Program-made: the position numbers and the translations under genes
In this document: in pieces, positions 1 through 64,000 of the stretch
Numbering within the stretch: the stretch's first letter is position 1
Layout of the letters: each line of letters begins with the position of its first letter
Assembly: GCF_000802965.1 (NCBI RefSeq)
Contig: NZ_JSAK01000002.1
Span: forward strand, 62,001-126,000
DNA from: Pseudomonas fluorescens
GTDB taxonomy: Bacteria; Pseudomonadota; Gammaproteobacteria; Pseudomonadales; Pseudomonadaceae
Length of the DNA stretch: 64,000 nt
Direction: 5' to 3'
Notes under the pieces: model-generated
What the model was told of the DNA's origin: nothing
The model's database searches: none
What the model saw: the letters and a program-made list of their open reading frames with translations, nothing else

Positions 1-395
1 ACTTCGGCCTGCAAGAGAAAACGGTTTTCCACCAGATAGTGGCCGTCGAGCACTTCGGCGACTTTGACTTCCAGCTCATCAGGGCGGATGTCGGTGAGAA
101 ACCCGAGGCTGCCCCGGTTGATACCGAGCACTGGAATATTGTGCTTGGCCAGCGCACGGGCCGCGCCAAGCAAACTGCCATCACCGCCCACGACAATGAC
201 CATGTCACAGACTTCGCCGAGCATCTTGCGCGACGAGGTTTGCAAACCATGGCCCGGGAGCACTTCGGCGATGGTGTCTTCGAGGATCACGTGCAGGTGA
301 CGATCGAGCAGAAAGCGCTTCAGTCGGCGGACGGTATCCAGCACCTGAGAGCTGCCCAGGCGACCGATGATGCCGATATTACGAAATTGCTCCAT
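1..395 (-). CDS. nadK: NAD kinase, N-terminal part (cut by window start)
   Basis: ATP-dependent NAD kinase, the cytoplasmic enzyme that makes NADP from NAD. The reverse strand reads from an ATG at 395 to the window edge without a stop, giving 131 codons of a family that is about 295 residues long. The diagnostic GGDGS phosphate-binding motif is at residues 70-74, and the [10 protein letters not shown] segment that contacts the nucleotide is at about 93-102. The C-terminal half lies outside the window. It is divergent from the DUF1853 gene, with 111 bp between the two starts. Confidence 0.95.
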
Positions 396-506
396 GGGGC
401 CCCTAAGCTCTGCGACGGCGAAAAGCTCGATTATGGGCGAAAGCGCGAGATAGACAAAATCCTTTCAGCCTCAAGGTGTGCTCGCGATTCGGGCTATGCT
501 CGCAAG

Positions 507-1460
507 ATGATCCTATTTCCAGATTTGCTGCAGTTACCCCACCAGTTGCGCCACCCCGAAGTGCGCGACCTGGCGTGGGTCATCCTGGCGCCGCCGATGC
601 TCGGCGCCACGCCGTGGCCGCAACGTCATCCGCTGGCCGGCAGCGACTGGGTGCAGGCCCCGGAACGCCTGGAACACTGGCTGCGAAAGCTCGATCGCGA
701 CAGCTATGGATTGCTGCACTGGCTGGCCCAGGCGCGTACCCGGCGACTGGGTTTGTATTACGAACGGCTATGGCAATTCGCCGTGCAACACGCGCCCGGC
801 ATCGAGTTGATTGCCGCCAACATGCCGATCCGCCGAGAAGGCCACACGCTAGGCGAACTCGATATGCTACTGCGCGATCGCGACGGCGTGCATCACCTGG
901 AGCTGGCGATCAAGCTTTACCTCGGCCCGCAGAACGGTGACGGACACGACACTGCCCAGTGGCTCGGCCCGGGTTGCCACGACCGGCTGGACCGAAAACT
1001 GGCGCACCTGAGCCAGCATCAACTGCCGATTTCCGCGCGCCCGGAGAGCCGCGAAGTGCTGGCGGCGCTGGATATCCAGCAGTTCAACGCCCATTTGTGG
1101 CTGGGTGGCTATTTACTCTATCCATGGCCGGGGCAGGCGGCCTCGCCCAATGGCGCGCACCCGCAGCACTTGCGCGGTCGCTGGCTGCATCAAAAGGATT
1201 GGCCCGAGTTTTCCGCGCAAAGTCCTCCCGGCCGTTGGCAACCCCTGCCCCGTCATGCCTGGCTGGCGCCGGCGCACTATCCTGCGGATCAAACCTGGAG
1301 CGCTGAACAGTTGGATGCCTGGCTGAATGAACTGGAGCCGCTGGCACCGGCGCAATTGCTGGTGCGACTGACGGAAAATGCTCTGGGCGATTGGGAGGAA
1401 GCGGAACGATTGTTTCTGGTGGCGGATCTTTGGCCGAATGTGCCTGGGCAAGGCTCTTGA
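507..1460 (+). CDS. DUF1853 family protein
   Basis: Conserved protein of unknown function, 317 residues. The frame stays open upstream to position 39, but that part is antisense to nadK. The ATG at 507 (protein beginning [10 protein letters not shown]) therefore marks the true start. The protein is rich in Trp and Leu. Its central part has the look of a nuclease-like or PD-(D/E)XK-type fold (a conserved GELDMLL segment followed by ELAIKLYL), but that resemblance is my inference and was not tested. It stands alone downstream of the nadK divergent promoter region. Confidence 0.8.
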
Positions 1461-1462
1461 AA

Positions 1463-1543
1463 GATCGCAGCCTCCGGCAGCTCCTACATGGAATGCGTAC
1501 ACCTGTAGGAGCTGCCGAAGGCTCGGGCCGCGTTCGGACGATC
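1463..1543. repeat. REP/REPIN-type inverted repeat
   Basis: Two inverted copies of a palindromic REP unit: GATCGCAGCCTCCGGCAGC on one side, and a matching GCTGCCGAAGGCTCGGGC with a terminal GATC on the other. A short spacer separates them, between the convergent ends of the DUF1853 and DUF2855 genes. This is the arrangement common in intergenic spaces of the P. fluorescens group. It may also act as a bidirectional transcription end, because both flanking genes point towards it. Confidence 0.85.
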
Positions 1544-1563
1544 TTTTGATCTTGATCTTACAT

Positions 1564-2667
1564 TTACAACCGAATCACATGCCCTTCCACCGGCGCAATC
1601 TGCCCATGAAACAAACGGGAAATAACCACCTGCGCCGCTTCGTAACCCTGACTTTCTATAACCTTCATTAACGGCGGTTCACTGCCCGTCACTTTCTTGA
1701 AAAACGCCAACAAGCCCGCACCAATATGCTCACTGACCCCTTCCGGCCCCCAATCGGCATTGCGCTTGCGGATCTGGATCGGCGCAAAAAAGAACACCGG
1801 TTGCGGTCCCTCTATGGCCGTCAACCGAGCCTCATCGGTACTTTGCGCGGAACCGGCGAAGCAGCTGTAGAGCAACTGCCCGGCAAAATGCTGGTGCACC
1901 CGATCGCGTAAATCGAGGTCGCCGGAAAAGTCCACGTACAGCGTCGGACGGTCATTGGGCAGGCTTGCCAATTGCGCGTAAGACACCGTTCGCTCATAAC
2001 AACCAAGCGTTTCGACAAAAGCTTTATTGCCGGCGGAGGTCAGCGCGACCCGTTCCAGACCCGGATGATTACCCAGGCAAACCGCGGTGCCATAGGCGGT
2101 TTTGCTCGAGGCGCTGGAGAACACCAGTCGAGTGGCACCGAAGAACTGCTTGTCCTGCAAAAAATCCGCGAGCATTGAAGAAGTCAAAAACAGCGGTTTG
2201 AGCAGAATCTGCAGGTTTTCGGTTGCCGGGCTGTAGTACGAATCCCAACTGCAGCGGGTGTATTGGTTGTAGGCCGAGGTCAACCCGAGTCGATGCTCGG
2301 CGCCGTCGTAGAAACCCCGTTCCGTCACCCGTTCCGGACGCATCCACAAATGGCTCGCGATCGGGAAATACCCGTAGAAGCGCTCCCCAACCTTGATCCC
2401 GGACACGTCTGACGCCACGACATCAGCGAATCCCCAGGCCGGAACGTGGCCCCATTCCGCCAACCCTGTGGGAAAGAATCCCCAGTAGTTCATCGAATTG
2501 CCATAGGCGGCGTAGGTAATGTTGTTGGTCGTCAGTGCACAACGATCAATCTTCAAAATCACCTCGCCGGCCGCCGGAACCAGGCTTCGTTGCTCCTGTT
2601 CGATCCGGCTCTGATCGAGGGCGTTTTTACAGGTTATCAGCCGTGTTACCGTGCTTGAACTTTGCAT
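1564..2667 (-). CDS. DUF2855 family protein
   Basis: A 367-residue protein of the DUF2855 family. The N-terminal third (through the LKIDRCALTTNNITYAAYG region) resembles the GroES-like part of medium-chain alcohol dehydrogenases or quinone reductases. The usual Rossmann GxGxxG signature is not evident in the rest. No substrate is known to me. It is transcribed divergently from the TetR gene, with 55 bp between the two starts, so TetR control of this gene is the simplest reading of the context. Confidence 0.8.
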   Translation of the reverse strand: MQSSSTVTRLITCKNALDQSRIEQEQRSLVPAAGEVILKIDRCALTTNNITYAAYGNSMNYWGFFPTGLAEWGHVPAWGFADVVASDVSGIKVGERFYGYFPIASHLWMRPERVTERGFYDGAEHRLGLTSAYNQYTRCSWDSYYSPATENLQILLKPLFLTSSMLADFLQDKQFFGATRLVFSSASSKTAYGTAVCLGNHPGLERVALTSAGNKAFVETLGCYERTVSYAQLASLPNDRPTLYVDFSGDLDLRDRVHQHFAGQLLYSCFAGSAQSTDEARLTAIEGPQPVFFFAPIQIRKRNADWGPEGVSEHIGAGLLAFFKKVTGSEPPLMKVIESQGYEAAQVVISRLFHGQIAPVEGHVIRL

Positions 2668-2722
2668 CCTTCAGTCTCCTGCTGCGCAAATGTGGCGGGT
2701 AGCACCAGAGTAAAGCCAGCCG

Positions 2723-3382
2723 ATGAAGAACGGGTTCGGAAACACCAAGGGCAGCGCGCCCACCCTCAATCCCCGTGCAAAACCGCTGAAACGGCCGACT
2801 CAGGCTAGGGCGATTTTCACTGTCGAAGCGATTTACCAGGCGTTTGTTCGGATTTGGCAAAGGGATGGCTGGACCGGTTTGACCACCCGGGAAGTGGCAC
2901 TCGAAGCTGGGGTTGCGATTGGCACGCTGTACGACTATTTCCCGAGCAAGGAGGCGCTGCTGTCCGGTTATATCCGGCATCGACTGGATGCTTTGTTACG
3001 GCAGATGGATGAGTTGATTGTGCAAGCCAACGAGCTGGACTGGCGCACCCGGATCAAACGCCTGATACGTCTGACCTGCGATCCCGACGACGACCACCAG
3101 CCACTGTTCAACCATGCCGTGCTGCTCATCGAACACCAGTTCGCCGAACCCAAACATCATCGAAGGGTGTTCGATGAACTGTCGCAGAAATGGCACGAAG
3201 CCTTTGCGGCGTGCAGTGACTTGCCGGTGCCGCCCTCGCAAGCCACCGTCGACGCGTGGGTCATCATGGCTTGGGGCGGCCGGCGTTATTGCGTCACCAC
3301 GCAACCCGCGGCGGGGCAAACCGCCGCATGGTTGTCGGAAATGGAAACGATGATCTTTAGCCGACTGGTCAGCGCTTCGTAA
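2723..3382 (+). CDS. TetR family transcriptional regulator
   Basis: A 219-residue repressor-type protein. Residues of about 25-80 form the TetR helix-turn-helix: a helix around IYQAFVRIW, then GLTTREVALEAGVAIGTLYDYFPSKEALL, which is the family signature. The C-terminal part is the variable ligand-binding domain and gives no hint of the ligand. It is divergent from the DUF2855 gene and probably controls it and itself. Its 3' end is 9 bp from the end of the convergent FMN reductase gene. Confidence 0.9.
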   Translation: MKNGFGNTKGSAPTLNPRAKPLKRPTQARAIFTVEAIYQAFVRIWQRDGWTGLTTREVALEAGVAIGTLYDYFPSKEALLSGYIRHRLDALLRQMDELIVQANELDWRTRIKRLIRLTCDPDDDHQPLFNHAVLLIEHQFAEPKHHRRVFDELSQKWHEAFAACSDLPVPPSQATVDAWVIMAWGGRRYCVTTQPAAGQTAAWLSEMETMIFSRLVSAS

Positions 3383-3391
3383 GCCGCAGCA

Positions 3392-3952
3392 TCAAAGCTT
3401 TTTGTGCTGCTCGACCCACTTCCCGTAGGCATCGATGAATTTCTGCAAGAACGGTCTGACGGATTCGGACAGGTTACCCGCCTCGTCGAACGCCGAACCG
3501 GCACCACCGAGGTAGGCTTCCGGTTGCTGCATCATCGGTACATCAAGAAACACCATGGACTGGCGCAAGTTGTGATTCGCGCCGAATCCACCGACCGCTC
3601 CCGGCGAAACACTGATCACCGCACCCGGCTTGCCACTCCAGGCACTCTGGCCATAGGGACGCGAACCCACATCGATGGCGTTTTTCAACGGGGCTGGCAC
3701 CGAGCGGTTGTATTCAGGGGTGACAAACAGCACTGCGTCGGATGAGCTCACCTGTTGTCGGAAAGTACTGTAGGCTGCCGGCGGTGCAGCACCATCGATG
3801 TCTTCGTTGTAGAGCGGCAGATCACCGATTTCGACAATGCTCAGCTTGAGGTTGGCCGGTGCCAGGTCCGCCAGCGCCAGGGCTACCTTACGGTTGATTG
3901 ATGCTTTGCGCAGGCTGCCGACCACTACGGCGACGTTGTAGACATTGCTCAT
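3392..3952 (-). CDS. NADPH-dependent FMN reductase (ChrR/azoreductase-like)
   Basis: Flavodoxin-fold NAD(P)H:flavin or quinone reductase of 186 residues. The N-terminal VVVGSLRKASINRK is the phosphate-binding loop for FMN (GSLR-x-S-x-N motif), and the TPEYNRSVPAPLKNAIDV segment is the family signature. Relatives reduce quinones, azo dyes or chromate in the cytoplasm with NADPH. It is monocistronic, and its end lies close to the convergent TetR gene. Confidence 0.9.
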   Translation of the reverse strand: MSNVYNVAVVVGSLRKASINRKVALALADLAPANLKLSIVEIGDLPLYNEDIDGAAPPAAYSTFRQQVSSSDAVLFVTPEYNRSVPAPLKNAIDVGSRPYGQSAWSGKPGAVISVSPGAVGGFGANHNLRQSMVFLDVPMMQQPEAYLGGAGSAFDEAGNLSESVRPFLQKFIDAYGKWVEQHKKL

Positions 3953-4134
3953 GGAAGACTCTCGATTGTCCGTGGGGGGAGCCTGTAGTTATAGATGATC
4001 AGGCGACGGTTCAACCAGTGAACGTAGGTATATCTGCGTCCTGATTATTTTTTTTATGTAGGAAAACTTACCGTACTCGGTGGCGGTCTATCCAACCGCA
4101 CATTGAGTGATTTATCTCCAGAGGTTCTAAGCAG

Positions 4135-4362
4135 ATGGCAGCAGTACTCGTCGGTCAGTTCCATGCAAGAGACGCGGAAGGCCGCATTTATTCCGTACAT
4201 GAGTTCCAGGAATCCACCCCGCCGGCAGACGGATTCGCCCCCGTCACCACGTACAAGCTGGCCATTGGCGATCGTGTAAACAAGGTTGATGAAGATCAAT
4301 TTCTGCTGGTGCAATCGGGCGTGACCATCATCCGTGAACCGGTTACGAACGTCACTTCATAA
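4135..4362 (+). CDS. small conserved-looking protein, unknown function
   Basis: A 75-residue ORF beginning MAAVLVGQFHARDAEG, preceded by a purine-rich GAGGTTC 10 nt before the ATG. It is acidic to neutral, has no signal peptide or membrane segment, and looks like a small beta-rich domain. I recall similar short hypothetical proteins in Pseudomonas but know no function. It lies alone between the FMN reductase and the LysR gene. Confidence 0.6.
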   Translation: MAAVLVGQFHARDAEGRIYSVHEFQESTPPADGFAPVTTYKLAIGDRVNKVDEDQFLLVQSGVTIIREPVTNVTS

Positions 4363-4451
4363 CTCGACGTTATGAGCAGAAGTCATATGCGCAGACTTGG
4401 GTTAGGATTCAGCCACTGACTCCTTTCACTCGCTGAACATGGACTTCACGC

Positions 4452-5345
4452 ATGCGCTTACGACATATCGAAGTGATCCAGGCGCTCCTGCAGACCGGTC
4501 ACCTGGGCACCGCCGCCGAATGGCTGCAGTTGCCGGTGGCCGAAGTCGAGCGCATTTTGCGCGACGCCGAGGATCAGTTGGGTTTCATGCTGTTCTCCAG
4601 CGTTCGCGGACGCTTGCAGGCTACGCGTGAAGCCCGGGCGTTGCAGGTCGAAATGACCCGCGTCTACGATGCGCTCGAACCGCTGCAACGTCTGGCCAGC
4701 AGTCTCAAGCAATACCTCGCCCCGCCGTTACGCATCATCTGCACCCCGCCCCTGGCCCAACAATTGTTGCCGCAAAGCATCGCTGCGCTGCGCCGACGAC
4801 TGCCCGACGCGCCTTGTACGCTGCAGAGCCAACCCACTCGCGATATCGTTCGCAGCTTGTTGCTGCGTGAAAGCGATCTGGGCCTGAGCCTGCACGATCC
4901 CGAGCACAGCGATATCCATTGTCAGGCGATTGCTCAAGGCAAGCTGCAACTGCTCGCCCCACACGGCTGGCTGCAACCGAAGCAGAAATACATCTCGCTA
5001 CAGGACCTGGCGGGTCAAGCGATGGTCGGCCTTGAAGGTCATGACCCGCTCAGTCCGGCACTTGAAAACAAACTGCAGGCGCTGCGGCCGGCGCCGGTCA
5101 TCCAGACCCGGGTTCAGACACACCAGATGATGCGCAGCATGGTCGAGGCCGGTGAAGGCCTGGCCATTGTCGATCCCTTCACCGCCCTCGGCGCCAAGTC
5201 GGCGGGGCTCGATGTTTGCCCGCTGGCGCCAGCGGTGCCGGTCACCCTCTACGCCCTGACCCTGAAGAACGACGAGCCCTCACCCGCCATTCAGAGCTTG
5301 CTGGCGATCATCACGGAACAAGCCGCGGCGATGCTGGCGAGCTGA
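4452..5345 (+). CDS. LysR family transcriptional regulator
   Basis: A 297-residue LysR-type regulator. The N-terminal winged helix covers residues 1-60 (MRLRHIEVIQALLQTGHLGTAA). It is a divergent version in which the usual S-Q-P/S-x-S recognition helix reads LPVAEVERILRDAEDQLGFMLF. The substrate-binding domain follows from about residue 90. It ends inside the convergent GNAT gene (35-bp tail overlap). No target gene is obvious next to it. Confidence 0.85.
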   Translation: MRLRHIEVIQALLQTGHLGTAAEWLQLPVAEVERILRDAEDQLGFMLFSSVRGRLQATREARALQVEMTRVYDALEPLQRLASSLKQYLAPPLRIICTPPLAQQLLPQSIAALRRRLPDAPCTLQSQPTRDIVRSLLLRESDLGLSLHDPEHSDIHCQAIAQGKLQLLAPHGWLQPKQKYISLQDLAGQAMVGLEGHDPLSPALENKLQALRPAPVIQTRVQTHQMMRSMVEAGEGLAIVDPFTALGAKSAGLDVCPLAPAVPVTLYALTLKNDEPSPAIQSLLAIITEQAAAMLAS

Positions 5346-5943
5346 GCGGATTTTCCAGCGGGTTATCGAACAATCGATACCAGAACAGCGCCACTTCGGC
5401 CGTATTGGGATCGATGCCGCGATAGCGCAGGTGATCAATGCCGCCAATCACATAGCCGCTGCGCTCATACAACCGACAAGCCCCAAGATTGTTGTTCTGG
5501 GTTTCGAGCATGATGCCCGGCAGCTTCTTCTTGCGACTCCAGAACTGCGCCACATCCAGCAACGCCTTGGCCACGCCATGGCGTCGTGCCGGGGCATGCA
5601 CCGCCAATTCGTCGATGTGGGCAAAGCCGTTCCAATTGGTGCTGATCACCAGATGGCCCACGGGCTCATCGTCCAGATACGCCATGAAAATCGCACTGTC
5701 GGCGGCGTCGCGAAAGCTGCTGAACTCCTCGGGATCGATGCCATAACACTTGCGATAAGGGGTGATCGGCGTGACCCGCCACTGCTCCACCGGCTGACCT
5801 ATTTCGGGTGTGCCGTAGGCGGCAACTTCAAAACTGAAATCACTGCCCCAGATATAAGCGGCAAAGCCTTCGTCGGCCACGCGCACCGACAGCCCTGGGT
5901 AATTCGGATTTATAACCGGTTGCATACTGGGAAAGGTCCTCAT
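5311..5943 (-). CDS. GNAT family N-acetyltransferase
   Basis: Acetyl-CoA-dependent N-acetyltransferase of about 210 residues. The acetyl-CoA loop is visible as ELAVHAPARRHGVAKALL (the R/Q-x-x-G-x-A motif A). The C-terminal NNLGACRLYERSGYVIGGID is the typical motif B with its alpha-4 and beta-7 parts. The ATG at 5943 overlaps the decarboxylase stop codon as ATGA, suggesting translational coupling. A second ATG at 5925 has the better-spaced GAGG upstream and may be the real start. Its substrate is unknown; its position behind a diamine-producing decarboxylase makes a polyamine conceivable, but this is only inference. Confidence 0.85.
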   Translation of the reverse strand: MRTFPSMQPVINPNYPGLSVRVADEGFAAYIWGSDFSFEVAAYGTPEIGQPVEQWRVTPITPYRKCYGIDPEEFSSFRDAADSAIFMAYLDDEPVGHLVISTNWNGFAHIDELAVHAPARRHGVAKALLDVAQFWSRKKKLPGIMLETQNNNLGACRLYERSGYVIGGIDHLRYRGIDPNTAEVALFWYRLFDNPLENPLSSPASPRLVP

Positions 5944-8195
5944 TCCTTGATGCAATCGACGGTGTAGTGCCGTCCATTGCCCTCGTCTTCGTGTTGCAAG
6001 CCGTGCACGTCAGCGACGAAACCGGGGAAGCTGCTATCGAACGTGCGAGCAAACGCCAGGTAGTCGATGATCGAGCGGGTCGACTCGGTAAAACGTTCGC
6101 CGGGCATGATCAACGGAATCCCGGGCGGGTACGGTACCAGCATGACGGCAGCGATACGCCCGTCCAGAGCATCGATCGACACCGCTTCGACTTCGCCACG
6201 CACCAGTTGATCATAGGCGTCAGCTGGCTTCATGGCGATTTCCGGCAGCACCGTGTACATGCGCTTGAGATGCTTGGCCGTGGCATTGCTGCGATAGCAG
6301 GCGTGCAGTTGATCGCACAAGTCGCGCAGGCCCATGCCCTGATAGCGCGCGACATTCTGTTGCGCCACACAAGGCAGGCAGGCGGCCAGACTGACGTTGG
6401 CGTCATAACTGCGTTTGAATTCGAGTAACTCGGTGAGCAGCGTGCTCCATTTGCCTTTGGTGATGCCCATGGAGAACAACACCAGGAACGAATAAAGGCC
6501 GGTTTTTTCCACCACCAGCCCGCGCTCCCAGAGGAATTTGCTGACGACGGCGGCCGGAATCCCACGCTCACTGAGTGCGCCGCCCGCGGTCAGTCCCGGC
6601 ATCACCAGGGTGACCTTGATCGGATCGAGCAACACGTAATCGTCAGTGACGCCGCCAAAGCCGTGCCAGTCGGCCTCCAGTTGCAGCAGCCAGTCTTGGG
6701 TGACAACCCGGTCGATGCCTTCCACCGAAGGTGGCTGCCAGATGGAAAACCACCAGTCGTCAGCGGCGATGTGCTGGCGCAGATTGGCCAGCGCCCGGCG
6801 AAAACTCAGGGCCTCATCGAACATTTCCTGCAAGAGCGAACGCCCGGCCCCGCCTTCCATCATGGCCGAGGCGACATCCAGCGAGGCGATGATGCCGTAC
6901 TGCGGCGACGTCGAGATGTGCATCATGAAGGCTTCGTTGAAGCGATCACGGTCAAGCTGCCGCGCGCCGCCGTCCTGCACATGGATCATTGACGCCTGGC
7001 TGAACGCCGCCAGCAGTTTGTGGGTGGAATGGGTGGTGAACACCAGCGGGCCGTCGTCGCTGCGGGACGTGCCCATACCGTAACGCCCGGCAAAAAACTC
7101 ATGGAACGCCGCATAGGCGTACCAGGCCTCGTCGAAGTGCAACACCTCGACACTGTTGCCCAGTTGCTGCTTGATCAGCTCAGCGTTGTAGCAGAGCCCG
7201 TCGTAGGTCGAATTGGTGACGACTGCAAGTTTGACCTTGGGCGCCCGGCCTCGGGTCAACGGGCTGGCGTCGATCTTGGCCTGAATCGACTCCACACTGA
7301 ATTCACTCAGCGGGATCGGGCCGATAATCCCCAGTTCATTACGTTCCGGACACAGGTACAACGGAATGGCACCGGTCATGATGATCGAATGCAGCACCGA
7401 CTTGTGACAGTTGCGATCCACCAGCACCAGGTCATCGCGAGCGACCATGGAGTGCCAGACGATCTTGTTGGCGGTCGACGTACCGTTGATCACGAAGAAG
7501 GTGTGATCAGCGCCGAAATTCCTTGCCGCGCGGGCCTCTGCTTCTGCCAGCGGGCCGGTGTGATCCAGCAAGGAACCGAGCTCTGGCACCGACACCGACA
7601 AATCCGACCGCAGGGTGTTTTCCCCGAAGAACTGGTGGAACGCCTGCCCCACCGGACTTTTATGATACGCAACGCCACCGCCGTGACCGGGGGTGTGCCA
7701 GGAATAATTGGAGTCGGCGGTGTGTTGCACCAACGCCTTGAAGAACGGCGGCAGCAGGCCATCCAGATACTTGCGCGCGGCGCGGGCAACCTGGCGGGCG
7801 AGAAATGGCACGGTGTCTTCGAACAGATAAAGGATGCCGCGCAGTTGATTAAGCTCAGCCATCGCGTCGGCGGGGGCGTTTTCCAGGGTCACCTGTTCGC
7901 CCAGGGCGAAGATCGGCAGATCAGGGGCTCGCACGCGCGCCAGGCCAATCAGCTCGGCCATATTCTGTAACAAATGAGAATGGGCGCTGGCGTCTTCCGC
8001 TGCGATCAACATGCACGAAAGGCCGTGATGGGTCGAAGCCACCAGGCGCCCTTCGGTGTAATCCACGGCAGAGACAATGCTGAAACCTTCTTGCTCCAGC
8101 TCCCGGGCAATCCCCCGAACACGATCACCGGCGACGGTGTCGGCCTTGATGTCGCGGTGGACGATCAGGACCGGGAATTTCAAATCTTTGTACAT
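5940..8195 (-). CDS. ldcA: Orn/Lys/Arg decarboxylase class I (lysine decarboxylase LdcA-like)
   Basis: A 751-residue PLP-dependent fold-type-I amino-acid decarboxylase. Residues 1-130 form the response-regulator-like wing domain. HTPGHGGG is at 167-174, the cofactor aspartate lies in HFDEAW (about 355), and the Schiff-base lysine is K393 in STHK. Length and synteny (next to dnaQ) match the P. aeruginosa gene PA1818, whose product decarboxylates lysine to cadaverine. Substrate choice cannot be proven from sequence, and ornithine or arginine remain possible. It overlaps the GNAT gene downstream by 4 bp. Confidence 0.9.
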   Translation of the reverse strand: MYKDLKFPVLIVHRDIKADTVAGDRVRGIARELEQEGFSIVSAVDYTEGRLVASTHHGLSCMLIAAEDASAHSHLLQNMAELIGLARVRAPDLPIFALGEQVTLENAPADAMAELNQLRGILYLFEDTVPFLARQVARAARKYLDGLLPPFFKALVQHTADSNYSWHTPGHGGGVAYHKSPVGQAFHQFFGENTLRSDLSVSVPELGSLLDHTGPLAEAEARAARNFGADHTFFVINGTSTANKIVWHSMVARDDLVLVDRNCHKSVLHSIIMTGAIPLYLCPERNELGIIGPIPLSEFSVESIQAKIDASPLTRGRAPKVKLAVVTNSTYDGLCYNAELIKQQLGNSVEVLHFDEAWYAYAAFHEFFAGRYGMGTSRSDDGPLVFTTHSTHKLLAAFSQASMIHVQDGGARQLDRDRFNEAFMMHISTSPQYGIIASLDVASAMMEGGAGRSLLQEMFDEALSFRRALANLRQHIAADDWWFSIWQPPSVEGIDRVVTQDWLLQLEADWHGFGGVTDDYVLLDPIKVTLVMPGLTAGGALSERGIPAAVVSKFLWERGLVVEKTGLYSFLVLFSMGITKGKWSTLLTELLEFKRSYDANVSLAACLPCVAQQNVARYQGMGLRDLCDQLHACYRSNATAKHLKRMYTVLPEIAMKPADAYDQLVRGEVEAVSIDALDGRIAAVMLVPYPPGIPLIMPGERFTESTRSIIDYLAFARTFDSSFPGFVADVHGLQHEDEGNGRHYTVDCIKE

Positions 8196-8304
8196 GAGGC
8201 TCAGTATCCTGAGGCGGCAGACCAGAGCCTGCCAATCACCTCAGGGTAGAGGGTTGGAGCGGATGTGGCGAGCGGGATGCCCCATCCCGGACGATGAACG
8301 CACC

Positions 8305-8434
8305 CTTTTGTGGCGAGGGAGCTTGCTCCCGCTCGGCGGCGCAGCAGTCGTAAAACCTGCGAATTTTCTGTCACTGGAAAAAATGCGGGGGCCGCTTCGC
8401 GACCCAGCGGGAGCAAGCTCCCTCGCCACAAAAG
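8305..8434. repeat. REPIN: two inverted REP units
   Basis: The left arm TTTTGTGGCGAGGGAGCTTGC is repeated inverted on the right as GCAAGCTCCCTCGCCACAAAA, with about 85 bp between containing smaller inverted pieces. A further degenerate unit (GTGGCGAGCGGGATGCCCCATCCCG) lies just left at about 8264-8290. The repeat fills the space between dnaQ and the decarboxylase gene. It is the usual REPIN class of fluorescent pseudomonads and supports this part being core chromosome. Confidence 0.9.
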
Positions 8435-8443
8435 CGTGTGCTT

Positions 8444-9232
8444 CTAAGCCTGAGCTTCAGCCTGAGCTTTGGCTTCAGCCAGTTGCACCCACAGCGCCGG
8501 AGCACCGGCGGATTTGGCAATGACTTCCATACGCGCCGCGTGTCGGGCCAGATCGTCTTCGCTGGCGCGGATGATGCGCGTTGGCTGACGGTCGGCTGGC
8601 AGGCGTCGGATTTCTGTGGCCGAGTTATCCGCACCTTCACCGGAGCCATTACCATCGGACGCATTCCCGGCCAACGACAGACTGGTCTGCCCGCCGGTCA
8701 TGGTCAGGTAGACGTCGGCAAGGATCTCGGAGTCGAGCAAGGCGCCGTGCAGTTCACGACCGGAGTTGTCGACGCCATAGCGTTTGCACAAGGCATCGAG
8801 GCTGTTGCGCTGCCCCGGGTGACGTTCCCGGGCCATCATCAGGGTGTCGAGGATCGAGCAATGCTGCGTGATGTCAGCGCGATCCTGCTGACCCATCAGG
8901 GCGAATTCGTTGTTGATGAAGCCAACGTCGAACGCCGCGTTATGGATGATCAGCTGCGCGCCCTTGATGAACTCGAAGAATTCTTCGGCCACTTCAGCGA
9001 AACGCGGCTTGCCCACCAGGAATTCGTTAGTGATGCCGTGGACGCCGATGGCGCCTTCATCACTTTCGCGGTCCGGTTGCAGGTAAACGTGGAAATGCCG
9101 GCCGGTCAGGCGCCGACCGATCAACTCGACACAACCGATTTCGATAATCCGGTGGCCGTCGGTTACCGGCATGCCGGTAGTTTCGGTATCGAGTACTACC
9201 ATCCTGTTAGCTACATTTTTGTAAACCGTCAT
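8444..9232 (-). CDS. dnaQ: DNA polymerase III epsilon subunit (proofreading 3'-5' exonuclease)
   Basis: Proofreading subunit of the replicative polymerase, 262 residues. DEDDh exonuclease motifs: ExoI DTETTG at residues 15-20, ExoII around HNAAFDVGF, and ExoIII HGALLDSEILADVY with its catalytic His and Asp. The C-terminal tail, which in the family binds the alpha subunit, is present and ends in AEAKAQAEAQA. The upstream GAGGCGG supports the ATG at 9232. The first ten residues (MTVYKNVANR) precede the usual N-terminal VVLDTETTG and are longer than I expect for Pseudomonas. Foreign DNA begins directly upstream, so this N-terminus may have been remodelled by insertion. Confidence 0.95.
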   Translation of the reverse strand: MTVYKNVANRMVVLDTETTGMPVTDGHRIIEIGCVELIGRRLTGRHFHVYLQPDRESDEGAIGVHGITNEFLVGKPRFAEVAEEFFEFIKGAQLIIHNAAFDVGFINNEFALMGQQDRADITQHCSILDTLMMARERHPGQRNSLDALCKRYGVDNSGRELHGALLDSEILADVYLTMTGGQTSLSLAGNASDGNGSGEGADNSATEIRRLPADRQPTRIIRASEDDLARHAARMEVIAKSAGAPALWVQLAEAKAQAEAQA

Positions 9233-9352
9233 CGATTCGCCGCCTCTAAATACGCGTCGAATCTTAACATATCGTCAGAGAAATACCGCAAGAGCTGAGG
9301 ATCAGATGTAAACAGCGATTGACATTCTCTTCCACTACGCAGAGGTGTAAAT

Positions 9353-10564
9353 ATGAAATATACGATTAAGACCTTTATTGCGAATGGTGGCGAACGGTTC
9401 TCTCAACTCTACGACGCTGATACCCCTGGCTTCCCTTTGTTTTATCCAACCGCTTTCATTTCCCGCTCCATCAGGCCCTCCACTACGCACGAAACTCAAA
9501 AGGTATACCTTGCAGCGATAAAAAGAGTCTGTGAATGGGAATCCCGAAGGCACATTGATCTTTCCAAACGATTCCATTCCCGTAAATTTCTCAGCACCGC
9601 GGAGGTTGACGACCTCACAAGCTATCTGCGCGCCAGAAAATCTAGCGGCAAGGGAGATGTCATTAGCAACACTAAGTACAACACTTATCTTGCTTACGCA
9701 GCAGGGTATATCCGCTGGCTCACGCAAGAGGTTATAACCGACTTCAACACGTACGACGTTAGGGATGCAGTAAAGGAGCAAAACTCAAAGCTTCTGGGAA
9801 GAAAAAGGCGCAAGGCCGGTTCAAAAGCCGCAAGAGAGCAGCGAATTATCACGTTGAAACTACGTGCCGAATCTCGGAACCAACTGTTGGACCTGTTCGA
9901 CCGCCCCTTTGACAACCTTCTGCTACCGCGAAATTCAGGTGCCAGACTTCGCAACGTTGTGATGCTGCGTGCTCTCTATGAAACGGGAATGCGGTTCGGC
10001 GAGCTACTAAGCCTGAAACTTAAGCATTTCATCGAAGCCGCTGGCGGCGATAGCGCGTACTTAGACATCGAGCGTAACCACCACGATGAGTTCGACACCA
10101 GGCTACATCAGCCAGTCGCCAAAACTCTGGGGCGCAGGGTACCAATCTCGGAAGGCCTCGAACAGCAGTTAATAGAGTATCGAAATAATTGGCGAGCAGA
10201 GATATTGAATGTTGGTTTTTCGGAAGAGGATTTCATTTTTGTTGTTCATCGTCGAGGGCGTAGTCAAGGTCAAGCGCTTCCTAAGACAGCATTTGGTACA
10301 GGCATTGCCAGCCTCAAGCGAGTTTTTAACGCGATTATTCCAGTTCACCCTCACCTCTTAAGACACGACTGGAACTACCGTTTTTCGCAATTAGTGGATA
10401 GCGAAGCCATCCCATTTGAAGAGGAGCGAACCCTGAGAGAGCAACTGATGGGTTGGGTACCAGGTTCGACCATGTCAAGGCGCTACGATCGCCGCCATAT
10501 CGAGGAAAAGTCGCATGAAATAGGCCGAAAAATCGCTTCCGATACGGCGAGAACTCCAGCATGA
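9353..10564 (+). CDS. tyrosine recombinase/integrase A of the trio
   Basis: A 403-residue tyrosine recombinase. Residues of about 40-130 look like a SAM-like core-binding domain. The catalytic domain carries R214 in TGMRFGELLSLK, an HLLRH box (H334, R337), W368 in LMGW where many members have His, and the nucleophile Y378 in SRRYDR. All main catalytic positions are therefore present. The start is supported by AGAGGTG 5 nt before the ATG. It is the first gene of the recombinase operon and overlaps the next gene by 4 bp (ATGA). It corresponds best to TnpA of Tn554-like elements. Confidence 0.9.
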   Translation: MKYTIKTFIANGGERFSQLYDADTPGFPLFYPTAFISRSIRPSTTHETQKVYLAAIKRVCEWESRRHIDLSKRFHSRKFLSTAEVDDLTSYLRARKSSGKGDVISNTKYNTYLAYAAGYIRWLTQEVITDFNTYDVRDAVKEQNSKLLGRKRRKAGSKAAREQRIITLKLRAESRNQLLDLFDRPFDNLLLPRNSGARLRNVVMLRALYETGMRFGELLSLKLKHFIEAAGGDSAYLDIERNHHDEFDTRLHQPVAKTLGRRVPISEGLEQQLIEYRNNWRAEILNVGFSEEDFIFVVHRRGRSQGQALPKTAFGTGIASLKRVFNAIIPVHPHLLRHDWNYRFSQLVDSEAIPFEEERTLREQLMGWVPGSTMSRRYDRRHIEEKSHEIGRKIASDTARTPA

Positions 10565-12231
10565 CCAGCAGAGGATCTTCAATAAAAACACCCCCACTAT
10601 TTGATGTGGATACCAAGCGCACTGAACGTCCAGAGACGCAGGACGGAGTATTCTATTGGGATGGGGATACTCTTGTTTGTACGGGACAGCGCAGGTTCTT
10701 TATGGGCAAAGCACTTTCACTGCTGAACTCCTCCCTTAAATCTTCGTTCAAACAGAACATCATCTCATTTTTAACGAATGGCACTTATGGATCGCGTACT
10801 TGCGTAAGCATAACTGGGTCGCTTCTTACAAGTCTGAATGCATACCCTACCCGATCCTTTAACACTTCCTGGTTAGCAAAGGCATTAACACACTCGTCGT
10901 TCCTAAGAAGTAAAAAGGCTATAACACTTTTTTTTCTCCATTGGAAGGAGCACGACAGCAAGGTGATCAGCCAGAACGCTTTAAAATTACTGGATGATAC
11001 TGCACCCTTTCGCGCAGGGCCGGGCAATGTACTTTCCGACGACCCGAATAAAAGCTGGCTCACCAACAATGAATATGACAGCTTGCTAAGAGCCATCTGG
11101 TATAACTACGACTGCAACACTGTCGGCACCCAAGCCACGCTCATGCGACTGCTGTCGATGCAATATGCAAGAAGACCCCTACAGTTTGCACACCTCAAGG
11201 TCGGTGACATATTTGACAACGACGGATCGGATATCTTTGCCCCTACAGGAAAAGTAATTAGCTTTCCTGGCGTTAAAGATCAGGGGGCCGAAATAGATTT
11301 TCGTGACAGCAAATTTGAATATCACGTTCTCGCGGATCACCTATGGAATTTATGCTTAGTTCAACGGCAAGAAATAAAAGAACTTTTTGAATACATGATA
11401 GGCTTCTCACTCACGAACGACCAACTACTCAACCTCCCATTTTTTTGCAGCGAATTACGGATCAAACAGGCTTTAGAGATCTTTGCAGACAAGCAACATA
11501 GTAACCTTATCGACAATTTAGACAACGCACTTTTTCACCTAAAAAAAATGCAGATCATTAATATTCTCTGCTGGAGAACTAACAGCCCTACTACCGACTA
11601 TGGCGCAGCGAATCAAAAATTATCAACGTCGCGACCCCCTATCAGTCCACGCACAGGCCATACAATAATTATCAATGCTACGCGAATGCGTCATACACGG
11701 GCGCGACAACTCGCCCGAATGGGGATACCCAAATACATGCTTTCCCACTGGCTTGGTCATACGTCGGAGATGTCGTTGGCTGCCTATTACAACGATCCCG
11801 CGGAACAAGCGCGTCAACTCGATAAAGCAATGCAACCGGCACTTGCACCACTTGCAATGGCTTTTGCAGGAACCTTGATCGACTCTGAAGATCAGGCAAC
11901 AAGGGCCAGCGACCAGACAAGCAAATTAGAATTCGTTCACCAAGGAGAACTGAAAAGCGTTGGCCATTGCGGCAAATACAGTTTCTGCGCAACGACCTCA
12001 GTGCCAATCCCCTGTTACCGATGCAAATTCTTCGAACCTTTGGTAAATGCTCCACACTCCGAAGTATTGTTTGCTCTTGAGCGGCGGCAAGCTGCGGAGG
12101 AACAAGTGTTAAAAATTGGCAGTCCACGGAACCTGTTAATCCCCATTGATCTTTCAGCAGACATTCGAGCTGTCAAAAATTGCATTGAGCACTGCAATGC
12201 GCGCAATGCCAAAAATGAGATAAATCCATGA
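10561..12231 (+). CDS. tyrosine recombinase-like protein B of the trio
   Basis: A 556-residue protein whose middle matches the tyrosine recombinase catalytic domain: an Arg in ARRPLQFAHLKVGD (about 205), the box TRMRH (374-378), WLGH (His 400) and Tyr 409/410 in AAYYND. The first His of the HxxR box is replaced by Thr, so activity may be weakened or the protein may be structural. The C-terminal 100 residues carry Cys pairs (CGKYSFC, CYRC, CIEHC) that could bind zinc. It is coupled to its neighbours by 4-bp ATGA overlaps at both ends. Confidence 0.8.
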   Translation: MTSRGSSIKTPPLFDVDTKRTERPETQDGVFYWDGDTLVCTGQRRFFMGKALSLLNSSLKSSFKQNIISFLTNGTYGSRTCVSITGSLLTSLNAYPTRSFNTSWLAKALTHSSFLRSKKAITLFFLHWKEHDSKVISQNALKLLDDTAPFRAGPGNVLSDDPNKSWLTNNEYDSLLRAIWYNYDCNTVGTQATLMRLLSMQYARRPLQFAHLKVGDIFDNDGSDIFAPTGKVISFPGVKDQGAEIDFRDSKFEYHVLADHLWNLCLVQRQEIKELFEYMIGFSLTNDQLLNLPFFCSELRIKQALEIFADKQHSNLIDNLDNALFHLKKMQIINILCWRTNSPTTDYGAANQKLSTSRPPISPRTGHTIIINATRMRHTRARQLARMGIPKYMLSHWLGHTSEMSLAAYYNDPAEQARQLDKAMQPALAPLAMAFAGTLIDSEDQATRASDQTSKLEFVHQGELKSVGHCGKYSFCATTSVPIPCYRCKFFEPLVNAPHSEVLFALERRQAAEEQVLKIGSPRNLLIPIDLSADIRAVKNCIEHCNARNAKNEINP

Positions 12232-14285
12232 TCACCCAATTCAGGCCAAATCGCGAAATCTCTACGCAACACAACCTCACTAATTTCATCGCCATGGCCA
12301 GAGACAAGCTGACGCTGTGGTCTGATATAGACGGTTTCGCCTGGGATTCGTGCAGATGGCCAACAAATAAATCAACCATCCGCTTCTTCAACTTTGAAAA
12401 TAGAGACCTGCCCCCTCGCAAGGCTCCTGAAACGCATCAAATGATGCATCCTGCTTTTGTTGACGTTGCTAAAGCTTACCTACGCTATACAAATACTGTG
12501 CGCCCTCAAAGCATGGTCACAGCTCAGATGCGAGCACTTCGAGTCATAGAGTTTGTCTTACGCAATGATATGCCAATACCTGACATAACCAAATTTGAAG
12601 AGCGACACTGGAATGCGATCATCAACACCGTTGAAGATCTACCTTCTCGAGCAGCTATTTGCGCTAAGACACTCAATGTACTTAATAAACTAGCCGAGCT
12701 TTTCATCCTAACTGCCGATCCGCGCTTTTGGACAAATCCTTACGTGGGTATGCAAAGTGACAAAGTCCTCAATAGAAAAAAGACGTTGGGCGAAACGGGA
12801 TCGGATAAGGTACCAGATCAGGACGCCTTACTGGCTATTGCTGAGGTTTTTTCACAAGGCACAAGTGAAACGCAAAACCACACCGATGTGATGGTTACCT
12901 GTGTAACAGGGCTTCTGATGAGTGCCCCCATGCGCATTGGTGAAACCCTGCGCCTGCGCATCGACTGCTTGCGCGATGACATCGACAAAAATGGAGAACG
13001 CCAGTATTACTTCGCCTACTGGGTACCGAAATCGCGGCAATTTGCCCGCAAAGCTGTACCACTGACTATGACACCCGTCGCTATCGAATCCATAAAACGG
13101 CTGAGCGAAATAACAGAAGAAAGCCGATGTCTGGCCCGCTACATGGAGACTGAGCCACAGCATTTCTACCGACACTCAAACTGCCCAAATATTGCTGACG
13201 ACGATGAACTCAGCAAAAATCAACTGATGCAAGCACTAGGCTATTCGACCCTAAGCAGCTGCCGAAGTTTTATAAAGAAACTCACCGGAAACTCCAAATT
13301 AACTGGCTTCACCCTGGATTCCTTATGGCAAGTTGTGCTTAAAGAGCACCATAGAATCAACCCGCATTTCCCTTACCAAGAACCCCCGCGCGATTCGAAG
13401 CAAGCACCTCTCCGCATGTCAGAATCCCTAATGTGTTTCCGTAGATATCAACTAACATGGTCTTATAAACCCAGCCCGGTACTACTCATACCTTACACCA
13501 ATGGTACTTATGGAAGCTACTTGGAAACTGGAGACGCAAAAGCAAAAATAAGAAACTTCTTTCGCAGGAACGGTTACAGCACCATCAAGGTTAACTCCCA
13601 CAGCTTCCGTCACCTTCTCAACAGACTCGGGCGTAACAACGGTATATCCGTTGAAATGCTTACCCAATGGAGTAGCCGCGCCACTATCCAGCAGACTCGA
13701 ACTTATTTGTACGACGACCCAATAAAAGCTGCGGTGAAAGGCGCTGTCTTGCTAGGTTCAATTCAAGAGCAAGAACCTTTGAAACCGATCACGAATGAGG
13801 ACGCAGAACTTTATGGACAGGGGCCTTTCCATCGCAGTCGCTATGGAATTTGCCGACGTAGTTGGAGAGCCGGACCCTGCAACAAGTTCGCCGACTGCCT
13901 CAATTGCTCAGAACTGCTTATGTGTAAAGGAGACAAGATAGCCGCCCAAATCATTCAAATGGATCGTGACAACCTCGTATGTACTTATACGGCCGCCCTA
14001 CATGCAATAGCTCAAGGCGAGCGGGCTGCGTCGAGATGGACTGAAAAAGCAGGACCACAGATAGAAAAGCTCGATGAACTCCTGGCTATCTTGCATAATC
14101 CTGAAATACCTAACGGCAGCCCTATCGAAATAGCCGGGGAAGACTTTAGTCACGAGAAATTGATTGTGTCGGAGAAGGCTCAAGTAGCAGGCATAAAATT
14201 GCTAGAAAGACATGAATTGCGCAGCACATATGGCGATGACCTACTGGCATGCCTAGAGTTACTTCGGAGTAACGATAATGCCTAA
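12228..14285 (+). CDS. tyrosine recombinase C of the trio, with Cys-rich tail
   Basis: A 685-residue protein with a long N-terminal domain and a tyrosine recombinase core: R236 in APMRIGETLRLR, HSFRH at about residue 455, LTQW in place of the common GH, and a Tyr in TYLYDDP near 490. All catalytic positions have a plausible residue. After the core a Cys cluster (CRRSW...C...CLNC...C) suggests a zinc-binding DNA-contact module. Size and layout resemble TnpB of Tn554-like transposons. It overlaps the next gene by 8 bp. Confidence 0.85.
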   Translation: MITQFRPNREISTQHNLTNFIAMARDKLTLWSDIDGFAWDSCRWPTNKSTIRFFNFENRDLPPRKAPETHQMMHPAFVDVAKAYLRYTNTVRPQSMVTAQMRALRVIEFVLRNDMPIPDITKFEERHWNAIINTVEDLPSRAAICAKTLNVLNKLAELFILTADPRFWTNPYVGMQSDKVLNRKKTLGETGSDKVPDQDALLAIAEVFSQGTSETQNHTDVMVTCVTGLLMSAPMRIGETLRLRIDCLRDDIDKNGERQYYFAYWVPKSRQFARKAVPLTMTPVAIESIKRLSEITEESRCLARYMETEPQHFYRHSNCPNIADDDELSKNQLMQALGYSTLSSCRSFIKKLTGNSKLTGFTLDSLWQVVLKEHHRINPHFPYQEPPRDSKQAPLRMSESLMCFRRYQLTWSYKPSPVLLIPYTNGTYGSYLETGDAKAKIRNFFRRNGYSTIKVNSHSFRHLLNRLGRNNGISVEMLTQWSSRATIQQTRTYLYDDPIKAAVKGAVLLGSIQEQEPLKPITNEDAELYGQGPFHRSRYGICRRSWRAGPCNKFADCLNCSELLMCKGDKIAAQIIQMDRDNLVCTYTAALHAIAQGERAASRWTEKAGPQIEKLDELLAILHNPEIPNGSPIEIAGEDFSHEKLIVSEKAQVAGIKLLERHELRSTYGDDLLACLELLRSNDNA

Positions 14286-14709
14286 AATAATCACAGAACA
14301 ACATGAAATAAGAATCGCCCAGATGATCCGAAACTGGCCAGCCGAACATGCATTGGACTGGAACGCAGTCTGCGGTGGCGCTCAAGGCGTTTTGGGATGG
14401 GATAACCCGCCAACACGCCAGGCGCTCGACAAGAAAATAGCGATAAGAGTCGCCTATAAGAACAAGAAACAACATTTGAGGAAAGAAAAACAAAAGCTTT
14501 CGGAAATGCCAAGGCCACGGAGCACGCTGGATGCTATGAAGAAGATCTTCAAGCTTCAGGCAGAGAATGATGAACTGAAGGCAGAGATTGCCAAAATGGC
14601 CGAGATTGCAAACCGATTCATCTACAACGCAACTATTGCAGGCCTTTCACGAGAGCGACTGATGGCCCCTCTTCCGACAATCCGTGAGTCATTGCCACGC
14701 AAAATTTGA
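14278..14709 (+). CDS. small accessory protein of the recombinase operon (TnpC-like position)
   Basis: A 143-residue basic protein. The middle (about 70-115) is a predicted coiled coil, with an LQAENDELKAEIAKMAEI heptad pattern. The N-terminal part is rich in Lys and Arg. Its place as the last gene, its size and its helical nature match TnpC of Tn554, which modulates integration orientation and efficiency there. That functional parallel is inference. The start overlaps the recombinase C stop codon, so translation is probably coupled. Confidence 0.75.
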   Translation: MPKIITEQHEIRIAQMIRNWPAEHALDWNAVCGGAQGVLGWDNPPTRQALDKKIAIRVAYKNKKQHLRKEKQKLSEMPRPRSTLDAMKKIFKLQAENDELKAEIAKMAEIANRFIYNATIAGLSRERLMAPLPTIRESLPRKI

Positions 14710-14755
14710 ATTCAGCTATCTCGCTGAGCTTCTCTATCGCCCTACGATGAAGGAA

Positions 14756-15073
14756 TCAAAGGTCACGCCTCTCACCTTTTTCGACGATTGATGGCGGATC
14801 CAGAAGTTGAAGCTCATCTTGCACGCGCGATAGAAATGTCCTGATATCGCCGGTTGCCTCTTTCCGCATATAGCACGCAGCCACCAAGGTGACCGGATGG
14901 ATGTCGAGAGCGCTGCAAAGATCGTCCAGCTTATCAAGAGTTGGGCTCGTGCCACCTCGCTCGAGCAAGCTTACATTCGTCCGGCTGCTCACAAGCGCAA
15001 AATCCTCCTGCGTAAGGTTTTTCTGAAGGCGGACCTGTCTCAGCGTAGCGCCAAATGCTTTTCTCAGTTCCAT
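14756..15073 (-). CDS. XRE family transcriptional regulator
   Basis: A 105-residue DNA-binding protein with a Cro/CI-type helix-turn-helix at about residues 8-60 (LRQVRLQKNLTQEDFALVSSRTNVSLLERG, then PTLDKLDDLCSALDIHP). The C-terminal 40 residues are unassigned. It is divergent from the unknown 144-residue gene. A palindrome overlaps the promoter of that gene, so this protein likely represses its neighbour. It points convergently at the recombinase operon and probably acts as a control gene of the mobile element or its cargo. Confidence 0.88.
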   Translation of the reverse strand: MELRKAFGATLRQVRLQKNLTQEDFALVSSRTNVSLLERGGTSPTLDKLDDLCSALDIHPVTLVAACYMRKEATGDIRTFLSRVQDELQLLDPPSIVEKGERRDL

Positions 15074-15107
15074 TTTGCGATCTCACAAAAGGAACGATAA
15101 AGCGTCA

Positions 15108-15136
15108 TTGCACAATATATGACTACAACATATATT
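15108..15136 (+). promoter_or_regulatory. promoter with overlapping palindromic operator
   Basis: TTGCAC, a 17-nt spacer and TATATT form a plausible sigma-70 promoter for the 144-residue gene. Inside it lies the perfect inverted repeat ATATATG-N7-CATATAT (15115-15135), which covers the spacer and the -10 box. This is the expected layout for repression by the divergently encoded XRE protein. Confidence 0.6.
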
Positions 15137-15164
15137 TGTCATTTGTGATTCGGAGAGGCTTGCC

Positions 15165-15599
15165 ATGAACCAAGAACGTGGACGATCGATGATCTTTTCC
15201 AGCCTATTCAATGACGATTTTCTAGCACGCCACTTCGTTCGACAGACAGTAATGTGTCCGTGGTTTTATCTGCAGGCGGAGGTTCGTGAAGGCAATGAAT
15301 TCGTGGGGGAGATGCTCATGGTCTCTTCGTTTGATTCACTCAAAGACATCCTCGAGCAGCAGCATGACTCCTTTCGGGTCCGGTCAATCCAGTATGTCAC
15401 CCCTGGTTTTGTCAACAAAACTGGGCAGTGGTGTATGGAGCCACTTCTGGAGGCGAGCGAAGCGCTCGGTCAGAGTGGAGAGCAGATACCCATTTTGACT
15501 GTTGCGGGTCGAACGTATTCGCAAATGGACATCAGCACTGAGACAGACTTCTCAAGCGTTAAGGTATTGTTCACCCACAAAACGGATAAACATGACTGA
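15165..15599 (+). CDS. unknown protein controlled by XRE regulator
   Basis: A 144-residue protein I do not recognise. The GGAGAGG 6 nt before the ATG supports the start. It has no signal peptide or membrane segment, and mixed alpha/beta composition with aromatic patches (CPWFYLQAEVREG). Its AT-rich promoter with an operator and its location between recombinases and small unknown genes mark it as element cargo. A toxin, antitoxin or anti-defence role is possible for XRE-linked small genes, but nothing in the sequence proves one. Confidence 0.65.
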   Translation: MNQERGRSMIFSSLFNDDFLARHFVRQTVMCPWFYLQAEVREGNEFVGEMLMVSSFDSLKDILEQQHDSFRVRSIQYVTPGFVNKTGQWCMEPLLEASEALGQSGEQIPILTVAGRTYSQMDISTETDFSSVKVLFTHKTDKHD

Positions 15600-15761
15600 T
15601 TTTCTGTAGGCAGCCTCTGCCTGAGTCGAAGAGGATTGCCTTGCCCTTTTAGCTCTGCCCTACTCAGATACGGTTTACAACAAAATCTTGTCCACAGCGA
15701 TGCTGGGCACAAAAAAATGGTCACATAAACCAGGGATTCCTTATTTTTCAATCATCGGCAA

Positions 15762-15956
15762 TCAGCCACGTGGCGAGGGATCGTCCAAATTCCCAGCGCG
15801 TTTCAAGGGCATGCCGGCGAAAGCGGTTCCTTCTACCTTGCTAAAAACATCAACAGCGTCGACGTTAAAAAAACTACGATACTTGGACGTTTTTTGCAGA
15901 CGCTCAAGTTTGGCTCGGGCATTAGCTACGGTATCACTAGTGCTTTTAGAGCTCAT
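15762..15956 (-). CDS. small unknown protein (64 aa)
   Basis: A 64-residue ORF beginning MSSKSTSDTVANARAKLERL, with a strong AGGAG 6 nt before the ATG, which is the main reason to accept it. The N-terminal half is probably helical and the C-terminal half is proline and glycine rich. It lies 99 bp downstream of the 145-residue gene on the same strand, and the two may form an operon. No family recognised. Confidence 0.5.
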   Translation of the reverse strand: MSSKSTSDTVANARAKLERLQKTSKYRSFFNVDAVDVFSKVEGTAFAGMPLKRAGNLDDPSPRG

Positions 15957-16055
15957 TCATTGCTCCTCTTTGCTGTAAAGTACCGTAAAACAAAACCTGA
16001 CGGAGATCATTCGATACGCGACTCGGAAATTAGGTCGTCCCAACATTCAAAACCG

Positions 16056-16493
16056 TCACTTTTTTCGGCGACGTACTCCTCGCGCAGTTAAATCAAAACT
16101 CAATCCTGCGAGTGGACCGCTAGGTTCTTGATCCGGATGAAAATGAAGCAGGCTTTCCAGTAACTTGTAATCCAGTTTATTAGGTCTATTGAGTAATTGG
16201 AGGGCCTCGCCGTCATCAACCTCCGCCTCTGATTCACTAACCCCGCCTTCCGGCACCAACGATTCAGGGCTAGTCAAATAAAGAGCGAGCAATTTATGGT
16301 GCGGGTAGCGGTTCTCAAAATGCTTGACCAGCCCCTTGAAAATGCTTTCACCCGTGGGTGTGCCAGCAACTCGGCGAATTACATAATCAGCGATTGCTAA
16401 GCGCACCTCGATCTCGTTTGAATCGAGTGGAAGATCCTCATACCCATCTTCAAACCGGCTATAGGGGCGATATCCAACGGGCTTGTCAGTCAT
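16056..16493 (-). CDS. unknown protein (145 aa)
   Basis: A 145-residue ORF preceded by AGGAGG at ideal spacing (8 nt), so it is very likely translated. The N-terminus is acidic, and an acidic linker (ESEAEVDDGEAL) lies near residue 92. The C-terminus is strongly basic (ARGVRRRKK). It has no membrane segment. No family recognised. It shares its strand with the 64-residue gene downstream and the ATPase gene upstream, so all three could belong to one cargo unit. Confidence 0.6.
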   Translation of the reverse strand: MTDKPVGYRPYSRFEDGYEDLPLDSNEIEVRLAIADYVIRRVAGTPTGESIFKGLVKHFENRYPHHKLLALYLTSPESLVPEGGVSESEAEVDDGEALQLLNRPNKLDYKLLESLLHFHPDQEPSGPLAGLSFDLTARGVRRRKK

Positions 16494-16802
16494 CGTTCAG
16501 ACCTCCTGCACGGGGTGATTTTGATAGGCCAAAAGGCCGAACACGAGATCCCGGCATTACGATTGGAGTGATCGCTTTTGCGGGATTTCGACGCTACCTG
16601 CAAAGTACTTCAACTCCGAAACAAATGAAACCACCGGAATCTTGTGTACGACCAGCGAAATCCAGCAGAGGACGCACTGCGCTCTCTTTCAAGCTGGAGG
16701 CTTCTGACACCCCATCAGCTTAGGTTTTCAACCAGCTAGTGGGGCGTCACATGGGTGATCTGAGCAAAACGTGCTGTAGAAGCTAGCTTTGACGAGATAT
16801 TG
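16494..16802. other. gene-free stretch upstream of the 145-aa gene
   Basis: About 300 bp that, apart from the ribosome binding site of the 145-residue gene, shows no convincing gene. Open frames here are antisense extensions of the neighbouring gene with no ribosome binding site. There is no strong hairpin or repeat. Part of it may be remnant DNA of a deleted gene. Confidence 0.4.
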
Positions 16803-16973
16803 ATGATCAAGCGTCGAGCCAGGGACAGACTTGTTGATGCCGTGTACGCACTAGGTCGTGAAAGCCTTGAGCTTGCAGCGGATTATGTCAAAGCGGCTCC
16901 ACATGGCATCTCACCAATTCCACGGCCACAACGATATAGCTGTTTCGAAAACGAGGAATTAATACCACGATAG
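16803..16973 (+). CDS. possible small protein or gene remnant (56 aa)
   Basis: An ATG-initiated frame of 56 codons (MIKRRARDRLVDAVYALGRE...) with coding-like composition. The frame continues open for 13 codons upstream of the ATG without a better start, and there is only a weak GAG upstream. It could be a real basic small protein or the 3' end of a truncated gene. No family recognised. Confidence 0.3.
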   Translation: MIKRRARDRLVDAVYALGRESLELAADYVKAAPHGISPIPRPQRYSCFENEELIPR

Positions 16974-17130
16974 CTCTACAAACTTATTAGCCGATAAATG
17001 GTAACTAATGGCTGAATTCCAGCGCCTGGACACCACTGAAAGGTTGGGTTTGCGAAAGCCAACCGTGTTGTGTTCATCCAAGTGTGCTCTCACCTACCTT
17101 GCTCAACGCAGGAACCATTATTGATGAGGC

Positions 17131-18291
17131 TCAAGCCAGCCCCTCCAACAGACCATCCTCGCGTAACATGTCAACTATCATCTCTTCTTCGATAGCATAG
17201 ACACCCCGCGAAGTTTTCCAGACCAGTTTTTTTTCCTGCAGTGCCATGAGCGTTAGCTGCACATCTGACACCTCAACCACTGGGACGTTTGTAGCGACAC
17301 CAGCTTTCTGTATCGCTTTGGCATACAACTCCATAGTCAAGCATTCGAAGGGCGCGAAACGCTCGCCCTTTGCACCCATCACACGAATGACTGCAGACTG
17401 CAATGGAGTGAGGCTATGAATCACCGTCTTAAAATTCGCGTTGAGTGCTACAGCTTGCGCTCGGACAAGCTCGGCAAAACGCACCAGGATGGTTTTGGTG
17501 TCCACGGTGACATCGAAGCGGATACCGTCTGCGGCTGCGCTGAGAAGCTCAGGCCGATAACCGCTCTCTCGAAACAACTGGAATACATCTGAAGAGTCGA
17601 GATCTTGTGGAAGTTCAAGTCCCTTGCAGTACCAATCAACGAAGTCTTCATCCAGCATTGGGAACTGCACCATTAAAGCCCCAAAAAACGCCTCATCGCT
17701 GCTGTTTCGAAGCATGGCAAGCTTATTTCGGTTCGATCCGATGCAAACGATACGAAGACCATAATGCTGCGAACTGTTAAGTTCGTCTCTGGCCGCCTTT
17801 AGCGCAAAAAGCGCTGCGACGCCTTCGTCTGACGTGATCGCATGTTGGGCTTCGTCGATTATCAGCACTATGAGTTGTTTCGACTCATCGGACAGTGCTT
17901 CAAACGCCTTGGTCAAATCAATTACTTTCCCGAGCCCAATGTTGTTCACGTCAAAATTAACGCGAGCGACACCTACCGTTCCCAACCCGGATGCAACCGC
18001 CAATTGGCTGATGAGTTTCTCGTTAAGTTCAATAGCTTCTCGGACAGTCTCGACGATGACAGTTCCTGGATCTTTCGTCAGGTCCTTCCAAAGATCGGCG
18101 TACAACACAATGGCTCCGGCGTCCTCCAAGGCAGGCCACAAATCTTCGCGGGCAAAAGTGGACTTCCCGGTTCGGCGTGGTGCTGTCAGAAAGACACCTG
18201 ACCTGGCAGCACTGCCCACTACTACTTGCGTTATCAGCTTAGTGAGCCGTTCAGATAGCGCCCGTCGATGGTAAAAATTCTTCTGCGACAT
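17131..18291 (-). CDS. AAA-type P-loop ATPase with C-terminal winged-helix-like region
   Basis: A 386-residue ATPase. Walker A is APRRTGKS (residues 37-44), Walker B is IVLIIDEAQ with D146 and E147, and a sensor-like stretch reads CIGSNRNKL. The C-terminal third (SPL-type region around LTPLQSAVIRVMGAKG and VSDVQLTLMALQEKKLVWKTSRGVYAI) looks like a winged helix, the layout of archaeal-type/MNS ATPases and of STAND-like proteins. AAAGG upstream favours the ATG at 18291; the frame extends upstream to a TTG at 18324. Such ATPases occur in mobile islands, where roles in DNA mobility or anti-phage defence are known for relatives. Its role here is unproven. Confidence 0.8.
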   Translation of the reverse strand: MSQKNFYHRRALSERLTKLITQVVVGSAARSGVFLTAPRRTGKSTFAREDLWPALEDAGAIVLYADLWKDLTKDPGTVIVETVREAIELNEKLISQLAVASGLGTVGVARVNFDVNNIGLGKVIDLTKAFEALSDESKQLIVLIIDEAQHAITSDEGVAALFALKAARDELNSSQHYGLRIVCIGSNRNKLAMLRNSSDEAFFGALMVQFPMLDEDFVDWYCKGLELPQDLDSSDVFQLFRESGYRPELLSAAADGIRFDVTVDTKTILVRFAELVRAQAVALNANFKTVIHSLTPLQSAVIRVMGAKGERFAPFECLTMELYAKAIQKAGVATNVPVVEVSDVQLTLMALQEKKLVWKTSRGVYAIEEEMIVDMLREDGLLEGLA

Positions 18292-18435
18292 TGTTGGCCT
18301 TTGATGGGATCCATAGGGAATCAAAGAATTGAAGCCCTAATTTGAGCGGGATCTCGCATCGCGTCCAGTCAGCGTTGAAAGTAACTATATTTTAACGGTC
18401 AAAAAATCAGCAAAAATAATGGACTCAGTTCCACT

Positions 18436-18954
18436 TTATCTTTTTTTGACCAGACGCGCAGCGCTGACCAACCCCTCCAGCCAATCCTGATGCCCATTGA
18501 TCATCGGGTTCGGTCGCGCCATGGCGAGTTCTTTGGCGGGTTTTCCCTTCTGGGTTTCTTGGGTGAGGATTCGAACTCGACCACCCGACAAATCTTCTAT
18601 CAGCCAAGCATGGTGTACATCCAGGCGGGTGTCGCCCTCGCCCGCCCAGCCGTGCCAGGCTATCCGTCCCGGCTTACCTTCAACAGGCGGTAAAAACTCA
18701 TTGCACTGTGCTTCAACAGGAAATCCGAAGGTTTCAAAGTAAAAGCGCGCACCGTCTTTCAGTTCAGGACCTGGGGCATTATGAAAATGGACGTTTGCGG
18801 AGTTGGCGTAATAGCTAGGCCACAGAGAAGCCTTGCTAAGGAGTGGCCAGATATCGGCAGCGCTGAGACCAGCGACGATGATTTCGTTAGAGGCAAAGTT
18901 TTCCGTGAAACCGGGTAGAAACCCTTCCGGCCAGATGATCTCGTTCATGTCCAA
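18436..18954 (-). CDS. SRPBCC domain protein (polyketide cyclase/AHSA1-like)
   Basis: A 172-residue START/SRPBCC-fold protein. Hydrophobic beta strands alternate around ASNEIIVAGLSAADIWPLLSKASLWPSYY, with the typical helix-then-strand pattern of the family and a C-terminal long helix (HQDWLEGLVSAARLV). Such proteins bind hydrophobic ligands and act as cyclases, aromatases or ligand carriers. It is divergent from the LysR gene with about 80 bp between, and is a likely target of that regulator. Its link to the catabolic cluster beyond is inferred from proximity. Confidence 0.8.
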   Translation of the reverse strand: MDMNEIIWPEGFLPGFTENFASNEIIVAGLSAADIWPLLSKASLWPSYYANSANVHFHNAPGPELKDGARFYFETFGFPVEAQCNEFLPPVEGKPGRIAWHGWAGEGDTRLDVHHAWLIEDLSGGRVRILTQETQKGKPAKELAMARPNPMINGHQDWLEGLVSAARLVKKR

Positions 18955-19033
18955 CGCTCAAAATTAATGGATTGACACCATAATGAGTGCGAGCGTCATA
19001 TAGAGCAAATCGCCATTCTAAATCTTGAGCATC

Positions 19034-19942
19034 ATGAAATCTGATATCAGGCATCTCGATCTCAATCTACTCAAAGCCCTGGATGCACTGCTAGATGAAC
19101 GCAGCGTTACCCGCGCCGCTGAGCGATTGTCACTGTCCCAACCCGCCGTTAGCGGCATGCTTACCCGATTGCGAGAAAGCTTTGGTGACCCACTATTCGT
19201 GCGAGCACAACGGGGCATTGTGCCCACTCTGCGGGCTGAGCAACTGGCTATTCCAGTCAAGCAACTGCTAAGTAATATAGAGTCTATCCTGCAGCCACAA
19301 TCCTTCGACCCGCTCACTGCCACTATGACGGTATCGCTTGCTTCCACCGACTACGCCCTGCGCGCGATTGTTGTGCCTTTCCTTGGTTCTCTCAGAATGC
19401 TTGCACCACATATTCGTGTAGCCGTGCACCCCGTCGATACTCAACAACTCCTCGGTCAGTTGGATCGTGGTGTTATCGATCTGGCGCTGGTCACACCGGA
19501 AGACACAGCTTCCGGCCTACATTCAGCGCTGCTGTTCGATGAACGCTACGTCTGTGTCATGCGTACGGGTCACCCTGATGCGGTAGGCGAGACCCTTGCC
19601 TTGGAGCGTTTTTGTGCCCTTGATCATGTCCTGGTCTCCTCCTCTGGTGGATCTTTCCAAGGGGTGACCGATCAGGCACTCGCTCGTATCGGTAAGTCGA
19701 GGCGTGTAACCATCTCAGTGACCAGCTTCCTGGTTCTTTCCGAAATTCTGCGAACCACCGACTTGATCGCAGTGGTACCTCGGCGTTTGGCGATGCACTC
19801 CGCAGGTCTTGCCATTCTTGAACCACCGGTTGAGATTCAAGGCTTCAGCAAGACCGCAGCTTGGCATGAGCGTACCCATCACGACCCGGGTCAGAAATGG
19901 CTTCGCTCGCTGCTGATTGATATCTGTACAAAGCTGAATTGA
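19034..19942 (+). CDS. LysR family regulator (NodD/NahR-like)
   Basis: A 302-residue LysR regulator. The N-terminal DNA-binding domain reads DLNLLKALDALLDERSVTRAAERLSLSQPAVSGMLTRLR, the variant typical of NodD/NahR-type regulators that often respond to aromatic compounds. The co-inducer domain follows from about residue 95. A TTG three codons earlier is an alternative start, but the ATG is preferred. It is divergent from the SRPBCC gene. It probably controls that gene and perhaps the minus-strand catabolic genes to its right. Confidence 0.9.
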   Translation: MKSDIRHLDLNLLKALDALLDERSVTRAAERLSLSQPAVSGMLTRLRESFGDPLFVRAQRGIVPTLRAEQLAIPVKQLLSNIESILQPQSFDPLTATMTVSLASTDYALRAIVVPFLGSLRMLAPHIRVAVHPVDTQQLLGQLDRGVIDLALVTPEDTASGLHSALLFDERYVCVMRTGHPDAVGETLALERFCALDHVLVSSSGGSFQGVTDQALARIGKSRRVTISVTSFLVLSEILRTTDLIAVVPRRLAMHSAGLAILEPPVEIQGFSKTAAWHERTHHDPGQKWLRSLLIDICTKLN

Positions 19943-20079
19943 GCTCTCAGGCAGCCCTTAGTTTCGCTACTAATAAAGTTCAAGGCCTAGGTTTCCGGTA
20001 GGAGCTAAGTTATCCACGTAGCGAACTATTACGCAGGCATAACGAAGAGTTCGTGAAAATAATTTTCCCGCTCATCGCG

Positions 20080-20868
20080 TTATCTTTTTTTTGCAAAAGC
20101 GTTGGCTGATTGGACAAAACTCTGACCAATCAGCGGATTCCATTGCACACCAGATTTGGCTTCTACACCTGGCTTTAGGCGCTGAGTTTCGTCGTAGTCA
20201 CTCCATGGGTGCATGAACAAGGGCTCAGTGCTATCCAACGTCTCTAGGCGCTCCGCAAAGCCAGCGAGGTAAGCCACACGATCTTCAGCAGTCACACGGC
20301 CTGGCATCCATGCGGCAAATGGCGGTAGGACAGAGAAGCCGGTGTAAGCTAGGAGACCGTTGTGAATTGGCCAAAGTACATGCAGCAAATCCCCATCGAT
20401 CCCGTTCGGCTCATAGAGCGTCGATGCTGTCCCAGTCGTCAGGCAAAGCATCGCCTTCTTGCCCTTGAACAAGCCCGTGTCGTATTTGCGACCGGCTGCA
20501 TAGGCAAAGCCACGACTGAATACGCGATCGCACCAGCCCTTCAAGATCGAAGGCATTGAGAACCACCACACAGGAAAGTGGAACAACACCAGGTCAGCCT
20601 CAGCGACTTTCTGCTGCTCACGAACAACATCAGCACTTTGGCTATTCTGTACAAACGCGTTCTCTTGCTCACGTGAGAGATCCAAAAACTCCGCATTCTC
20701 TCGGTCAGCAAAATCTGCTGCAGACAGCACTGGATTCCATCCCATAGCGTAGAGATCGCTGACGACAACGTCGTGACCCAGGCCGGTCAACGTTTCCACC
20801 GCTGTGTTTTTTAGCGCTGCGTTGAATGATGCCTGCTCCGGGTGTGCATAAACGATTAGGGCTTTCAA
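20080..20868 (-). CDS. NAD(P)H dehydrogenase (quinone), flavodoxin-like fold, copy 1
   Basis: A 262-residue flavoprotein of the NQO1/DT-diaphorase-like family. The FMN/FAD site is visible as YAHPEQASFNAAL at the N-terminus, and FPVWWFSMPSILKGWCDRVFSRGFAY is the family signature. It carries out two-electron reduction of quinones or other electrophiles in the cytoplasm. It has a C-terminal extension of about 25 residues relative to the second copy near 29.3 kb. It is the last gene of the minus-strand cluster, 69 bp after the amidohydrolase-fold gene. Confidence 0.9.
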   Translation of the reverse strand: MKALIVYAHPEQASFNAALKNTAVETLTGLGHDVVVSDLYAMGWNPVLSAADFADRENAEFLDLSREQENAFVQNSQSADVVREQQKVAEADLVLFHFPVWWFSMPSILKGWCDRVFSRGFAYAAGRKYDTGLFKGKKAMLCLTTGTASTLYEPNGIDGDLLHVLWPIHNGLLAYTGFSVLPPFAAWMPGRVTAEDRVAYLAGFAERLETLDSTEPLFMHPWSDYDETQRLKPGVEAKSGVQWNPLIGQSFVQSANAFAKKR

Positions 20869-20937
20869 TGTGTACCACTCCGGCCTTGAAAGGAGGACTC
20901 AAAAACTTGAGCGATAAGCCCACACATGTCTGTAATG

Positions 20938-21768
20938 TCAATCGTTCAGCTTAAAGGCACGTCGAGCGTTCTCTGCTAAAAATGAGCGCTGCACGTCCTC
21001 TCCTAGATTTAATGCGCTAATCCCTTCCAAGCAGTCGGCAGGCGTCAACATAGGATAGTTAGTCCCAAACAATACCTTGTTTTTCCCCGCGCCTCGCATA
21101 TATGCAACGAGCTCTGCAGGAAAACGTGATGCTTTGTAGGCTGATGTATCCACATAGACGTTCGGGTGTTTCATCATCAGAGAAATCATTTCAGACACCC
21201 AAGGAAACCCAATATGCCCGCCGACGATCCGCAGCTCCGGAAATTCATGCGCAACGTTATCCAAGTAAGGCATAGGCCGACCCGGTTCCGAAGGTCGCAT
21301 CGGCCCTGCATGCCCGACTTGCAGGCAAAACGTAATGTCTAGCTCGATGCATTCGGCATACAACGGATAGTATCGGCGATCGTCCGGAGGCAATCCCCAA
21401 AGCCATGGGAGGACACGTAAACCCTTGAAACCAAGATCCCTGACACAACGGCGCAATTCTCTCACTGCGTCCATCGGTCGGCAGATGTCGACGGAGGCAA
21501 TTCCAACGATTTGATCGGGATGCGCAAAAACTGAAGCTGCGATTTCATCATTGGTGATCATGGGGCCCAATGGCCCCCACCAAGCGCTAGCAAGTACTTT
21601 CGCCACACCTTGATCACGAAAGGTATCGAGCGCCTCGTCGAAGGTTATGTCCGGATTATCCTTCGCTAGCGCTTTCCAGGCCGTGGGCCATCGTCGCAGC
21701 GAATCGAACATAGGGTCCTGTAGGTATGCTTTGTTAGGGAACTGCATCCAGGCGTCGATAATTTCCAA
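20938..21768 (-). CDS. amidohydrolase-2 family protein with altered metal site
   Basis: A 276-residue TIM-barrel protein of the amidohydrolase-2 family, which includes ACMSD and other decarboxylases or lactonases. The later family features are present (GGHIGFPW, then FGTNYPM near the C-terminus). The N-terminal metal-binding HxH is replaced by IDAWMQF, and the usual catalytic Asp of FGTDYP is Asn. The protein may therefore be metal-independent, act on a different reaction, or be a ligand-binding relative. It sits between the quinone reductase and the enoyl-CoA hydratase in the catabolic cluster. Confidence 0.82.
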   Translation of the reverse strand: MEIIDAWMQFPNKAYLQDPMFDSLRRWPTAWKALAKDNPDITFDEALDTFRDQGVAKVLASAWWGPLGPMITNDEIAASVFAHPDQIVGIASVDICRPMDAVRELRRCVRDLGFKGLRVLPWLWGLPPDDRRYYPLYAECIELDITFCLQVGHAGPMRPSEPGRPMPYLDNVAHEFPELRIVGGHIGFPWVSEMISLMMKHPNVYVDTSAYKASRFPAELVAYMRGAGKNKVLFGTNYPMLTPADCLEGISALNLGEDVQRSFLAENARRAFKLND

Positions 21769-21927
21769 AGCGTCTCACCTCTAAAATTTAAGATCGGTGG
21801 TTCCAGCAACGACCAAACAAAACAAGTCGGGTCCTTGAGACCCGCCCCGGGCCAGCTTTGTCTTGACATTATTGACGTGAGCGGTGCTGTTACATTTACT
21901 CAATTCAAAAGGCGAGCCGTGTTTCGA

Positions 21928-22698
21928 TCAGATACCCATGATCTCCCGACGTCTTCTATCTTGCGCTCGACGATTGCCCTCCTCGCTCATCCCGGTTGGT
22001 AACTCCTGGTCTAGCAGGGTTGTTCGAAGCTCAATTTGTTGAATCACAGAGTCTTGCAAGGCCTTCTTGGACATAGCGTAAGCCACATTGCAATCAGGAG
22101 TGATGCAGCGGGCATAGGCGATTGCCGTGGAAAGCAAATCCTCCTCTTCGACCACCTCATGGAAGAACCCAAGCTTCTCGGCCTGTTCCAGAGAGTAGAG
22201 TTCGCCTTTGAGGGTGGTCAGAGCACCGACCTGGTTGCCCAGCGCGTATTTGATGATTTCAACATAGGCGGCGGGCATCGGAATGCCGATGGGAACTTCG
22301 TTTAAACCGAACTTGGCTTTTTTCCGAGCTGCAATCCGGAAGTCGCAATCCAATGCGGTAATCAGGCCACCCGCGATGGCATGCCCGTTGATTGCAGCGA
22401 CCGTTGGTCTTGGGTATTGGAAGATTCGCAGATTGGTCGCACGGTATTCAGCGTACCACTGGCGAATACGTTCTTTGTTTTGGCTGCCGAACACGTCAAA
22501 GCTGTACTTGAAATCAATGCCGGCTGAAAAAACGTTTCCTTCTCCCGTCAGGATGACCGGCAACTCGCTAAACTCTTTTTCAAGCCGGTCGAAAGCGTCA
22601 TGCAGATCCTTGAAGAAGGCGTCATTTTGCACGTTAACTTTATTGGTGTTCATGCGCACAACCGCGCACTCATCGACGACCTCAATTTGCCAAGCCAT
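21928..22698 (-). CDS. enoyl-CoA hydratase/isomerase family protein
   Basis: A 256-residue crotonase-fold enzyme. The oxyanion-hole segments are GEGNVFSAGIDFKYS and NGHAIAGGLITALDCDFRIA. The start at 22698 follows AGGAGAATTAAC. The Glu pair typical of hydratases is not clear (FGLNEVPIGIPMP provides one acidic residue), so isomerase, hydrolase or lyase activity is possible. It lies just downstream of the CoA ligase gene in transcription order. The likely substrate is the CoA ester made by that ligase. Confidence 0.85.
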   Translation of the reverse strand: MAWQIEVVDECAVVRMNTNKVNVQNDAFFKDLHDAFDRLEKEFSELPVILTGEGNVFSAGIDFKYSFDVFGSQNKERIRQWYAEYRATNLRIFQYPRPTVAAINGHAIAGGLITALDCDFRIAARKKAKFGLNEVPIGIPMPAAYVEIIKYALGNQVGALTTLKGELYSLEQAEKLGFFHEVVEEEDLLSTAIAYARCITPDCNVAYAMSKKALQDSVIQQIELRTTLLDQELPTGMSEEGNRRAQDRRRREIMGI

Positions 22699-22796
22699 GT
22701 TAATTCTCCTCATCAGCTGCGCCTGCAAGCGGCGCAGTCATTAATTCACTCAAGTCCTAACTGATTGTGCGAGCATCTGGAAGTCATGCTGCGGTG

Positions 22797-24482
22797 TTAA
22801 CACACCGCCAACGTGAGCTCCTCTTCCATCATTTCGCGCATCTTGAATTTCTGTACCTTTCCAGAAAGTGTCATTGGGAATCCGTCAACAAATCGTATAT
22901 AGCGAGGGATTTTGTAACGTGCGATCTGTCCGTCGCAGAATGCTCGGATGTCGTCTTCACTGATCGACGCGCCCGCGCGCGGAACAATCCAAACGCATAG
23001 CTCCTCACCGTATTTCCGGTCAGACACACCAATCACTTGGGCGTCCTGGATGGCCGGATGTTTGTACAAAAATTCCTCGATTTCACGTGGTGAGATGTTT
23101 TCGCCACCACGAATCACCATGTCCTTGATGCGGCCTGTGATGCTGACATAGCCTTCTTCATCCATGGCGGCAAGGTCACCGCTGTGAATCCAGCCGTCGG
23201 CATCAATTGTCTGGGCGGTCTTTTCCGGGTCATCCCAATACCCCTGCATAAGCGAGTAGCCACGAACACACAACTCACCAACGGTGCCTATCGGGACAAT
23301 GGCACCTGACTCTGGATTGATAATTTTCGCTTCCAGATGCGGGTGCACCCTACCAATGGTCGATACCCGCTTTTCAATAGGTGTTTCGCTAGTGCTTTGA
23401 TAGCTGGCGGGGCTTGTTTCAGTCATTCCATATGCGATGGTCACTTCGCGCATGTGCATGTCACGCTCGACTCGCTTCATGACCTCGATCGGGCACGCTG
23501 TACCCGCCATGATGCCTGTGCGCAATGTCGACAGATCGAACTCCTGAAAGCGTGGATGATCGAGTTCTGTGATGAACATCGTCGGAACGCCATGAAGTGC
23601 CGTGCAGCGTTCGTTTTGGACTGCCTGAAGGACCGCCACCGGATCAAATGAATCGTTAGGATAGACAATGGCTGTGCCGTGGGTCAGAGCAGCTAGGTTG
23701 CCCACCACCATTCCAAAGCAGTGAAATAGAGGCACCGGTATGCAAAGTCGATCAGTCGAGGTCAGCTTCATGGCTTCCCCGAGGAAAAATCCGTTATTGA
23801 GTATGCCGCGATGCGTCAAGGCTGCGCCTTTCGGCGAGCCGGTCGTTCCGCTGGTGAACTGAATATTGATCGGATCGGTATTCTTAAGTGTTGCACCAAT
23901 ATGCCGGACGCTTTCATCTGCCGGATCGCCCGCAGCAATCAGGTCGCTGAAGCGCATGAAACCGGGAACCTGCTCTTCACTCAGTTGAATCACTGTTCGC
24001 AAGAACGGTAGTTTGACCGCATCCAGCATTCCAGGCGTTGCGCTGTCTATTTCAGGCGCGAGACTCCTGATCAACTCGAGGTAATTGGTGGTCTTGAAGG
24101 TCGACAGGGTTATTAGTGCCTTGCAACCCGCCTTGTTCAAAGCGTATTCGAGCTCGGAGGCCCGGTAAGCAGGGTTGAAATTGACGAGGACGAGGCCAAT
24201 CTTGGCCGTCGCTAGTTGGGTAATCAGCCACTCGGCACTGTTGTTGGCCCATATGGCCACACGATCACCGGGCTTTAGCCCAAGGCTCAAAAACGAGCTC
24301 GCCAGCCGATTGGTCTCACATTGCAGCTGGGAATAGCTATACCGGATATTCTGATGACATGAGACCACCGCCTCATTTTCGGGAAATTTGGCAGCTATTT
24401 CGTCAAAAAAAACACCCAAGGTTTTTTCTATCAGTGGGATATCGGTAGCGCCACGAGAATAGCTGTCTTTTATTTTGCTCAT
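22797..24482 (-). CDS. AMP-binding acyl-CoA synthetase
   Basis: A 561-residue acyl-adenylate-forming ligase. The P-loop is [15 protein letters not shown], followed by [12 protein letters not shown], the hinge [23 protein letters not shown] and the catalytic Lys near [13 protein letters not shown]. It activates a carboxylic acid with ATP and CoA in the cytoplasm. It is close to the medium-chain or FadD3/Acs2-type synthetases, and the acid cannot be named from sequence. It probably starts the pathway encoded around it, whose hydratase is 98 bp downstream. Confidence 0.9.
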
Positions 24483-24756
24483 TTTTATTGTCTCAACCTT
24501 GATTCACTTGAATTTCTAGTACTTCCCAATTCAGGTAGAGCGACAGCTCATTCCACTCATTGGTATCAACGAACATCCGGCTTAGAAATCGCAGCGTCCC
24601 ACTTGCTTCAATGTACGAGTGTGGAAGGTCGTATAACATTGGCGATATTGACGTTTTTTGTGCCAGTTACGCCAAGCTAGAGCGCCGCTTGCGACTCGAC
24701 TTGAATCTCGAGACCAGAGCATGGTTAGACATTCTCTGGCCGCGAGCACTCAGGGG

Positions 24757-26022
24757 TTACCAAAGTGGCAAGCTGTAGCTGACGATCAAACGGTTTTCAT
24801 CCAGGTCGCTGAGGAAGTTGCTGCGTGTGGTGGCGTTGCGTAGCTTAAGTCCGAGGTTTTTCAGCGGGCCGCTCTGAATGACGTATCCAATGTCAGTATT
24901 GCGTTCCCAAGTCTTGCCTTCACTGAGCCCTGCGCCTCGATCGACGTTGTCACCGGAAAGATAACGGGTCATCAGTGTCAGCCCAGGCACGCCGAGGGCT
25001 GCAAAGTCGTAGTCGTAACGAACCTGCCAGGAGTGCTCGTCCTGGTTGCCGAAGTCGTTGATCTGGACCTGATTGATCAGCGCATCATCAGCACCGTTTA
25101 CAAAGGCAAAGCCGGTGTCGCCGCTGAGGTGCTGGTAACCAGCACCGAAACCGTGCCCGCCGAGCTTGTAGGTAAACAGGGCTCCCAACGCATCGTTATC
25201 GACATTACTGCCGCCGTCACCGCCGGAATGGGCAAAACGGATATCAGACTTGAGGCTCTGCCCATCTCCTAACGGTAGCTGGTGCACCAGATTAACGAGG
25301 TGCTGTTTGTAGATGCCGTCGAGGCCCCCGTAGTAGTAACTGGTGGCGAGTGACGGATTCCATTGGTAGCGACCGCCACCGAACAGGAACTCATTGCTGC
25401 TCTTGGTCTGGCCCAGCACGATGTTTCGCTTACCACCGTTAAATACAGTGAGCTCCTCATTGTTGGAGGAATCCCGCTGATTGACTCGATCGATACGACC
25501 AAGATCCAGGTTCAAACCATCAATCTCATTGCTATTGATCCACGCACCCCGAAAGGTTTGTGGCATCAAGCGTGAATCGTTGCGCATCAACGGCGGTAAA
25601 ATTGGCTGAAGGGTGCCGAGCTTGAGGGTGCTTTTTGACACGCGCAATTTGCCAGTCAGACCGGATTCGCCGTATTCGTCCTTTGCGCGCTTGGGCGCGC
25701 TGCTGTTGGTTTTGAGCAGACCTGTTCCGACCCGGTCGGGGCTGGAGTCAAGCTTCACACCGAGCATACCGATGGCATCAATGCCAAAACCAACGGGGCC
25801 TTCCGTATAACCGGACTCTAGGCGCAACATGAAACCTTGCGCCCATTCCTCCGCTTTGTTCTGCGCGGCACCAGCCTGGCGAAAATCACGATTCATATAG
25901 AAATTACGCAAATCGAGAGTGCCCTTGCTGTCCTCCAGAAAAGCTGCACTGGCTGACCCTGCGATGCCCATAGCTGTTCCCGTGCAAAGCATATGGATGA
26001 TAGTTTTCAAGTTGTACTGCAT
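24757..26022 (-). CDS. OprD family outer-membrane porin
   Basis: A 421-residue porin with a signal peptide (residues of about 1-27, ending ASA-AF). It starts with the usual FLEDSKGTLDLRNFYMNRDFR segment of OprD/OpdK channels. Repeated amphipathic beta strands and a terminal LPLW aromatic residue fit an 18-strand barrel. Family members carry small carboxylates or basic amino acids across the outer membrane. Its position among acid-catabolising genes suggests uptake of the pathway substrate. Confidence 0.93.
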   Translation of the reverse strand: MQYNLKTIIHMLCTGTAMGIAGSASAAFLEDSKGTLDLRNFYMNRDFRQAGAAQNKAEEWAQGFMLRLESGYTEGPVGFGIDAIGMLGVKLDSSPDRVGTGLLKTNSSAPKRAKDEYGESGLTGKLRVSKSTLKLGTLQPILPPLMRNDSRLMPQTFRGAWINSNEIDGLNLDLGRIDRVNQRDSSNNEELTVFNGGKRNIVLGQTKSSNEFLFGGGRYQWNPSLATSYYYGGLDGIYKQHLVNLVHQLPLGDGQSLKSDIRFAHSGGDGGSNVDNDALGALFTYKLGGHGFGAGYQHLSGDTGFAFVNGADDALINQVQINDFGNQDEHSWQVRYDYDFAALGVPGLTLMTRYLSGDNVDRGAGLSEGKTWERNTDIGYVIQSGPLKNLGLKLRNATTRSNFLSDLDENRLIVSYSLPLW

Positions 26023-26239
26023 GGAAAGTCTTCCTCTCGCTATTGTTATTGTTATTGCTGTTTTTTGTTGTTGTACGACCGATATGCACGTGCGAGCGCT
26101 GCCGAGATAACTTTCTCGACTTCACTTAAAACTCGAAATTCCATTTACTAATACAAGACATGAGCGTGAGCTCAACGGAATAATCCGGCCCTCAAATACT
26201 CGAATAACTTAATAGTTGAAAGAAACGATGTAGCGATAC

Positions 26240-27007
26240 TTATTTTGCCGTCATCCGTAATGCTCCATCCAGGCGAATGACCTCGCCATTGAGCATCGGA
26301 TTCCGAATGATTGATTCCACCAGTTGAGCGTACTCACTGCCACGTCCAAGGCGCGATGGAAACGGCACGGTCTTACCGAGGGAGTCCTGCACATCCTGCG
26401 GCAAACCCAGCAACATCGGAGTCTCGAAAATACCTGGAGCAATGGTCATGACCCGAATACCGAAACGTGCCAGCTCGCGGGCGATCGGCAGAGTCATGCC
26501 TACGACGCCTGCTTTGGACGCCGAATAAGCCGCCTGCCCGATCTGCCCATCAAACGCCGCCACTGAAGCCGTGTTGATGATTACTCCCCGCTCACCTTCT
26601 GCATTCGGAGTGTTTTTGCTCATCACCTCGGTGACCAAACGAATGGCATTGAAGGTGCCTACGAGGTTGATCATGATCCCGCGAGTGAAAGTGCTCAGTG
26701 CATGAGGGCCTTCCTTACCCAGAACCTTCTCCCCTGGTGCAACACCGGCACAACTGATCAATCCATGTAGAGCGCCGAATCGGGTCAAGGAAACATCGAT
26801 GGCCGCTCGTGTTGAGTCTTCATCGACAACATCAGTGTGGACAAATAGCGCCGCGTGTCCCAGCTCATCCGCCAGCGCTTCACCGGCAGATACATTGAGG
26901 TCCGCGAGCACGACCTTGCCGCCGCCTTCCACCATTTTTCTCGCGGTAGCCGCGCCAAGACCCGAAGCACCACCGGTGATGAAAAAAACGGAACCTTCGA
27001 TATTCAT
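26240..27007 (-). CDS. SDR family 3-hydroxyacyl-CoA dehydrogenase (type II-like)
   Basis: A 255-residue short-chain dehydrogenase. NAD-binding [15 protein letters not shown] is at the N-terminus, the catalytic Tyr and Lys are in YSASKAG (about 163-169), and the Ser is in INTASVAA. The long loop and overall sequence resemble human HSD17B10-type 3-hydroxyacyl-CoA dehydrogenases. GGAG upstream of the ATG supports the start. It lies 18 bp after the enoyl-CoA hydratase gene, so the pair would carry out hydration and oxidation of an acyl-CoA. Confidence 0.9.
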
Positions 27008-27025
27008 TAGAGTTCTCCAGAGGGG

Positions 27026-27841
27026 TTAAACAGATACGCCGAAGTTAGCTTTACGCCGCTGGCAAAAGGCGCTAACGCCTTCTTGAAAGTCAGAGGTCGC
27101 AGACATTTCAATAAACATTGCTTTTTCGGCTTCTAGCGCGGTTTGCAGGTCGTGATCCAGTCCGTCGCGCATCAGGCGCTTAATCCCAGCCTGCGCCGCA
27201 ACAGGTCCATTGGCTAAGCGATGAGCCATGGCAAGTCCTGCCATCTGTAGCTCATCAGCTGGAACGACTTCAGCAACCAGTCCGATATCTTGTGCCTGGC
27301 GGGCATCCAGTTTCGGATTCAGCAGAGCGATCTTCATTGCCCTGTGCAAACCAACATGCCGTGGAAGGTGCCAGGTCCCACCGCCATCCGGGGTAGCACC
27401 AATGGCGCTGTATGCCATGAGAAAGCTTGCATCCTCTGCAGCCACAATCAGGTCGCAAGCCATGGCAAGCGAAAGGCCAAAACCGGCTGCCGATCCGCTG
27501 ATCAAGCCCAGCACAGGACAAGGCAGTTGCGTCAGCCCGATGACGGCCTCATTTACAGCGCTGATGAGTTGCTCCAACTCTGCGGCGCAGGCGGCTTTCG
27601 AGACTTTGAGCAACGTATCGAAGTGCCGGACGTCCCCTCCCACCATGAAATGTGCCCCGCTACTGCGCAACACAACAACCCGAGGTGGATCGGTGATGAG
27701 CGTGCGTACAGCGTCTCTCAGGGCAAACCCCATGGAGAGATCGAAGCTGTTGCGCGTTTCTGGCCGATCGAGGGTGATAAAAGCGAGTGCCCCTTGACGT
27801 TCAAGGTGAACGAGCAAGCGCTTAGGCGTGGGAGTGTTCAT
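27026..27841 (-). CDS. enoyl-CoA hydratase/isomerase family protein
   Basis: A 271-residue crotonase-fold protein. The oxyanion segments are SSGAHFMVGGDVRHF and SGSAAGFGLSLAMACDLIVA. The ATG at 27841 is preceded by GAGG at 6 nt. A GTG at 27862 overlapping the previous stop is an alternative. The second acidic catalytic position (YSAIGATPDGGGTWHLPR) carries Asp rather than Glu. It is third in an operon after the GST and isomerase genes and before the SDR gene. Confidence 0.88.
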   Translation of the reverse strand: MNTPTPKRLLVHLERQGALAFITLDRPETRNSFDLSMGFALRDAVRTLITDPPRVVVLRSSGAHFMVGGDVRHFDTLLKVSKAACAAELEQLISAVNEAVIGLTQLPCPVLGLISGSAAGFGLSLAMACDLIVAAEDASFLMAYSAIGATPDGGGTWHLPRHVGLHRAMKIALLNPKLDARQAQDIGLVAEVVPADELQMAGLAMAHRLANGPVAAQAGIKRLMRDGLDHDLQTALEAEKAMFIEMSATSDFQEGVSAFCQRRKANFGVSV

Positions 27842-27858
27842 TTTCTTCCTCACTGGCG

Positions 27859-28467
27859 TCACTGATTTGTGTTGCTGATGCGCTCGGCGAGCAGCTCAAG
27901 CCTGTCGCCGCCCCAAAAAAGCTCGCCGCGATACACGAAGGTGGGGGCTCCGAAAACGCCCATGCTCTCGGCTCTTTCGGCTGCCGCCGTTAAGTCTCGC
28001 TGTGCGTGCTGCTCGAGGTAACGGTGCCAATCCGAGGCCTTCAACCCCGCGCTGATCAGGGCTGCCTGAATCTGCGCTGCGGACTCCAGATCGAACTCCC
28101 GTTGCCAGAAAGCAGCCAACAACGGGTGACAGAACTCCCAAAGCCGATTCATCGACTTGGCGAACAACATTGCCTGGCTAGCAAGCGCCGCATCCCAGAG
28201 CTTTGTTGTTGCATGGATCGTGACCCCCTGCTGCTGAGCGAGCCGACGGCAATCCATATATAGATACTTCAATTTCGAAACTTCTCGACTCGAGCGCTGC
28301 TCTACCTCACCGCCATACGCAGAGCGAAAGTCGGTGATGTAAGGCCACCAGTCAAAGGTCACTCCACTGCGTTTTGCGAGCGAAAAAACCGGTTGTAACG
28401 CAAGGTAAGAGTAGGGACTTCGCAAATCGATAAACACGTCCACTACCGGATCATCAGGTTGGCTCAT
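27859..28467 (-). CDS. DsbA-fold protein, 2-hydroxychromene-2-carboxylate isomerase-like
   Basis: A 202-residue kappa-GST/DsbA-fold protein. It has DLRSPYSYLA at the N-terminus in place of a CxxC, and the C-terminal MGVFGAPTFVYRGELFWGGDRLELL signature of HCCA isomerases. In naphthalene-type pathways this enzyme interconverts ring-cleavage products using glutathione. It lies 9 bp after the GST gene. The pairing of a GSH-dependent isomerase with a GST points to a glutathione-linked step, probably in aromatic or isoprenoid breakdown. Confidence 0.88.
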   Translation of the reverse strand: MSQPDDPVVDVFIDLRSPYSYLALQPVFSLAKRSGVTFDWWPYITDFRSAYGGEVEQRSSREVSKLKYLYMDCRRLAQQQGVTIHATTKLWDAALASQAMLFAKSMNRLWEFCHPLLAAFWQREFDLESAAQIQAALISAGLKASDWHRYLEQHAQRDLTAAAERAESMGVFGAPTFVYRGELFWGGDRLELLAERISNTNQ

Positions 28468-28476
28468 GGTCCGCTC

Positions 28477-29157
28477 CTACCCCGCCCGAAACAGGTTGTG
28501 CTTGGCTTGCTCCGAAGTAGTGACGTCGACCCAACGATCCTTCAAAAGCTCGATTGCTTGCCCGACTGCTGGCCGGCTACGCACCCTGCCGTACCAGGCT
28601 TTTACGTTCGGAAAGTCATCGAGCGTGATTCCCGTCATCTTGTGAACACGGATCCAAGGGAAGCACGCCATGTCTACGATGGAGTAATCACTGCAGATGT
28701 ACGCTCTCGTTTCGAGCCGATCATCCAGGATCTTTAGAAGACGCTTGGTCTCGGTCTGATAACGGGTAGTTGCGTAGGGCACCTTTTCAGACGCATATCG
28801 AAAGAAATGTTGAGCCTGGCCCATCATCGGCCCCAGCCCTCCCACCTGCCAAAACAACCACTGCAGGACTTCTATGCGCTGACGCACATCCTGTGGCAGG
28901 AAGCGTCCCTCCTTCTCCGTCAGGTACATCATGATGGCTCCGCTCTCAAATACTGTTACCGGTCCGCCGCCATCAGAGGGCGCGTGGTCAACGATCGCTG
29001 GAATCTTCCCATTCGCGTTGATCGCCCTGTAGCTCGGCGTGTGCTGAGCACCGCTAGTAATGTCGATTGGTACAACCTCATAGGGGATCGCCAACTCCTC
29101 CAGCAGGATGTGCAATTTATGCCCATTAGGGGCTGGCCAGCTATACAGTTCGATCAT
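28477..29157 (-). CDS. glutathione S-transferase (Nu/YfcG-like)
   Basis: A 226-residue GST. The N-terminal thioredoxin domain has the SWPAPNGHKLHILLEE segment, in which the Asn-Gly replaces the classical catalytic Tyr/Ser, as in YfcG/YghU-type disulfide-bond reductases. VFESGAIMMYL is the GSH-binding Glu-Ser site. The C-terminal helical domain contains DYSIVDMACFPW. It is the first gene of the four-gene operon GST, isomerase, hydratase, SDR. Confidence 0.9.
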   Translation of the reverse strand: MIELYSWPAPNGHKLHILLEELAIPYEVVPIDITSGAQHTPSYRAINANGKIPAIVDHAPSDGGGPVTVFESGAIMMYLTEKEGRFLPQDVRQRIEVLQWLFWQVGGLGPMMGQAQHFFRYASEKVPYATTRYQTETKRLLKILDDRLETRAYICSDYSIVDMACFPWIRVHKMTGITLDDFPNVKAWYGRVRSRPAVGQAIELLKDRWVDVTTSEQAKHNLFRAG

Positions 29158-29251
29158 GAGATTTCTCCAACAACAGATACGCGTTCTTCCCGCTGACAGT
29201 TCATGTTTGCTCTAGTCAGCTGCGACCGTTCAAGGCGGTCGCAGCAGATGA

Positions 29252-29968
29252 TCAGCTACAAACTGAGGCGTTTAGCGGGCGCAGAATCTCGTCGTAATCA
29301 TCCAACGAGGGAAACGTGAGCGACGGCCGTTGATCCAGCGTCAGCAAGTGCTGGCGGTACTGTTCCAGGTATTCCAGCCGCGCCTCTTGGCTGATGTAAG
29401 GCACGTGGAACGCCACAAAGGGTGGCAAGACGGTCAGGCCGACATACCCGAGCACGCCGCGCTGTATAGGCTGCAACAACGCTTCAAGTTCGCCATGCAC
29501 CGCACCAGGACCGAACATATGGTCTTGACCTCCCAGAGAGAACGCGAGCATTGCTTTCTTGTCCTTAAGGCCACCACGGTCATAGATCCTGGCTCCTCCG
29601 TAGCAGTAGCCCGAGATGAAGACGCGGTCGAACCAGCCCTTCATGATCGCCGGCATGCTGAACCAGTAAATCGGGAAGTTGAAGATGATCAGATCGGCCC
29701 ACTTGATCTTGTCCAGCTCTTCAAGAATGTCGGATGCCAACGTTCCGGTGCTGTAGCCGTTGCGTTGCTCCAGCGCATAAACAAGATGATCGCTATTAGC
29801 ACGCTGGTGGAAATCGTCAGCGCTGGCCACGGGATTGAATTTCATTGCATATAAATCAGACACGATTACGTCGTGTCCCTGTCCGCTTAATGCTTCAACG
29901 GCAAGGTTCAGCATCGACGTATTGAATGACTGAGGTTCGTTATGGGCATGGACGATCAATACGTTCAT
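29252..29968 (-). CDS. NAD(P)H dehydrogenase (quinone), copy 2
   Basis: A 238-residue NQO1-like flavoprotein (HAHNEPQSFNTSML at the flavin site; FPIYWFSMPAIMKGWFDRVFISGY as the family signature). It resembles the first copy near 20.1 kb over its whole length but lacks that copy's C-terminal extension. It lies at the opposite end of the catabolic cluster, just before the divergent GlxA/AraC regulator, and is probably controlled by it. Its cytoplasmic role is quinone or nitro-compound reduction. Confidence 0.9.
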   Translation of the reverse strand: MNVLIVHAHNEPQSFNTSMLNLAVEALSGQGHDVIVSDLYAMKFNPVASADDFHQRANSDHLVYALEQRNGYSTGTLASDILEELDKIKWADLIIFNFPIYWFSMPAIMKGWFDRVFISGYCYGGARIYDRGGLKDKKAMLAFSLGGQDHMFGPGAVHGELEALLQPIQRGVLGYVGLTVLPPFVAFHVPYISQEARLEYLEQYRQHLLTLDQRPSLTFPSLDDYDEILRPLNASVCS

Positions 29969-30063
29969 GGGAGCTCCTGTGAGTGACTATGAGGTCACTG
30001 TACGGAACAGGCAGTCAGTGCTAAATTGGCATTATTGACTAATAACATGCGGATTTTGCCAAC

Positions 30064-31080
30064 ATGAAACCGGCTCCTCTTCGTGCAGCAATTCTTGCCC
30101 TTGATGGGTGCTATGCCTCGAGCCTCGCTGGTTTTGGCGATGTGCTGCATGTCACCAATGCCCATTTGAGTCGACATCAACATAAGACGGGCACTGCGAT
30201 GGCACGCTCGTTTTCGTGGCAATTCGTTTCGCACAAAGGCAGGCCGGTAACCGCGTGCAATGGGCTTTCGCTAAATACCGCCGTACCGCTCCCTGAAGAA
30301 AAGCTCGATATCATCTTCATCCCTGGCCTGTATTACTCTGGGCATGATGGTTTCGAACGTATGCTGGAAGCGGCCGAGCCGCAGCGCGAATGGCTCAAGG
30401 CGCAATGGCGTGAGGGCGCAGCGCTGGCGGCGAATTGCACCGGCACTTTTCTGTTGGCAGAAACCGGACTACTGCAGGGTCGCCAAGCCACAACCACCTG
30501 GTGGCTGGAAAGGTTGTTTCGCGAACGCTACCCGGGCGTCAACTTGCAATTGAGATCAATGGTGACAGAGCAAGATCGTCTCTGGTGCGCAGGAGCCTCT
30601 GCGTCTTACTTGCTGCAGGCCGTGCGAATGGTGGAGCATTTTTGCGGCGCGAATACGGCCACGCTGACGGCCAAGACCATGCTGATTGATACTAGCCAGA
30701 CGACTCAACTGCCCTATCTGCCGCTCCAGATGGAAACCGTGCACAGCGACACGATGGTTGCCAAGGCACAGCACTGGCTGCTGAAACATTTCGCCGAGGA
30801 AGTGAGCCTGCCAGAACTGGCCGCTGCGCTCTCTGTCAGCGTTCGGACCCTGATCCGTCACTTCAATAGCGTGCTCGGAACTACTCCCCTTACCTACCTA
30901 CAGAACTTGCGCATAGAAATTGCAATGACCCTGCTCGAAAGTGGTGATCTCAGTATTGAGGAAATCGCAAATCAGGTCGGCTACCAGAATGCCAGTTCAT
31001 TCACACGGCTGTTTCGCAAGCAGGTCGGGGCGACACCCGCGGCTTACCGCAGTCGGTTTACGTCAATGGCGATGGTTTAG
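30064..31080 (+). CDS. GlxA family AraC-type transcriptional regulator
   Basis: A 338-residue regulator: an N-terminal DJ-1/PfpI-like domain (residues of about 8-190, with CTGTFLLAETGLL at the nucleophile-elbow position) followed by a C-terminal AraC double helix-turn-helix (LPELAAALSVSVRTLIRHFNSVLG and IEEIANQVGYQNASSFTRLFRKQVG). It is divergent from quinone reductase copy 2 with 95 bp between, and is the likely activator of that gene and of the downstream GST operon. Confidence 0.92.
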   Translation: MKPAPLRAAILALDGCYASSLAGFGDVLHVTNAHLSRHQHKTGTAMARSFSWQFVSHKGRPVTACNGLSLNTAVPLPEEKLDIIFIPGLYYSGHDGFERMLEAAEPQREWLKAQWREGAALAANCTGTFLLAETGLLQGRQATTTWWLERLFRERYPGVNLQLRSMVTEQDRLWCAGASASYLLQAVRMVEHFCGANTATLTAKTMLIDTSQTTQLPYLPLQMETVHSDTMVAKAQHWLLKHFAEEVSLPELAAALSVSVRTLIRHFNSVLGTTPLTYLQNLRIEIAMTLLESGDLSIEEIANQVGYQNASSFTRLFRKQVGATPAAYRSRFTSMAMV

Positions 31081-31240
31081 CAGTTTTCATTCGGTACGGG
31101 CGAAATTGCGAATTTGCGCTCCACATGGCCACCCGCATGCATTCAGGCTGATCGGTCATTTGCACTATATTTCACCTATGCCCCGTAGTTTTGACCTTCA
31201 TGCTCTACGGTAGAAGGCTCGACATCGCTGCCAATGGTGG

Positions 31241-32874
31241 CGACAGGCAGAGATCGGCTGATTCTGTTGAAAAAGTCGGATTTTCAAATGGCCTGAACTC
31301 AGGCACGACCACCACCGGAGAACCTACTCACCACATTGAGTGGTTTTTCGGCCCTTCGGTGACCTTTGCTGCTCTGTTATTGGGTTAATTTGAGGTTTTT
31401 TGCTTGGTGCAGGCGCACCTATCCCGTGACTGGTGGCCCTTGAGATGAAAATTTGGCCAGCCGTCGCAGGTTCTGCACCGCAGCGGCCAGCGTGAATTCA
31501 TCCGTCGCGCCACTCATGCCACGTAGCCGCAGGCGATCCAATTTCAGGATGCGCTTGAGGTGGGCAAACAACATTTCGACCTTTTTACGTTCGTGGCGAG
31601 AGCGCTGATATGCCGGCGTTGCTGCAATGCGCCGAGCCACATCGCGAGCGGCTTCATGGACGCTGCGAGCGATCTTGCGGAACGCAGTGTTCGGGCAGCA
31701 CTTGGCTTTCATCGGACACGTAGCGCAGTCGGTCTGCCGGGATCGGAAGATGATGGTGTTGGCTTTGGTGACGTGTGAACGCTCATTCTTGAAGGCTCGC
31801 CATTCGCTGCGCAATGGGTTGCCGGCCGGGCAGCGGTATTCCTCAGCCTCTTCATTCCAGTGGAAATCGTTACTCGAAAAACTGTCGTTCTTGCGCTCGG
31901 TTTTGTCCCACACCGGCACATGCGGCTCGATGTCTTTTTCCTCCACCATCCAGGCCAGCATCGGAGCTGTACCGTAAGCGGTGTCGCCGATGAGGCGCTC
32001 TGGCTTGATGTCGAACTGCGCTTCGACCCGTTCGATCATGGTCTTGGTGCTCTCGACTTCTGCGGTTCGATGAGCCGGTGTGGGTTCCACATCCATGATC
32101 ACGCCGTGCTCGGTATCGATCAGATAATTCGTGGAGTAAGCGTAGAAAGCTGGGCCGCCTGGAGCAGCGGTCCAGCGGGCTTGAGGATCCGTCAGCGACA
32201 GGCGTTTCGGTAGCGTTTCGGCCAAAGCCTCTTCATCGAGGCTTTCAAGGTACTCACGCACGGCGCGGGAGCTCAAGGCCGGATCGCTCCAGTTGACCGG
32301 TTCATCACCCGGTACGCCGCGCTGCCGACTCGCATCCGCTTTGATGATGCTGGCGTCCACGGCAAAGCCTTCGCCCTTGACCAGGCCGGCGTCCATGCAG
32401 CGACGCAACACTTCATTGAACAACCAGCGAAACAGATCGCTGTCCCGAAAACGGCCATGTCGATTTTTCGAAAACGTCGAGTGGTTGGGGACTTCATCTT
32501 CAAGGCTCAACCGGCAGAACCAGCGATAAGCCAGGTTCAAATGGGCCTCTTCGCACAACCGCCGTTCGGAGCGGATGCCATAGCAATAGCCGACGATCAG
32601 CATGCGAATCATCAGTTCTGGATCAATCGACGGACGCCCAATCGGGCTATAGAAATCGGCGAGGTAATGGCGCAGGTCGCTCAGATCAAGACACTGATCA
32701 ATGCTGCGCAGAAGGTGATTGGCTGGGATGTGATCTTCAAGGTTGAACGAGTAAAACAGTCGCTCCTGCCCACTCGATAACTGTCCCATCATGCTGTGTG
32801 ATCCCCCTCCGGCCAATGCGGAGATTTTGCCGGAGGCCAGCCAGGGGAGCTACTTTTTCAACAGAATCGGCTAA
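31241..32874 (-). mobile_element. IS1182-family insertion sequence, apparently intact
   Basis: A transposase gene framed by inverted ends that share GATTCTGTTGAAAAAGT: left copy at about 31259-31275, right copy inverted at about 32852-32868. The exact outer ends are uncertain by a few bases, because the homology with the remnant near 40.4 kb continues left to 31241. About 140 bp of non-coding sequence lies between the left end and the transposase stop codon. The left end is duplicated as a remnant in direct orientation at 40362-40496. Confidence 0.85.
31419..32792 (-). CDS. IS1182 family transposase
   Basis: A 457-residue DDE transposase. The N-terminal DUF772-type domain (NHLLRSIDQCLDLSDLRHYL, then GRPSIDPELMIRMLIVGYCYG) is followed by the catalytic core. 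AVDASIIKADASR carries the first Asp and LIGDTAYGTAPML the second. C-terminal RKKVEMLFAHLKRILKLDRLRLRG carries the Glu. Cys residues CATCPMKAKC lie between. A GGAGGGGG upstream favours the ATG at 32792. The gene is full length with no frameshift, so the IS may be active. Confidence 0.93.
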   Translation of the reverse strand: MMGQLSSGQERLFYSFNLEDHIPANHLLRSIDQCLDLSDLRHYLADFYSPIGRPSIDPELMIRMLIVGYCYGIRSERRLCEEAHLNLAYRWFCRLSLEDEVPNHSTFSKNRHGRFRDSDLFRWLFNEVLRRCMDAGLVKGEGFAVDASIIKADASRQRGVPGDEPVNWSDPALSSRAVREYLESLDEEALAETLPKRLSLTDPQARWTAAPGGPAFYAYSTNYLIDTEHGVIMDVEPTPAHRTAEVESTKTMIERVEAQFDIKPERLIGDTAYGTAPMLAWMVEEKDIEPHVPVWDKTERKNDSFSSNDFHWNEEAEEYRCPAGNPLRSEWRAFKNERSHVTKANTIIFRSRQTDCATCPMKAKCCPNTAFRKIARSVHEAARDVARRIAATPAYQRSRHERKKVEMLFAHLKRILKLDRLRLRGMSGATDEFTLAAAVQNLRRLAKFSSQGPPVTG

Positions 32875-33035
32875 AAGCTGACACTCACTCCATTGCGGGA
32901 CAAGGCCGCGGCATGGAAAGTCAGTGCCAGCAGGGTACCCATGTCATAGCAAATTGGGAGACGATGTACGTATACACACGCTCGCCCTCGTCGGGTTCCT
33001 GCTCTGACCGCAGGGGCTGTTGTTACGGAGATGAA

Positions 33036-33932
33036 ATGACGTTTCCCCCCTTGCACAATTTTAAAGTGTTCGAAAGCGTAGCCCGCTTGGGCAGTCTGGC
33101 AACAGCCGCGATTGAGTTGCACGTCACCACTGGCGCAGTGAGCCAGCAAGTCAAAGCGTTGCAGGCCAGCCTCGGAATAGAGCTGTTCGAGAAGCGCGGT
33201 CGTCAACTTGTGCTGACCGCCAACGGTCGACTCCTACAAAAGCATGTAGCGAACGCAATGAGCGAAATCAGCAACGCGGTGGCATCAATGCAGACCGGTT
33301 CCGCTGCAGAGCAAGAGGTCGTCGAGATCACCTTGTCCATTCCCCCTGCGGAGGGAGTGGAGTGGCTGACCACGCCGCTGCTGCGCTTCATGGAGGCGTC
33401 GCGCTCGGTGCGGGTGAGCGTGATCACCGCCCCGGGCATACCGCAAGTAGACTGGCGTCGCGCCGATATCGCGGTGGTCTACGGTTCTCCGCCATGGCCA
33501 GGCTTATGGTGGCGTCTGCTGCACGGCATTCGCATGACGCCAGTCTGCAGTCCGCAATTCTTGCGAGGGCCGAAAGCCATTCGGGAAGTGCCTGACTTGG
33601 CTCGACACCGCCTTCTACACGAAGACAATGAGCGCCAGTGGCAGCAATGGCTGGCCGATGTTGGCATCAGTCGTATCGGCGAAGAGGATATCTTCTTTGA
33701 AGATTTCGGCATGGTCTTGCAGGCAGCACGGGACGGTTTCGGCGTGGCGCTGAGCGATGAACTCGTTTCCGCCCGCGATCTCGATGAAGGACGATTAGTG
33801 CGACCGCTGTCGATCACCGTGCCTGCGCTGCACAATTACTATGTTACCTGTTCCGAAGCAGCGCGCGAACGCCCGGAAATCCGGGCGTTCATCGACTGGT
33901 TACTCGCTACAGCCGGGCAGCCCGATCAGTAA
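33036..33932 (+). CDS. LysR family regulator (GcvA/AmpR-like)
   Basis: A 298-residue LysR regulator of the GcvA-like branch (PPLHNFKVFESVARLGSLATAAIELHVTTGAVSQQVKALQ). GGAG 7 nt before the ATG fixes the start; an upstream in-frame extension to 32913 lacks such a signal. Its 3' end overlaps the convergent metallo-beta-lactamase gene by 7 bp. It is the first gene after the IS and a plausible regulator of the hydrolase or transporter nearby. Confidence 0.9.
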   Translation: MTFPPLHNFKVFESVARLGSLATAAIELHVTTGAVSQQVKALQASLGIELFEKRGRQLVLTANGRLLQKHVANAMSEISNAVASMQTGSAAEQEVVEITLSIPPAEGVEWLTTPLLRFMEASRSVRVSVITAPGIPQVDWRRADIAVVYGSPPWPGLWWRLLHGIRMTPVCSPQFLRGPKAIREVPDLARHRLLHEDNERQWQQWLADVGISRIGEEDIFFEDFGMVLQAARDGFGVALSDELVSARDLDEGRLVRPLSITVPALHNYYVTCSEAARERPEIRAFIDWLLATAGQPDQ

Positions 33933-34834
33933 CCGTAGCCACGACCATCAGTAAACTGGATGTTGGTGAGAATGCTGATGTCCTTCTCCACCTTGTAAAG
34001 CTCGGAACTCTTGATCAGTTCCGGATCGCTGAACGCTTCACCCTTTGCGCGCCCCGCCAGGATCAGAGCCATCTTGTCGCGAATCGCCTGTACGTCCGCG
34101 TAGGTCATGGCTGGCACCTTGGTTGGATCCTCGTCCGCATGAGCGCCATAGATGGCGGTCTTCTCATTGATAACCTTCAGCGTGGCGTCGAGAGAAGCAA
34201 CGTAGTCTTTGAGATTTCCTGCCAACAGCCAGGACGGGTAGACGTGATCCCCGGCCAGCAAAATGTTGTGCGTCTCATCGAAGAGTGCCACTTCGTCCCG
34301 CGTGTGACCGGGCACGCTGATCAGACGCACCTTCAGACCACCAAGGTCGATGGTCTCGTCTGGCTGTATTAGCCGCGCTACCTTGAAGGGCGGTACGACC
34401 ATGTGATCGAAGTTGCCCAGGTAAACCGGCTCAGGAACACGGTAGAAGTCATCCTTTCCCCTGAACTGACGAGTGAAGGGCGTATCCACCAAATAGATGC
34501 TTTTAAAATTGTGCAGGCCGCCAAGGTGATCGAAATGCAGGTGTGAGGGCAGCATCGAGAGCGGCTTGTTAGTGATTTTACGAGCCACCGAAGTGATGTC
34601 TTCTTTCTGATTGGCCCCCGAATCAAACATCAATGCCTGATCCTCCCCCACCAGCAAATACGAAAAGTTCTTCTGGTAGTAGTTGGGTTCGCCGATGGCG
34701 TAGAGGAAGTTCGATAACTTATGCACCACAAAGGCCGGGCTTTGCGCAGTGGAGGCTTCCTGGGCCTGTATGGCAAATGGCGCGGAGAGGATAACGGAGG
34801 AAACTAGGGTCAGGACTTTTACGAGTTTGCGCAT
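33926..34834 (-). CDS. secreted metallo-beta-lactamase-fold hydrolase
   Basis: A 302-residue MBL-fold protein with a Sec signal peptide (residues of about 1-25, cleavage near AIQAQEA). Metal ligands: HLHFDH at 98-103, a His in VPGHTRDEV, an Asp in AGDHVYP and a His in YGAHADED. These predict a periplasmic binuclear zinc hydrolase; substrates in this broad family include lactones, beta-lactams and esters. AAAAGG upstream and the signal peptide place the start at 34834. Confidence 0.88.
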   Translation of the reverse strand: MRKLVKVLTLVSSVILSAPFAIQAQEASTAQSPAFVVHKLSNFLYAIGEPNYYQKNFSYLLVGEDQALMFDSGANQKEDITSVARKITNKPLSMLPSHLHFDHLGGLHNFKSIYLVDTPFTRQFRGKDDFYRVPEPVYLGNFDHMVVPPFKVARLIQPDETIDLGGLKVRLISVPGHTRDEVALFDETHNILLAGDHVYPSWLLAGNLKDYVASLDATLKVINEKTAIYGAHADEDPTKVPAMTYADVQAIRDKMALILAGRAKGEAFSDPELIKSSELYKVEKDISILTNIQFTDGRGYGY

Positions 34835-35176
34835 GGCGTGCGAACCTTTTCTCTTATTGTCAGCGGATGGCAGAGTGCTTTCTGCAGTGCCTATCTGACT
34901 GGCTACCGGTGCGCACATCAATGGATGATTTTTAAAGCAGGACACTTCAGTTCAACTAAAGCGTGTGTCGAACCGTCAGCTACCTTTTCGATCTCTGAAA
35001 GTAAAAGTCGAAGATCGACCCCGTTCAGTCTACTGAGCGCAGCTGAGATAGAAGGCATCGCCCCTTCAAATTATCCATCATATGAATAATGCATGTGAAA
35101 ACATGTGATTTCCATAATTCCTGTGGATTGGAGAGTATTTGCCCATCGAAACCAGCCATCTCCAAAGGGGAATGCC
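34835..35176. promoter_or_regulatory. divergent intergenic region with possible LysR operator
   Basis: 342 bp between the MBL hydrolase and the first DMT transporter, with no credible gene. At 35070-35090 the inverted pair ATTAT-N11-ATAAT fits a LysR-type box, and a second small palindrome CATGTGAAAACATGTG follows at about 35092-35107. Both lie within 110 bp of the transporter start and could serve one of the two LysR proteins of this segment. Confidence 0.4.
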
Positions 35177-35683
35177 ATGTTCAGTAAGGCAGTAGCTCTC
35201 GCACTTATCCCGGTGGGTACCGCATTGCTGGCAGGCGCAGTCCTGCCCTTCCAGGCCGCCAGTAACGCAGCCGTGGGCCGAGCGTTAGGGCACCCGCTTT
35301 GGGGGGCGTTAACGTCGCTGTTCGTCAGCTCCGTTGTGGTGGTGATTGCACTGTTAGTCATGCGGGTAGCTGCGCCGGATGTCGGCAAGGCTTTGCAGGG
35401 ATCCTGGTGGTTATGGATCGGCGGCATTTTGGGTGCCGTGTACGTAGGCAGCGCAACGGCCATCACTCCCCAGCTAGGGGCTAGCGGATTTCTACTGCTC
35501 GTCGTCGCGGGACAGATTTTGGCTTCCGTCCTGGTTGACCATTACGGATTGATGGGACTTCCCAACAAACCGATCACTTTCACTCGACTGGCAGGGGTCG
35601 TGCTCATCTTTGGAGGTGTATTGATGGTTCAGGGTATCGGCACTCCAACGGTTGATAACAGCGCTACCCAAATCAGCAAGTAA
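35177..35683 (+). CDS. DMT family transporter (DUF606/YdcZ-like), copy 1
   Basis: A 168-residue membrane protein of five hydrophobic segments: about residues 6-26, 33-55, 66-90, 95-115 and 130-150. It starts at the ATG after AAAGGGG. The PFQAASNAAVGRALGHPLWGAL segment and GGILGAVYVGSATAITPQLGASGFLL are hallmarks of the DUF606 family. Family members are half-length drug/metabolite transporters that probably work as dimers in the inner membrane; the substrate is unknown. A clear paralogue lies 2.3 kb further right. Confidence 0.88.
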   Translation: MFSKAVALALIPVGTALLAGAVLPFQAASNAAVGRALGHPLWGALTSLFVSSVVVVIALLVMRVAAPDVGKALQGSWWLWIGGILGAVYVGSATAITPQLGASGFLLLVVAGQILASVLVDHYGLMGLPNKPITFTRLAGVVLIFGGVLMVQGIGTPTVDNSATQISK

Positions 35684-35754
35684 CCCGCTCTACCCGTTTT
35701 ATGTAAACCCGCAACGCAACCGCAACTTTCTGACTCACGATAGGAGATACAAAG

Positions 35755-36477
35755 ATGAACTTCGTAAAACTTCAGTTCAGCGATGGCCGTCCCGATGTTG
35801 AAGGTATCGATAGCGTCAACGCTGTCTTGCGCAGCGTGGGTGTGCGCGCCAGCACTGTCTCGATTCCCGAAGAAGCCAAGCCGATTCTCAAAGGATCGCT
35901 AATTAACGCCATCAGTGAAGAAGATCAAAACAAGCTGCTTTCAATATTCAGTCTCAACCGTGCTGAACTGTTGGAGCAAATCCACCTCGCAGGCCGTACT
36001 CCTGAGGTGCACCGTGGTGGCTACCTGGGTACTCGTGAGGGAGATACCGCGCCCTATCCAAAAGTTTACGACATGAAAGCCATGACCCCAGAGATGCGGA
36101 CTTGGGCTCTGAATCGTTATGGTCGTCTTCATGTAAACACTTCGGAAAATGGCGCGGGCATTGATGAAGTGATGACGGTGGTATCCGGTGGTGCTTTCAC
36201 CTGGATGTTTGTGCTGTCAGATGGCGTCCTCGCACGTCTGACTGTGCATGAGATCAATCCTGAAGGGCCTGCCGTGCGCCTCAGCTATCCAGGCTTCGGC
36301 ATGCACGCCGGCTACATGGATCCGCACCAAGGCGTTATTGTTGCCTACGCCCATGGGCCGGAAAGCTTCACCATTCGCTTCGATGAACCCAGTGTGGCGC
36401 ATGCCGAGTTGCTCAATACCAATCCTTGGGTCGACTTCTCGGGTGAGGTGCCTCAACTGTTTTCGAAGGTCAACTGA
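35755..36477 (+). CDS. protein of unknown function (240 aa)
   Basis: A 240-residue soluble protein I cannot assign. It begins MNFVKLQFSDGRPDVEG, has AGGAG in good position, and looks mostly beta in the C-terminal half, with a HEINPEG...GFGMHAGYMDPHQG stretch. That stretch contains a His, Asp and second His that could bind metal as in cupins. It lies between the DMT transporter and the VOC gene, all on one strand, and probably shares their pathway. Confidence 0.65.
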   Translation: MNFVKLQFSDGRPDVEGIDSVNAVLRSVGVRASTVSIPEEAKPILKGSLINAISEEDQNKLLSIFSLNRAELLEQIHLAGRTPEVHRGGYLGTREGDTAPYPKVYDMKAMTPEMRTWALNRYGRLHVNTSENGAGIDEVMTVVSGGAFTWMFVLSDGVLARLTVHEINPEGPAVRLSYPGFGMHAGYMDPHQGVIVAYAHGPESFTIRFDEPSVAHAELLNTNPWVDFSGEVPQLFSKVN

Positions 36478-36573
36478 GTCGTCGAACTTGGTGCACGCAT
36501 CGTGAAGAGTGCCCATCTGAAGATTCGAAACTGGATGGGGACTCAAATCAGTGATCCGACAGGAGTGATCGTA

Positions 36574-36990
36574 ATGCGCAGTTTTTCAATTCAACGTATC
36601 GACCATGTTGTACTGCGGGTGCAGGACATTGAGCACAGCCTGGCTTTCTACACATCCGTACTGGGATGTGATGTCAAAAAGCGCCGTGACGACCTTGGCA
36701 TGATTCATCTGAGCGCAGGGACATCCATGATTGACCTGGTTGATGTGAACGGGCCGATCGGTCGTCAGGGTGGGCAGCCGGCGGGTAAGCAAAGACACAA
36801 TGTTGATCACTTCTGCCTTCGCGTTGCGCCGTTTGATGAACAGGCCATTCTCCGCCACTTGGCTGCTGCCGGTGTCTCTGCTGAAGAGGCCGTGATGCGG
36901 TATGGGGCGGAGGGAACAGGTTTGTCGATTTATCTCAATGACCCCGATGATAATCAGATCGAGCTGAAAGGCCCTGCCCTGCAACCCTGA
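36574..36990 (+). CDS. VOC family (glyoxalase/dioxygenase superfamily) protein
   Basis: A 138-residue vicinal-oxygen-chelate protein. It starts at the ATG after AGGAG (8 nt). It has the two beta-alpha-beta-beta-beta halves: IDHVVLRVQDIEHSLAFYTSVLG at the N-terminus and VDHFCLRVAPFDEQAILRHL later. His residues at the start of each half and the final DPDDNQIEL Glu provide the three metal ligands. It could be a glyoxalase-, fosfomycin-resistance- or dioxygenase-type enzyme. It is a neighbour of the unknown 240-residue protein. Confidence 0.88.
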   Translation: MRSFSIQRIDHVVLRVQDIEHSLAFYTSVLGCDVKKRRDDLGMIHLSAGTSMIDLVDVNGPIGRQGGQPAGKQRHNVDHFCLRVAPFDEQAILRHLAAAGVSAEEAVMRYGAEGTGLSIYLNDPDDNQIELKGPALQP

Positions 36991-36997
36991 CGGGATG

Positions 36998-37939
36998 TCA
37001 GCCTGGCTGAGAGCATTCGAAAACTGCTTCGCGCAGCCAGCGATGTGCGGCATCCCCCTCTTTCCTGGCGTGCCAAGCCTGCTGATAGGCGAATCGGGGG
37101 ATATCAATGGGCGGGTCGAATTGCCGCAGCGATTTGTGATTTCGCATCGGGCCTACCGCGCGACTGGCGACCGTAAGAATCAAATCAGTACCTGCAAGCA
37201 CGTCGACTGCAGCGCTCCAGTGGGGCAATGCCAAGGCAATGTGACGCTTCAAACCTTGGGTGGCCAACGCCCGCTCAATCTCATCGTTCGCATCAGGGCG
37301 CAGCGCGAGCATGACATGCGGGCGAGATAGCCAATCATCCAATGAAAGCCCCCCTTGCGCGGGCAGTACTTTTTTGTCGGCGAGACAGATGAATCCTTCG
37401 GAAAAAAGATCTTGTAGCGCAATGGCACCCGGAACTTCGGGGAAGATGCCCAATGCAAGGTCGAGCTCACCGTCCAGAAGCTGAGAAATCATCATTTCTC
37501 GACTGGCCTGGCTGATGGCCAAATCAATTCCCGGCGCTTCATGGCGAATTTTCCGGGTAAGCGGAGGCAGAAGGATTCGCGCGGCATAGTCCGATAGCGA
37601 CAATCTGAAACGACCCTTTGCCGTTGATGGCTCAAAGGCGGGAGCGCCCAACAGCGAGTTCAGGTTGCCCAATGCATCCTGAAGCGGCTGAGCCAAACTT
37701 TGTGCCCTTGCCGTTAAAACCAATGACCCGTTGCGCCGTATGAGCAAAGGGTCATCGAAATGGGCTCTGAGCAAGCCGAGAGCATGACTGACTGCCGGCT
37801 GGCTTTTATGCAGCCGGACAGACGCTCGCGTGACGTGTTTTTCGGCCAATAACGCATGAAGTGTTACCAGCATATTGAGGTCAATCCTGCGCAGTTCATC
37901 CATTGAATGAATACTCGAGTCGCTAGGTAGTGAATTCAA
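36998..37939 (-). CDS. LysR family regulator (NodD/LeuO branch)
   Basis: A 313-residue LysR protein: IDLNMLVTLHALLAEKHVTRASVRLHKSQPAVSHALGLLR is the DNA-binding helix-turn-helix, followed by the effector-binding domain. An internal ATG (MDELRRID, residue 13) is an alternative start. It is divergent from the second DMT transporter (64 bp apart), an arrangement typical for a LysR regulator and its exporter gene. Confidence 0.9.
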   Translation of the reverse strand: MNSLPSDSSIHSMDELRRIDLNMLVTLHALLAEKHVTRASVRLHKSQPAVSHALGLLRAHFDDPLLIRRNGSLVLTARAQSLAQPLQDALGNLNSLLGAPAFEPSTAKGRFRLSLSDYAARILLPPLTRKIRHEAPGIDLAISQASREMMISQLLDGELDLALGIFPEVPGAIALQDLFSEGFICLADKKVLPAQGGLSLDDWLSRPHVMLALRPDANDEIERALATQGLKRHIALALPHWSAAVDVLAGTDLILTVASRAVGPMRNHKSLRQFDPPIDIPRFAYQQAWHARKEGDAAHRWLREAVFECSQPG

Positions 37940-38003
37940 TCAATTTAACACATGAACAGGCACGTACGCCGAACGCTGAGCGACCTGTCTAACGGAGAAA
38001 TTT

Positions 38004-38546
38004 ATGGTAGGCAAAACAGCGCTTTATCTTTTTTTACCAATGCTGACAGCCTTCATGGCGGGCACGCTGATCCCGATACAAGCCGCTAGCGGCGCCACGC
38101 TGGGACGCATGCTCGGCCACCCTTTATGGGGAGCCGCTGTCGCGCTCAGCATCGGCGTCGTTGCGATAATGATAGTGGTCGTCCTTATGCGCTTGCCCGT
38201 GCCTGACTTCCAAAGTGCAGTACGCGGCCCGTGGTGGATGTGGATCGGTGGTGTGACAGGGGCCGTTTACGTGGCTACTTCCTTAGCGCTACTACCAAAA
38301 GTCGGAGCGAGCGGGTTCCTGCTGTGTGTAATAGCCGGGCAGATGATTGCAGCGCTGCTACTCGACCACTTTGGCCTGCTCGGATTGACGGCAAAGCCAG
38401 TCAGTTTTGGGCGTTTGATGGGTGTGGGAATCATGCTGCTTGGCCTGGTCGTCGCACAGCTCTGCAGTCTTGGTGTTTCACAGTCTGCATGGAAGGACAA
38501 AGAAGTGCTTACAGAGCAAGTGTCGGATAGAAATACGTTGAATTAA
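38004..38546 (+). CDS. DMT family transporter (DUF606/YdcZ-like), copy 2
   Basis: A 180-residue five-segment membrane protein with the same hallmarks as copy 1: PIQAASGATLGRMLGHPLWGAAVALS, then GGVTGAVYVATSLALLPKVGASGFLL. The two are alignable over their whole length. Half-size DUF606 proteins may pair as hetero- or homodimers. It is divergent from the LysR gene and probably controlled by it. An IS begins about 115 bp downstream. Confidence 0.88.
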   Translation: MVGKTALYLFLPMLTAFMAGTLIPIQAASGATLGRMLGHPLWGAAVALSIGVVAIMIVVVLMRLPVPDFQSAVRGPWWMWIGGVTGAVYVATSLALLPKVGASGFLLCVIAGQMIAALLLDHFGLLGLTAKPVSFGRLMGVGIMLLGLVVAQLCSLGVSQSAWKDKEVLTEQVSDRNTLN

Positions 38547-38729
38547 GGATGCAGGGGCATCGCTTGAGTCGACTGGCGGCTCTGCACCCAGCTAATCGAA
38601 GCCCCCTGCTCCTATCGTCCGCTTTGGCCGTTTTCTGTCAGTGCTGACAGGCAGCTATGGGTCCAGGCTGTGTGAAAACTCCCGCAATTGTCTAATCTTC
38701 TGATCGTCGAGATCGTAGCGGGGGCGATC

Positions 38730-40167
38730 ATGAAGCGATTTATTGAAGGTGAGGCTCGGACGCAAGTCACGTTGCTGCCGGAGTGCCTGGACGATTACGT
38801 GACCCAAGAAAATCCAGTCCGTGTGGTCGACGTTTTCGTCGATGAACTCGACCTGGGCGCACTTGGTTTTGAGGGCATCGATCCTGCCGCAACGGGTCGT
38901 CCGGCCTATCACCCAGCGGTGTTGCTGAAGATCTATATCTACGGCTATCTCAATCGGATTCAGTCCAGCCGCCGACTTGAACGTGAGGCCGAGCGCAACG
39001 TCGAGTTGATGTGGCTAACGGGGCGTTTGGCTCCGGACTTCAAAACCATTGCCGACTTTCGCAAAGACAACGGCAAAGCCATTCGCAGCGTATGCCGCCA
39101 GTTCGTAGTTCTTTGTCGCAACCTCAATCTCTTCTCCCAATCGATCATCGCCATCGACGGCAGCAAATTCAAAGCCGTCAATAATCGCGACCGCAACTTC
39201 ACTCAGGGCAAGGTGAAGGCACGCATGCAGCAGATCGAGCAGAGCATTGATCGATATCTGGCGGCTATGGATTCGGCGGATCGGGCAACGCCCGAAGTGG
39301 CCGAGGCCAAAGCAGAGCGGCTTAAAGAAAAGATAGAAACACTGAAAAAAACAGATGCAGAAACTCAAGGAAATCGAGGCGCAGCTCCACGAAAGTCCAG
39401 ACCAGCAGATCTCCCTCACCGATCCAGATGCACGCTCAATGGCCACGAGCGGCCGAGGCACCGGAACGGTTGGCTACAACGTACAAACCGCTGTCGACGA
39501 CAAACACCATTTGATCATTGCCCATGAGGTGACCAACGTTGGCAATGATCGCGGGCAGCTGAGCAATATGGCGAACCAGGCGCGTGAAGAAATCGGAGCT
39601 GAATCGCTAACGGTGGTGGCCGACCGAGGCTATTACAAAGGTCTGGAAATCCTTGCTTGCGAGCAAGCTGGCATCACTACCTTCGTACCGAAACCCCTCA
39701 CATCTGGCAGCAAAGCGGAAGGCAGATTTGGCAAGCAGGACTTCATCTATCTTGCGGCGTCGGACGAGTATCGATGCCCTGCGGGGCAGTTACTAACCAG
39801 GCGACATTCGTCGACGGAAGACGGCATGTTATTGCATTGTTATTACTTCACAGGCTGCCAGTCCTGCTCAATGCAAAAGCAATGTACGACGGGTAAGGAG
39901 CGCCGTGTGAAGCGCTGGGAACATGAGTCGGTAGTCGACGCGATGCAGGTTCGGCTAGAACATGATCCAGCGATGATGAGGGTTCGTCGACAGACCGTTG
40001 AACATCCTTTTGGAACGCTCAAGTGCTGGATGGGAAGTACTCACTTCCTGACCAAAACCCTGCCGAGGGTGAGCACTGAGATGAGCCTTCACGTGCTCGC
40101 CTACAACCTCAAACGAATGATGAGCATCTTCGGCATCGCAGGACTGCTTGAGGCGATCAGGGCGTGA
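38730..40167 (+). pseudogene. IS1182 family transposase, frameshifted at an A7 tract
   Basis: The N-terminal part (MKRFIEGEARTQVTLLPECL... through the KAERLKEKIETLKK coiled-coil) runs to about 39350 in one frame. The remainder (KLKEIEAQLHESP... DPDARSMATSGRG, VADRGYYKGLEI, RQTVEHPFGTLKCWMG) continues one frame over. The join is a run of seven A at about 39345-39351; six would restore one continuous protein of about 480 residues. It is either a single-base insertion that inactivated the gene, or transcriptional or ribosomal slippage on the A run. Confidence 0.85.
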
Positions 40168-40195
40168 ACCCAGCCGCTTGGCTCGCAAGTTAGAA

Positions 40196-40227
40196 GCCGT
40201 TTGGGCCGCTGACGCGGCCCAAACGGC
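40196..40227 (+). terminator. strong hairpin after the IS transposase
   Basis: A perfect 14-bp stem GCCGTTTGGGCCGC with loop TGAC lies just after the transposase stop, inside the IS. No long T run follows, so it may block read-through by structure, or protect the mRNA end, more than act as a standard intrinsic terminator. Confidence 0.6.
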
Positions 40228-40361
40228 ATTACGAACGTCTACGTCACTAACTAAGCTAATTCGCGCTTTCGCCCGCTGATTCCATAGGCAACCCTCGCGA
40301 CTCTCATTTTTGAGGTGTTTAGCGCGTTTTCACACAGCCTGGGTCGACTCCTGCCCCTTCA

Positions 40362-40496
40362 CGACAGGCAGAACTCGGCCGATTCTGTGGAAAAATTCGA
40401 ATTTTCAGTTGGCCTGAACTCAGGCACGACCACCACCCAAAACCGACTCACCACGTCGAGTGGTTTCTCGGCCCTCCGTTGATCTTTGCTGCTCGA
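40362..40496. repeat. remnant of the left end of the IS at 31.2 kb
   Basis: About 135 bp aligning in direct orientation to 31241-31376. Both copies read CGACAGGCAG, then (with substitutions) GATTCTGTKGAAAAA, GGCCTGAACTCAGGCACGACCACCACC and finally CTTTGCTGCTC. It ends almost at the stop codon of the aminotransferase gene, and no transposase piece is attached. It is a decayed IS end, or the scar of a lost copy. Confidence 0.85.
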
Positions 40497-40499
40497 CTA

Positions 40500-41705
40500 T
40501 CAATCAGACAACTGGGCAGTCTGAGTTCTATTGCCGAGATATTGCTCGATCCGCGCCACTGCTTCAGCCAGTCGCTCAATGCTAGTGGTATATGAAAAGC
40601 GGACGTATCGCTCCGGCTCATTCGCACCAAAATCCAGACCCGGTGCAATAGCTACCGACGCCTGCTCAAGTAAGGTCATTGCGAAATCAAAACTGTTGTC
40701 CGTGAATGCGGAACTGTCAGCGTAGATGTAGAACGCGCCTTCAGGCTTGGCTACAACTCGAAATCCTATCCTTGTCAGTTCGGCCGACAGGTAGTCCCGA
40801 CGGCGCTTGAACTCCATCCGCCGCGTCTCGATTAAATCCAGGGTTGCGGGCTCAAAAGCGGCCAGCGCTGCGTACTGAGCCGGTGCGGAGGGGGAAAGAA
40901 ACAGATTTTGGGCAAGTTTTTCAATATGCCGGGTGAATTCTTCCGGCACCACAAGCCAACCCAAACGCCAGCCTGTCATCTGAAAGTACTTGGAGAAACT
41001 TTGTACGATCCACACATCGTCACAGCATTGCAGCGCGGTGGACGTCTCATGGTCGTAGGTCAAACCCTGGTAAATCTCGTCGAGTATGAAATGCCCGCCT
41101 TTCTCACGGATACAATCTGCGAACGTTTTGATCTGATCCAGACTGAGCATTGTGCCTGTCGGATTGGCCGGAGAAGCAAGTAGCACCCCGGCAGTGGCTT
41201 CGCTCCAGTTTTCTTCGATATCCGCAAGCATTGGCTGGAAATTGCTTTCTTCGCCTACAGGGATTGACTTCGGTACGCCCTCAAAGATACGAACAAAATT
41301 GCGATTGCAAGGATAGCCAGGATCCGTCAACAGCCATTCTTTGCCCGGTTCTGCCAGGCAGGCCAATGCGAGCAGCAATCCGCCCGAGGCTCCAGCCGTC
41401 ACAATAACGCGCGACGCAGGGACTGTTACGCCATATCGACTCTGGTAGTAATCAGCAATCGCCTCTCGCAGCTCAGGGATACCAAGTGCGGGAGTGTACG
41501 TAGTTTTGCCATTGGCAATGGCAGCCTGGGCGGCGGCGATGATAGCTGGCGGTGTAGCAAAGTCAGGCTCACCGACTTCCATGTGCACTATATCCAGCCC
41601 TTCTGCTTCGAGTCGTTTCGCTCGCGTCAGGATGTCAATGACGTGAAAGGGGGCGACATCGTTCATGCGCGTAGCAACGAGCTGTTGTTCAATAGATGAT
41701 TTCAC
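40500..41705 (-). CDS. PLP-dependent aminotransferase class I/II
   Basis: A 401-residue fold-type-I aminotransferase. The GEPDFATP substrate segment, the cofactor Asp in FILDEIYQGL, the Schiff-base Lys in SFSKYFQMTGWRLGW and the carboxylate-binding Arg near VRFSYTTS are all present. It belongs to the aspartate/aromatic aminotransferase AAT-Igamma-like group. It lies 178 bp downstream of the IOR-type gene on the same strand. The pair would link an amino acid, its 2-oxo acid and the corresponding acyl-CoA. Confidence 0.92.
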   Translation of the reverse strand: MKSSIEQQLVATRMNDVAPFHVIDILTRAKRLEAEGLDIVHMEVGEPDFATPPAIIAAAQAAIANGKTTYTPALGIPELREAIADYYQSRYGVTVPASRVIVTAGASGGLLLALACLAEPGKEWLLTDPGYPCNRNFVRIFEGVPKSIPVGEESNFQPMLADIEENWSEATAGVLLASPANPTGTMLSLDQIKTFADCIREKGGHFILDEIYQGLTYDHETSTALQCCDDVWIVQSFSKYFQMTGWRLGWLVVPEEFTRHIEKLAQNLFLSPSAPAQYAALAAFEPATLDLIETRRMEFKRRRDYLSAELTRIGFRVVAKPEGAFYIYADSSAFTDNSFDFAMTLLEQASVAIAPGLDFGANEPERYVRFSYTTSIERLAEAVARIEQYLGNRTQTAQLSD

Positions 41706-41882
41706 ACTTTATCCTCCGTAGAGATAGGTCGGGTGCAGGGCAGACTTTCAGTCTGAGCCTGCACCCAATGCTGACGCCCTCCACTTTCACCAAGCACTTG
41801 CTGCTCAACGATTTGGTGGTCACCAAGCGTCTGCAGGGTCATTCGGAAAAAGTAGAAACGGCAGCTTCTGGACGCCTAGCGT

Positions 41883-44800
41883 TCAGGCCACTTTTTTCAG
41901 TGCGATCACACGGCCTCGCACGACATCCAACAACACGGCTTCACGTTGAGTTGCCAGCTCCATGGCCTTGGCCCTGACATGGCCGTAACCGCGGATCTGT
42001 TCAGGCAACGACGCAAGTTCAACCATCGTGTCGTAATGAGAAGAACTTCTGCCCTCTTCCAGCACCGACAGGATTTCGGCAATCACCGCTTCGTAACGTT
42101 GAATCAACGCGCGCTCCTGGCGCCGTTCGGCGGTGTAACCGAATACATCCAGCGGCGTACCTCGCAATCTCCGCAGTTTGGCAAGCACGCGGAAAACCGG
42201 GACGATCCATGGTCCAAACTCGGTTTTCTTCGGAAGTCCAGTGTCTGGATCGCGACGGGCCAGGAGCGGCGGTGCAAGGTTGAATACCAGCTTGTAGTCA
42301 CCCTCAAACTGCTGGGAAACACGATCAAGAAAACCGCTTTCGACATGAAGACGGGCAACCTCGTACTCGTCTTTGATCGCCAACAGTTTGAAGTAGTACC
42401 TTGCCACTGCTTGTGTCAGGTCAGTACGCCCTGCAAACAGCTTTTGCTCGATCCTGCGTACACGCTCCAACAAGTCGGTGTAGCGTTGCGCATAGGCGGA
42501 ATTTTGGTACTCCACCAAGAACTTGCGCCGCGTTTCGATCACTTCGTCATCGGACTTCACAGGAGCAGGCGACACACCTGCGCGCTGCGTTGTTTGTTTC
42601 GCGGCGAGCAATTGCTCCACGGCTTTTGGGTTTACAGCGGCCTGACGTCCCCAGCGGAACGCTTCCGTGTTCATTTGTTTGGCGGCACCATTCAGATCAA
42701 TAGCCGATTCAATGGATGTCGCGCAGAGCGGTATCAGTCCGCGCTGATAGGCAAAACCGAGCATGAACATATTGGCTGCAATACTGTCACCGAGCAGCGC
42801 GGTGGCTATACGTCCCGCATCAACAAACTCGGTGTGTTCCTGCCCTACTGCGTCGACGATATTCCGGCGAAGATCATCTGCGGGGTATTGCAGATCCGCG
42901 TTACGAGTAAATGCCCCAGGCATTGTTTCCTGAGTGTTGGCCAGTATGAAGGTATTGCCGTGACGCGTTGCTGCCAGAGTTTTGGAGTTGCCCGCAACAA
43001 TCAAGTCGCAACCCAGGACCAGATCCGCGCCCCCCGCTGCAATGCGGATGGTCTTGATCGATTGTGGATCTGGTCCGAAGCGCAAATGGCTCCATACCGA
43101 ACCACCCTTCTGAGCCAGACCGGCCATGTCGAGCAAACCGCAACCTCGACCTTCGAGGTGAGCCGCCATTCCCAGAATGGCTCCAATAGTGACGACGCCC
43201 GTGCCGCCCATCCCAGCCACTAGAATGCTATAGACCCGATCGTCGATGCTCGGGCGAACCGGTTCTGGTAGCAGTGGTGCGGCCTGACCTTGCGTTGCGC
43301 GCTCGGGCTTGCTCAGGCTCCCCCCGACCACACTGACAAAGCTGGGGCAGAAACCGTTGACGCATGAAAAGTCTTTATTGCAGGAAGATTGGTCGATCGT
43401 CCGTTTGCGACCGAATTCCGTCTCCAGCGGCTGCACCGATACGCAATTGGATTTCACGCCGCAATCTCCGCACCCTTCGCACACCAAATCATTGATGACG
43501 ATTCGTTTGGCTGGATCAGGAAAGGTTCCGCGCTTACGCCGGCGCCGTTTCTCAGCGGCGCAGGTTTGGTCGTAGATTAGAACCGAAGTCCCTTCCACTT
43601 CTCGTATTTCACGCTGGACCTTGTCCAATGTATCCCTGTGATGGAACGTCACACCCGCCGGCCAGGCTGTGTCCAGGGGATACTTGTGTGGCTCGTCGCT
43701 CACCACGACAATCCGCTTCACGCCCTCAGCACTCACTTGGTGGGCAATGGCTGGAACATTCAGCGTACCGTCATGCTTTTGCCCTCCCGTCATCGCGACA
43801 GCATCGTTGAACAATATTTTGAAAGTAATGTTTGTGCCGGCTGCCACCGCGGCCCGGATGCCTAGATAACCCGAATGGAAATAGGTGCCATCGCCGATGT
43901 TCTGGAACATGTGTTTGCGCTTGGAAAAAGGCGCCTCCCCTACCCAAACCATTCCTTCGCCGCCCATGTGGGTATAACCCAACGTTGAGCGCTCCATCGA
44001 CTGCGCCATCCAATGGCACCCAATACCGGCGTAGCCCTTGCTGCCTTCTGGCAGCACCGTAGAGGAGCTGTGAGGGCAACCACTGCAAAAATAATAGCTA
44101 CGTGCCAAAAGTGCGGTATCACCCTTGACCACCTGGTAAGAGCGCAACTCTTCAATGCGTTTGCGCAGACTGACATTGTCCCCCAGCTCAAGGAGGCGCT
44201 CGCCTAGCGCAATGCCTATCTGGTTCGAATCCAGCGCCATTTCCGACTGGAACATCGTTTGGCCTGCTTCATCTTGTTTACCGACAATGACTGGAGCATT
44301 TGCGCGACCGTAAAACTGCTCTTTCAGTTGGAACTCGATCAGACTCCTTTTTTCCTCCACCACCAATATCTTGTCGAGCCCCTCTGAAAAGTGTGCCGCA
44401 CCTTCAGGTTCGAGTGGCCAAACCATCCCGACTTTGTAGATACGCAAGCCCATCTCGGCGGCGGCTTTTTCGCTGAGGTTGAGATCATCCAAAGCCTGCA
44501 AGACATCCAGATAGCTCTTGCCATGGGTAATGATCCCCAACTTGGCAGCCGGTGCACCAAGGACAATTCGATCAAGTGCGTTGTGACGGGCGAAAGCACG
44601 AACCGCATTCAATTTGTAGCGGTGTAAACGGGCCTCTTGTGCGTGCGGGGTGTCAGGCTGACGAATGCTGAGCCCATCTGGCGGCAGTGCGAAATCCTGA
44701 GGAATCTGAATTTTCACGCGATTGATGTCGACATCAATGGTGGCCGTAGCCTCCACCGTGTCCTTGACACACTTCATCCCGACCCAGCAGCCACTGTAAC

Positions 44801-45374
44801 GAGACAATGCCCATCCGATCAGGCCAAAGTCGAGAATTTCCTGGACACCAGCTGGGCTGAGCACCGGAATCATGGCGTCCACCATTGCGAATTCGCTTTG
44901 GTGGCATGTGCTTGAGGACTCGCAGGTATGGTCATCGCCCATCAACACGAGAACCCCACCGAGATTTGCCGTACCGGCGAGATTGGCATGCCGAAACGCG
45001 TCACCGGTGCGATCAACGCCAGGACCTTTGCCGTACCACATGCCGAAAACGCCGTCGTATTTACCTTCGCCGCTCAGGTGCGCTTGTTGTGCGCCCCAGA
45101 TTGTGGTCGCTGCGAGGTCTTCATTGACGCCAGGAACAAAAAGGGTGTGATGCTGCTCGAGGTGTTTTTTGGCTTTACCAAGCTGGTCATCAAGTCCGCC
45201 AAGGGGCGATCCGCGATAACCGGATATGTAGCCAGCGGTGTTGTGGCCAAGTTGTTGATCTCTCTGCCGCTGCGTCATGGACAGGCGGACAAGGGCTTGA
45301 GTCCCGGTAATGAAAATACGCCCTTGAGTAAGGGTGTATTTGTCGTCGAGCTGGACGGTCTTCAGGTTCATCAT
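41883..45374 (-). CDS. indolepyruvate ferredoxin oxidoreductase family protein (fused alpha/beta subunits)
   Basis: A 1163-residue 2-oxo acid oxidoreductase that combines the TPP-dependent alpha part with the gamma/beta part. Order: a pyrimidine/TPP domain (residues of about 1-600, HMGGEGMVWVGEAPFS), a 4Fe-4S site (CEGCGDCGVKSNC, then CNKDFSCVNGFCPSF near 690), a gamma domain (GMGGTGVVTIGAILGMAAHLEGRG) and a C-terminal DUF6537-type region. It oxidatively decarboxylates an aryl- or branched 2-oxo acid to acyl-CoA in the cytoplasm. The GGAG lies 4 nt before the first and 7 nt before a second in-frame ATG (45371), so either may be used. Confidence 0.93.
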   Translation of the reverse strand: MMNLKTVQLDDKYTLTQGRIFITGTQALVRLSMTQRQRDQQLGHNTAGYISGYRGSPLGGLDDQLGKAKKHLEQHHTLFVPGVNEDLAATTIWGAQQAHLSGEGKYDGVFGMWYGKGPGVDRTGDAFRHANLAGTANLGGVLVLMGDDHTCESSSTCHQSEFAMVDAMIPVLSPAGVQEILDFGLIGWALSRYSGCWVGMKCVKDTVEATATIDVDINRVKIQIPQDFALPPDGLSIRQPDTPHAQEARLHRYKLNAVRAFARHNALDRIVLGAPAAKLGIITHGKSYLDVLQALDDLNLSEKAAAEMGLRIYKVGMVWPLEPEGAAHFSEGLDKILVVEEKRSLIEFQLKEQFYGRANAPVIVGKQDEAGQTMFQSEMALDSNQIGIALGERLLELGDNVSLRKRIEELRSYQVVKGDTALLARSYYFCSGCPHSSSTVLPEGSKGYAGIGCHWMAQSMERSTLGYTHMGGEGMVWVGEAPFSKRKHMFQNIGDGTYFHSGYLGIRAAVAAGTNITFKILFNDAVAMTGGQKHDGTLNVPAIAHQVSAEGVKRIVVVSDEPHKYPLDTAWPAGVTFHHRDTLDKVQREIREVEGTSVLIYDQTCAAEKRRRRKRGTFPDPAKRIVINDLVCEGCGDCGVKSNCVSVQPLETEFGRKRTIDQSSCNKDFSCVNGFCPSFVSVVGGSLSKPERATQGQAAPLLPEPVRPSIDDRVYSILVAGMGGTGVVTIGAILGMAAHLEGRGCGLLDMAGLAQKGGSVWSHLRFGPDPQSIKTIRIAAGGADLVLGCDLIVAGNSKTLAATRHGNTFILANTQETMPGAFTRNADLQYPADDLRRNIVDAVGQEHTEFVDAGRIATALLGDSIAANMFMLGFAYQRGLIPLCATSIESAIDLNGAAKQMNTEAFRWGRQAAVNPKAVEQLLAAKQTTQRAGVSPAPVKSDDEVIETRRKFLVEYQNSAYAQRYTDLLERVRRIEQKLFAGRTDLTQAVARYYFKLLAIKDEYEVARLHVESGFLDRVSQQFEGDYKLVFNLAPPLLARRDPDTGLPKKTEFGPWIVPVFRVLAKLRRLRGTPLDVFGYTAERRQERALIQRYEAVIAEILSVLEEGRSSSHYDTMVELASLPEQIRGYGHVRAKAMELATQREAVLLDVVRGRVIALKKVA

Positions 45375-45440
45375 TCACTCCGCCCCTGTGGTGGGGATTT
45401 ATTGTTCTACTTCTAAGCGGACTTACCCGTTATGAAAGTT

Positions 45441-45485
45441 ACACTCTGTCAAGAGTGTTATTACGCAGCTTTATTAACGCGTAAT
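45441..45485 (-). promoter_or_regulatory. two palindromes upstream of the IOR gene
   Basis: ACACTC-N6-GAGTGT (45441-45458) and ATTACGC-N12-GCGTAAT (45460-45485) are perfect inverted repeats of 6 and 7 bp, lying 67 and 86 bp upstream of the oxidoreductase start. They look like operators of a dimeric regulator, but which one cannot be told. Confidence 0.45.
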
Positions 45486-45572
45486 CAGGCCATTCATTAG
45501 GATTGTCAATTCAAGTAACTTTTAAAGCGTGGGAGGCGAATGCACTACGCGCTTTTTTACGACTCATTCAAG

Positions 45573-46079
45573 TCAAGGGCGGACGGCAGAAACTTCTATT
45601 TCCACGAGAAACCCAGGGTTCGCCAGACCAGACACCTGGAAGACCGATCGGGTCGGCAGATTTTTTTGAGCTCCCGCACCGAAAAACTGTGTGTAGCCTT
45701 TCATGAAACCTGCATAGTCCATCTCGCCGTCATTACTTGCTGTGCCAACCAAATACACTTGCATCTTCACTACGTCGCCGAGTGAAAGACCTAGCCTTTT
45801 CAAAGTATTCTCGATACTTCTGAGCGTGCTGACAGTCTGTGCCTCGGTATCACCGTAGGCAGCAATGCTTTTTGGATCGGCCTTACTGTCAATTATGGAT
45901 GGAACGGCTCCACTGAGATTAACAAGTGTCGCGCTAGCAGGAATTTCGACAGCCAAGGAAATAGGGAAGTCGGAGTTTGGAATTTTGTGGCGAATTACCG
46001 AGTCAGCGCTCGCATGGGTGGACAACAGCCCACTCAGCATCGAGACAAGGAATATAGTGCGTGCGTTTATTGTCGACAT
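45573..46079 (-). CDS. RidA family deaminase with N-terminal signal peptide
   Basis: A 168-residue protein, with a Sec signal peptide of about 24 residues (TIFLVSMLSGLLSTHASA) in front of a full RidA domain. The catalytic Arg is in PTRSVFQVSGL and the Glu in FLVEIEVSAV, matching R105 and E120 of the canonical enzyme, so imine deaminase activity is plausible. Most RidA proteins are cytoplasmic; export to the periplasm is notable. The start at 46079 follows AAAAGGATC. It is 56 bp downstream of the cytochrome c gene and probably in the same operon. Confidence 0.9.
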   Translation of the reverse strand: MSTINARTIFLVSMLSGLLSTHASADSVIRHKIPNSDFPISLAVEIPASATLVNLSGAVPSIIDSKADPKSIAAYGDTEAQTVSTLRSIENTLKRLGLSLGDVVKMQVYLVGTASNDGEMDYAGFMKGYTQFFGAGAQKNLPTRSVFQVSGLANPGFLVEIEVSAVRP

Positions 46080-46135
46080 CAAATGATCCTTTTGCGTGTA
46101 AACAATTGGGGCGGCGTAGCTCACCCTCACTATGA

Positions 46136-46531
46136 TCAGCGTTGGCTTACAGTTCGGACATCTTCAACCGTGACGGTGTCAGAATAGTTATTTCCAAAGT
46201 GAGTGCGTACATAGTCGACCACCCATGCTATTTGTTGGTCAGACATGTATTTTTTGAATCCTGGCATGCCGCCCTGCCCAGACGTCACCATGTAAATGGG
46301 GTATATCTTTGCTCCCAGCTTTACGTTTGATGCTAAAGCGGGATAAGCCCCTGCCCCGTGCGAACCCTGGGCTTCGGACATATGGCAGCCCTGACAAACT
46401 TGTTGAAACAGCGCTTCACCACTTGTCTGATCAAACGAACCTGAAGTTGAGACCTGAATGGTGTCAGCGGCCAAAGCGGATGCACTGGCCAGCAAGCTCA
46501 GCAACAAGCCCGTTGCAAGAAAGTTGTGCAT
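46136..46531 (-). CDS. periplasmic monohaem cytochrome c
   Basis: A 131-residue class I cytochrome c with a signal peptide (1-22, ending SALA-A). The haem site is C46-QG-CH (His 50) and the axial Met is in GGMPGF (M89). GGAG 8 nt before the ATG at 46531 fixes the start; an upstream in-frame extension reads into the oxidase gene. It lies 14 bp after the flavoprotein stop, so it is the likely electron acceptor of that enzyme and would feed the respiratory chain. Confidence 0.93.
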   Translation of the reverse strand: MHNFLATGLLLSLLASASALAADTIQVSTSGSFDQTSGEALFQQVCQGCHMSEAQGSHGAGAYPALASNVKLGAKIYPIYMVTSGQGGMPGFKKYMSDQQIAWVVDYVRTHFGNNYSDTVTVEDVRTVSQR

Positions 46532-46545
46532 GATGAACTCCGGTC

Positions 46546-48150
46546 TCAAGCAGCCTTCGGGCTGGCGACAATGTGGGTGTGCAAGCGTTTGATGGCATCC
46601 AGCGACGATAGGATTGCACCCTCCATCCACGCCGGGATGTAGGAGGCATGCTCGCCGGCCAGGACAATTCGGCCGTCAATCTGGCAGAGGTTTTTGTAGT
46701 GCTGCTGACGAGACTCCTCAGTCCACAAACCATAGCAGCCGTTGGTCCAGGGCACCCGGTGCCAACCAACTGCAATGCCATTCTCGAATTCGCTGGTGTA
46801 CTGGGGGTGGACTTGGGCGCCGTACTCGACGGCTTTCTGCACGCGCATTTCCGGTTTCATCGCGGTGAATTCATAGGCATTCGGTCCGAACAGGTATCCT
46901 CCCAACAAAACACCCTTCCCCGGCTTGCCGTAGTCGGTACTTGGGTAGCTGATCCTACCGATAGGGGTATCGGTGTAGCTGATGCCACCATAGATATGCT
47001 CGTCCTGCTCCCAGAAGCGCCGCTTGAACTGGAGTCCAACTTTCACAGAGGCTTCGTAAGGCACAGCACGGATAGCGTTCATCATGGGTGGGCTGACATC
47101 GATCGGCAGTTGACCGAGGATCGACAAAGGTAGTGTGCAGACGCACCAGTCCGCGGTTTCCTGTAACGGACCGCCAGTGCCATCAGTATTCTGATAAGTC
47201 ACTGTGACCCGTTTGTCACCCTGCTGAATTCGAGTGATTTTGGCGTTGTAACGAATGAGATCGCCTACCTGCTTTTCGAAGGCTCGAGCGATCATGTCCA
47301 TCCCTCCCACAGGCTGGAAGATGCTGGTCTGAAATTCGTATTCCTGACCCGTTGCAATGCTTTTCCAGAGATTGGAATCGAGCAGGGCCTTACGATCCAG
47401 TGGCTCTGATGGCACCGCTTCAGGCATCAATCCGCCGCCTACGTCTACTGCGAATCCTCGACGCAGACTCGTCTCGAGCGACTTGCGATAGCTGCTGTTA
47501 GCGTCCAGTGCACCCCAACTACTCATAACCTCCAGCAAGCGCTCTCGATCTTCTCGAGTCAGGGCCTGATCCAGAGCATTCTGATTGACCGCCTTGCTCA
47601 GCAACTCAGCCACATGGCCTTGAAAGTCTGCCTGCACTTCACGATAACGTTGTGGTTTACCGCCGAACGCTTTAGTGGAGTGAACCATGGCGTTGTAGTT
47701 GACTTGAACAAATGGCTCAAGAGCGACGCCGAACTGATGGCAGTAATCAAGCACTGCGTGGTGGTGGTAGGGAATTCGCCATGGGCCAGGGTTCAGGTAT
47801 AACCCTTTATCAAACTGGCAATGCTGAGTAGCCCCTCCCAACTCAGTGAATCGATCGCCTCCACGCAATGTCCAGCAACGACCACCAGGCTTTGCATTAA
47901 ATTCAAGAACCTTGACTTTGTAACCCGCTTTACGAAGCTCGAAAGCTGCGGTCATTCCTGCAAGTCCTGCACCTAGAACCAATACATTGGTCCCCATAGG
48001 TGCACCGCTTAATGCAAATGTGCGGTCGTAGTTTGACTCTGCTGCGAAACTCAGCGAATTCATTGCCTGATACATGGCCGCAGCGCCTGCGGTTACACCG
48101 ATCCAGTTCAGTACTTGGCGTCGAGTTAAAGCCATTCCGTGTTCTTGCAT
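46546..48150 (-). CDS. Tat-exported flavin amine/L-amino-acid oxidase
   Basis: A 534-residue FAD enzyme of the amine oxidase family. The N-terminus has a twin-arginine signal (TRRQVLNWIGVTAGAAA), then the FAD-binding VLVLGAGLAGM with Glu 83, and GGRCWTLRGG. The segment LNPGPWRIPYHHHAVLDY matches the GPMRLP of L-amino-acid oxidases, whose Arg (here R125) binds the substrate carboxylate. This favours an amino-acid substrate over a simple amine. The C-terminal AGEHASYIPAWMEGAI closes the flavin site. GAGG supports the ATG at 48150. It lies in one operon with a cytochrome c and a RidA. Confidence 0.93.
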   Translation of the reverse strand: MQEHGMALTRRQVLNWIGVTAGAAAMYQAMNSLSFAAESNYDRTFALSGAPMGTNVLVLGAGLAGMTAAFELRKAGYKVKVLEFNAKPGGRCWTLRGGDRFTELGGATQHCQFDKGLYLNPGPWRIPYHHHAVLDYCHQFGVALEPFVQVNYNAMVHSTKAFGGKPQRYREVQADFQGHVAELLSKAVNQNALDQALTREDRERLLEVMSSWGALDANSSYRKSLETSLRRGFAVDVGGGLMPEAVPSEPLDRKALLDSNLWKSIATGQEYEFQTSIFQPVGGMDMIARAFEKQVGDLIRYNAKITRIQQGDKRVTVTYQNTDGTGGPLQETADWCVCTLPLSILGQLPIDVSPPMMNAIRAVPYEASVKVGLQFKRRFWEQDEHIYGGISYTDTPIGRISYPSTDYGKPGKGVLLGGYLFGPNAYEFTAMKPEMRVQKAVEYGAQVHPQYTSEFENGIAVGWHRVPWTNGCYGLWTEESRQQHYKNLCQIDGRIVLAGEHASYIPAWMEGAILSSLDAIKRLHTHIVASPKAA

Positions 48151-48437
48151 ATCAATGCCTCATCAGGATAAAAACCAATGGCAATCGAAAATTTCGGCAA
48201 TTAACGGGCATCGACGCTTTCTGTTTAATCTCCTTCAGCAGAAGTGGAAACGTCGTGCCAACACCGAGACTTTTGAAGACGAATGGCAGAGTGACCGCTT
48301 CTTGGGTGACCAAGTTGACAAGCGGACACTGGAAGTTATTTTTATTATCAGAAGGCGCTAAATTTTCCTCTTGCTCATATAGTTGAGCACGTAGCGCCTT
48401 CGTTATAGTCTTTTTTATTTAGAAAGCTTATATGATT
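48151..48437. other. upstream region of the oxidase operon with nested hairpin
   Basis: No convincing gene. At 48351-48401 a 10-bp stem GAAGGCGCTA/TAGCGCCTTC encloses a second 6-bp stem TGCTCA/TGAGCA. A T-rich run follows about 8 nt after it on the + strand. It could end transcription of a + strand transcript, form an operator cruciform, or act as a 5' leader of the oxidase operon. Confidence 0.4.
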
Positions 48438-48629
48438 TCAAGCCGGCGATCGCCACATGTAGTACAACACCATTGTTGAAAAAAAGCCGAAGGCTACGCC
48501 AGTTACAAGCGAGATTTTGTTCCCCATGACGCAACCGAAAGCACCACCTACAACAATGGATAAAAGTAAAAACAGTGTATCGCCACCCTTAAAATCAGGA
48601 CGAATAACCAAGCTCGAAAAACGATGCAC
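48438..48629 (-). CDS. small membrane protein (63 aa), uncertain
   Basis: A 63-residue ORF with two hydrophobic segments, roughly residues 18-34 (TLFLLLSIVVGGAFGCV) and 40-58, and a short basic N-terminus. It is compatible with a two-pass inner-membrane protein. Ribosome-binding support is weak. No family recognised. It lies between the oxidase operon and the mmsR-like gene. Confidence 0.4.
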   Translation of the reverse strand: MHRFSSLVIRPDFKGGDTLFLLLSIVVGGAFGCVMGNKISLVTGVAFGFFSTMVLYYMWRSPA

Positions 48630-48763
48630 AACAGCCTCCTACATCAGTGACAATCAGGTAAAGATGTTCAGATTTAAGCTGACTGTATCGCTTGCCCTAT
48701 CTGTTGGATTGTACGTTTGTAGGTGATGGTGTTTTTAATCAAATATCGGTGTACGTCGTGCAA

Positions 48764-49789
48764 TTAGATCGGTGCGTTGCCCGGGCGCCTATACGCCCCT
48801 GGTGTACTGCCTGTCCAGCCACGAAACGCGCGGTGAAACACGGCGTTGGAGTCAAAACCCAAACCCAGCGCGATATGGCTGATAGAGAGATCGGTGTGAA
48901 TGAGCTGCTGCACGGCGATATCCCGACGCAACGCATCCTTGACCAACTGGTAACTAGTGCCCTCCTCTTTGAGTCGACGCGTTAGCGTACGGGTGGACAG
49001 CAACAATGCATTGGCTGCGCTTTGGATGCTGTCGTCACGCTTGAGGTTCGTGAGCAAATACTGACGAACCTGCTGCGCCACCAGGCGCTCCTTCAAGGTG
49101 GTGAACAGCCAGTAGCGCGGAGCTGCCTGCAGGAACGGCAGCAGCTCCGCCTTGCTGCGGCGAAACTGCGTCTCTGCCCACTCCACACCAAAGCACAACG
49201 CCGTACAGGGCTGATCAAAGCTGATCGGCGCGGGAAATATATGCATGTATTCCGAGGCGTACACAGGCTTGGCAAAGGAGAACATCACACTATGAAGCGG
49301 AATTTCCTGGCCAGCCAACCACGAAGCGACTCCATGGGCCAGCTTCATCATCAGCTCATGCCCCCAGCGTTGTGCGTTGGCAGTGGTGTCGCGCGCCTCC
49401 AAGGAAATCACCACCTGCCCCGACTGTTCTCTGTAGTCGAGCTGATAGTCATCGAGCAGCAAGTTCCAGAATCGAGTGAAGCGGTACATGGCTTTACCCA
49501 AGGAGCTTGCATCAAGCAGGCTCGAGCACAGGTATTTCAGGGTGCCACTGCGAATACGACGGGAGAATTGCCCCATCACCTCGTCATCCGTACCCAATGC
49601 CACCTGCTGATACAAGCGCACGAACTGATCGTAAGTCACCCGTGCGCCTGGCGCCTCCAGCAAGTGGGTTGCAATGCCCGCTGCACTGACGAAAGTCTGA
49701 ATGTCAGCAGCACTGCTGATGTTCAACGCCCCTTGTAAAAGCCCCTGAACGAAGGTCATGGGCAGCGTGTTGTCCACTGAATGATCCAC
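48764..49789 (-). CDS. mmsR: AraC family regulator, MmsR-like (Arabinose_bd/OruR type)
   Basis: A 341-residue regulator with an N-terminal ligand-binding domain of the OruR/ArgR-like (Arabinose_bd) type and a C-terminal AraC domain (SIQSAANALLLSTRTLTRRLKEEGTSYQLVKDALR and ISHIALGLGFDSNAVFHRAFRGWTGSTP). The GTG at 49789 is 8 nt after AGAGGAG; an upstream GTG at 49810 lacks this. It is divergent from mmsA, as MmsR, the activator of mmsAB, is in P. aeruginosa. The symbol is assigned by that synteny and should be read as MmsR-like. Confidence 0.8.
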   Translation of the reverse strand: MDHSVDNTLPMTFVQGLLQGALNISSAADIQTFVSAAGIATHLLEAPGARVTYDQFVRLYQQVALGTDDEVMGQFSRRIRSGTLKYLCSSLLDASSLGKAMYRFTRFWNLLLDDYQLDYREQSGQVVISLEARDTTANAQRWGHELMMKLAHGVASWLAGQEIPLHSVMFSFAKPVYASEYMHIFPAPISFDQPCTALCFGVEWAETQFRRSKAELLPFLQAAPRYWLFTTLKERLVAQQVRQYLLTNLKRDDSIQSAANALLLSTRTLTRRLKEEGTSYQLVKDALRRDIAVQQLIHTDLSISHIALGLGFDSNAVFHRAFRGWTGSTPGAYRRPGNAPI

Positions 49790-49818
49790 CTTCTTCGCTC
49801 CTCTGACCACAACTGAAC

Positions 49819-49891
49819 TGGCGTGATATGCAAACTAATCGGCGGATCGGGTTATTTCAAGCCCGATGGTGCGCTGGCTAAGCTAGGCCCA
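49819..49891. promoter_or_regulatory. 73-bp repeated control region A (upstream of mmsA)
   Basis: The same 73-bp segment occurs gap-free at 59024-59096, about 63 of 73 positions identical, including a 26-bp identical block at 49836-49861 (starting TAATCGGCGGATCGG) and CTGGCTAAGCTAG near its end. It lies in the mmsR/mmsA divergent region, 30 bp from the regulator start. It is a candidate binding site plus promoter for the AraC-type regulator. Confidence 0.65.
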
Positions 49892-50101
49892 TATCGCGAA
49901 TCAAAGCAACCTTGATCGAAAGACGGCTTGAACCAACCCTCAAAAAAAATGGCCGTTAATGCAAGTCAATGGAGGCCGCAGCGCCTTTGTTCAGCCTTCG
50001 TCAGATCAAGAAAAGCACTCAGATATTGCCACCCACCAGGCACCGGCAAACCGACTATCCCACCTGATAACAAGGGCCTCATCGCCCCGGAAGAGAAAAC
50101 A

Positions 50102-51610
50102 ATGGCTGATAATAGCGTCCCAACCGTAAAGCTCCTGATCAACGGCAAGCTGGTCGAATCCAAAACCACTCAATGGCGTGATGTGGTCAATCCGGCTACC
50201 CAGGAAGTGTTGGCCCGAGTGCCATTTGCCACCACCGACGAAATGAACGCCGCCGTGGCCAGCGCCAAGGAAGCGTTCAAGACATGGCGCAAAACGCCAA
50301 TCGGAGCCCGCTCCCGAGTGTTCCTCAAGTATCAGCAGTTGATCCGCGAAAACATGAAGGAACTGGCGGCGATTCTCACGGCGGAACAAGGCAAAACACT
50401 GCCGGATGCAGAGGGGGATGTGTTCCGCGGCCTAGAAGTGGTCGAACATGCCGCCAGCATCGGCAACCTGCAGCTGGGTGAACTGGCCAATAACGTGGCC
50501 GGCGGTGTGGATACCTACACCTTGCTGCAACCGTTGGGCGTCTGCGCAGGTATTACCCCATTCAATTTCCCCGCGATGATCCCGCTGTGGATGTTCCCAA
50601 TGGCCATCGCTACCGGTAATACCTTCGTCCTAAAACCGTCCGAGCAGGATCCAATGGTCACGATGCGCCTGGCAGAACTGGCGATCGAAGCCGGCGTTCC
50701 ACCAGGCGTACTCAACGTGATTCACGGTGGTGTGGAAGCAGTCAATTTGATCTGCGATCACCCCGATATCAAGGCCGTTTCCTTTGTCGGTTCGACCAAG
50801 GTCGGTACACACGTTTACAACCGCGCCACGTTCAATGGCAAACGTGCACAGTGCATGATGGGCGCGAAGAACCACGCAATCGTCCTGCCTGATGCAAATA
50901 AGCAGCAGACGCTGAACAATTTGCTTGGCGCTGCATTTGGTGCGGCCGGCCAACGCTGCATGGCCTTGCCTGTTGTGATCCTGGTCGGCGAAGCACAGAG
51001 CTGGCTGCCAGATCTCATCGAAAAAACTAAAAGCCTGAAGGTCAGTGGCGGCGCCGAGCCTGGCACAGATATTGGCCCGGTAGTGTCCTGTTCGGCACTG
51101 GATCGAATCAGCAGCCTGATCGCCACTGGCGTTGAACAGGGCGCAACACTTGTGCTGGATGGCCGCAATCCAGAGGTTGCAGGCTATTCCCAAGGGAACT
51201 TTATCGGCCCGACCATCTTTTCCGACGTCACCACAGATATGGCCATCTACCGAGAGGAAATCTTCGGTCCGGTGCTCTGTGTATTGCATGCCGATACCCT
51301 AAATGACGCCATCGAGCTGATCAATGCCAACCCAAATGGTAACGGCACTGCACTCTTCACCCGCTCAGGCGCGGCTGCCCGACATTTCCAAGAAGAAATT
51401 GATGTCGGTCAGGTTGGGATCAACGTACCGATCCCGGTTCCAGTCCCACTGTTTTCCTTCAGTGGCTCACGTGCGTCCAAGCTCGGCGACTTGGGCCCGT
51501 ACGGCAAGCAAGTGGTGCAGTTCTATACCCAGACCAAGACCATTACCGAACGCTGGTTCGATGAAGACGAGGTCAGCGGCCCAGTGAACACCACCATCAC
51601 TCTGAAATGA
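50102..51610 (+). CDS. mmsA: CoA-acylating methylmalonate-semialdehyde dehydrogenase
   Basis: A 502-residue aldehyde dehydrogenase. [16 protein letters not shown] and the NAD-binding FVGSTKVG precede the nucleophile Cys in [11 protein letters not shown], followed by EEIFGPVL. It converts methylmalonate semialdehyde to propionyl-CoA, the last step of valine breakdown, using NAD and CoA. GGAAGAG before the ATG at 50102 supports this start; the frame extends further upstream through the promoter region, which is not translated sense. It is first gene of the mms operon. Confidence 0.95.
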
Positions 51611-51616
51611 AGCACT

Positions 51617-51643
51617 AGGCCGGCGCCCTTTCCGCGCCGGCCT
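51617..51643 (+). other. hairpin between mmsA and the hydratase gene
   Basis: A 10-bp perfect stem AGGCCGGCGC/GCGCCGGCCT with a 7-nt loop starts 7 bp after the mmsA stop. No T run follows and the operon clearly continues. It is likely an mRNA processing or stability element that sets different levels of mmsA and the distal genes. Confidence 0.5.
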
Positions 51644-51661
51644 GGTCGGGGAGCCTGCGTC

Positions 51662-52435
51662 ATGCAATTCGAAACTCTGTTGTTGGAAATCCACGAGCGC
51701 GTGGGTCTGATCACCCTGAATCGGCCTAAATCACTTAATGCCATCAATAGTCAGGTGATCGCCGAGCTGAACCAAGCCTTGGACCATTTGGAAAAAGACC
51801 CGTCAATCGGCTGCATGGTCATTACAGGGTCCGCCAAAGCTTTCGCCGCGGGGGCGGATATTAAGGAGATGGTGGAATTCACCTATCCCCAGGTGTTCCT
51901 TGATGATTTCTTCTCTGCTGCCGACCGTATCGCCAGCCGACGCAAGCCGTTGATTGCTGCTGTCGCCGGTTATGCCTTGGGGGGCGGTTGCGAACTGGCA
52001 CTGATGTGCGACTTCATCTACGCCGCCGACAACGTCCGGTTCGGTCTGCCGGAAATCACATTGGGTGTGCTTCCAGGAATCGGTGGCACTCAACGTCTTG
52101 CCCGCGCAGTGGGCAAGGCCAAAGCCATGGAAATGTGCATGAGCGGTCGCCAAATGGGCGCCGAAGAGGCCGAACGGTCTGGCCTAGTCGCCCGCATTAT
52201 CCCAGTCGACAGCCTGCTGGACGAAACCCTCAAGACCGCCAGCGCGATTGCTGAGCGGTCGCTGCCGGCGACCATGCTGGTGAAGGAAAGCGTGAACCGG
52301 GCCTTCGAGTCCAGCTTGAGCGAAGGTGTGCGCTTTGAACGTCGGGTATTCCACTCAATTTTCGCCACAGCCGATCAGAAGGAAGGCATGGCAGCCTTCG
52401 TCGAAAAACGTCCAGCACAGTTCAAGCACTGCTGA
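51662..52435 (+). CDS. enoyl-CoA hydratase (methacrylyl-CoA/crotonase type)
   Basis: A 257-residue crotonase-fold enzyme. [17 protein letters not shown] and [20 protein letters not shown] form the oxyanion hole, with catalytic Glu residues in GGGCELAL and [11 protein letters not shown]. It would hydrate methacrylyl-CoA to 3-hydroxyisobutyryl-CoA in this pathway. A GGGGAG ribosome binding site lies at good spacing. It lies between mmsA and mmsB, co-directional. Confidence 0.93.
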
Positions 52436-52461
52436 CATCCGCCTATTCACAAGGAATAACC

Positions 52462-53352
52462 ATGAAAATTGGCTTCGTAGGACTCGGCAACATGGGCGGG
52501 CCAATGGCTCTGAACCTGATCAAAGCCGGTCATGTAGTAACCGTGTTCGACTTGTCGGCTGCCTCATTGGCGCGCCTGGTTGAGGCAGGGGCAACGGCCG
52601 CGGAATCGCCAGCTGCCATCGCCCAAGGCGACGTAGAGCTGATCATCACCATGCTGCCCGCTGCTGCACATGTGAAATCCGTTTACCTGGGCGCCGAAGG
52701 CATTTTGGCTCATGTCCGCCCCGAGGTTTATCTCGTCGATTGCTCGACTATAGATCCACGCACTGCTCGAGAAGTGGCCAAGCAGGCGTTGGAAAATGGC
52801 AATCCAATGGTCGACGCACCTGTCTCCGGCGGCACCGGGGGTGCCAGTGCCGGGACATTGACCTTTATGGTGGGTGGTTCAAACGCTGATTTCGACCGTA
52901 CTTGGCCGATTCTGGCGGCGATGGGCAAGAACATTGTGCACTGCGGCGATTCCGGCAACGGCCAAGTCGCCAAGGTTGCCAACAACATGCTGCTCGGTAT
53001 CTCGATGATTGCAGTTTCCGAGGCCATGGCGCTTGGCGTTTCTCTGGGGATGGACGCTGGTGTGTTGGCCGGCATCATCAATACCTCCAGCGGGCGTTGC
53101 TGGAGTTCGGACACCTACAACCCTTTCCCTGGTGTGCTTGAAAATGCACCTGCGTCTCGTGGATACACCGGCGGCTTTGGCACCGACCTGATGCTCAAAG
53201 ACTTGGGGCTTGCAAGCGAAGCGGCACAACAAATAGGCCAGCCGGTCCTCCTTGGCGCGTTTGCCCAGCAGCTCTATCAAAGCTTCAGCGCACAAGGCAA
53301 TGGCAGTCTGGACTTCTCCGCAATTATTAACACGTACCGCAAGGACGCCTGA
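52462..53352 (+). CDS. mmsB: 3-hydroxyisobutyrate dehydrogenase
   Basis: A 296-residue beta-hydroxyacid dehydrogenase. The NAD site is GFVGLGNMGGPMALNLIKAGH at the N-terminus. The substrate loop is DAPVSGGTGGASAGTLTFMVGG, and the catalytic Lys is in GNGQVAKVANNMLLG. It oxidises 3-hydroxyisobutyrate to methylmalonate semialdehyde with NAD and so feeds MmsA. AAGGAATAACC precedes the ATG. The next gene begins 2 bp after its stop. Confidence 0.95.
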   Translation: MKIGFVGLGNMGGPMALNLIKAGHVVTVFDLSAASLARLVEAGATAAESPAAIAQGDVELIITMLPAAAHVKSVYLGAEGILAHVRPEVYLVDCSTIDPRTAREVAKQALENGNPMVDAPVSGGTGGASAGTLTFMVGGSNADFDRTWPILAAMGKNIVHCGDSGNGQVAKVANNMLLGISMIAVSEAMALGVSLGMDAGVLAGIINTSSGRCWSSDTYNPFPGVLENAPASRGYTGGFGTDLMLKDLGLASEAAQQIGQPVLLGAFAQQLYQSFSAQGNGSLDFSAIINTYRKDA

Positions 53353-53354
53353 AC

Positions 53355-54449
53355 ATGAGCGATGTCGAAGCGCCCGTTCTGGCTGCCGTACGCAACCGCA
53401 TCGGCCACCTGACACTGAATCGTCCAAGCGGCCTCAATGCATTGACGCTTCCCATGGTTCGCCTGCTCCAGCAGCAGCTGCGGTCCTGGGATCAGGACCC
53501 TGAAGTAGTTGCCGTGGTACTGCGTGCAGCGGGAGAGAAAGCATTTTGCGCCGGCGGAGACATCCGCATGCTTTACGAAAGCCATAAGTCAGGCAACGGT
53601 CTGCATGAGCTTTTCCTCGAAGAGGAATATGCGCTCGACGAATACATCCATAACTACTCAAAGCCTCTTTTGGCCTTAATCGATGGTTTGGTTCTTGGAG
53701 GGGGCATGGGGTTGGTGCAGGGGGCAACCCTGCGGGTTATCACCGAACGCACGCGCATGGGCATGCCCGAGGTGGGTATTGGATTTTTCCCCGACGTCGC
53801 TGCCAGCTATTTTCTGCCACGTTTGCCTGGTGAGTTGGGGATTTATCTGGGGGTCACCGGAATCCAGATACGCGCCGCCGATGCCCTTTACGCAGGCCTG
53901 GCCGACTGGTGTATCACTAGTTCTCAAATACCCGAACTCGATCATTGTCTCAACAACATGAGTTGGACAGACAATCCACTACCGGCCTTACAAGCACTAC
54001 TGGCTACATTGGGCGTCAACAAGTTCCCTGGCTCGGAGCTCAGGGCGATGCAGCCCGCCATCGATCGGCACTTCGCCGAGCCTGATGTTGCCTCGATTCG
54101 TGCGGCACTCCTGGCAGAAACCTCCCCCCAATACCTGGACTGGGCTGAGGAAACCGTTGATGTACTGGACAGTCGCTCTCCCCTGGCGATGGCCGTCACT
54201 CTAGAGCTGCTGCGTCGTGGTCGGCATTTGTCCCTTAGCGAATGTTTTGCCCAAGAACTCCATCTGGATTACCAGTGGTTCGACAAAGGCGATCTGATAG
54301 AAGGCGTTCGTGCCCTGATCATCGACAAGGACAAGAACCCGGTCTGGAATCCGCCGACCTTGGCCGAGCTTGATCCGGCACGGGTAGAAGCCTTTTTCAG
54401 TGACTTTAAGTCCACTACCTGCGCGCCACAGCGGCTTGTCACTGTTTAA
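53355..54449 (+). CDS. 3-hydroxyisobutyryl-CoA hydrolase
   Basis: A 364-residue crotonase-superfamily hydrolase, longer than hydratases because of the C-terminal helical domain. AFCAGGDIRMLYES and DGLVLGGGMGLVQGA form the oxyanion site, and MPEVGIGFFPDVAASYFL carries the catalytic Glu and Asp of the HIBCH family. It releases 3-hydroxyisobutyrate, the MmsB substrate. It is 2 bp after mmsB, so translation is probably coupled. Confidence 0.93.
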   Translation: MSDVEAPVLAAVRNRIGHLTLNRPSGLNALTLPMVRLLQQQLRSWDQDPEVVAVVLRAAGEKAFCAGGDIRMLYESHKSGNGLHELFLEEEYALDEYIHNYSKPLLALIDGLVLGGGMGLVQGATLRVITERTRMGMPEVGIGFFPDVAASYFLPRLPGELGIYLGVTGIQIRAADALYAGLADWCITSSQIPELDHCLNNMSWTDNPLPALQALLATLGVNKFPGSELRAMQPAIDRHFAEPDVASIRAALLAETSPQYLDWAEETVDVLDSRSPLAMAVTLELLRRGRHLSLSECFAQELHLDYQWFDKGDLIEGVRALIIDKDKNPVWNPPTLAELDPARVEAFFSDFKSTTCAPQRLVTV

Positions 54450-54472
54450 CCCCTTAATAAGAGAGATGCCCG

Positions 54473-55624
54473 ATGCACGACCTCGAATTGACTGAAGAGC
54501 AGCGAATGATTCGCGACATGTCCCGCGACTTTGCCCGTCGTGAGATCGCGCCCAAAGCCGTACACATGGAGAAAGCCGGCTGGATCGACGACGCTCTGGT
54601 GAAGCAGATGGGCGAACTTGGTCTGCTGGGAATGGTGGTCCCTGAAGAATGGGGTGGCACTTACATCGACTACGTAGCCTATGCCCTGGCCGTGGAGGAG
54701 ATTTCGGCCGGCGATGGTGCCGTCGGTGCACTGATGAGTATTCACAACTCTGTCGGTTGTGGTCCGATTCTGAAGTTCGGCACGCAGGCACAAAAGGATT
54801 TCTGGCTGGCGGATCTGGCTAGCGGGCAAGCAATCGGCTGCTTCTGTCTAACCGAACCGCAAGCAGGATCAGAAGCGCACAACCTGCGAACACGTGCAGA
54901 ACTGCGCGACGGCCAATGGGTGCTCAACGGCGCAAAGCAGTTCGTGAGTAACGGTAAGCGCGCCAAGCTGGCCATCGTCTTTGCAGTGACCGATCCGGAG
55001 CTCGGCAAGAAAGGTTTGTCGGCGTTCCTGGTACCCACCGACACACCAGGCTTCACGGTCGACCGAAGTGAACACAAGATGGGCATTCGCGCTTCAGATA
55101 CCTGCGCGGTCACCTTAAACGATTGTCGAATTTCCGAAGGCAACTTGTTGGGAGTACGTGGAAAAGGTCTATCGATCGCCCTCTCCAACCTCGAAGGGGG
55201 GCGCATTGGGATCGCAGCTCAGGCGCTCGGTATTGCACGTGCTGCGTTTGAAGCAGCATTGAATTATTCACGTGACCGGGTGCAGTTTGGTAAGCCGATA
55301 TACGAACACCAAAGCATCGCCAACATGCTAGCTGACATGCACATGCAGCTTAACGCTGCACGCCTCATGACCCTGCATGCAGCACGACTGAAAAGCGCCG
55401 GCCACCCATGTTTGTCAGAGGCCTCGCAGGCAAAGTTGTTCGCATCAGAGATCGCTGAACGGGTGTGCTCAAACGCCGTACAGATTCATGGTGGCTATGG
55501 GTATCTGGAGGACTATCCGGTAGAGCGCTATTACCGGGATGCCCGCATTACCCAAATTTATGAAGGTTCTAGCGAAATTCAGCGGCTACTGATTGCTCGC
55601 GAACTGGCGCACTACACGATCTAA
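54473..55624 (+). CDS. acyl-CoA dehydrogenase (isobutyryl-CoA dehydrogenase type)
   Basis: A 383-residue FAD acyl-CoA dehydrogenase. [11 protein letters not shown] forms the flavin/substrate loop. [33 protein letters not shown] is the C-terminal signature, with the catalytic Glu in IYEGS. In this context it would oxidise isobutyryl-CoA to methacrylyl-CoA. It is preceded by AAGAGAGATG and follows the hydrolase gene by 23 bp. Confidence 0.93.
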
Positions 55625-55699
55625 AAGTCTCGATGCACGCGGGAGCCGGCACACGGTTGAGCTCACTCGGATCTTCACCTAACAAGAACGGAGCCCACA

Positions 55700-56884
55700 A
55701 TGGCCCTAGCAGAAGTTTTTTTCGTAGGTACGGCACGGACTGCCATCGGTAGCTTCGGCGGAGCCTTAAAGGATATTCCCCTGGGCGATCTGGCCACCGC
55801 TGCAGTCAAAGGAGCCCTCACCCACGCAGGCATCGACGGCCAACAGGTTGATCATGTGGTGATGGGTAACGTGATCCCAACAGCGCCTCGGGACGCCTAC
55901 CTGTCAAGAGTTGCAGCAATCGGGGCAGGTATTCCGAAGGAAACGCCAGCGTTCAATGTTAACCGCTTGTGCGGCTCCGGCTTGCAAGCAATCGTTTCTG
56001 GCGCGCAGGGCATCCTGCTCGGCGATTTTGGGGTTGCCGTAGCGGGTGGCGCAGAATCCATGAGTCGCGGACCTTACCTCATTCCAGGGCTGCGCTGGGG
56101 TAGTCGGCTGGGTGACAGTCAGGCCGTGGATTACATGAATGGGATTCTTCACGACCCTTGGAAAAGATCCCACATGGGTATTACTGCTGAAAACATTGCC
56201 GAACGATATGGCATTTCACGCGAAATGCAGGATCAGTTGGCGCTTCAGAGCCAACATCGGGCTGCACACGCCATCGCAGAGGGCCGCTTCAAGACGCAAA
56301 TCGTGCCAGTGGAAGTGCAGGTGAAGAGAAGGACTGTGCTGTTTGATACAGACGAAAACGTACGCCACGACATCGACATCGAACAACTGACCAGGATGCA
56401 TCCAGTCTTCCAACAGGGTGGTACTGTGACCGCCGGCAACGCGTCCAGTCTCAACGATGGAGCAGCAGCCCTCGTTCTCGCTGATGCTAATGCAATCAAG
56501 CAACACAACCTTAAGCCGATTGCCCGTCTTGTAGCCTATGCGCATGCCGGCGTTGATCCGGATTACATGGGTATTGGTCCCGTACCTGCCACTCGCATGG
56601 TACTGAAGCGTGCTGGACTCAGCATTCAAGACATTGATGTCATAGAGTCAAACGAGGCTTTTGCAGCGCAGGCTTTGGCCGTGGCTCAACAGCTAGAGTT
56701 CGACCCAGCGAGGGTCAACCCCAATGGTTCCGGTATTTCACTCGGACATCCGGTTGGTGCCACGGGGACAATCATTACGATCAAGGCTATTCATGAGCTG
56801 CACCGCACAGGCGGACGGTATGCGCTGATAACGATGTGCATTGGCGGCGGACAAGGCATTGCAGCCATTATTGAACGGGTTTAA
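55700..56884 (+). CDS. acetyl-CoA C-acetyltransferase (thiolase)
   Basis: A 394-residue thiolase. The nucleophile Cys is in NRLCGSGLQAIVSGAQ, the second site is NPNGSGISLGHPVGATG with its His, and the C-terminal Cys is in TMCIGGGQG. It cleaves or forms 3-oxoacyl-CoA in the cytoplasm. It is not needed for the linear valine route to propionyl-CoA, so the operon may also handle another branched or short-chain acid. AAGAACGGAG precedes the ATG. Confidence 0.93.
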   Translation: MALAEVFFVGTARTAIGSFGGALKDIPLGDLATAAVKGALTHAGIDGQQVDHVVMGNVIPTAPRDAYLSRVAAIGAGIPKETPAFNVNRLCGSGLQAIVSGAQGILLGDFGVAVAGGAESMSRGPYLIPGLRWGSRLGDSQAVDYMNGILHDPWKRSHMGITAENIAERYGISREMQDQLALQSQHRAAHAIAEGRFKTQIVPVEVQVKRRTVLFDTDENVRHDIDIEQLTRMHPVFQQGGTVTAGNASSLNDGAAALVLADANAIKQHNLKPIARLVAYAHAGVDPDYMGIGPVPATRMVLKRAGLSIQDIDVIESNEAFAAQALAVAQQLEFDPARVNPNGSGISLGHPVGATGTIITIKAIHELHRTGGRYALITMCIGGGQGIAAIIERV

Positions 56885-57203
56885 GTCGACCACGAACCAA
56901 TAAATTTCTGCAAGGGGCGTAACTGGAAACCACCGGTCCGCTCCTCCACCTAAAATCGTCGTCCCCCCCCCTAATTTACAAACCACCAACCACAAACGTA
57001 CAAGCCTCACATGACCGCGTTTGCTTATGCTCTGAATAATCTCTGCAGGCGACGTGTCGAGACGAAGGCCGCACTGCAAATACATCGCATGAGTCTCTTC
57101 CTGTAGCACTAATTTTCGGGTGTTTCCAAGGCCGAATTATTGCCGAAATCGACCATGCTATTCTGAATCGCGTTTTATATTGCAATCGCACTGGTGCGCC
57201 ACT
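56885..57203. other. gene-free stretch with a C9 tract
   Basis: About 320 bp between the thiolase and the AraC gene. It contains a homopolymer of nine C at 56963-56971 and no convincing gene; open frames here lack ribosome binding sites. The promoter of the AraC gene must lie in the right part. No clear terminator hairpin was found after the thiolase. Confidence 0.4.
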
Positions 57204-58013
57204 ATGCAAGACGACCAATCGAAACGGGACTGGGTGATACATGCGCCTCTGACCTCGAAGGTCGAGCGGTTTGAGGCGTTCTTTGGCTCACATGCCTTCG
57301 ACCCACATCGACATGATACTTATGCCATCGGGCGTACGATTTCTGGTGTCCACCGGTTTCATTACCGCGGTGAGTCGAAGCTGTGCTTGCCCGGTGAAAC
57401 CATGATCATTCACCCGGATGAAGCACATGACGGTTGCGCTGGTTCCGAAGCAGGATTTCAGTATCGCGGCGTGTATGTTCCACCGTCCCTGGTCCAGGAC
57501 ATTGTGAAGGGCGCTCCCCTACCTTTTCTTGCCGCCGGCATCACACGTGACCCTCGCTTGGCCGCTGCCGCCGATGTGCTGCTCAATACCCTGGACGCCG
57601 ATCTGGACTCGTTGGCGGAGGCTGATGCTCTCTACTGCTTCGTCAGTACTTTGGCAGAAGTCGCCGGGCATCCCATGACCAAAGCCTCCCATCATTTTGC
57701 GGCAGCCGCCCTCGCCCGCGAATACATTGATGACAACCTCGATCAGCCGATCACGCTCGACGACCTTGCTGACTGCGCGGGGCGAGATCGCTGGAATCTA
57801 TCAAATGATTTTCGCGCGTTCTTCGGCACCAGCCCACACCGGTACCTCACACTTCGGCGCCTGGACCGTGTGAAAGCGCTCGTTCTGGCGGGGCAAGCGT
57901 TGTCGGACGCCTCAATAGAAGCGGGATTTTTTGATCAAAGCCATATGACCAGGCATTTCAAAAAGGCATTCGGACTTTCGCCTTCGCGCTGGTGCGGTCC
58001 TCGAAAGGATTAG
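57204..58013 (+). CDS. AraC family regulator (cupin sensor type)
   Basis: A 269-residue AraC regulator. The N-terminal cupin-like sensor (FDPHRHDTYAIGRTISGVHRFHYRGE, then GETMIIHPDEAHDG) precedes the AraC double helix-turn-helix (ITLDDLADCAGRDRWNLSNDFRAFFGTSPHRYL and LSDASIEAGFFDQSHMTRHFKKAFGLSP). The start at 57204 was chosen because it begins the recognisable sensor. It probably regulates the panB-like gene or the operon downstream. Confidence 0.9.
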   Translation: MQDDQSKRDWVIHAPLTSKVERFEAFFGSHAFDPHRHDTYAIGRTISGVHRFHYRGESKLCLPGETMIIHPDEAHDGCAGSEAGFQYRGVYVPPSLVQDIVKGAPLPFLAAGITRDPRLAAAADVLLNTLDADLDSLAEADALYCFVSTLAEVAGHPMTKASHHFAAAALAREYIDDNLDQPITLDDLADCAGRDRWNLSNDFRAFFGTSPHRYLTLRRLDRVKALVLAGQALSDASIEAGFFDQSHMTRHFKKAFGLSPSRWCGPRKD

Positions 58014-58147
58014 TTAATCACTGACTCCGTCACAAGCTCGCCCTTGAAGCTCATGCCCACGCAAGTTTCGCTGAGGGGGCCTGCCCGCTCGTAACCGAAA
58101 CGTACTCCCGCTTTCTCCCGCGGAACACTGTTACAAGGACTTTTTCA

Positions 58148-58948
58148 ATGCCAGATATCACCCTCACCACTCTGCATGGCCTCAAAGCTCGCGGCGAAAA
58201 AATTGCCATGCTGACCTGCTACGACGCCACCTTCGCGCAAGCGGCAAGCTCTGCCGGTGTGGAAATGCTCTTAGTAGGTGACACGCTGGGCATGATTTTG
58301 CACGGACACGACAGCACGCTCCCTGTGCTGGTAGAGGACGTTGCCTACCATACCGAGTGCGTCAGACGTGGCAACGCCGGCGCCTTTATCGTCGCGGATC
58401 TTCCGTTCATGAGTTACGCCACCGTTGAGCAGGCTCTGCAAAGCGCCGGTCGTCTCATGAAGGCCGGCGCGCACATGGTCAAGCTGGAAGGAGATCGATG
58501 GTTGGCGGAATCGGTCAAACGACTTACCCAAAACGGTGTGCCGGTATGTGCACACCTCGGTCTGACGCCGCAATCGGTCAACGTTCTCGGCGGCTTCAAG
58601 GTCCAGGGGCGAGACCCGATTCGGGCACGTCAGTTGATAGAAGACGCGATCACATTGGAAGAAGCTGGCGCTGCAATGTTGTTGGTCGAATGCCTGCCTA
58701 GCCCATTAGCCGAGCAACTCAGTCAAGCCGTAAGGATCCCGGTAATCGGCATCGGCGCGGGCGCCGGTACCGACGGCCAAGTGCTGGTACTTCACGACAT
58801 GCTTGGTCTGTCCCTGACCGGGCGCACCCCAAAATTCGTGCGCAATTTCTTGGCGGGACAGGACAGTATCCAATCCGCGTTGCAGTCCTACGTGACTGCA
58901 GTTAAAAGCCGCGAATTTCCAGGCGCTGAGCACGGATATGCAATGTGA
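58148..58948 (+). CDS. panB: 3-methyl-2-oxobutanoate hydroxymethyltransferase homologue
   Basis: A 266-residue ketopantoate hydroxymethyltransferase. [17 protein letters not shown] and [18 protein letters not shown] contain the metal-binding Asp; KLEGDRW carries the next ligands. It transfers a hydroxymethyl group from methylene-THF to 2-oxoisovalerate on the pantothenate path. The usual genomic partner panC is absent here, so this is likely a second copy recruited to branched-chain oxo-acid metabolism. That reading is inference. Confidence 0.93.
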
Positions 58949-59493
58949 CGACATTGTTCTCGAGCACCGTAAAAATCAGTGGGAGACGCAGACCGCCTGC
59001 GGGCTGGTTCTCATTACGGGGAGTGGCGTGATTTGCAAATTAATCGGCGGATCGGGTTATTTCAAGGCTAACGGGTCACTGGCTAAGCTAGTCCCAAGAT
59101 CCAGTTAGCCTGATTGGTCCACCTTTTTGGGTAAACAACGCACGTTGGCCGCTAATGCAAATAATCTGAGGATTATAAAATCGGTAACCAGCCGCCAAGT
59201 GAGCGGTCAACCTAGAATAATAAACGGAAGCGCGGAATACCTAGACCCGATAACGCGGCACACTCTCTTCGACATTTCATCTTGAAGCTACATTCACGCA
59301 CCACTTCAGTTGCCACGAGGTAATCAAGACCGGACACGACGTCCATAGCACCTGAGAGAGTTGGTTCATCGAGCAGTTTGCTGCGCACTTGAACTCTCTC
59401 GGGTTGCCCTGCAGCACCTGCCATTCAAGAGCATGGCAGACCCATAACAAAAAAACTCCAGCCAATAACAATTAAAGTTTAAGGAGCTCAAAC
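58949..59493. promoter_or_regulatory. long leader upstream of the permease operon
   Basis: About 545 bp. It holds the repeated control region (annotated separately) and, at 59161-59176, a perfect palindrome ATAATC-TGAG-GATTAT. After these there are about 300 bp before the DUF485 gene with no supported ORF. A 70-codon minus-strand frame was judged not coding. Confidence 0.45.
59024..59096. promoter_or_regulatory. 73-bp repeated control region B (upstream of permease operon)
   Basis: A gap-free counterpart of the segment at 49819-49891, with the same identical 26-bp core and CTGGCTAAGCTAG box. It is the strongest hint in the window of a shared regulator, most simply the MmsR-like protein, for the mms operon and the DUF485/ActP-type genes. 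Confidence 0.65.
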
Positions 59494-59805
59494 ATGTCAT
59501 CGCACCCCGTCTATCAGGCCCTGCGGAGTCATCCACAGTATCAAACGCTGGTTCAACGCCGTAGTCGTCTCGCCTTTACCCTCAGCGCCATTGTGTTAGG
59601 ACTTTACTCACTGTTTGTCGCTGCGGTCTCGTGGCATCCGCAGCTACTGCTGCATGTTCCTCTGGGAGGTGGTCTCACCACCGGCATTTGGTCCGCACTC
59701 ATCCTTATCATCGGCTCCTGGTTACTGACTGGGCTGTATGTTTTTCGGGCGAATAATCTGTTCGACAAGCTGACCCAAACGCTGTTGTCGGAGGTGAAAG
59801 CATGA
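59494..59805 (+). CDS. DUF485 domain membrane protein (YjcH-like)
   Basis: A 103-residue inner-membrane protein with two hydrophobic segments (residues of about 28-50 and 58-82) and a basic N-terminus beginning MSSHPVYQAL. In Pseudomonas and E. coli (yjcH-actP) this small protein precedes and overlaps the acetate permease gene. It overlaps the permease start by 4 bp. GGAG precedes the ATG. It presumably helps assembly or regulation of the permease. Confidence 0.9.
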   Translation: MSSHPVYQALRSHPQYQTLVQRRSRLAFTLSAIVLGLYSLFVAAVSWHPQLLLHVPLGGGLTTGIWSALILIIGSWLLTGLYVFRANNLFDKLTQTLLSEVKA

Positions 59806-61466
59806 AATCGTTCACACGACTGTTGTTAGTACCGTTGCTCTGCTTCACCAGCATTGCGGCCATTGCACAAACAGTCCAACCAGGCACTCACGGACCAAAC
59901 ATGACAGCGATCGCGATTTTCTTGGCGTTCGTGATCACGACCATCGGCATTACCTATTGGGCGGCCGGCCGAACACGCTCTGCCTCAGATTTCTACACCG
60001 CGGGTGGCGGTATCAGTGGTGTACAAAACGGCTTTGCCATCGCAGGAGACTACATGTCGGCAGCCGTATTGCTTGGCGTCTCCAGCATGGTATTCGCCAC
60101 AGGATTCGATGGAATGATCTATTCGGTGAGCGCTATTCTTGGATGGCCACTGATCATGTTCTTGATGGCCGAACGCTTACGAAACCTTGGACGCTACACC
60201 CTCGCGGATATCATTGCCTATCGTCTTGATCCTGTGGGCACCCGCCTATTTTCGGCCTTCAGTTCCTTTGTCATCGTGTGCTTTTACCTGATTGTGCAGA
60301 TGGTCGGAGCCGGGCAGTTGATCAATCTTCTGTTCGGTCTCGACTACGAAATTGCTGTTATTTGTGTTGGCGTGTTGATGGTGGTCTACGTAACGTTTGG
60401 CGGCATGGTCGCTACTACCTGGGTGCAAATCATCAAGGCAGTATTACTGCTCAGCGGGGGGATACTGTTAACGCTACTGGCCTTTGAGCACTTTGACTTT
60501 AGCATCGAGCAGATGATCGACAGTGCCGTAGCCAACCACCAAAGTGGCAAGCAAATTCTTGGCCCCTTGAAAATCGCCACCGACCCGCTCTCGATGATTT
60601 CGCTGTCTCTCGGCCTGGTCTTCGGTATCGCCGGCCTGCCACATATCATGATGCGCTTCTTTACCGTACCTGATGCCAAGGCCGCCCGTAAGTCTGTGCT
60701 CGTAGCCTACGGCCTAATTGGATTGTTCTTCATTCTGGTCTGCATTCTAGGCACCGCTGCGATCAGCATCGTGGGTCAAGATCCGCAGTACTTTGAACAA
60801 GGCGTTATTGGCGGCCCGCTTCTTGGCGGCGTCAACATGGCAATCATGCACTTGGCTCAAGCCTTGGGCGGCGATCTAATGTTCGGATTTCTTGCCGCTG
60901 TTGCATTCGCCACCATTCTCGCCGTGGTCTCAGGTCTGGCTCTGGCCGGCGCCTCCGCCATTTCCCATGACCTGTATGCCAATGTTTTGTGCAAAGGCAA
61001 ACCCGACAGCAAAAGTGAAATGCGGGTTAGCCGCTGGGCAACCATCGGTTTAGGAATCGTCGCTGTCGCTCTGGGGATTCTCTTCAAAGGACAAAACGTC
61101 GCGTTCCTGGTCGCATTGGCCTTTGGGATTGCCGCCTCTTCCAACTTCCCGATCCTGCTGTTGGCCATGTATTGGAAAGGACTGACAAGTCGCGGCGCGA
61201 TTTGGGGCGGGTTGAGCGGGCTGGTCAGCTCCTTGGCGTTGGTCTTGCTGTCTCCGGGTGTTTGGGTCAAAGTCCTGCATCACCCCGAGGCGCTTTTCCC
61301 CTACGACTACCCTGCGTTGTTCTCGATGCCATTGGCATTCGTTATTGCCTGGGCGGTCTCATGCCTTGATCACAGTCCGAGTGCCAATGCTGAGCGTGAC
61401 GCATTCGAGCAACAAAGCGTACGTGCCGAAACTGGATGGGGCGCTGAAAAAGCCGCGCAGCACTAA
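59802..61466 (+). CDS. actP: sodium:solute symporter family, ActP-like monocarboxylate permease
   Basis: A 554-residue permease of the SSS family with an N-terminal signal-like segment and about 13 transmembrane helices. The signature ITYWAAGRTRSASDFYTAGGGISGVQNGFAIAGDYMSAA is close to E. coli ActP, and HDLYANVLCKGK and ASSNFPILLLAMYWKGLT also match. It would import acetate, propionate or related short-chain acids with sodium across the inner membrane. The symbol follows homology; the substrate here could be a branched acid such as isobutyrate, given the regulatory link to the mms operon. Confidence 0.9.
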   Translation: MKSFTRLLLVPLLCFTSIAAIAQTVQPGTHGPNMTAIAIFLAFVITTIGITYWAAGRTRSASDFYTAGGGISGVQNGFAIAGDYMSAAVLLGVSSMVFATGFDGMIYSVSAILGWPLIMFLMAERLRNLGRYTLADIIAYRLDPVGTRLFSAFSSFVIVCFYLIVQMVGAGQLINLLFGLDYEIAVICVGVLMVVYVTFGGMVATTWVQIIKAVLLLSGGILLTLLAFEHFDFSIEQMIDSAVANHQSGKQILGPLKIATDPLSMISLSLGLVFGIAGLPHIMMRFFTVPDAKAARKSVLVAYGLIGLFFILVCILGTAAISIVGQDPQYFEQGVIGGPLLGGVNMAIMHLAQALGGDLMFGFLAAVAFATILAVVSGLALAGASAISHDLYANVLCKGKPDSKSEMRVSRWATIGLGIVAVALGILFKGQNVAFLVALAFGIAASSNFPILLLAMYWKGLTSRGAIWGGLSGLVSSLALVLLSPGVWVKVLHHPEALFPYDYPALFSMPLAFVIAWAVSCLDHSPSANAERDAFEQQSVRAETGWGAEKAAQH

Positions 61467-61488
61467 ATGGCTTAGTAGTTTAAGACTA

Positions 61489-61516
61489 GGGCGTGGCAAT
61501 GGCCTTCACCACGCCC
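61489..61516 (+). terminator. hairpin after the permease gene
   Basis: An 8-bp stem GGGCGTGG/CCACGCCC lies 23 bp after the permease stop. There is no T run, so it may be an attenuating or mRNA-stability structure, since the hydrolase gene follows 50 bp later on the same strand. A second small stem (AACGGTG/CACCGTT) follows at about 61524-61549. Confidence 0.45.
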
Positions 61517-61568
61517 TTCCCGCAACGGTGTAAAAGGAGAACACCGTTAACTGATATGAGGATCATCA

Positions 61569-62360
61569 ATGCAGGTTTCCATTACCCAGAAAGACCATTG
61601 GGTTAATACACCTTACGGACAGGTGTTCGCCCGCAGCTGGCATCCCCTCAATGATGAGCCAGCGCAAAACACAGCCCCTATCATCCTCTTCCATGATTCA
61701 CTTGGCTGCGTTGAGCTATGGCGCGATTTCCCTACCCGTTTGGCGAAAGCAACCAAAAAATGCGTGGTTGCCTATGACCGATTGGGGTTTGGTCAGTCAG
61801 ATCCACATCCGGGCGATTGGTCCTATCACTTCATTCGTGAAGAAGCGCAGCGTTATTTTCCCTTCGTACGTTTCAGTCTCGGCATTGATTGCTTCATCGC
61901 CTTCGGTCACAGCGTGGGGGGTGCGATGGCGACAAATTGCGCCGCGTTGTTTCCAGAACAATGTCAGGCGTTGATTACCGAATCTGCCCAAGCTTTCGTT
62001 GAGGAGCGAACAGTCTCGGGGGTGCGCAGTGCAAAAGAACAGTTTCAACAACCTGGTCAAATCGAGCGGTTGCAGAAGTACCACGGTGACAAGGCCCAAT
62101 GGGTGTTGAACGCTTGGACCCAAACCTGGCTTTCGCCCTCTTACGCAGATTGGTCCATCGAGAAGGGGTTGCCGGCGATTCAGTGTCCGCTGTTGGTTAT
62201 CCATGGCGCGCAAGACGAGTTCGGTTCAACGCTGCAAGCTCAGCGATTCGCCAACCTTGGCCACAAGGAAGTTGAGCTGCTCATACTTAGCGATTGCCAA
62301 CACGTGCCCCACAGGGAAAAGCCGCAAAGTGTCATTGACGCCGTTGGACGCCTGTTATGA
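61569..62360 (+). CDS. alpha/beta hydrolase
   Basis: A 263-residue alpha/beta-hydrolase. The nucleophile elbow is GHSVGG (Ser about 118), the oxyanion-hole region is LFHDSLGCVEL, the acid is in HGAQDEFG and the catalytic His in DCQHVPHRE. It could be an esterase, carboxyl-lactone or C-C hydrolase in the cytoplasm. GAGG before the ATG at good spacing. It is likely the last gene of the permease transcription unit, and may release a branched acid from an ester taken up by the permease. Confidence 0.9.
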   Translation: MQVSITQKDHWVNTPYGQVFARSWHPLNDEPAQNTAPIILFHDSLGCVELWRDFPTRLAKATKKCVVAYDRLGFGQSDPHPGDWSYHFIREEAQRYFPFVRFSLGIDCFIAFGHSVGGAMATNCAALFPEQCQALITESAQAFVEERTVSGVRSAKEQFQQPGQIERLQKYHGDKAQWVLNAWTQTWLSPSYADWSIEKGLPAIQCPLLVIHGAQDEFGSTLQAQRFANLGHKEVELLILSDCQHVPHREKPQSVIDAVGRLL

Positions 62361-62412
62361 AGGCATGAGAGCAAGATTGGCGTTTGGCAGACGCCCATTA
62401 GCCGCAACTGGT

Positions 62413-62865
62413 TCACAAGGGCAGCGAACGATCTTGAATGACACGCTTCATCACCAGGGTTGTAGTCAGCCGCTGAACATTGGGTAGCGTCGACAGGCAA
62501 TCATCATACAGCTGATGGAACGACGGTAGATCACGTGTAATAACGTGAAGTAGGTAATCAGGTTCGCCAAACAGCCGTTGAGCCTCGACGATCTCTGGTA
62601 CCGCCAAGAGCGCGGCTTCGAACGCTTCAACCGCTAGATGATCTCCCTCGCGTAGAGTCGCAAAAACCATCGCTGAAAAATTCAAACCTAACGCGCTGGG
62701 CGAAAGCTGAGCGCGATAGCCCTCGATCACTCCGGATTCCTCAAGCGCACGCACCCTGCGATGGCAAGGGGACAGGCTCAGACCGACCCGCTCAGCCAAC
62801 TCTGTGACCGACAAACGTCCGTCAGACTGGAGCTCCGCAAGTATTTTTCGATCGGTGCTATCCAT
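62413..62865 (-). CDS. Lrp/AsnC family transcriptional regulator
   Basis: A 150-residue Lrp-type regulator. The N-terminal winged helix reads MDSTDRKILAELQSDGRLSVTELAERVGLSLSPCHRRVRALEESG. The C-terminal RAM domain contains ALLAVPEIVEAQRLFGEPDYLLHV. Lrp proteins respond to amino acids, often leucine or lysine. It is divergent from the LysE exporter (257 bp apart), a very common regulator-exporter arrangement. Confidence 0.92.
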   Translation of the reverse strand: MDSTDRKILAELQSDGRLSVTELAERVGLSLSPCHRRVRALEESGVIEGYRAQLSPSALGLNFSAMVFATLREGDHLAVEAFEAALLAVPEIVEAQRLFGEPDYLLHVITRDLPSFHQLYDDCLSTLPNVQRLTTTLVMKRVIQDRSLPL

Positions 62866-63021
62866 ATAGAAGAATCTACCTTAATTCAGTGATTAAGCCG
62901 CAATAATAGGGAAAACATTTTAACCGTTTTCAATTATTCTTTTTCAAACTTTATTACCACTGGTCATCCGTATTTGTCCGAGCCAGGACTGATATCGGTT
63001 GTATGTCTGTGAGAGAGAAAA

Positions 63022-63126
63022 ATGCACCCCGTCATCAGTAGCGATCAATCCAACAAGGTGGAAGCCGTCATACATGGCTTTCGCCACCCAACCACAACAT
63101 CATCCATCAATGCGAGGTTGGTATGA
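63022..63126 (+). CDS. 34-codon leader ORF coupled to lysE
   Basis: An ATG-initiated frame of 34 codons (MHPVISSDQSNKVEAVIHGF..., ending INARLV) preceded by GAGAGAGAAAA. Its stop overlaps the LysE start as ATGA. It could be a translational-coupling leader or amino-acid-sensing peptide; it has no obvious codon run. It is too short to be certain. Confidence 0.45.
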   Translation: MHPVISSDQSNKVEAVIHGFRHPTTTSSINARLV

Positions 63127-63740
63127 GTCTTAGTATTTTCGCCGCGTTCTGGGCTGTGTCTTTTTTATTCGTGATTACCCCTGGAGCAGATTGGGCGTAC
63201 GCGATTTCGGCGGGATTGTTTGGTCGCGTCGTGATGCCCGCGGTGGCTGGTTTATTGATTGGCCATGTGTTGGCGACGCTGATTGTGGCTGCAGGAGTTG
63301 GTGGCCTGGTAGCTAGTAACCCCGTCGCACTTTCGGTGCTCACTGTTGGAGGCGCGGCTTACCTGATCTGGCTCGGAATCAACATGCTTTTACGCCCTTC
63401 GGTACCACAAGCCGGCGAGACGCAAACCACAGGCTCCTGGGCACGCTGGACTCTCAAGGGGGCCTGCGTGAGCGGCCTCAATCCCAAAGTTTTTTTGCTT
63501 TTTCTCGCTTTGCTGCCGCAGTTCACTGATCCAACGGCAGCATGGCCGGTGCCAATGCAGATCGTTGCACTGGGCCTGCTGCACGCCTTCAGTTGCGGCG
63601 TGATTTACCTGGCTGTGGGTTTTGGTTCTCGAGCGGTGCTGCAGGCTCGTCCGGTGGCAGCCAAAGCGGTGAGCCGGCTCTCGGGGGCTATCATGATTAT
63701 TATCGCCGTGCTTTTGTTGATTGATCAGATCCTGCACTAA
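63123..63740 (+). CDS. LysE family amino-acid/homoserine-lactone exporter
   Basis: A 205-residue inner-membrane exporter of the LysE/RhtB family with six hydrophobic helices. The N-terminal FVITPGADWAYAISAGLFGR and the central GGAAYLIWLGINMLL, then GLNPKVFLLFLALLPQF are family signatures. It exports basic or hydrophobic amino acids. It is divergent from an Lrp gene, its probable regulator, and coupled to the small ORF just upstream. Confidence 0.92.
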   Translation: MSLSIFAAFWAVSFLFVITPGADWAYAISAGLFGRVVMPAVAGLLIGHVLATLIVAAGVGGLVASNPVALSVLTVGGAAYLIWLGINMLLRPSVPQAGETQTTGSWARWTLKGACVSGLNPKVFLLFLALLPQFTDPTAAWPVPMQIVALGLLHAFSCGVIYLAVGFGSRAVLQARPVAAKAVSRLSGAIMIIIAVLLLIDQILH

Positions 63741-63924
63741 CTACCATCTGCTTCAGAAATAGGCAAAAGTAAACCTATGTTGAGAAGCTCTGCAGGGATG
63801 TTCCGTTAGCTTCGTAAAGCTTTCGAGTGACTGCTTCGACCGCTTATTGCCCGTCACTGATACCAGCTTTCGCGGGCAGGCAAGCTGACGAAGCTTTTAA
63901 CGGCCACTCTTGAATGAGATGAAA

Positions 63925-63949
63925 AAAAGGGGCCTCGAAGGTCCCTTTT
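63925..63949 (-). terminator. intrinsic terminator of the gene at the window end
   Basis: A 10-bp stem with one G-T pair (AAAAGGGACC/GGCCCCTTTT on the minus strand), loop TTCGA, followed on the minus strand by a T7 run. It sits 16 bp beyond the stop of the minus-strand gene at the right edge. Confidence 0.75.
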
Positions 63950-63964
63950 GTACTCAAACCAAAA

Positions 63965-64000
63965 TCACTTGGTCAGCCAAGATTCCACGGTCGTGGAGCC
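63965..64000 (-). CDS. C-terminal end of an unidentified gene (cut by window end)
   Basis: A minus-strand frame of 11 codons reading GSTTVESWLTK then a stop, with an intrinsic terminator just after it. The terminator and codon choice make it likely that a gene ends here, but too little is inside the window to identify it. Confidence 0.45.
   Translation of the reverse strand, partial: GSTTVESWLTK

Follow-up and report, generated by a model that had tools for sequence, protein, structure and literature searches.

The locus analysed here has its closest described counterpart in the lao-cccA-ridA cluster (GDI2456-2454) of the sugarcane bacterium Gluconacetobacter diazotrophicus, which has been characterised genetically (PMC5053998). 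In two Tn5 mutants of lao, indolic compounds fell by about 96%, IAA was not detectable and tryptophan was left unused (PMC5053998). In one lao mutant all three genes were shown to be expressed less, which means that this insertion does not separate the roles of lao, cccA and ridA; the authors propose that the cytochrome and RidA assist the L-amino-acid oxidase (LAAO), and they cite ccm mutants that make 5% of the IAA (Lee et al., 2004, as reported in PMC5053998). Kinetic work has in turn characterised Tat-exported flavoprotein amine oxidoreductases whose genes adjoin one for a cytochrome c; those of clades 2 and 3 are dehydrogenases, and a Tat signal together with an adjacent cytochrome c is described as a good predictor of dehydrogenase function (PMC12224317). 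The adjacent cytochromes of clade 1 react only slowly (990, 290 and 2,700 per M per s; PMC12224317), and adjacency is therefore no proof. In the NicA2/Pnao-CycN systems, as in our locus, a Tat flavoprotein of the amine oxidase superfamily shares an operon with a Sec-exported cytochrome c acceptor and both are predicted to be periplasmic, but RidA goes unmentioned in the main texts on NicA2/Pnao-type enzymes (PMC12224317, PMC9396064). Chlamydomonas LAO1/LAO2 (RIDA) resembles our locus in combining a periplasmic LAAO, which deaminates tryptophan and other amino acids, with a RidA partner; LAO1 is, however, eukaryotic and described as peroxide-producing, and the passages describing it name no cytochrome partner (PMC10805672). 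Agrobacterium S33 Pno is likewise an amine-oxidising flavoenzyme whose Rid protein, Rid6, is proposed to clear the imine/enamine, but it acts in a nicotine pathway and passes its electrons to EtfAB (PMC7688666). A flavin monoamine oxidase is also named in PMC8567248, in passages that make no link to a lao-cccA-ridA-type operon. Searches of an open-access library, which misses most subscription journals, yielded nothing on an exported Rid subfamily and no kinetics for an LAAO with its cytochrome, and we know of no earlier "L-amino acid oxidases" that are really L-amino-acid:cytochrome c dehydrogenases.

The window, by which we mean the whole stretch of 64,000 nucleotides that was analysed, contains adjacent genes for LAAO, cytochrome c and RidA, in that order, in reading frames that are open throughout, with a regulatory gene upstream:

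46546 to 48150, minus strand: LAAO, an FAD-dependent L-amino-acid oxidase/dehydrogenase with a Tat signal (Pfam PF01593 Amino_oxidase, 1.6e-58)
46136 to 46531, minus strand: monoheme c-type cytochrome of 131 aa with a Sec signal (Pfam PF13442 Cytochrome_CBB3, 8.9e-13, scored on a longer GTG ORF)
45573 to 46079, minus strand: RidA-family protein of 168 aa with a Sec signal (Pfam PF01042 Ribonuc_L-PSP, 3.3e-15)
48764 to 49810, minus strand: AraC-type regulator in the same direction as the operon (Pfam PF12625 and HTH_18)

The three families and their order are those of the G. diazotrophicus cluster, whose LAAO also bears a Tat signal; that cluster is tied by mutants to the conversion of tryptophan to indolepyruvate and IAA (PMC5053998). 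The comparison is with the published description of the cluster, in which export is predicted for the LAAO only (PMC5053998). In the related Gluconacetobacter asukensis, the LAAO is 55% identical to that of the window and RidA has a predicted signal. The initial annotation knew of no characterised system with all three parts exported; this view of the locus as unprecedented does not hold, given the genetic work on lao-cccA-ridA (PMC5053998) and the kinetic work on Tat amine dehydrogenases (PMC12224317). The three-gene set is already described in G. diazotrophicus, and what is added here is the comparative pattern.

The nearest solved sequence to the LAAO is that of the R. opacus LAAO (2jae, E 9.3e-90), and the enzyme lies nearest to LAAOs in general; of 101 PDB sequences, the best 60 include no chain named as NicA2 or Pnao. 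Its N terminus, MALTRRQVLNW, is of the Tat type with an RR motif, and R125 (R120 if numbering starts at MALTRR) falls in the alignment on the Arg of the 2jae sequence "TRIP". This Arg, which we take to be the carboxylate binder, is present in 87 of 89 aligned relatives, the other two having gaps; a Lys, K370 in the window and presumably a flavin-site residue, is kept in 89/89, and Tyr414 is invariant in a nine-row alignment. The window LAAO is thus an amine oxidase family member with the carboxylate Arg and flavin-site Lys of the R. opacus type. The cytochrome ORF as listed opens at a GTG (46136-46630) and overlaps the LAAO; the likelier start is the ATG at 46531, which leaves a gap of 14 nt from the LAAO stop and gives a protein with a Sec-type start, a single CXXCH (CQGCH at residue 46) and a Met further on. 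Its closest solved relatives are the relay cytochrome subunits of fructose and alcohol dehydrogenases. A Tat flavoprotein with an adjacent Sec-exported cytochrome c is also the arrangement by which cytochrome-c-using amine dehydrogenases are recognised in sequence. RidA likely starts at the ATG at 46079, 56 nt past the cytochrome stop, with a signal-like N terminus (MSTINARTIFLVSMLSGLLSTHASA), and it has the family Arg (Arg144) and an EIE motif, whose Arg and Glu are presumably the substrate-binding and catalytic residues of the family. Its score against the NCBIfam Rid model TIGR00004 is 36.7 bits, far under the cut-off of 106.25, which points to a diverged exported subfamily, and we therefore write "RidA-family" rather than canonical RidA; the closest solved chains to the exported RidA profile are, by chain title, the Rid proteins PSPTO3006 (9bka, E 9.4e-49) and PFL1385 (9bkc, E 8.5e-48). 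The initial annotation had described a Tat-signal flavoprotein with the LAAO-type Arg, a cytochrome c 14 bp downstream and a secreted RidA with catalytic Arg and Glu, and all three descriptions agree with these sequences.

The GC content of the three genes is 0.50-0.54, against a window mean of 0.54, and a promoter and terminator scan gave no excess over shuffles. The AraC-type gene is a possible regulator of the operon; it adjoins the operon in one of seven other loci examined in the genus, that of the 99% sibling G172.

The best reading of these genes is a periplasmic relay, whose functional steps are predicted. The operon probably encodes a respiratory L-amino-acid deamination system, in which the Tat-exported LAAO would reduce its FAD by oxidising a free periplasmic L-amino acid to the corresponding 2-imino acid. 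Electrons would then leave the LAAO in two one-electron steps; the Sec-exported cytochrome c encoded in the operon would accept them and pass them on to the respiratory chain. O2 would be at most a poor acceptor for the LAAO, so that little peroxide would form. The Sec-exported RidA would hydrolyse the released imino acid to the 2-oxo acid and ammonium. What is observed is the gene order, the predicted signals, the family membership, the conserved residues and the conserved partnership. The conserved Arg in LAAO and RidA, together with the G. diazotrophicus mutants, suggests an amino acid as the substrate class, the electron route is suggested by the adjoining cytochrome and by characterised enzymes of the NicA2/CycN type, and membership of the Rid family suggests the action of RidA. 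That the substrate may be tryptophan is a guess by analogy with G. diazotrophicus.

To find relatives, one genome from each species was scanned with a nine-sequence LAAO alignment, which gave at least 419 confirmed relatives among 594 stretches. In the best 80 loci of these, taking a cytochrome c within 1.5 kb and a RidA within 2.5 kb of the LAAO by domain coordinates, the cytochrome lies beside the LAAO in 66 and RidA nearby in 40 (both in 33, cytochrome only in 33, RidA only in seven, neither in seven); absence is weak evidence in L033, L057, L082 and L084, where the right flanks are only 277 to 1428 bases. All 66 adjoining cytochromes are on the same strand and downstream of the LAAO, each with a CXXCH and a later Met. 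RidA is downstream in 28 of the 33 relatives with both genes, just upstream in L055, L059, L061 and L081, and 2.3 kb upstream in L083. Fusions of LAAO with cytochrome or with RidA were absent among the ORFs of the best 80 loci. The three-part operon proposed initially is present in the window, but RidA is not a fixed part of it, since it is absent within 2.5 kb in 33 of the 66 cytochrome-bearing loci.

In a quick tree of 89 LAAO sequences, built without bootstrap, the window falls into a clade of 63 (SH-aLRT 100) in which the cytochrome is found in 62 and RidA in 30. Two Gluconacetobacter rows and one Komagataeibacter row belong to this clade, in a tree that does not include G. diazotrophicus. 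The lone cytochrome-less row is L071, in which the LAAO match ends at residue 406 of 529; this shortened match (8001-9218) has no cytochrome or RidA in its vicinity and resembles a copy in decay. Over 84 labelled rows, with the labels of the window, L002, L007 and L009 assigned by hand, the cytochrome pattern takes at least four changes and the RidA pattern at least 15. In L002, a CKTCH-bearing ORF between LAAO and RidA was missed by the cytochrome profile at 1e-3. A larger cytochrome of one family lies upstream of the LAAO in 7/80 loci, with three CXXCH motifs in both of those examined, the tri-heme cytochromes just upstream of the LAAO in L043 (6462-7880) and L066 (6494-7972), from Psychrobacter and Roseinatronobacter. 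L083 and L035 each carry two LAAO copies with cytochrome genes alongside, an apparent duplication of the module.

The same data bear on whether the LAAO is instead a true periplasmic oxidase, which would use O2 and release H2O2, the cytochrome removing peroxide or serving general respiration and RidA clearing the imine. Well-studied LAAOs are oxidases, the nearest solved relative is the R. opacus LAAO, and the Arg, Lys and Trp are all retained in cytochrome-less relatives; the flavin-site Lys, present in 89/89, gives no separation of the cytochrome-bearing from the cytochrome-less groups. Against this, the cytochrome is retained beside the LAAO in 62 of 63 clade members, and it is monoheme, unlike the bacterial cytochrome c peroxidases, which are di-heme; its solved relatives are relay subunits. 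H2O2 scavenging is named as one role of cytochromes c (PMC5053998), whereas the combination of a Tat signal and an adjacent cytochrome predicts dehydrogenases (PMC12224317). We consider a true oxidase unlikely and retain the transfer of electrons to the cytochrome as the preferred reading.

The same electron route might serve another substrate, such as an unusual or plant-derived, a peptide-derived or a D-amino acid, in place of a free common L-amino acid. The pocket comparison covered the Arg and Trp, and the neighbours of the LAAO vary among loci, with an M20 peptidase in L024 (by Pfam), M20-like genes in L063 and L201 (by eye) and a TonB receptor family in 12/80 loci (Pfam on one). The nearest solved relatives, however, are L-amino acid oxidases, and tryptophan goes unused when lao is disrupted in G. 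diazotrophicus (PMC5053998). A different substrate is accordingly something we regard as possible though doubtful, and a free L-amino acid remains the preferred one. The M20-like hydrolase of L201 (5464-6891) has a signal-like start and a 3′ end that overlaps the LAAO start, which suggests that it releases amino acids for the oxidase. In L019, a class I/II aminotransferase gene (10566-11765, PRK09105 subfamily) near the LAAO encodes a Tat signal, read in this locus only; its sequence cluster is found in 6/80 loci.

Two genes downstream of the operon raise the question of a longer pathway:

41883 to 45374, minus strand: indolepyruvate:ferredoxin oxidoreductase, fused (1643 bits to the PRK13029 subfamily)
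40500 to 41705, minus strand: aminotransferase beside the oxidoreductase, downstream of the operon

If operon and downstream genes formed one pathway, it would lead from an amino acid to an acyl-CoA. The strength of the PRK13029 match and the position of the oxidoreductase, on the same strand and about 200 bp downstream, fit such a pathway, but an export signal was not seen on the downstream enzymes, and we hold a joint pathway to be very improbable. As a member of the unit the oxidoreductase was rejected, since it adjoins the operon in 0/80 loci (flanks up to 8 kb); among seven other loci examined in the genus, the oxidoreductase/aminotransferase block (40500-45374) is beside the operon in one, that of the 99% sibling. 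A valine-degradation cluster (49928-56884) was also rejected as a partner, no LAAO match being found around its relatives in G021 and G001. Searches of the source genome for indolepyruvate decarboxylase gave six matches, of which none exceeded the cut-off; the 14 control genomes were alike in this, and there is hence no support for IAA production here.

Within the genus, we surveyed 398 genomes, including the source genome, for LAAO (E ≤1e-60, up to three candidates being scored in each genome) and for the exported RidA type, defined as a profile match at E ≤1e-20. LAAO was found in 107/398 genomes and exported-type RidA in 117/398, the latter in 107/107 LAAO genomes versus 10/291 others (Fisher p 4.8e-86, uncorrected for relatedness), and RidA lies within 3.5 kb of the LAAO in 108 of 110 LAAO places. 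Nine of these places, including that of the window, have an LAAO 62-100% identical to it, with the cytochrome in 9/9 and RidA in 8/9 (L114 being without RidA); the LAAO of L115 has stops. The other 101 places are at 32-38% identity. In 17/17 distinct loci of this group that were examined (L003 and L123 being one place), RidA is adjacent, with less than 200 nt between the two domains, which leaves no room for a cytochrome gene between them; in L006, a weak cytochrome match lies on the opposite strand, beyond RidA. Since LAAOs with RidA and without cytochrome exist, in 7/80 loci and in these 17/17, the family can use another acceptor. The pairs without a cytochrome gene (L003-L009 and L116-L126) provide a natural comparison for the electron acceptor, and some of them are near TonB-receptor-like or M19-dipeptidase-like genes (by eye).

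Export was called by our own crude rule (a hydrophobic run and a small-x-small motif) and not by SignalP. Applied to the 41 adjacent RidAs (that of the window and those of 40 loci), this rule predicts a Sec-type signal in 40; the remaining one, from L082, has a possible lipoprotein start (by eye). The family Arg is present in 38/41. Among the nine Rid proteins of the source genome, the window RidA is the sole one with a predicted signal (0/8 for the others). For the Rid rows of seven other genomes, the rule was positive in 5/5 good matches to the exported profile (≥154 bits) and in 5/25 weak rows, and it therefore has false positives. A Tat-like RR is present in 72/80 LAAOs; among the remaining eight, L028, L035 and L042 have KR, the N terminus is missing in L069 and L077, and the rule leaves the Tat status of L032, L081 and L092 undecided.

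RidA can also be encoded away from the LAAO. For 28 of the 33 cytochrome-bearing loci without a nearby RidA, the genomes were searched, and an exported-type RidA (≥120 bits) was found elsewhere in 18, with no match of ≥120 bits in the other 10, some of them incomplete; among ten comparison genomes with an adjacent RidA, a second such protein was found in one (G455). All 23 distinct unlinked RidAs above 130 bits fit the signal rule, compared with 0/7 weak Rids fetched alongside, and the alignment shows the Arg kept in 23/23. In the genus, 18 exported-type RidA places lie away from a counted LAAO, and 10 of these were examined. In four (L187 1457-3450, L188 2995-5094, L189 1447-3450 and L196 1459-3447), RidA directly follows a Tat-type flavoprotein that is not an LAAO. 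Pfam assigns the flavoproteins of L187 and L189 to the DAO family, and those of L188 and L196 are placed there by likeness; these pairs represent a second kind of exported oxidising enzyme with an exported RidA. In L191, RidA adjoins an LAAO split over two frames, and in L190 (1967-3456) it follows a 297-aa protein that has a signal and a penicillin-binding-protein transpeptidase domain, near the end of the contig. A partner enzyme was recognised in none of the remaining four of the 10 places.

Together, the counts for cytochrome (66/80), RidA (40/80), RidA signals (40/41) and co-occurrence in the genus (107/107) show a conserved partnership that is not due to chance. The new comparative pattern, as predicted from sequence, is that one LAAO clade almost always has the cytochrome, which is missing in others, and that RidA is nearly always of the exported type and movable. 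It could be that the exported Rid subfamily serves periplasmic amino-acid-oxidising flavoenzymes generally, whether LAAOs with or without a cytochrome or unrelated Tat DAO-family enzymes, and is still exported when its gene has moved, and that the cytochrome-bearing LAAO clade consists of L-amino-acid:cytochrome c dehydrogenases that respire amino acids without import; we judge the chances of this wider proposal to be evenly balanced.

Because some close relatives carry the cytochrome gene and others lack it, experiments can address directly which electron acceptor is used. If the proposed relay is correct, some enzymes annotated as L-amino-acid oxidases would be cytochrome c dehydrogenases, and imine clearance would happen outside the cytoplasm too. 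Many Proteobacteria would then respire amino acids in the periplasm without prior uptake, and operons of this kind are relevant to auxin production in plant-associated bacteria.
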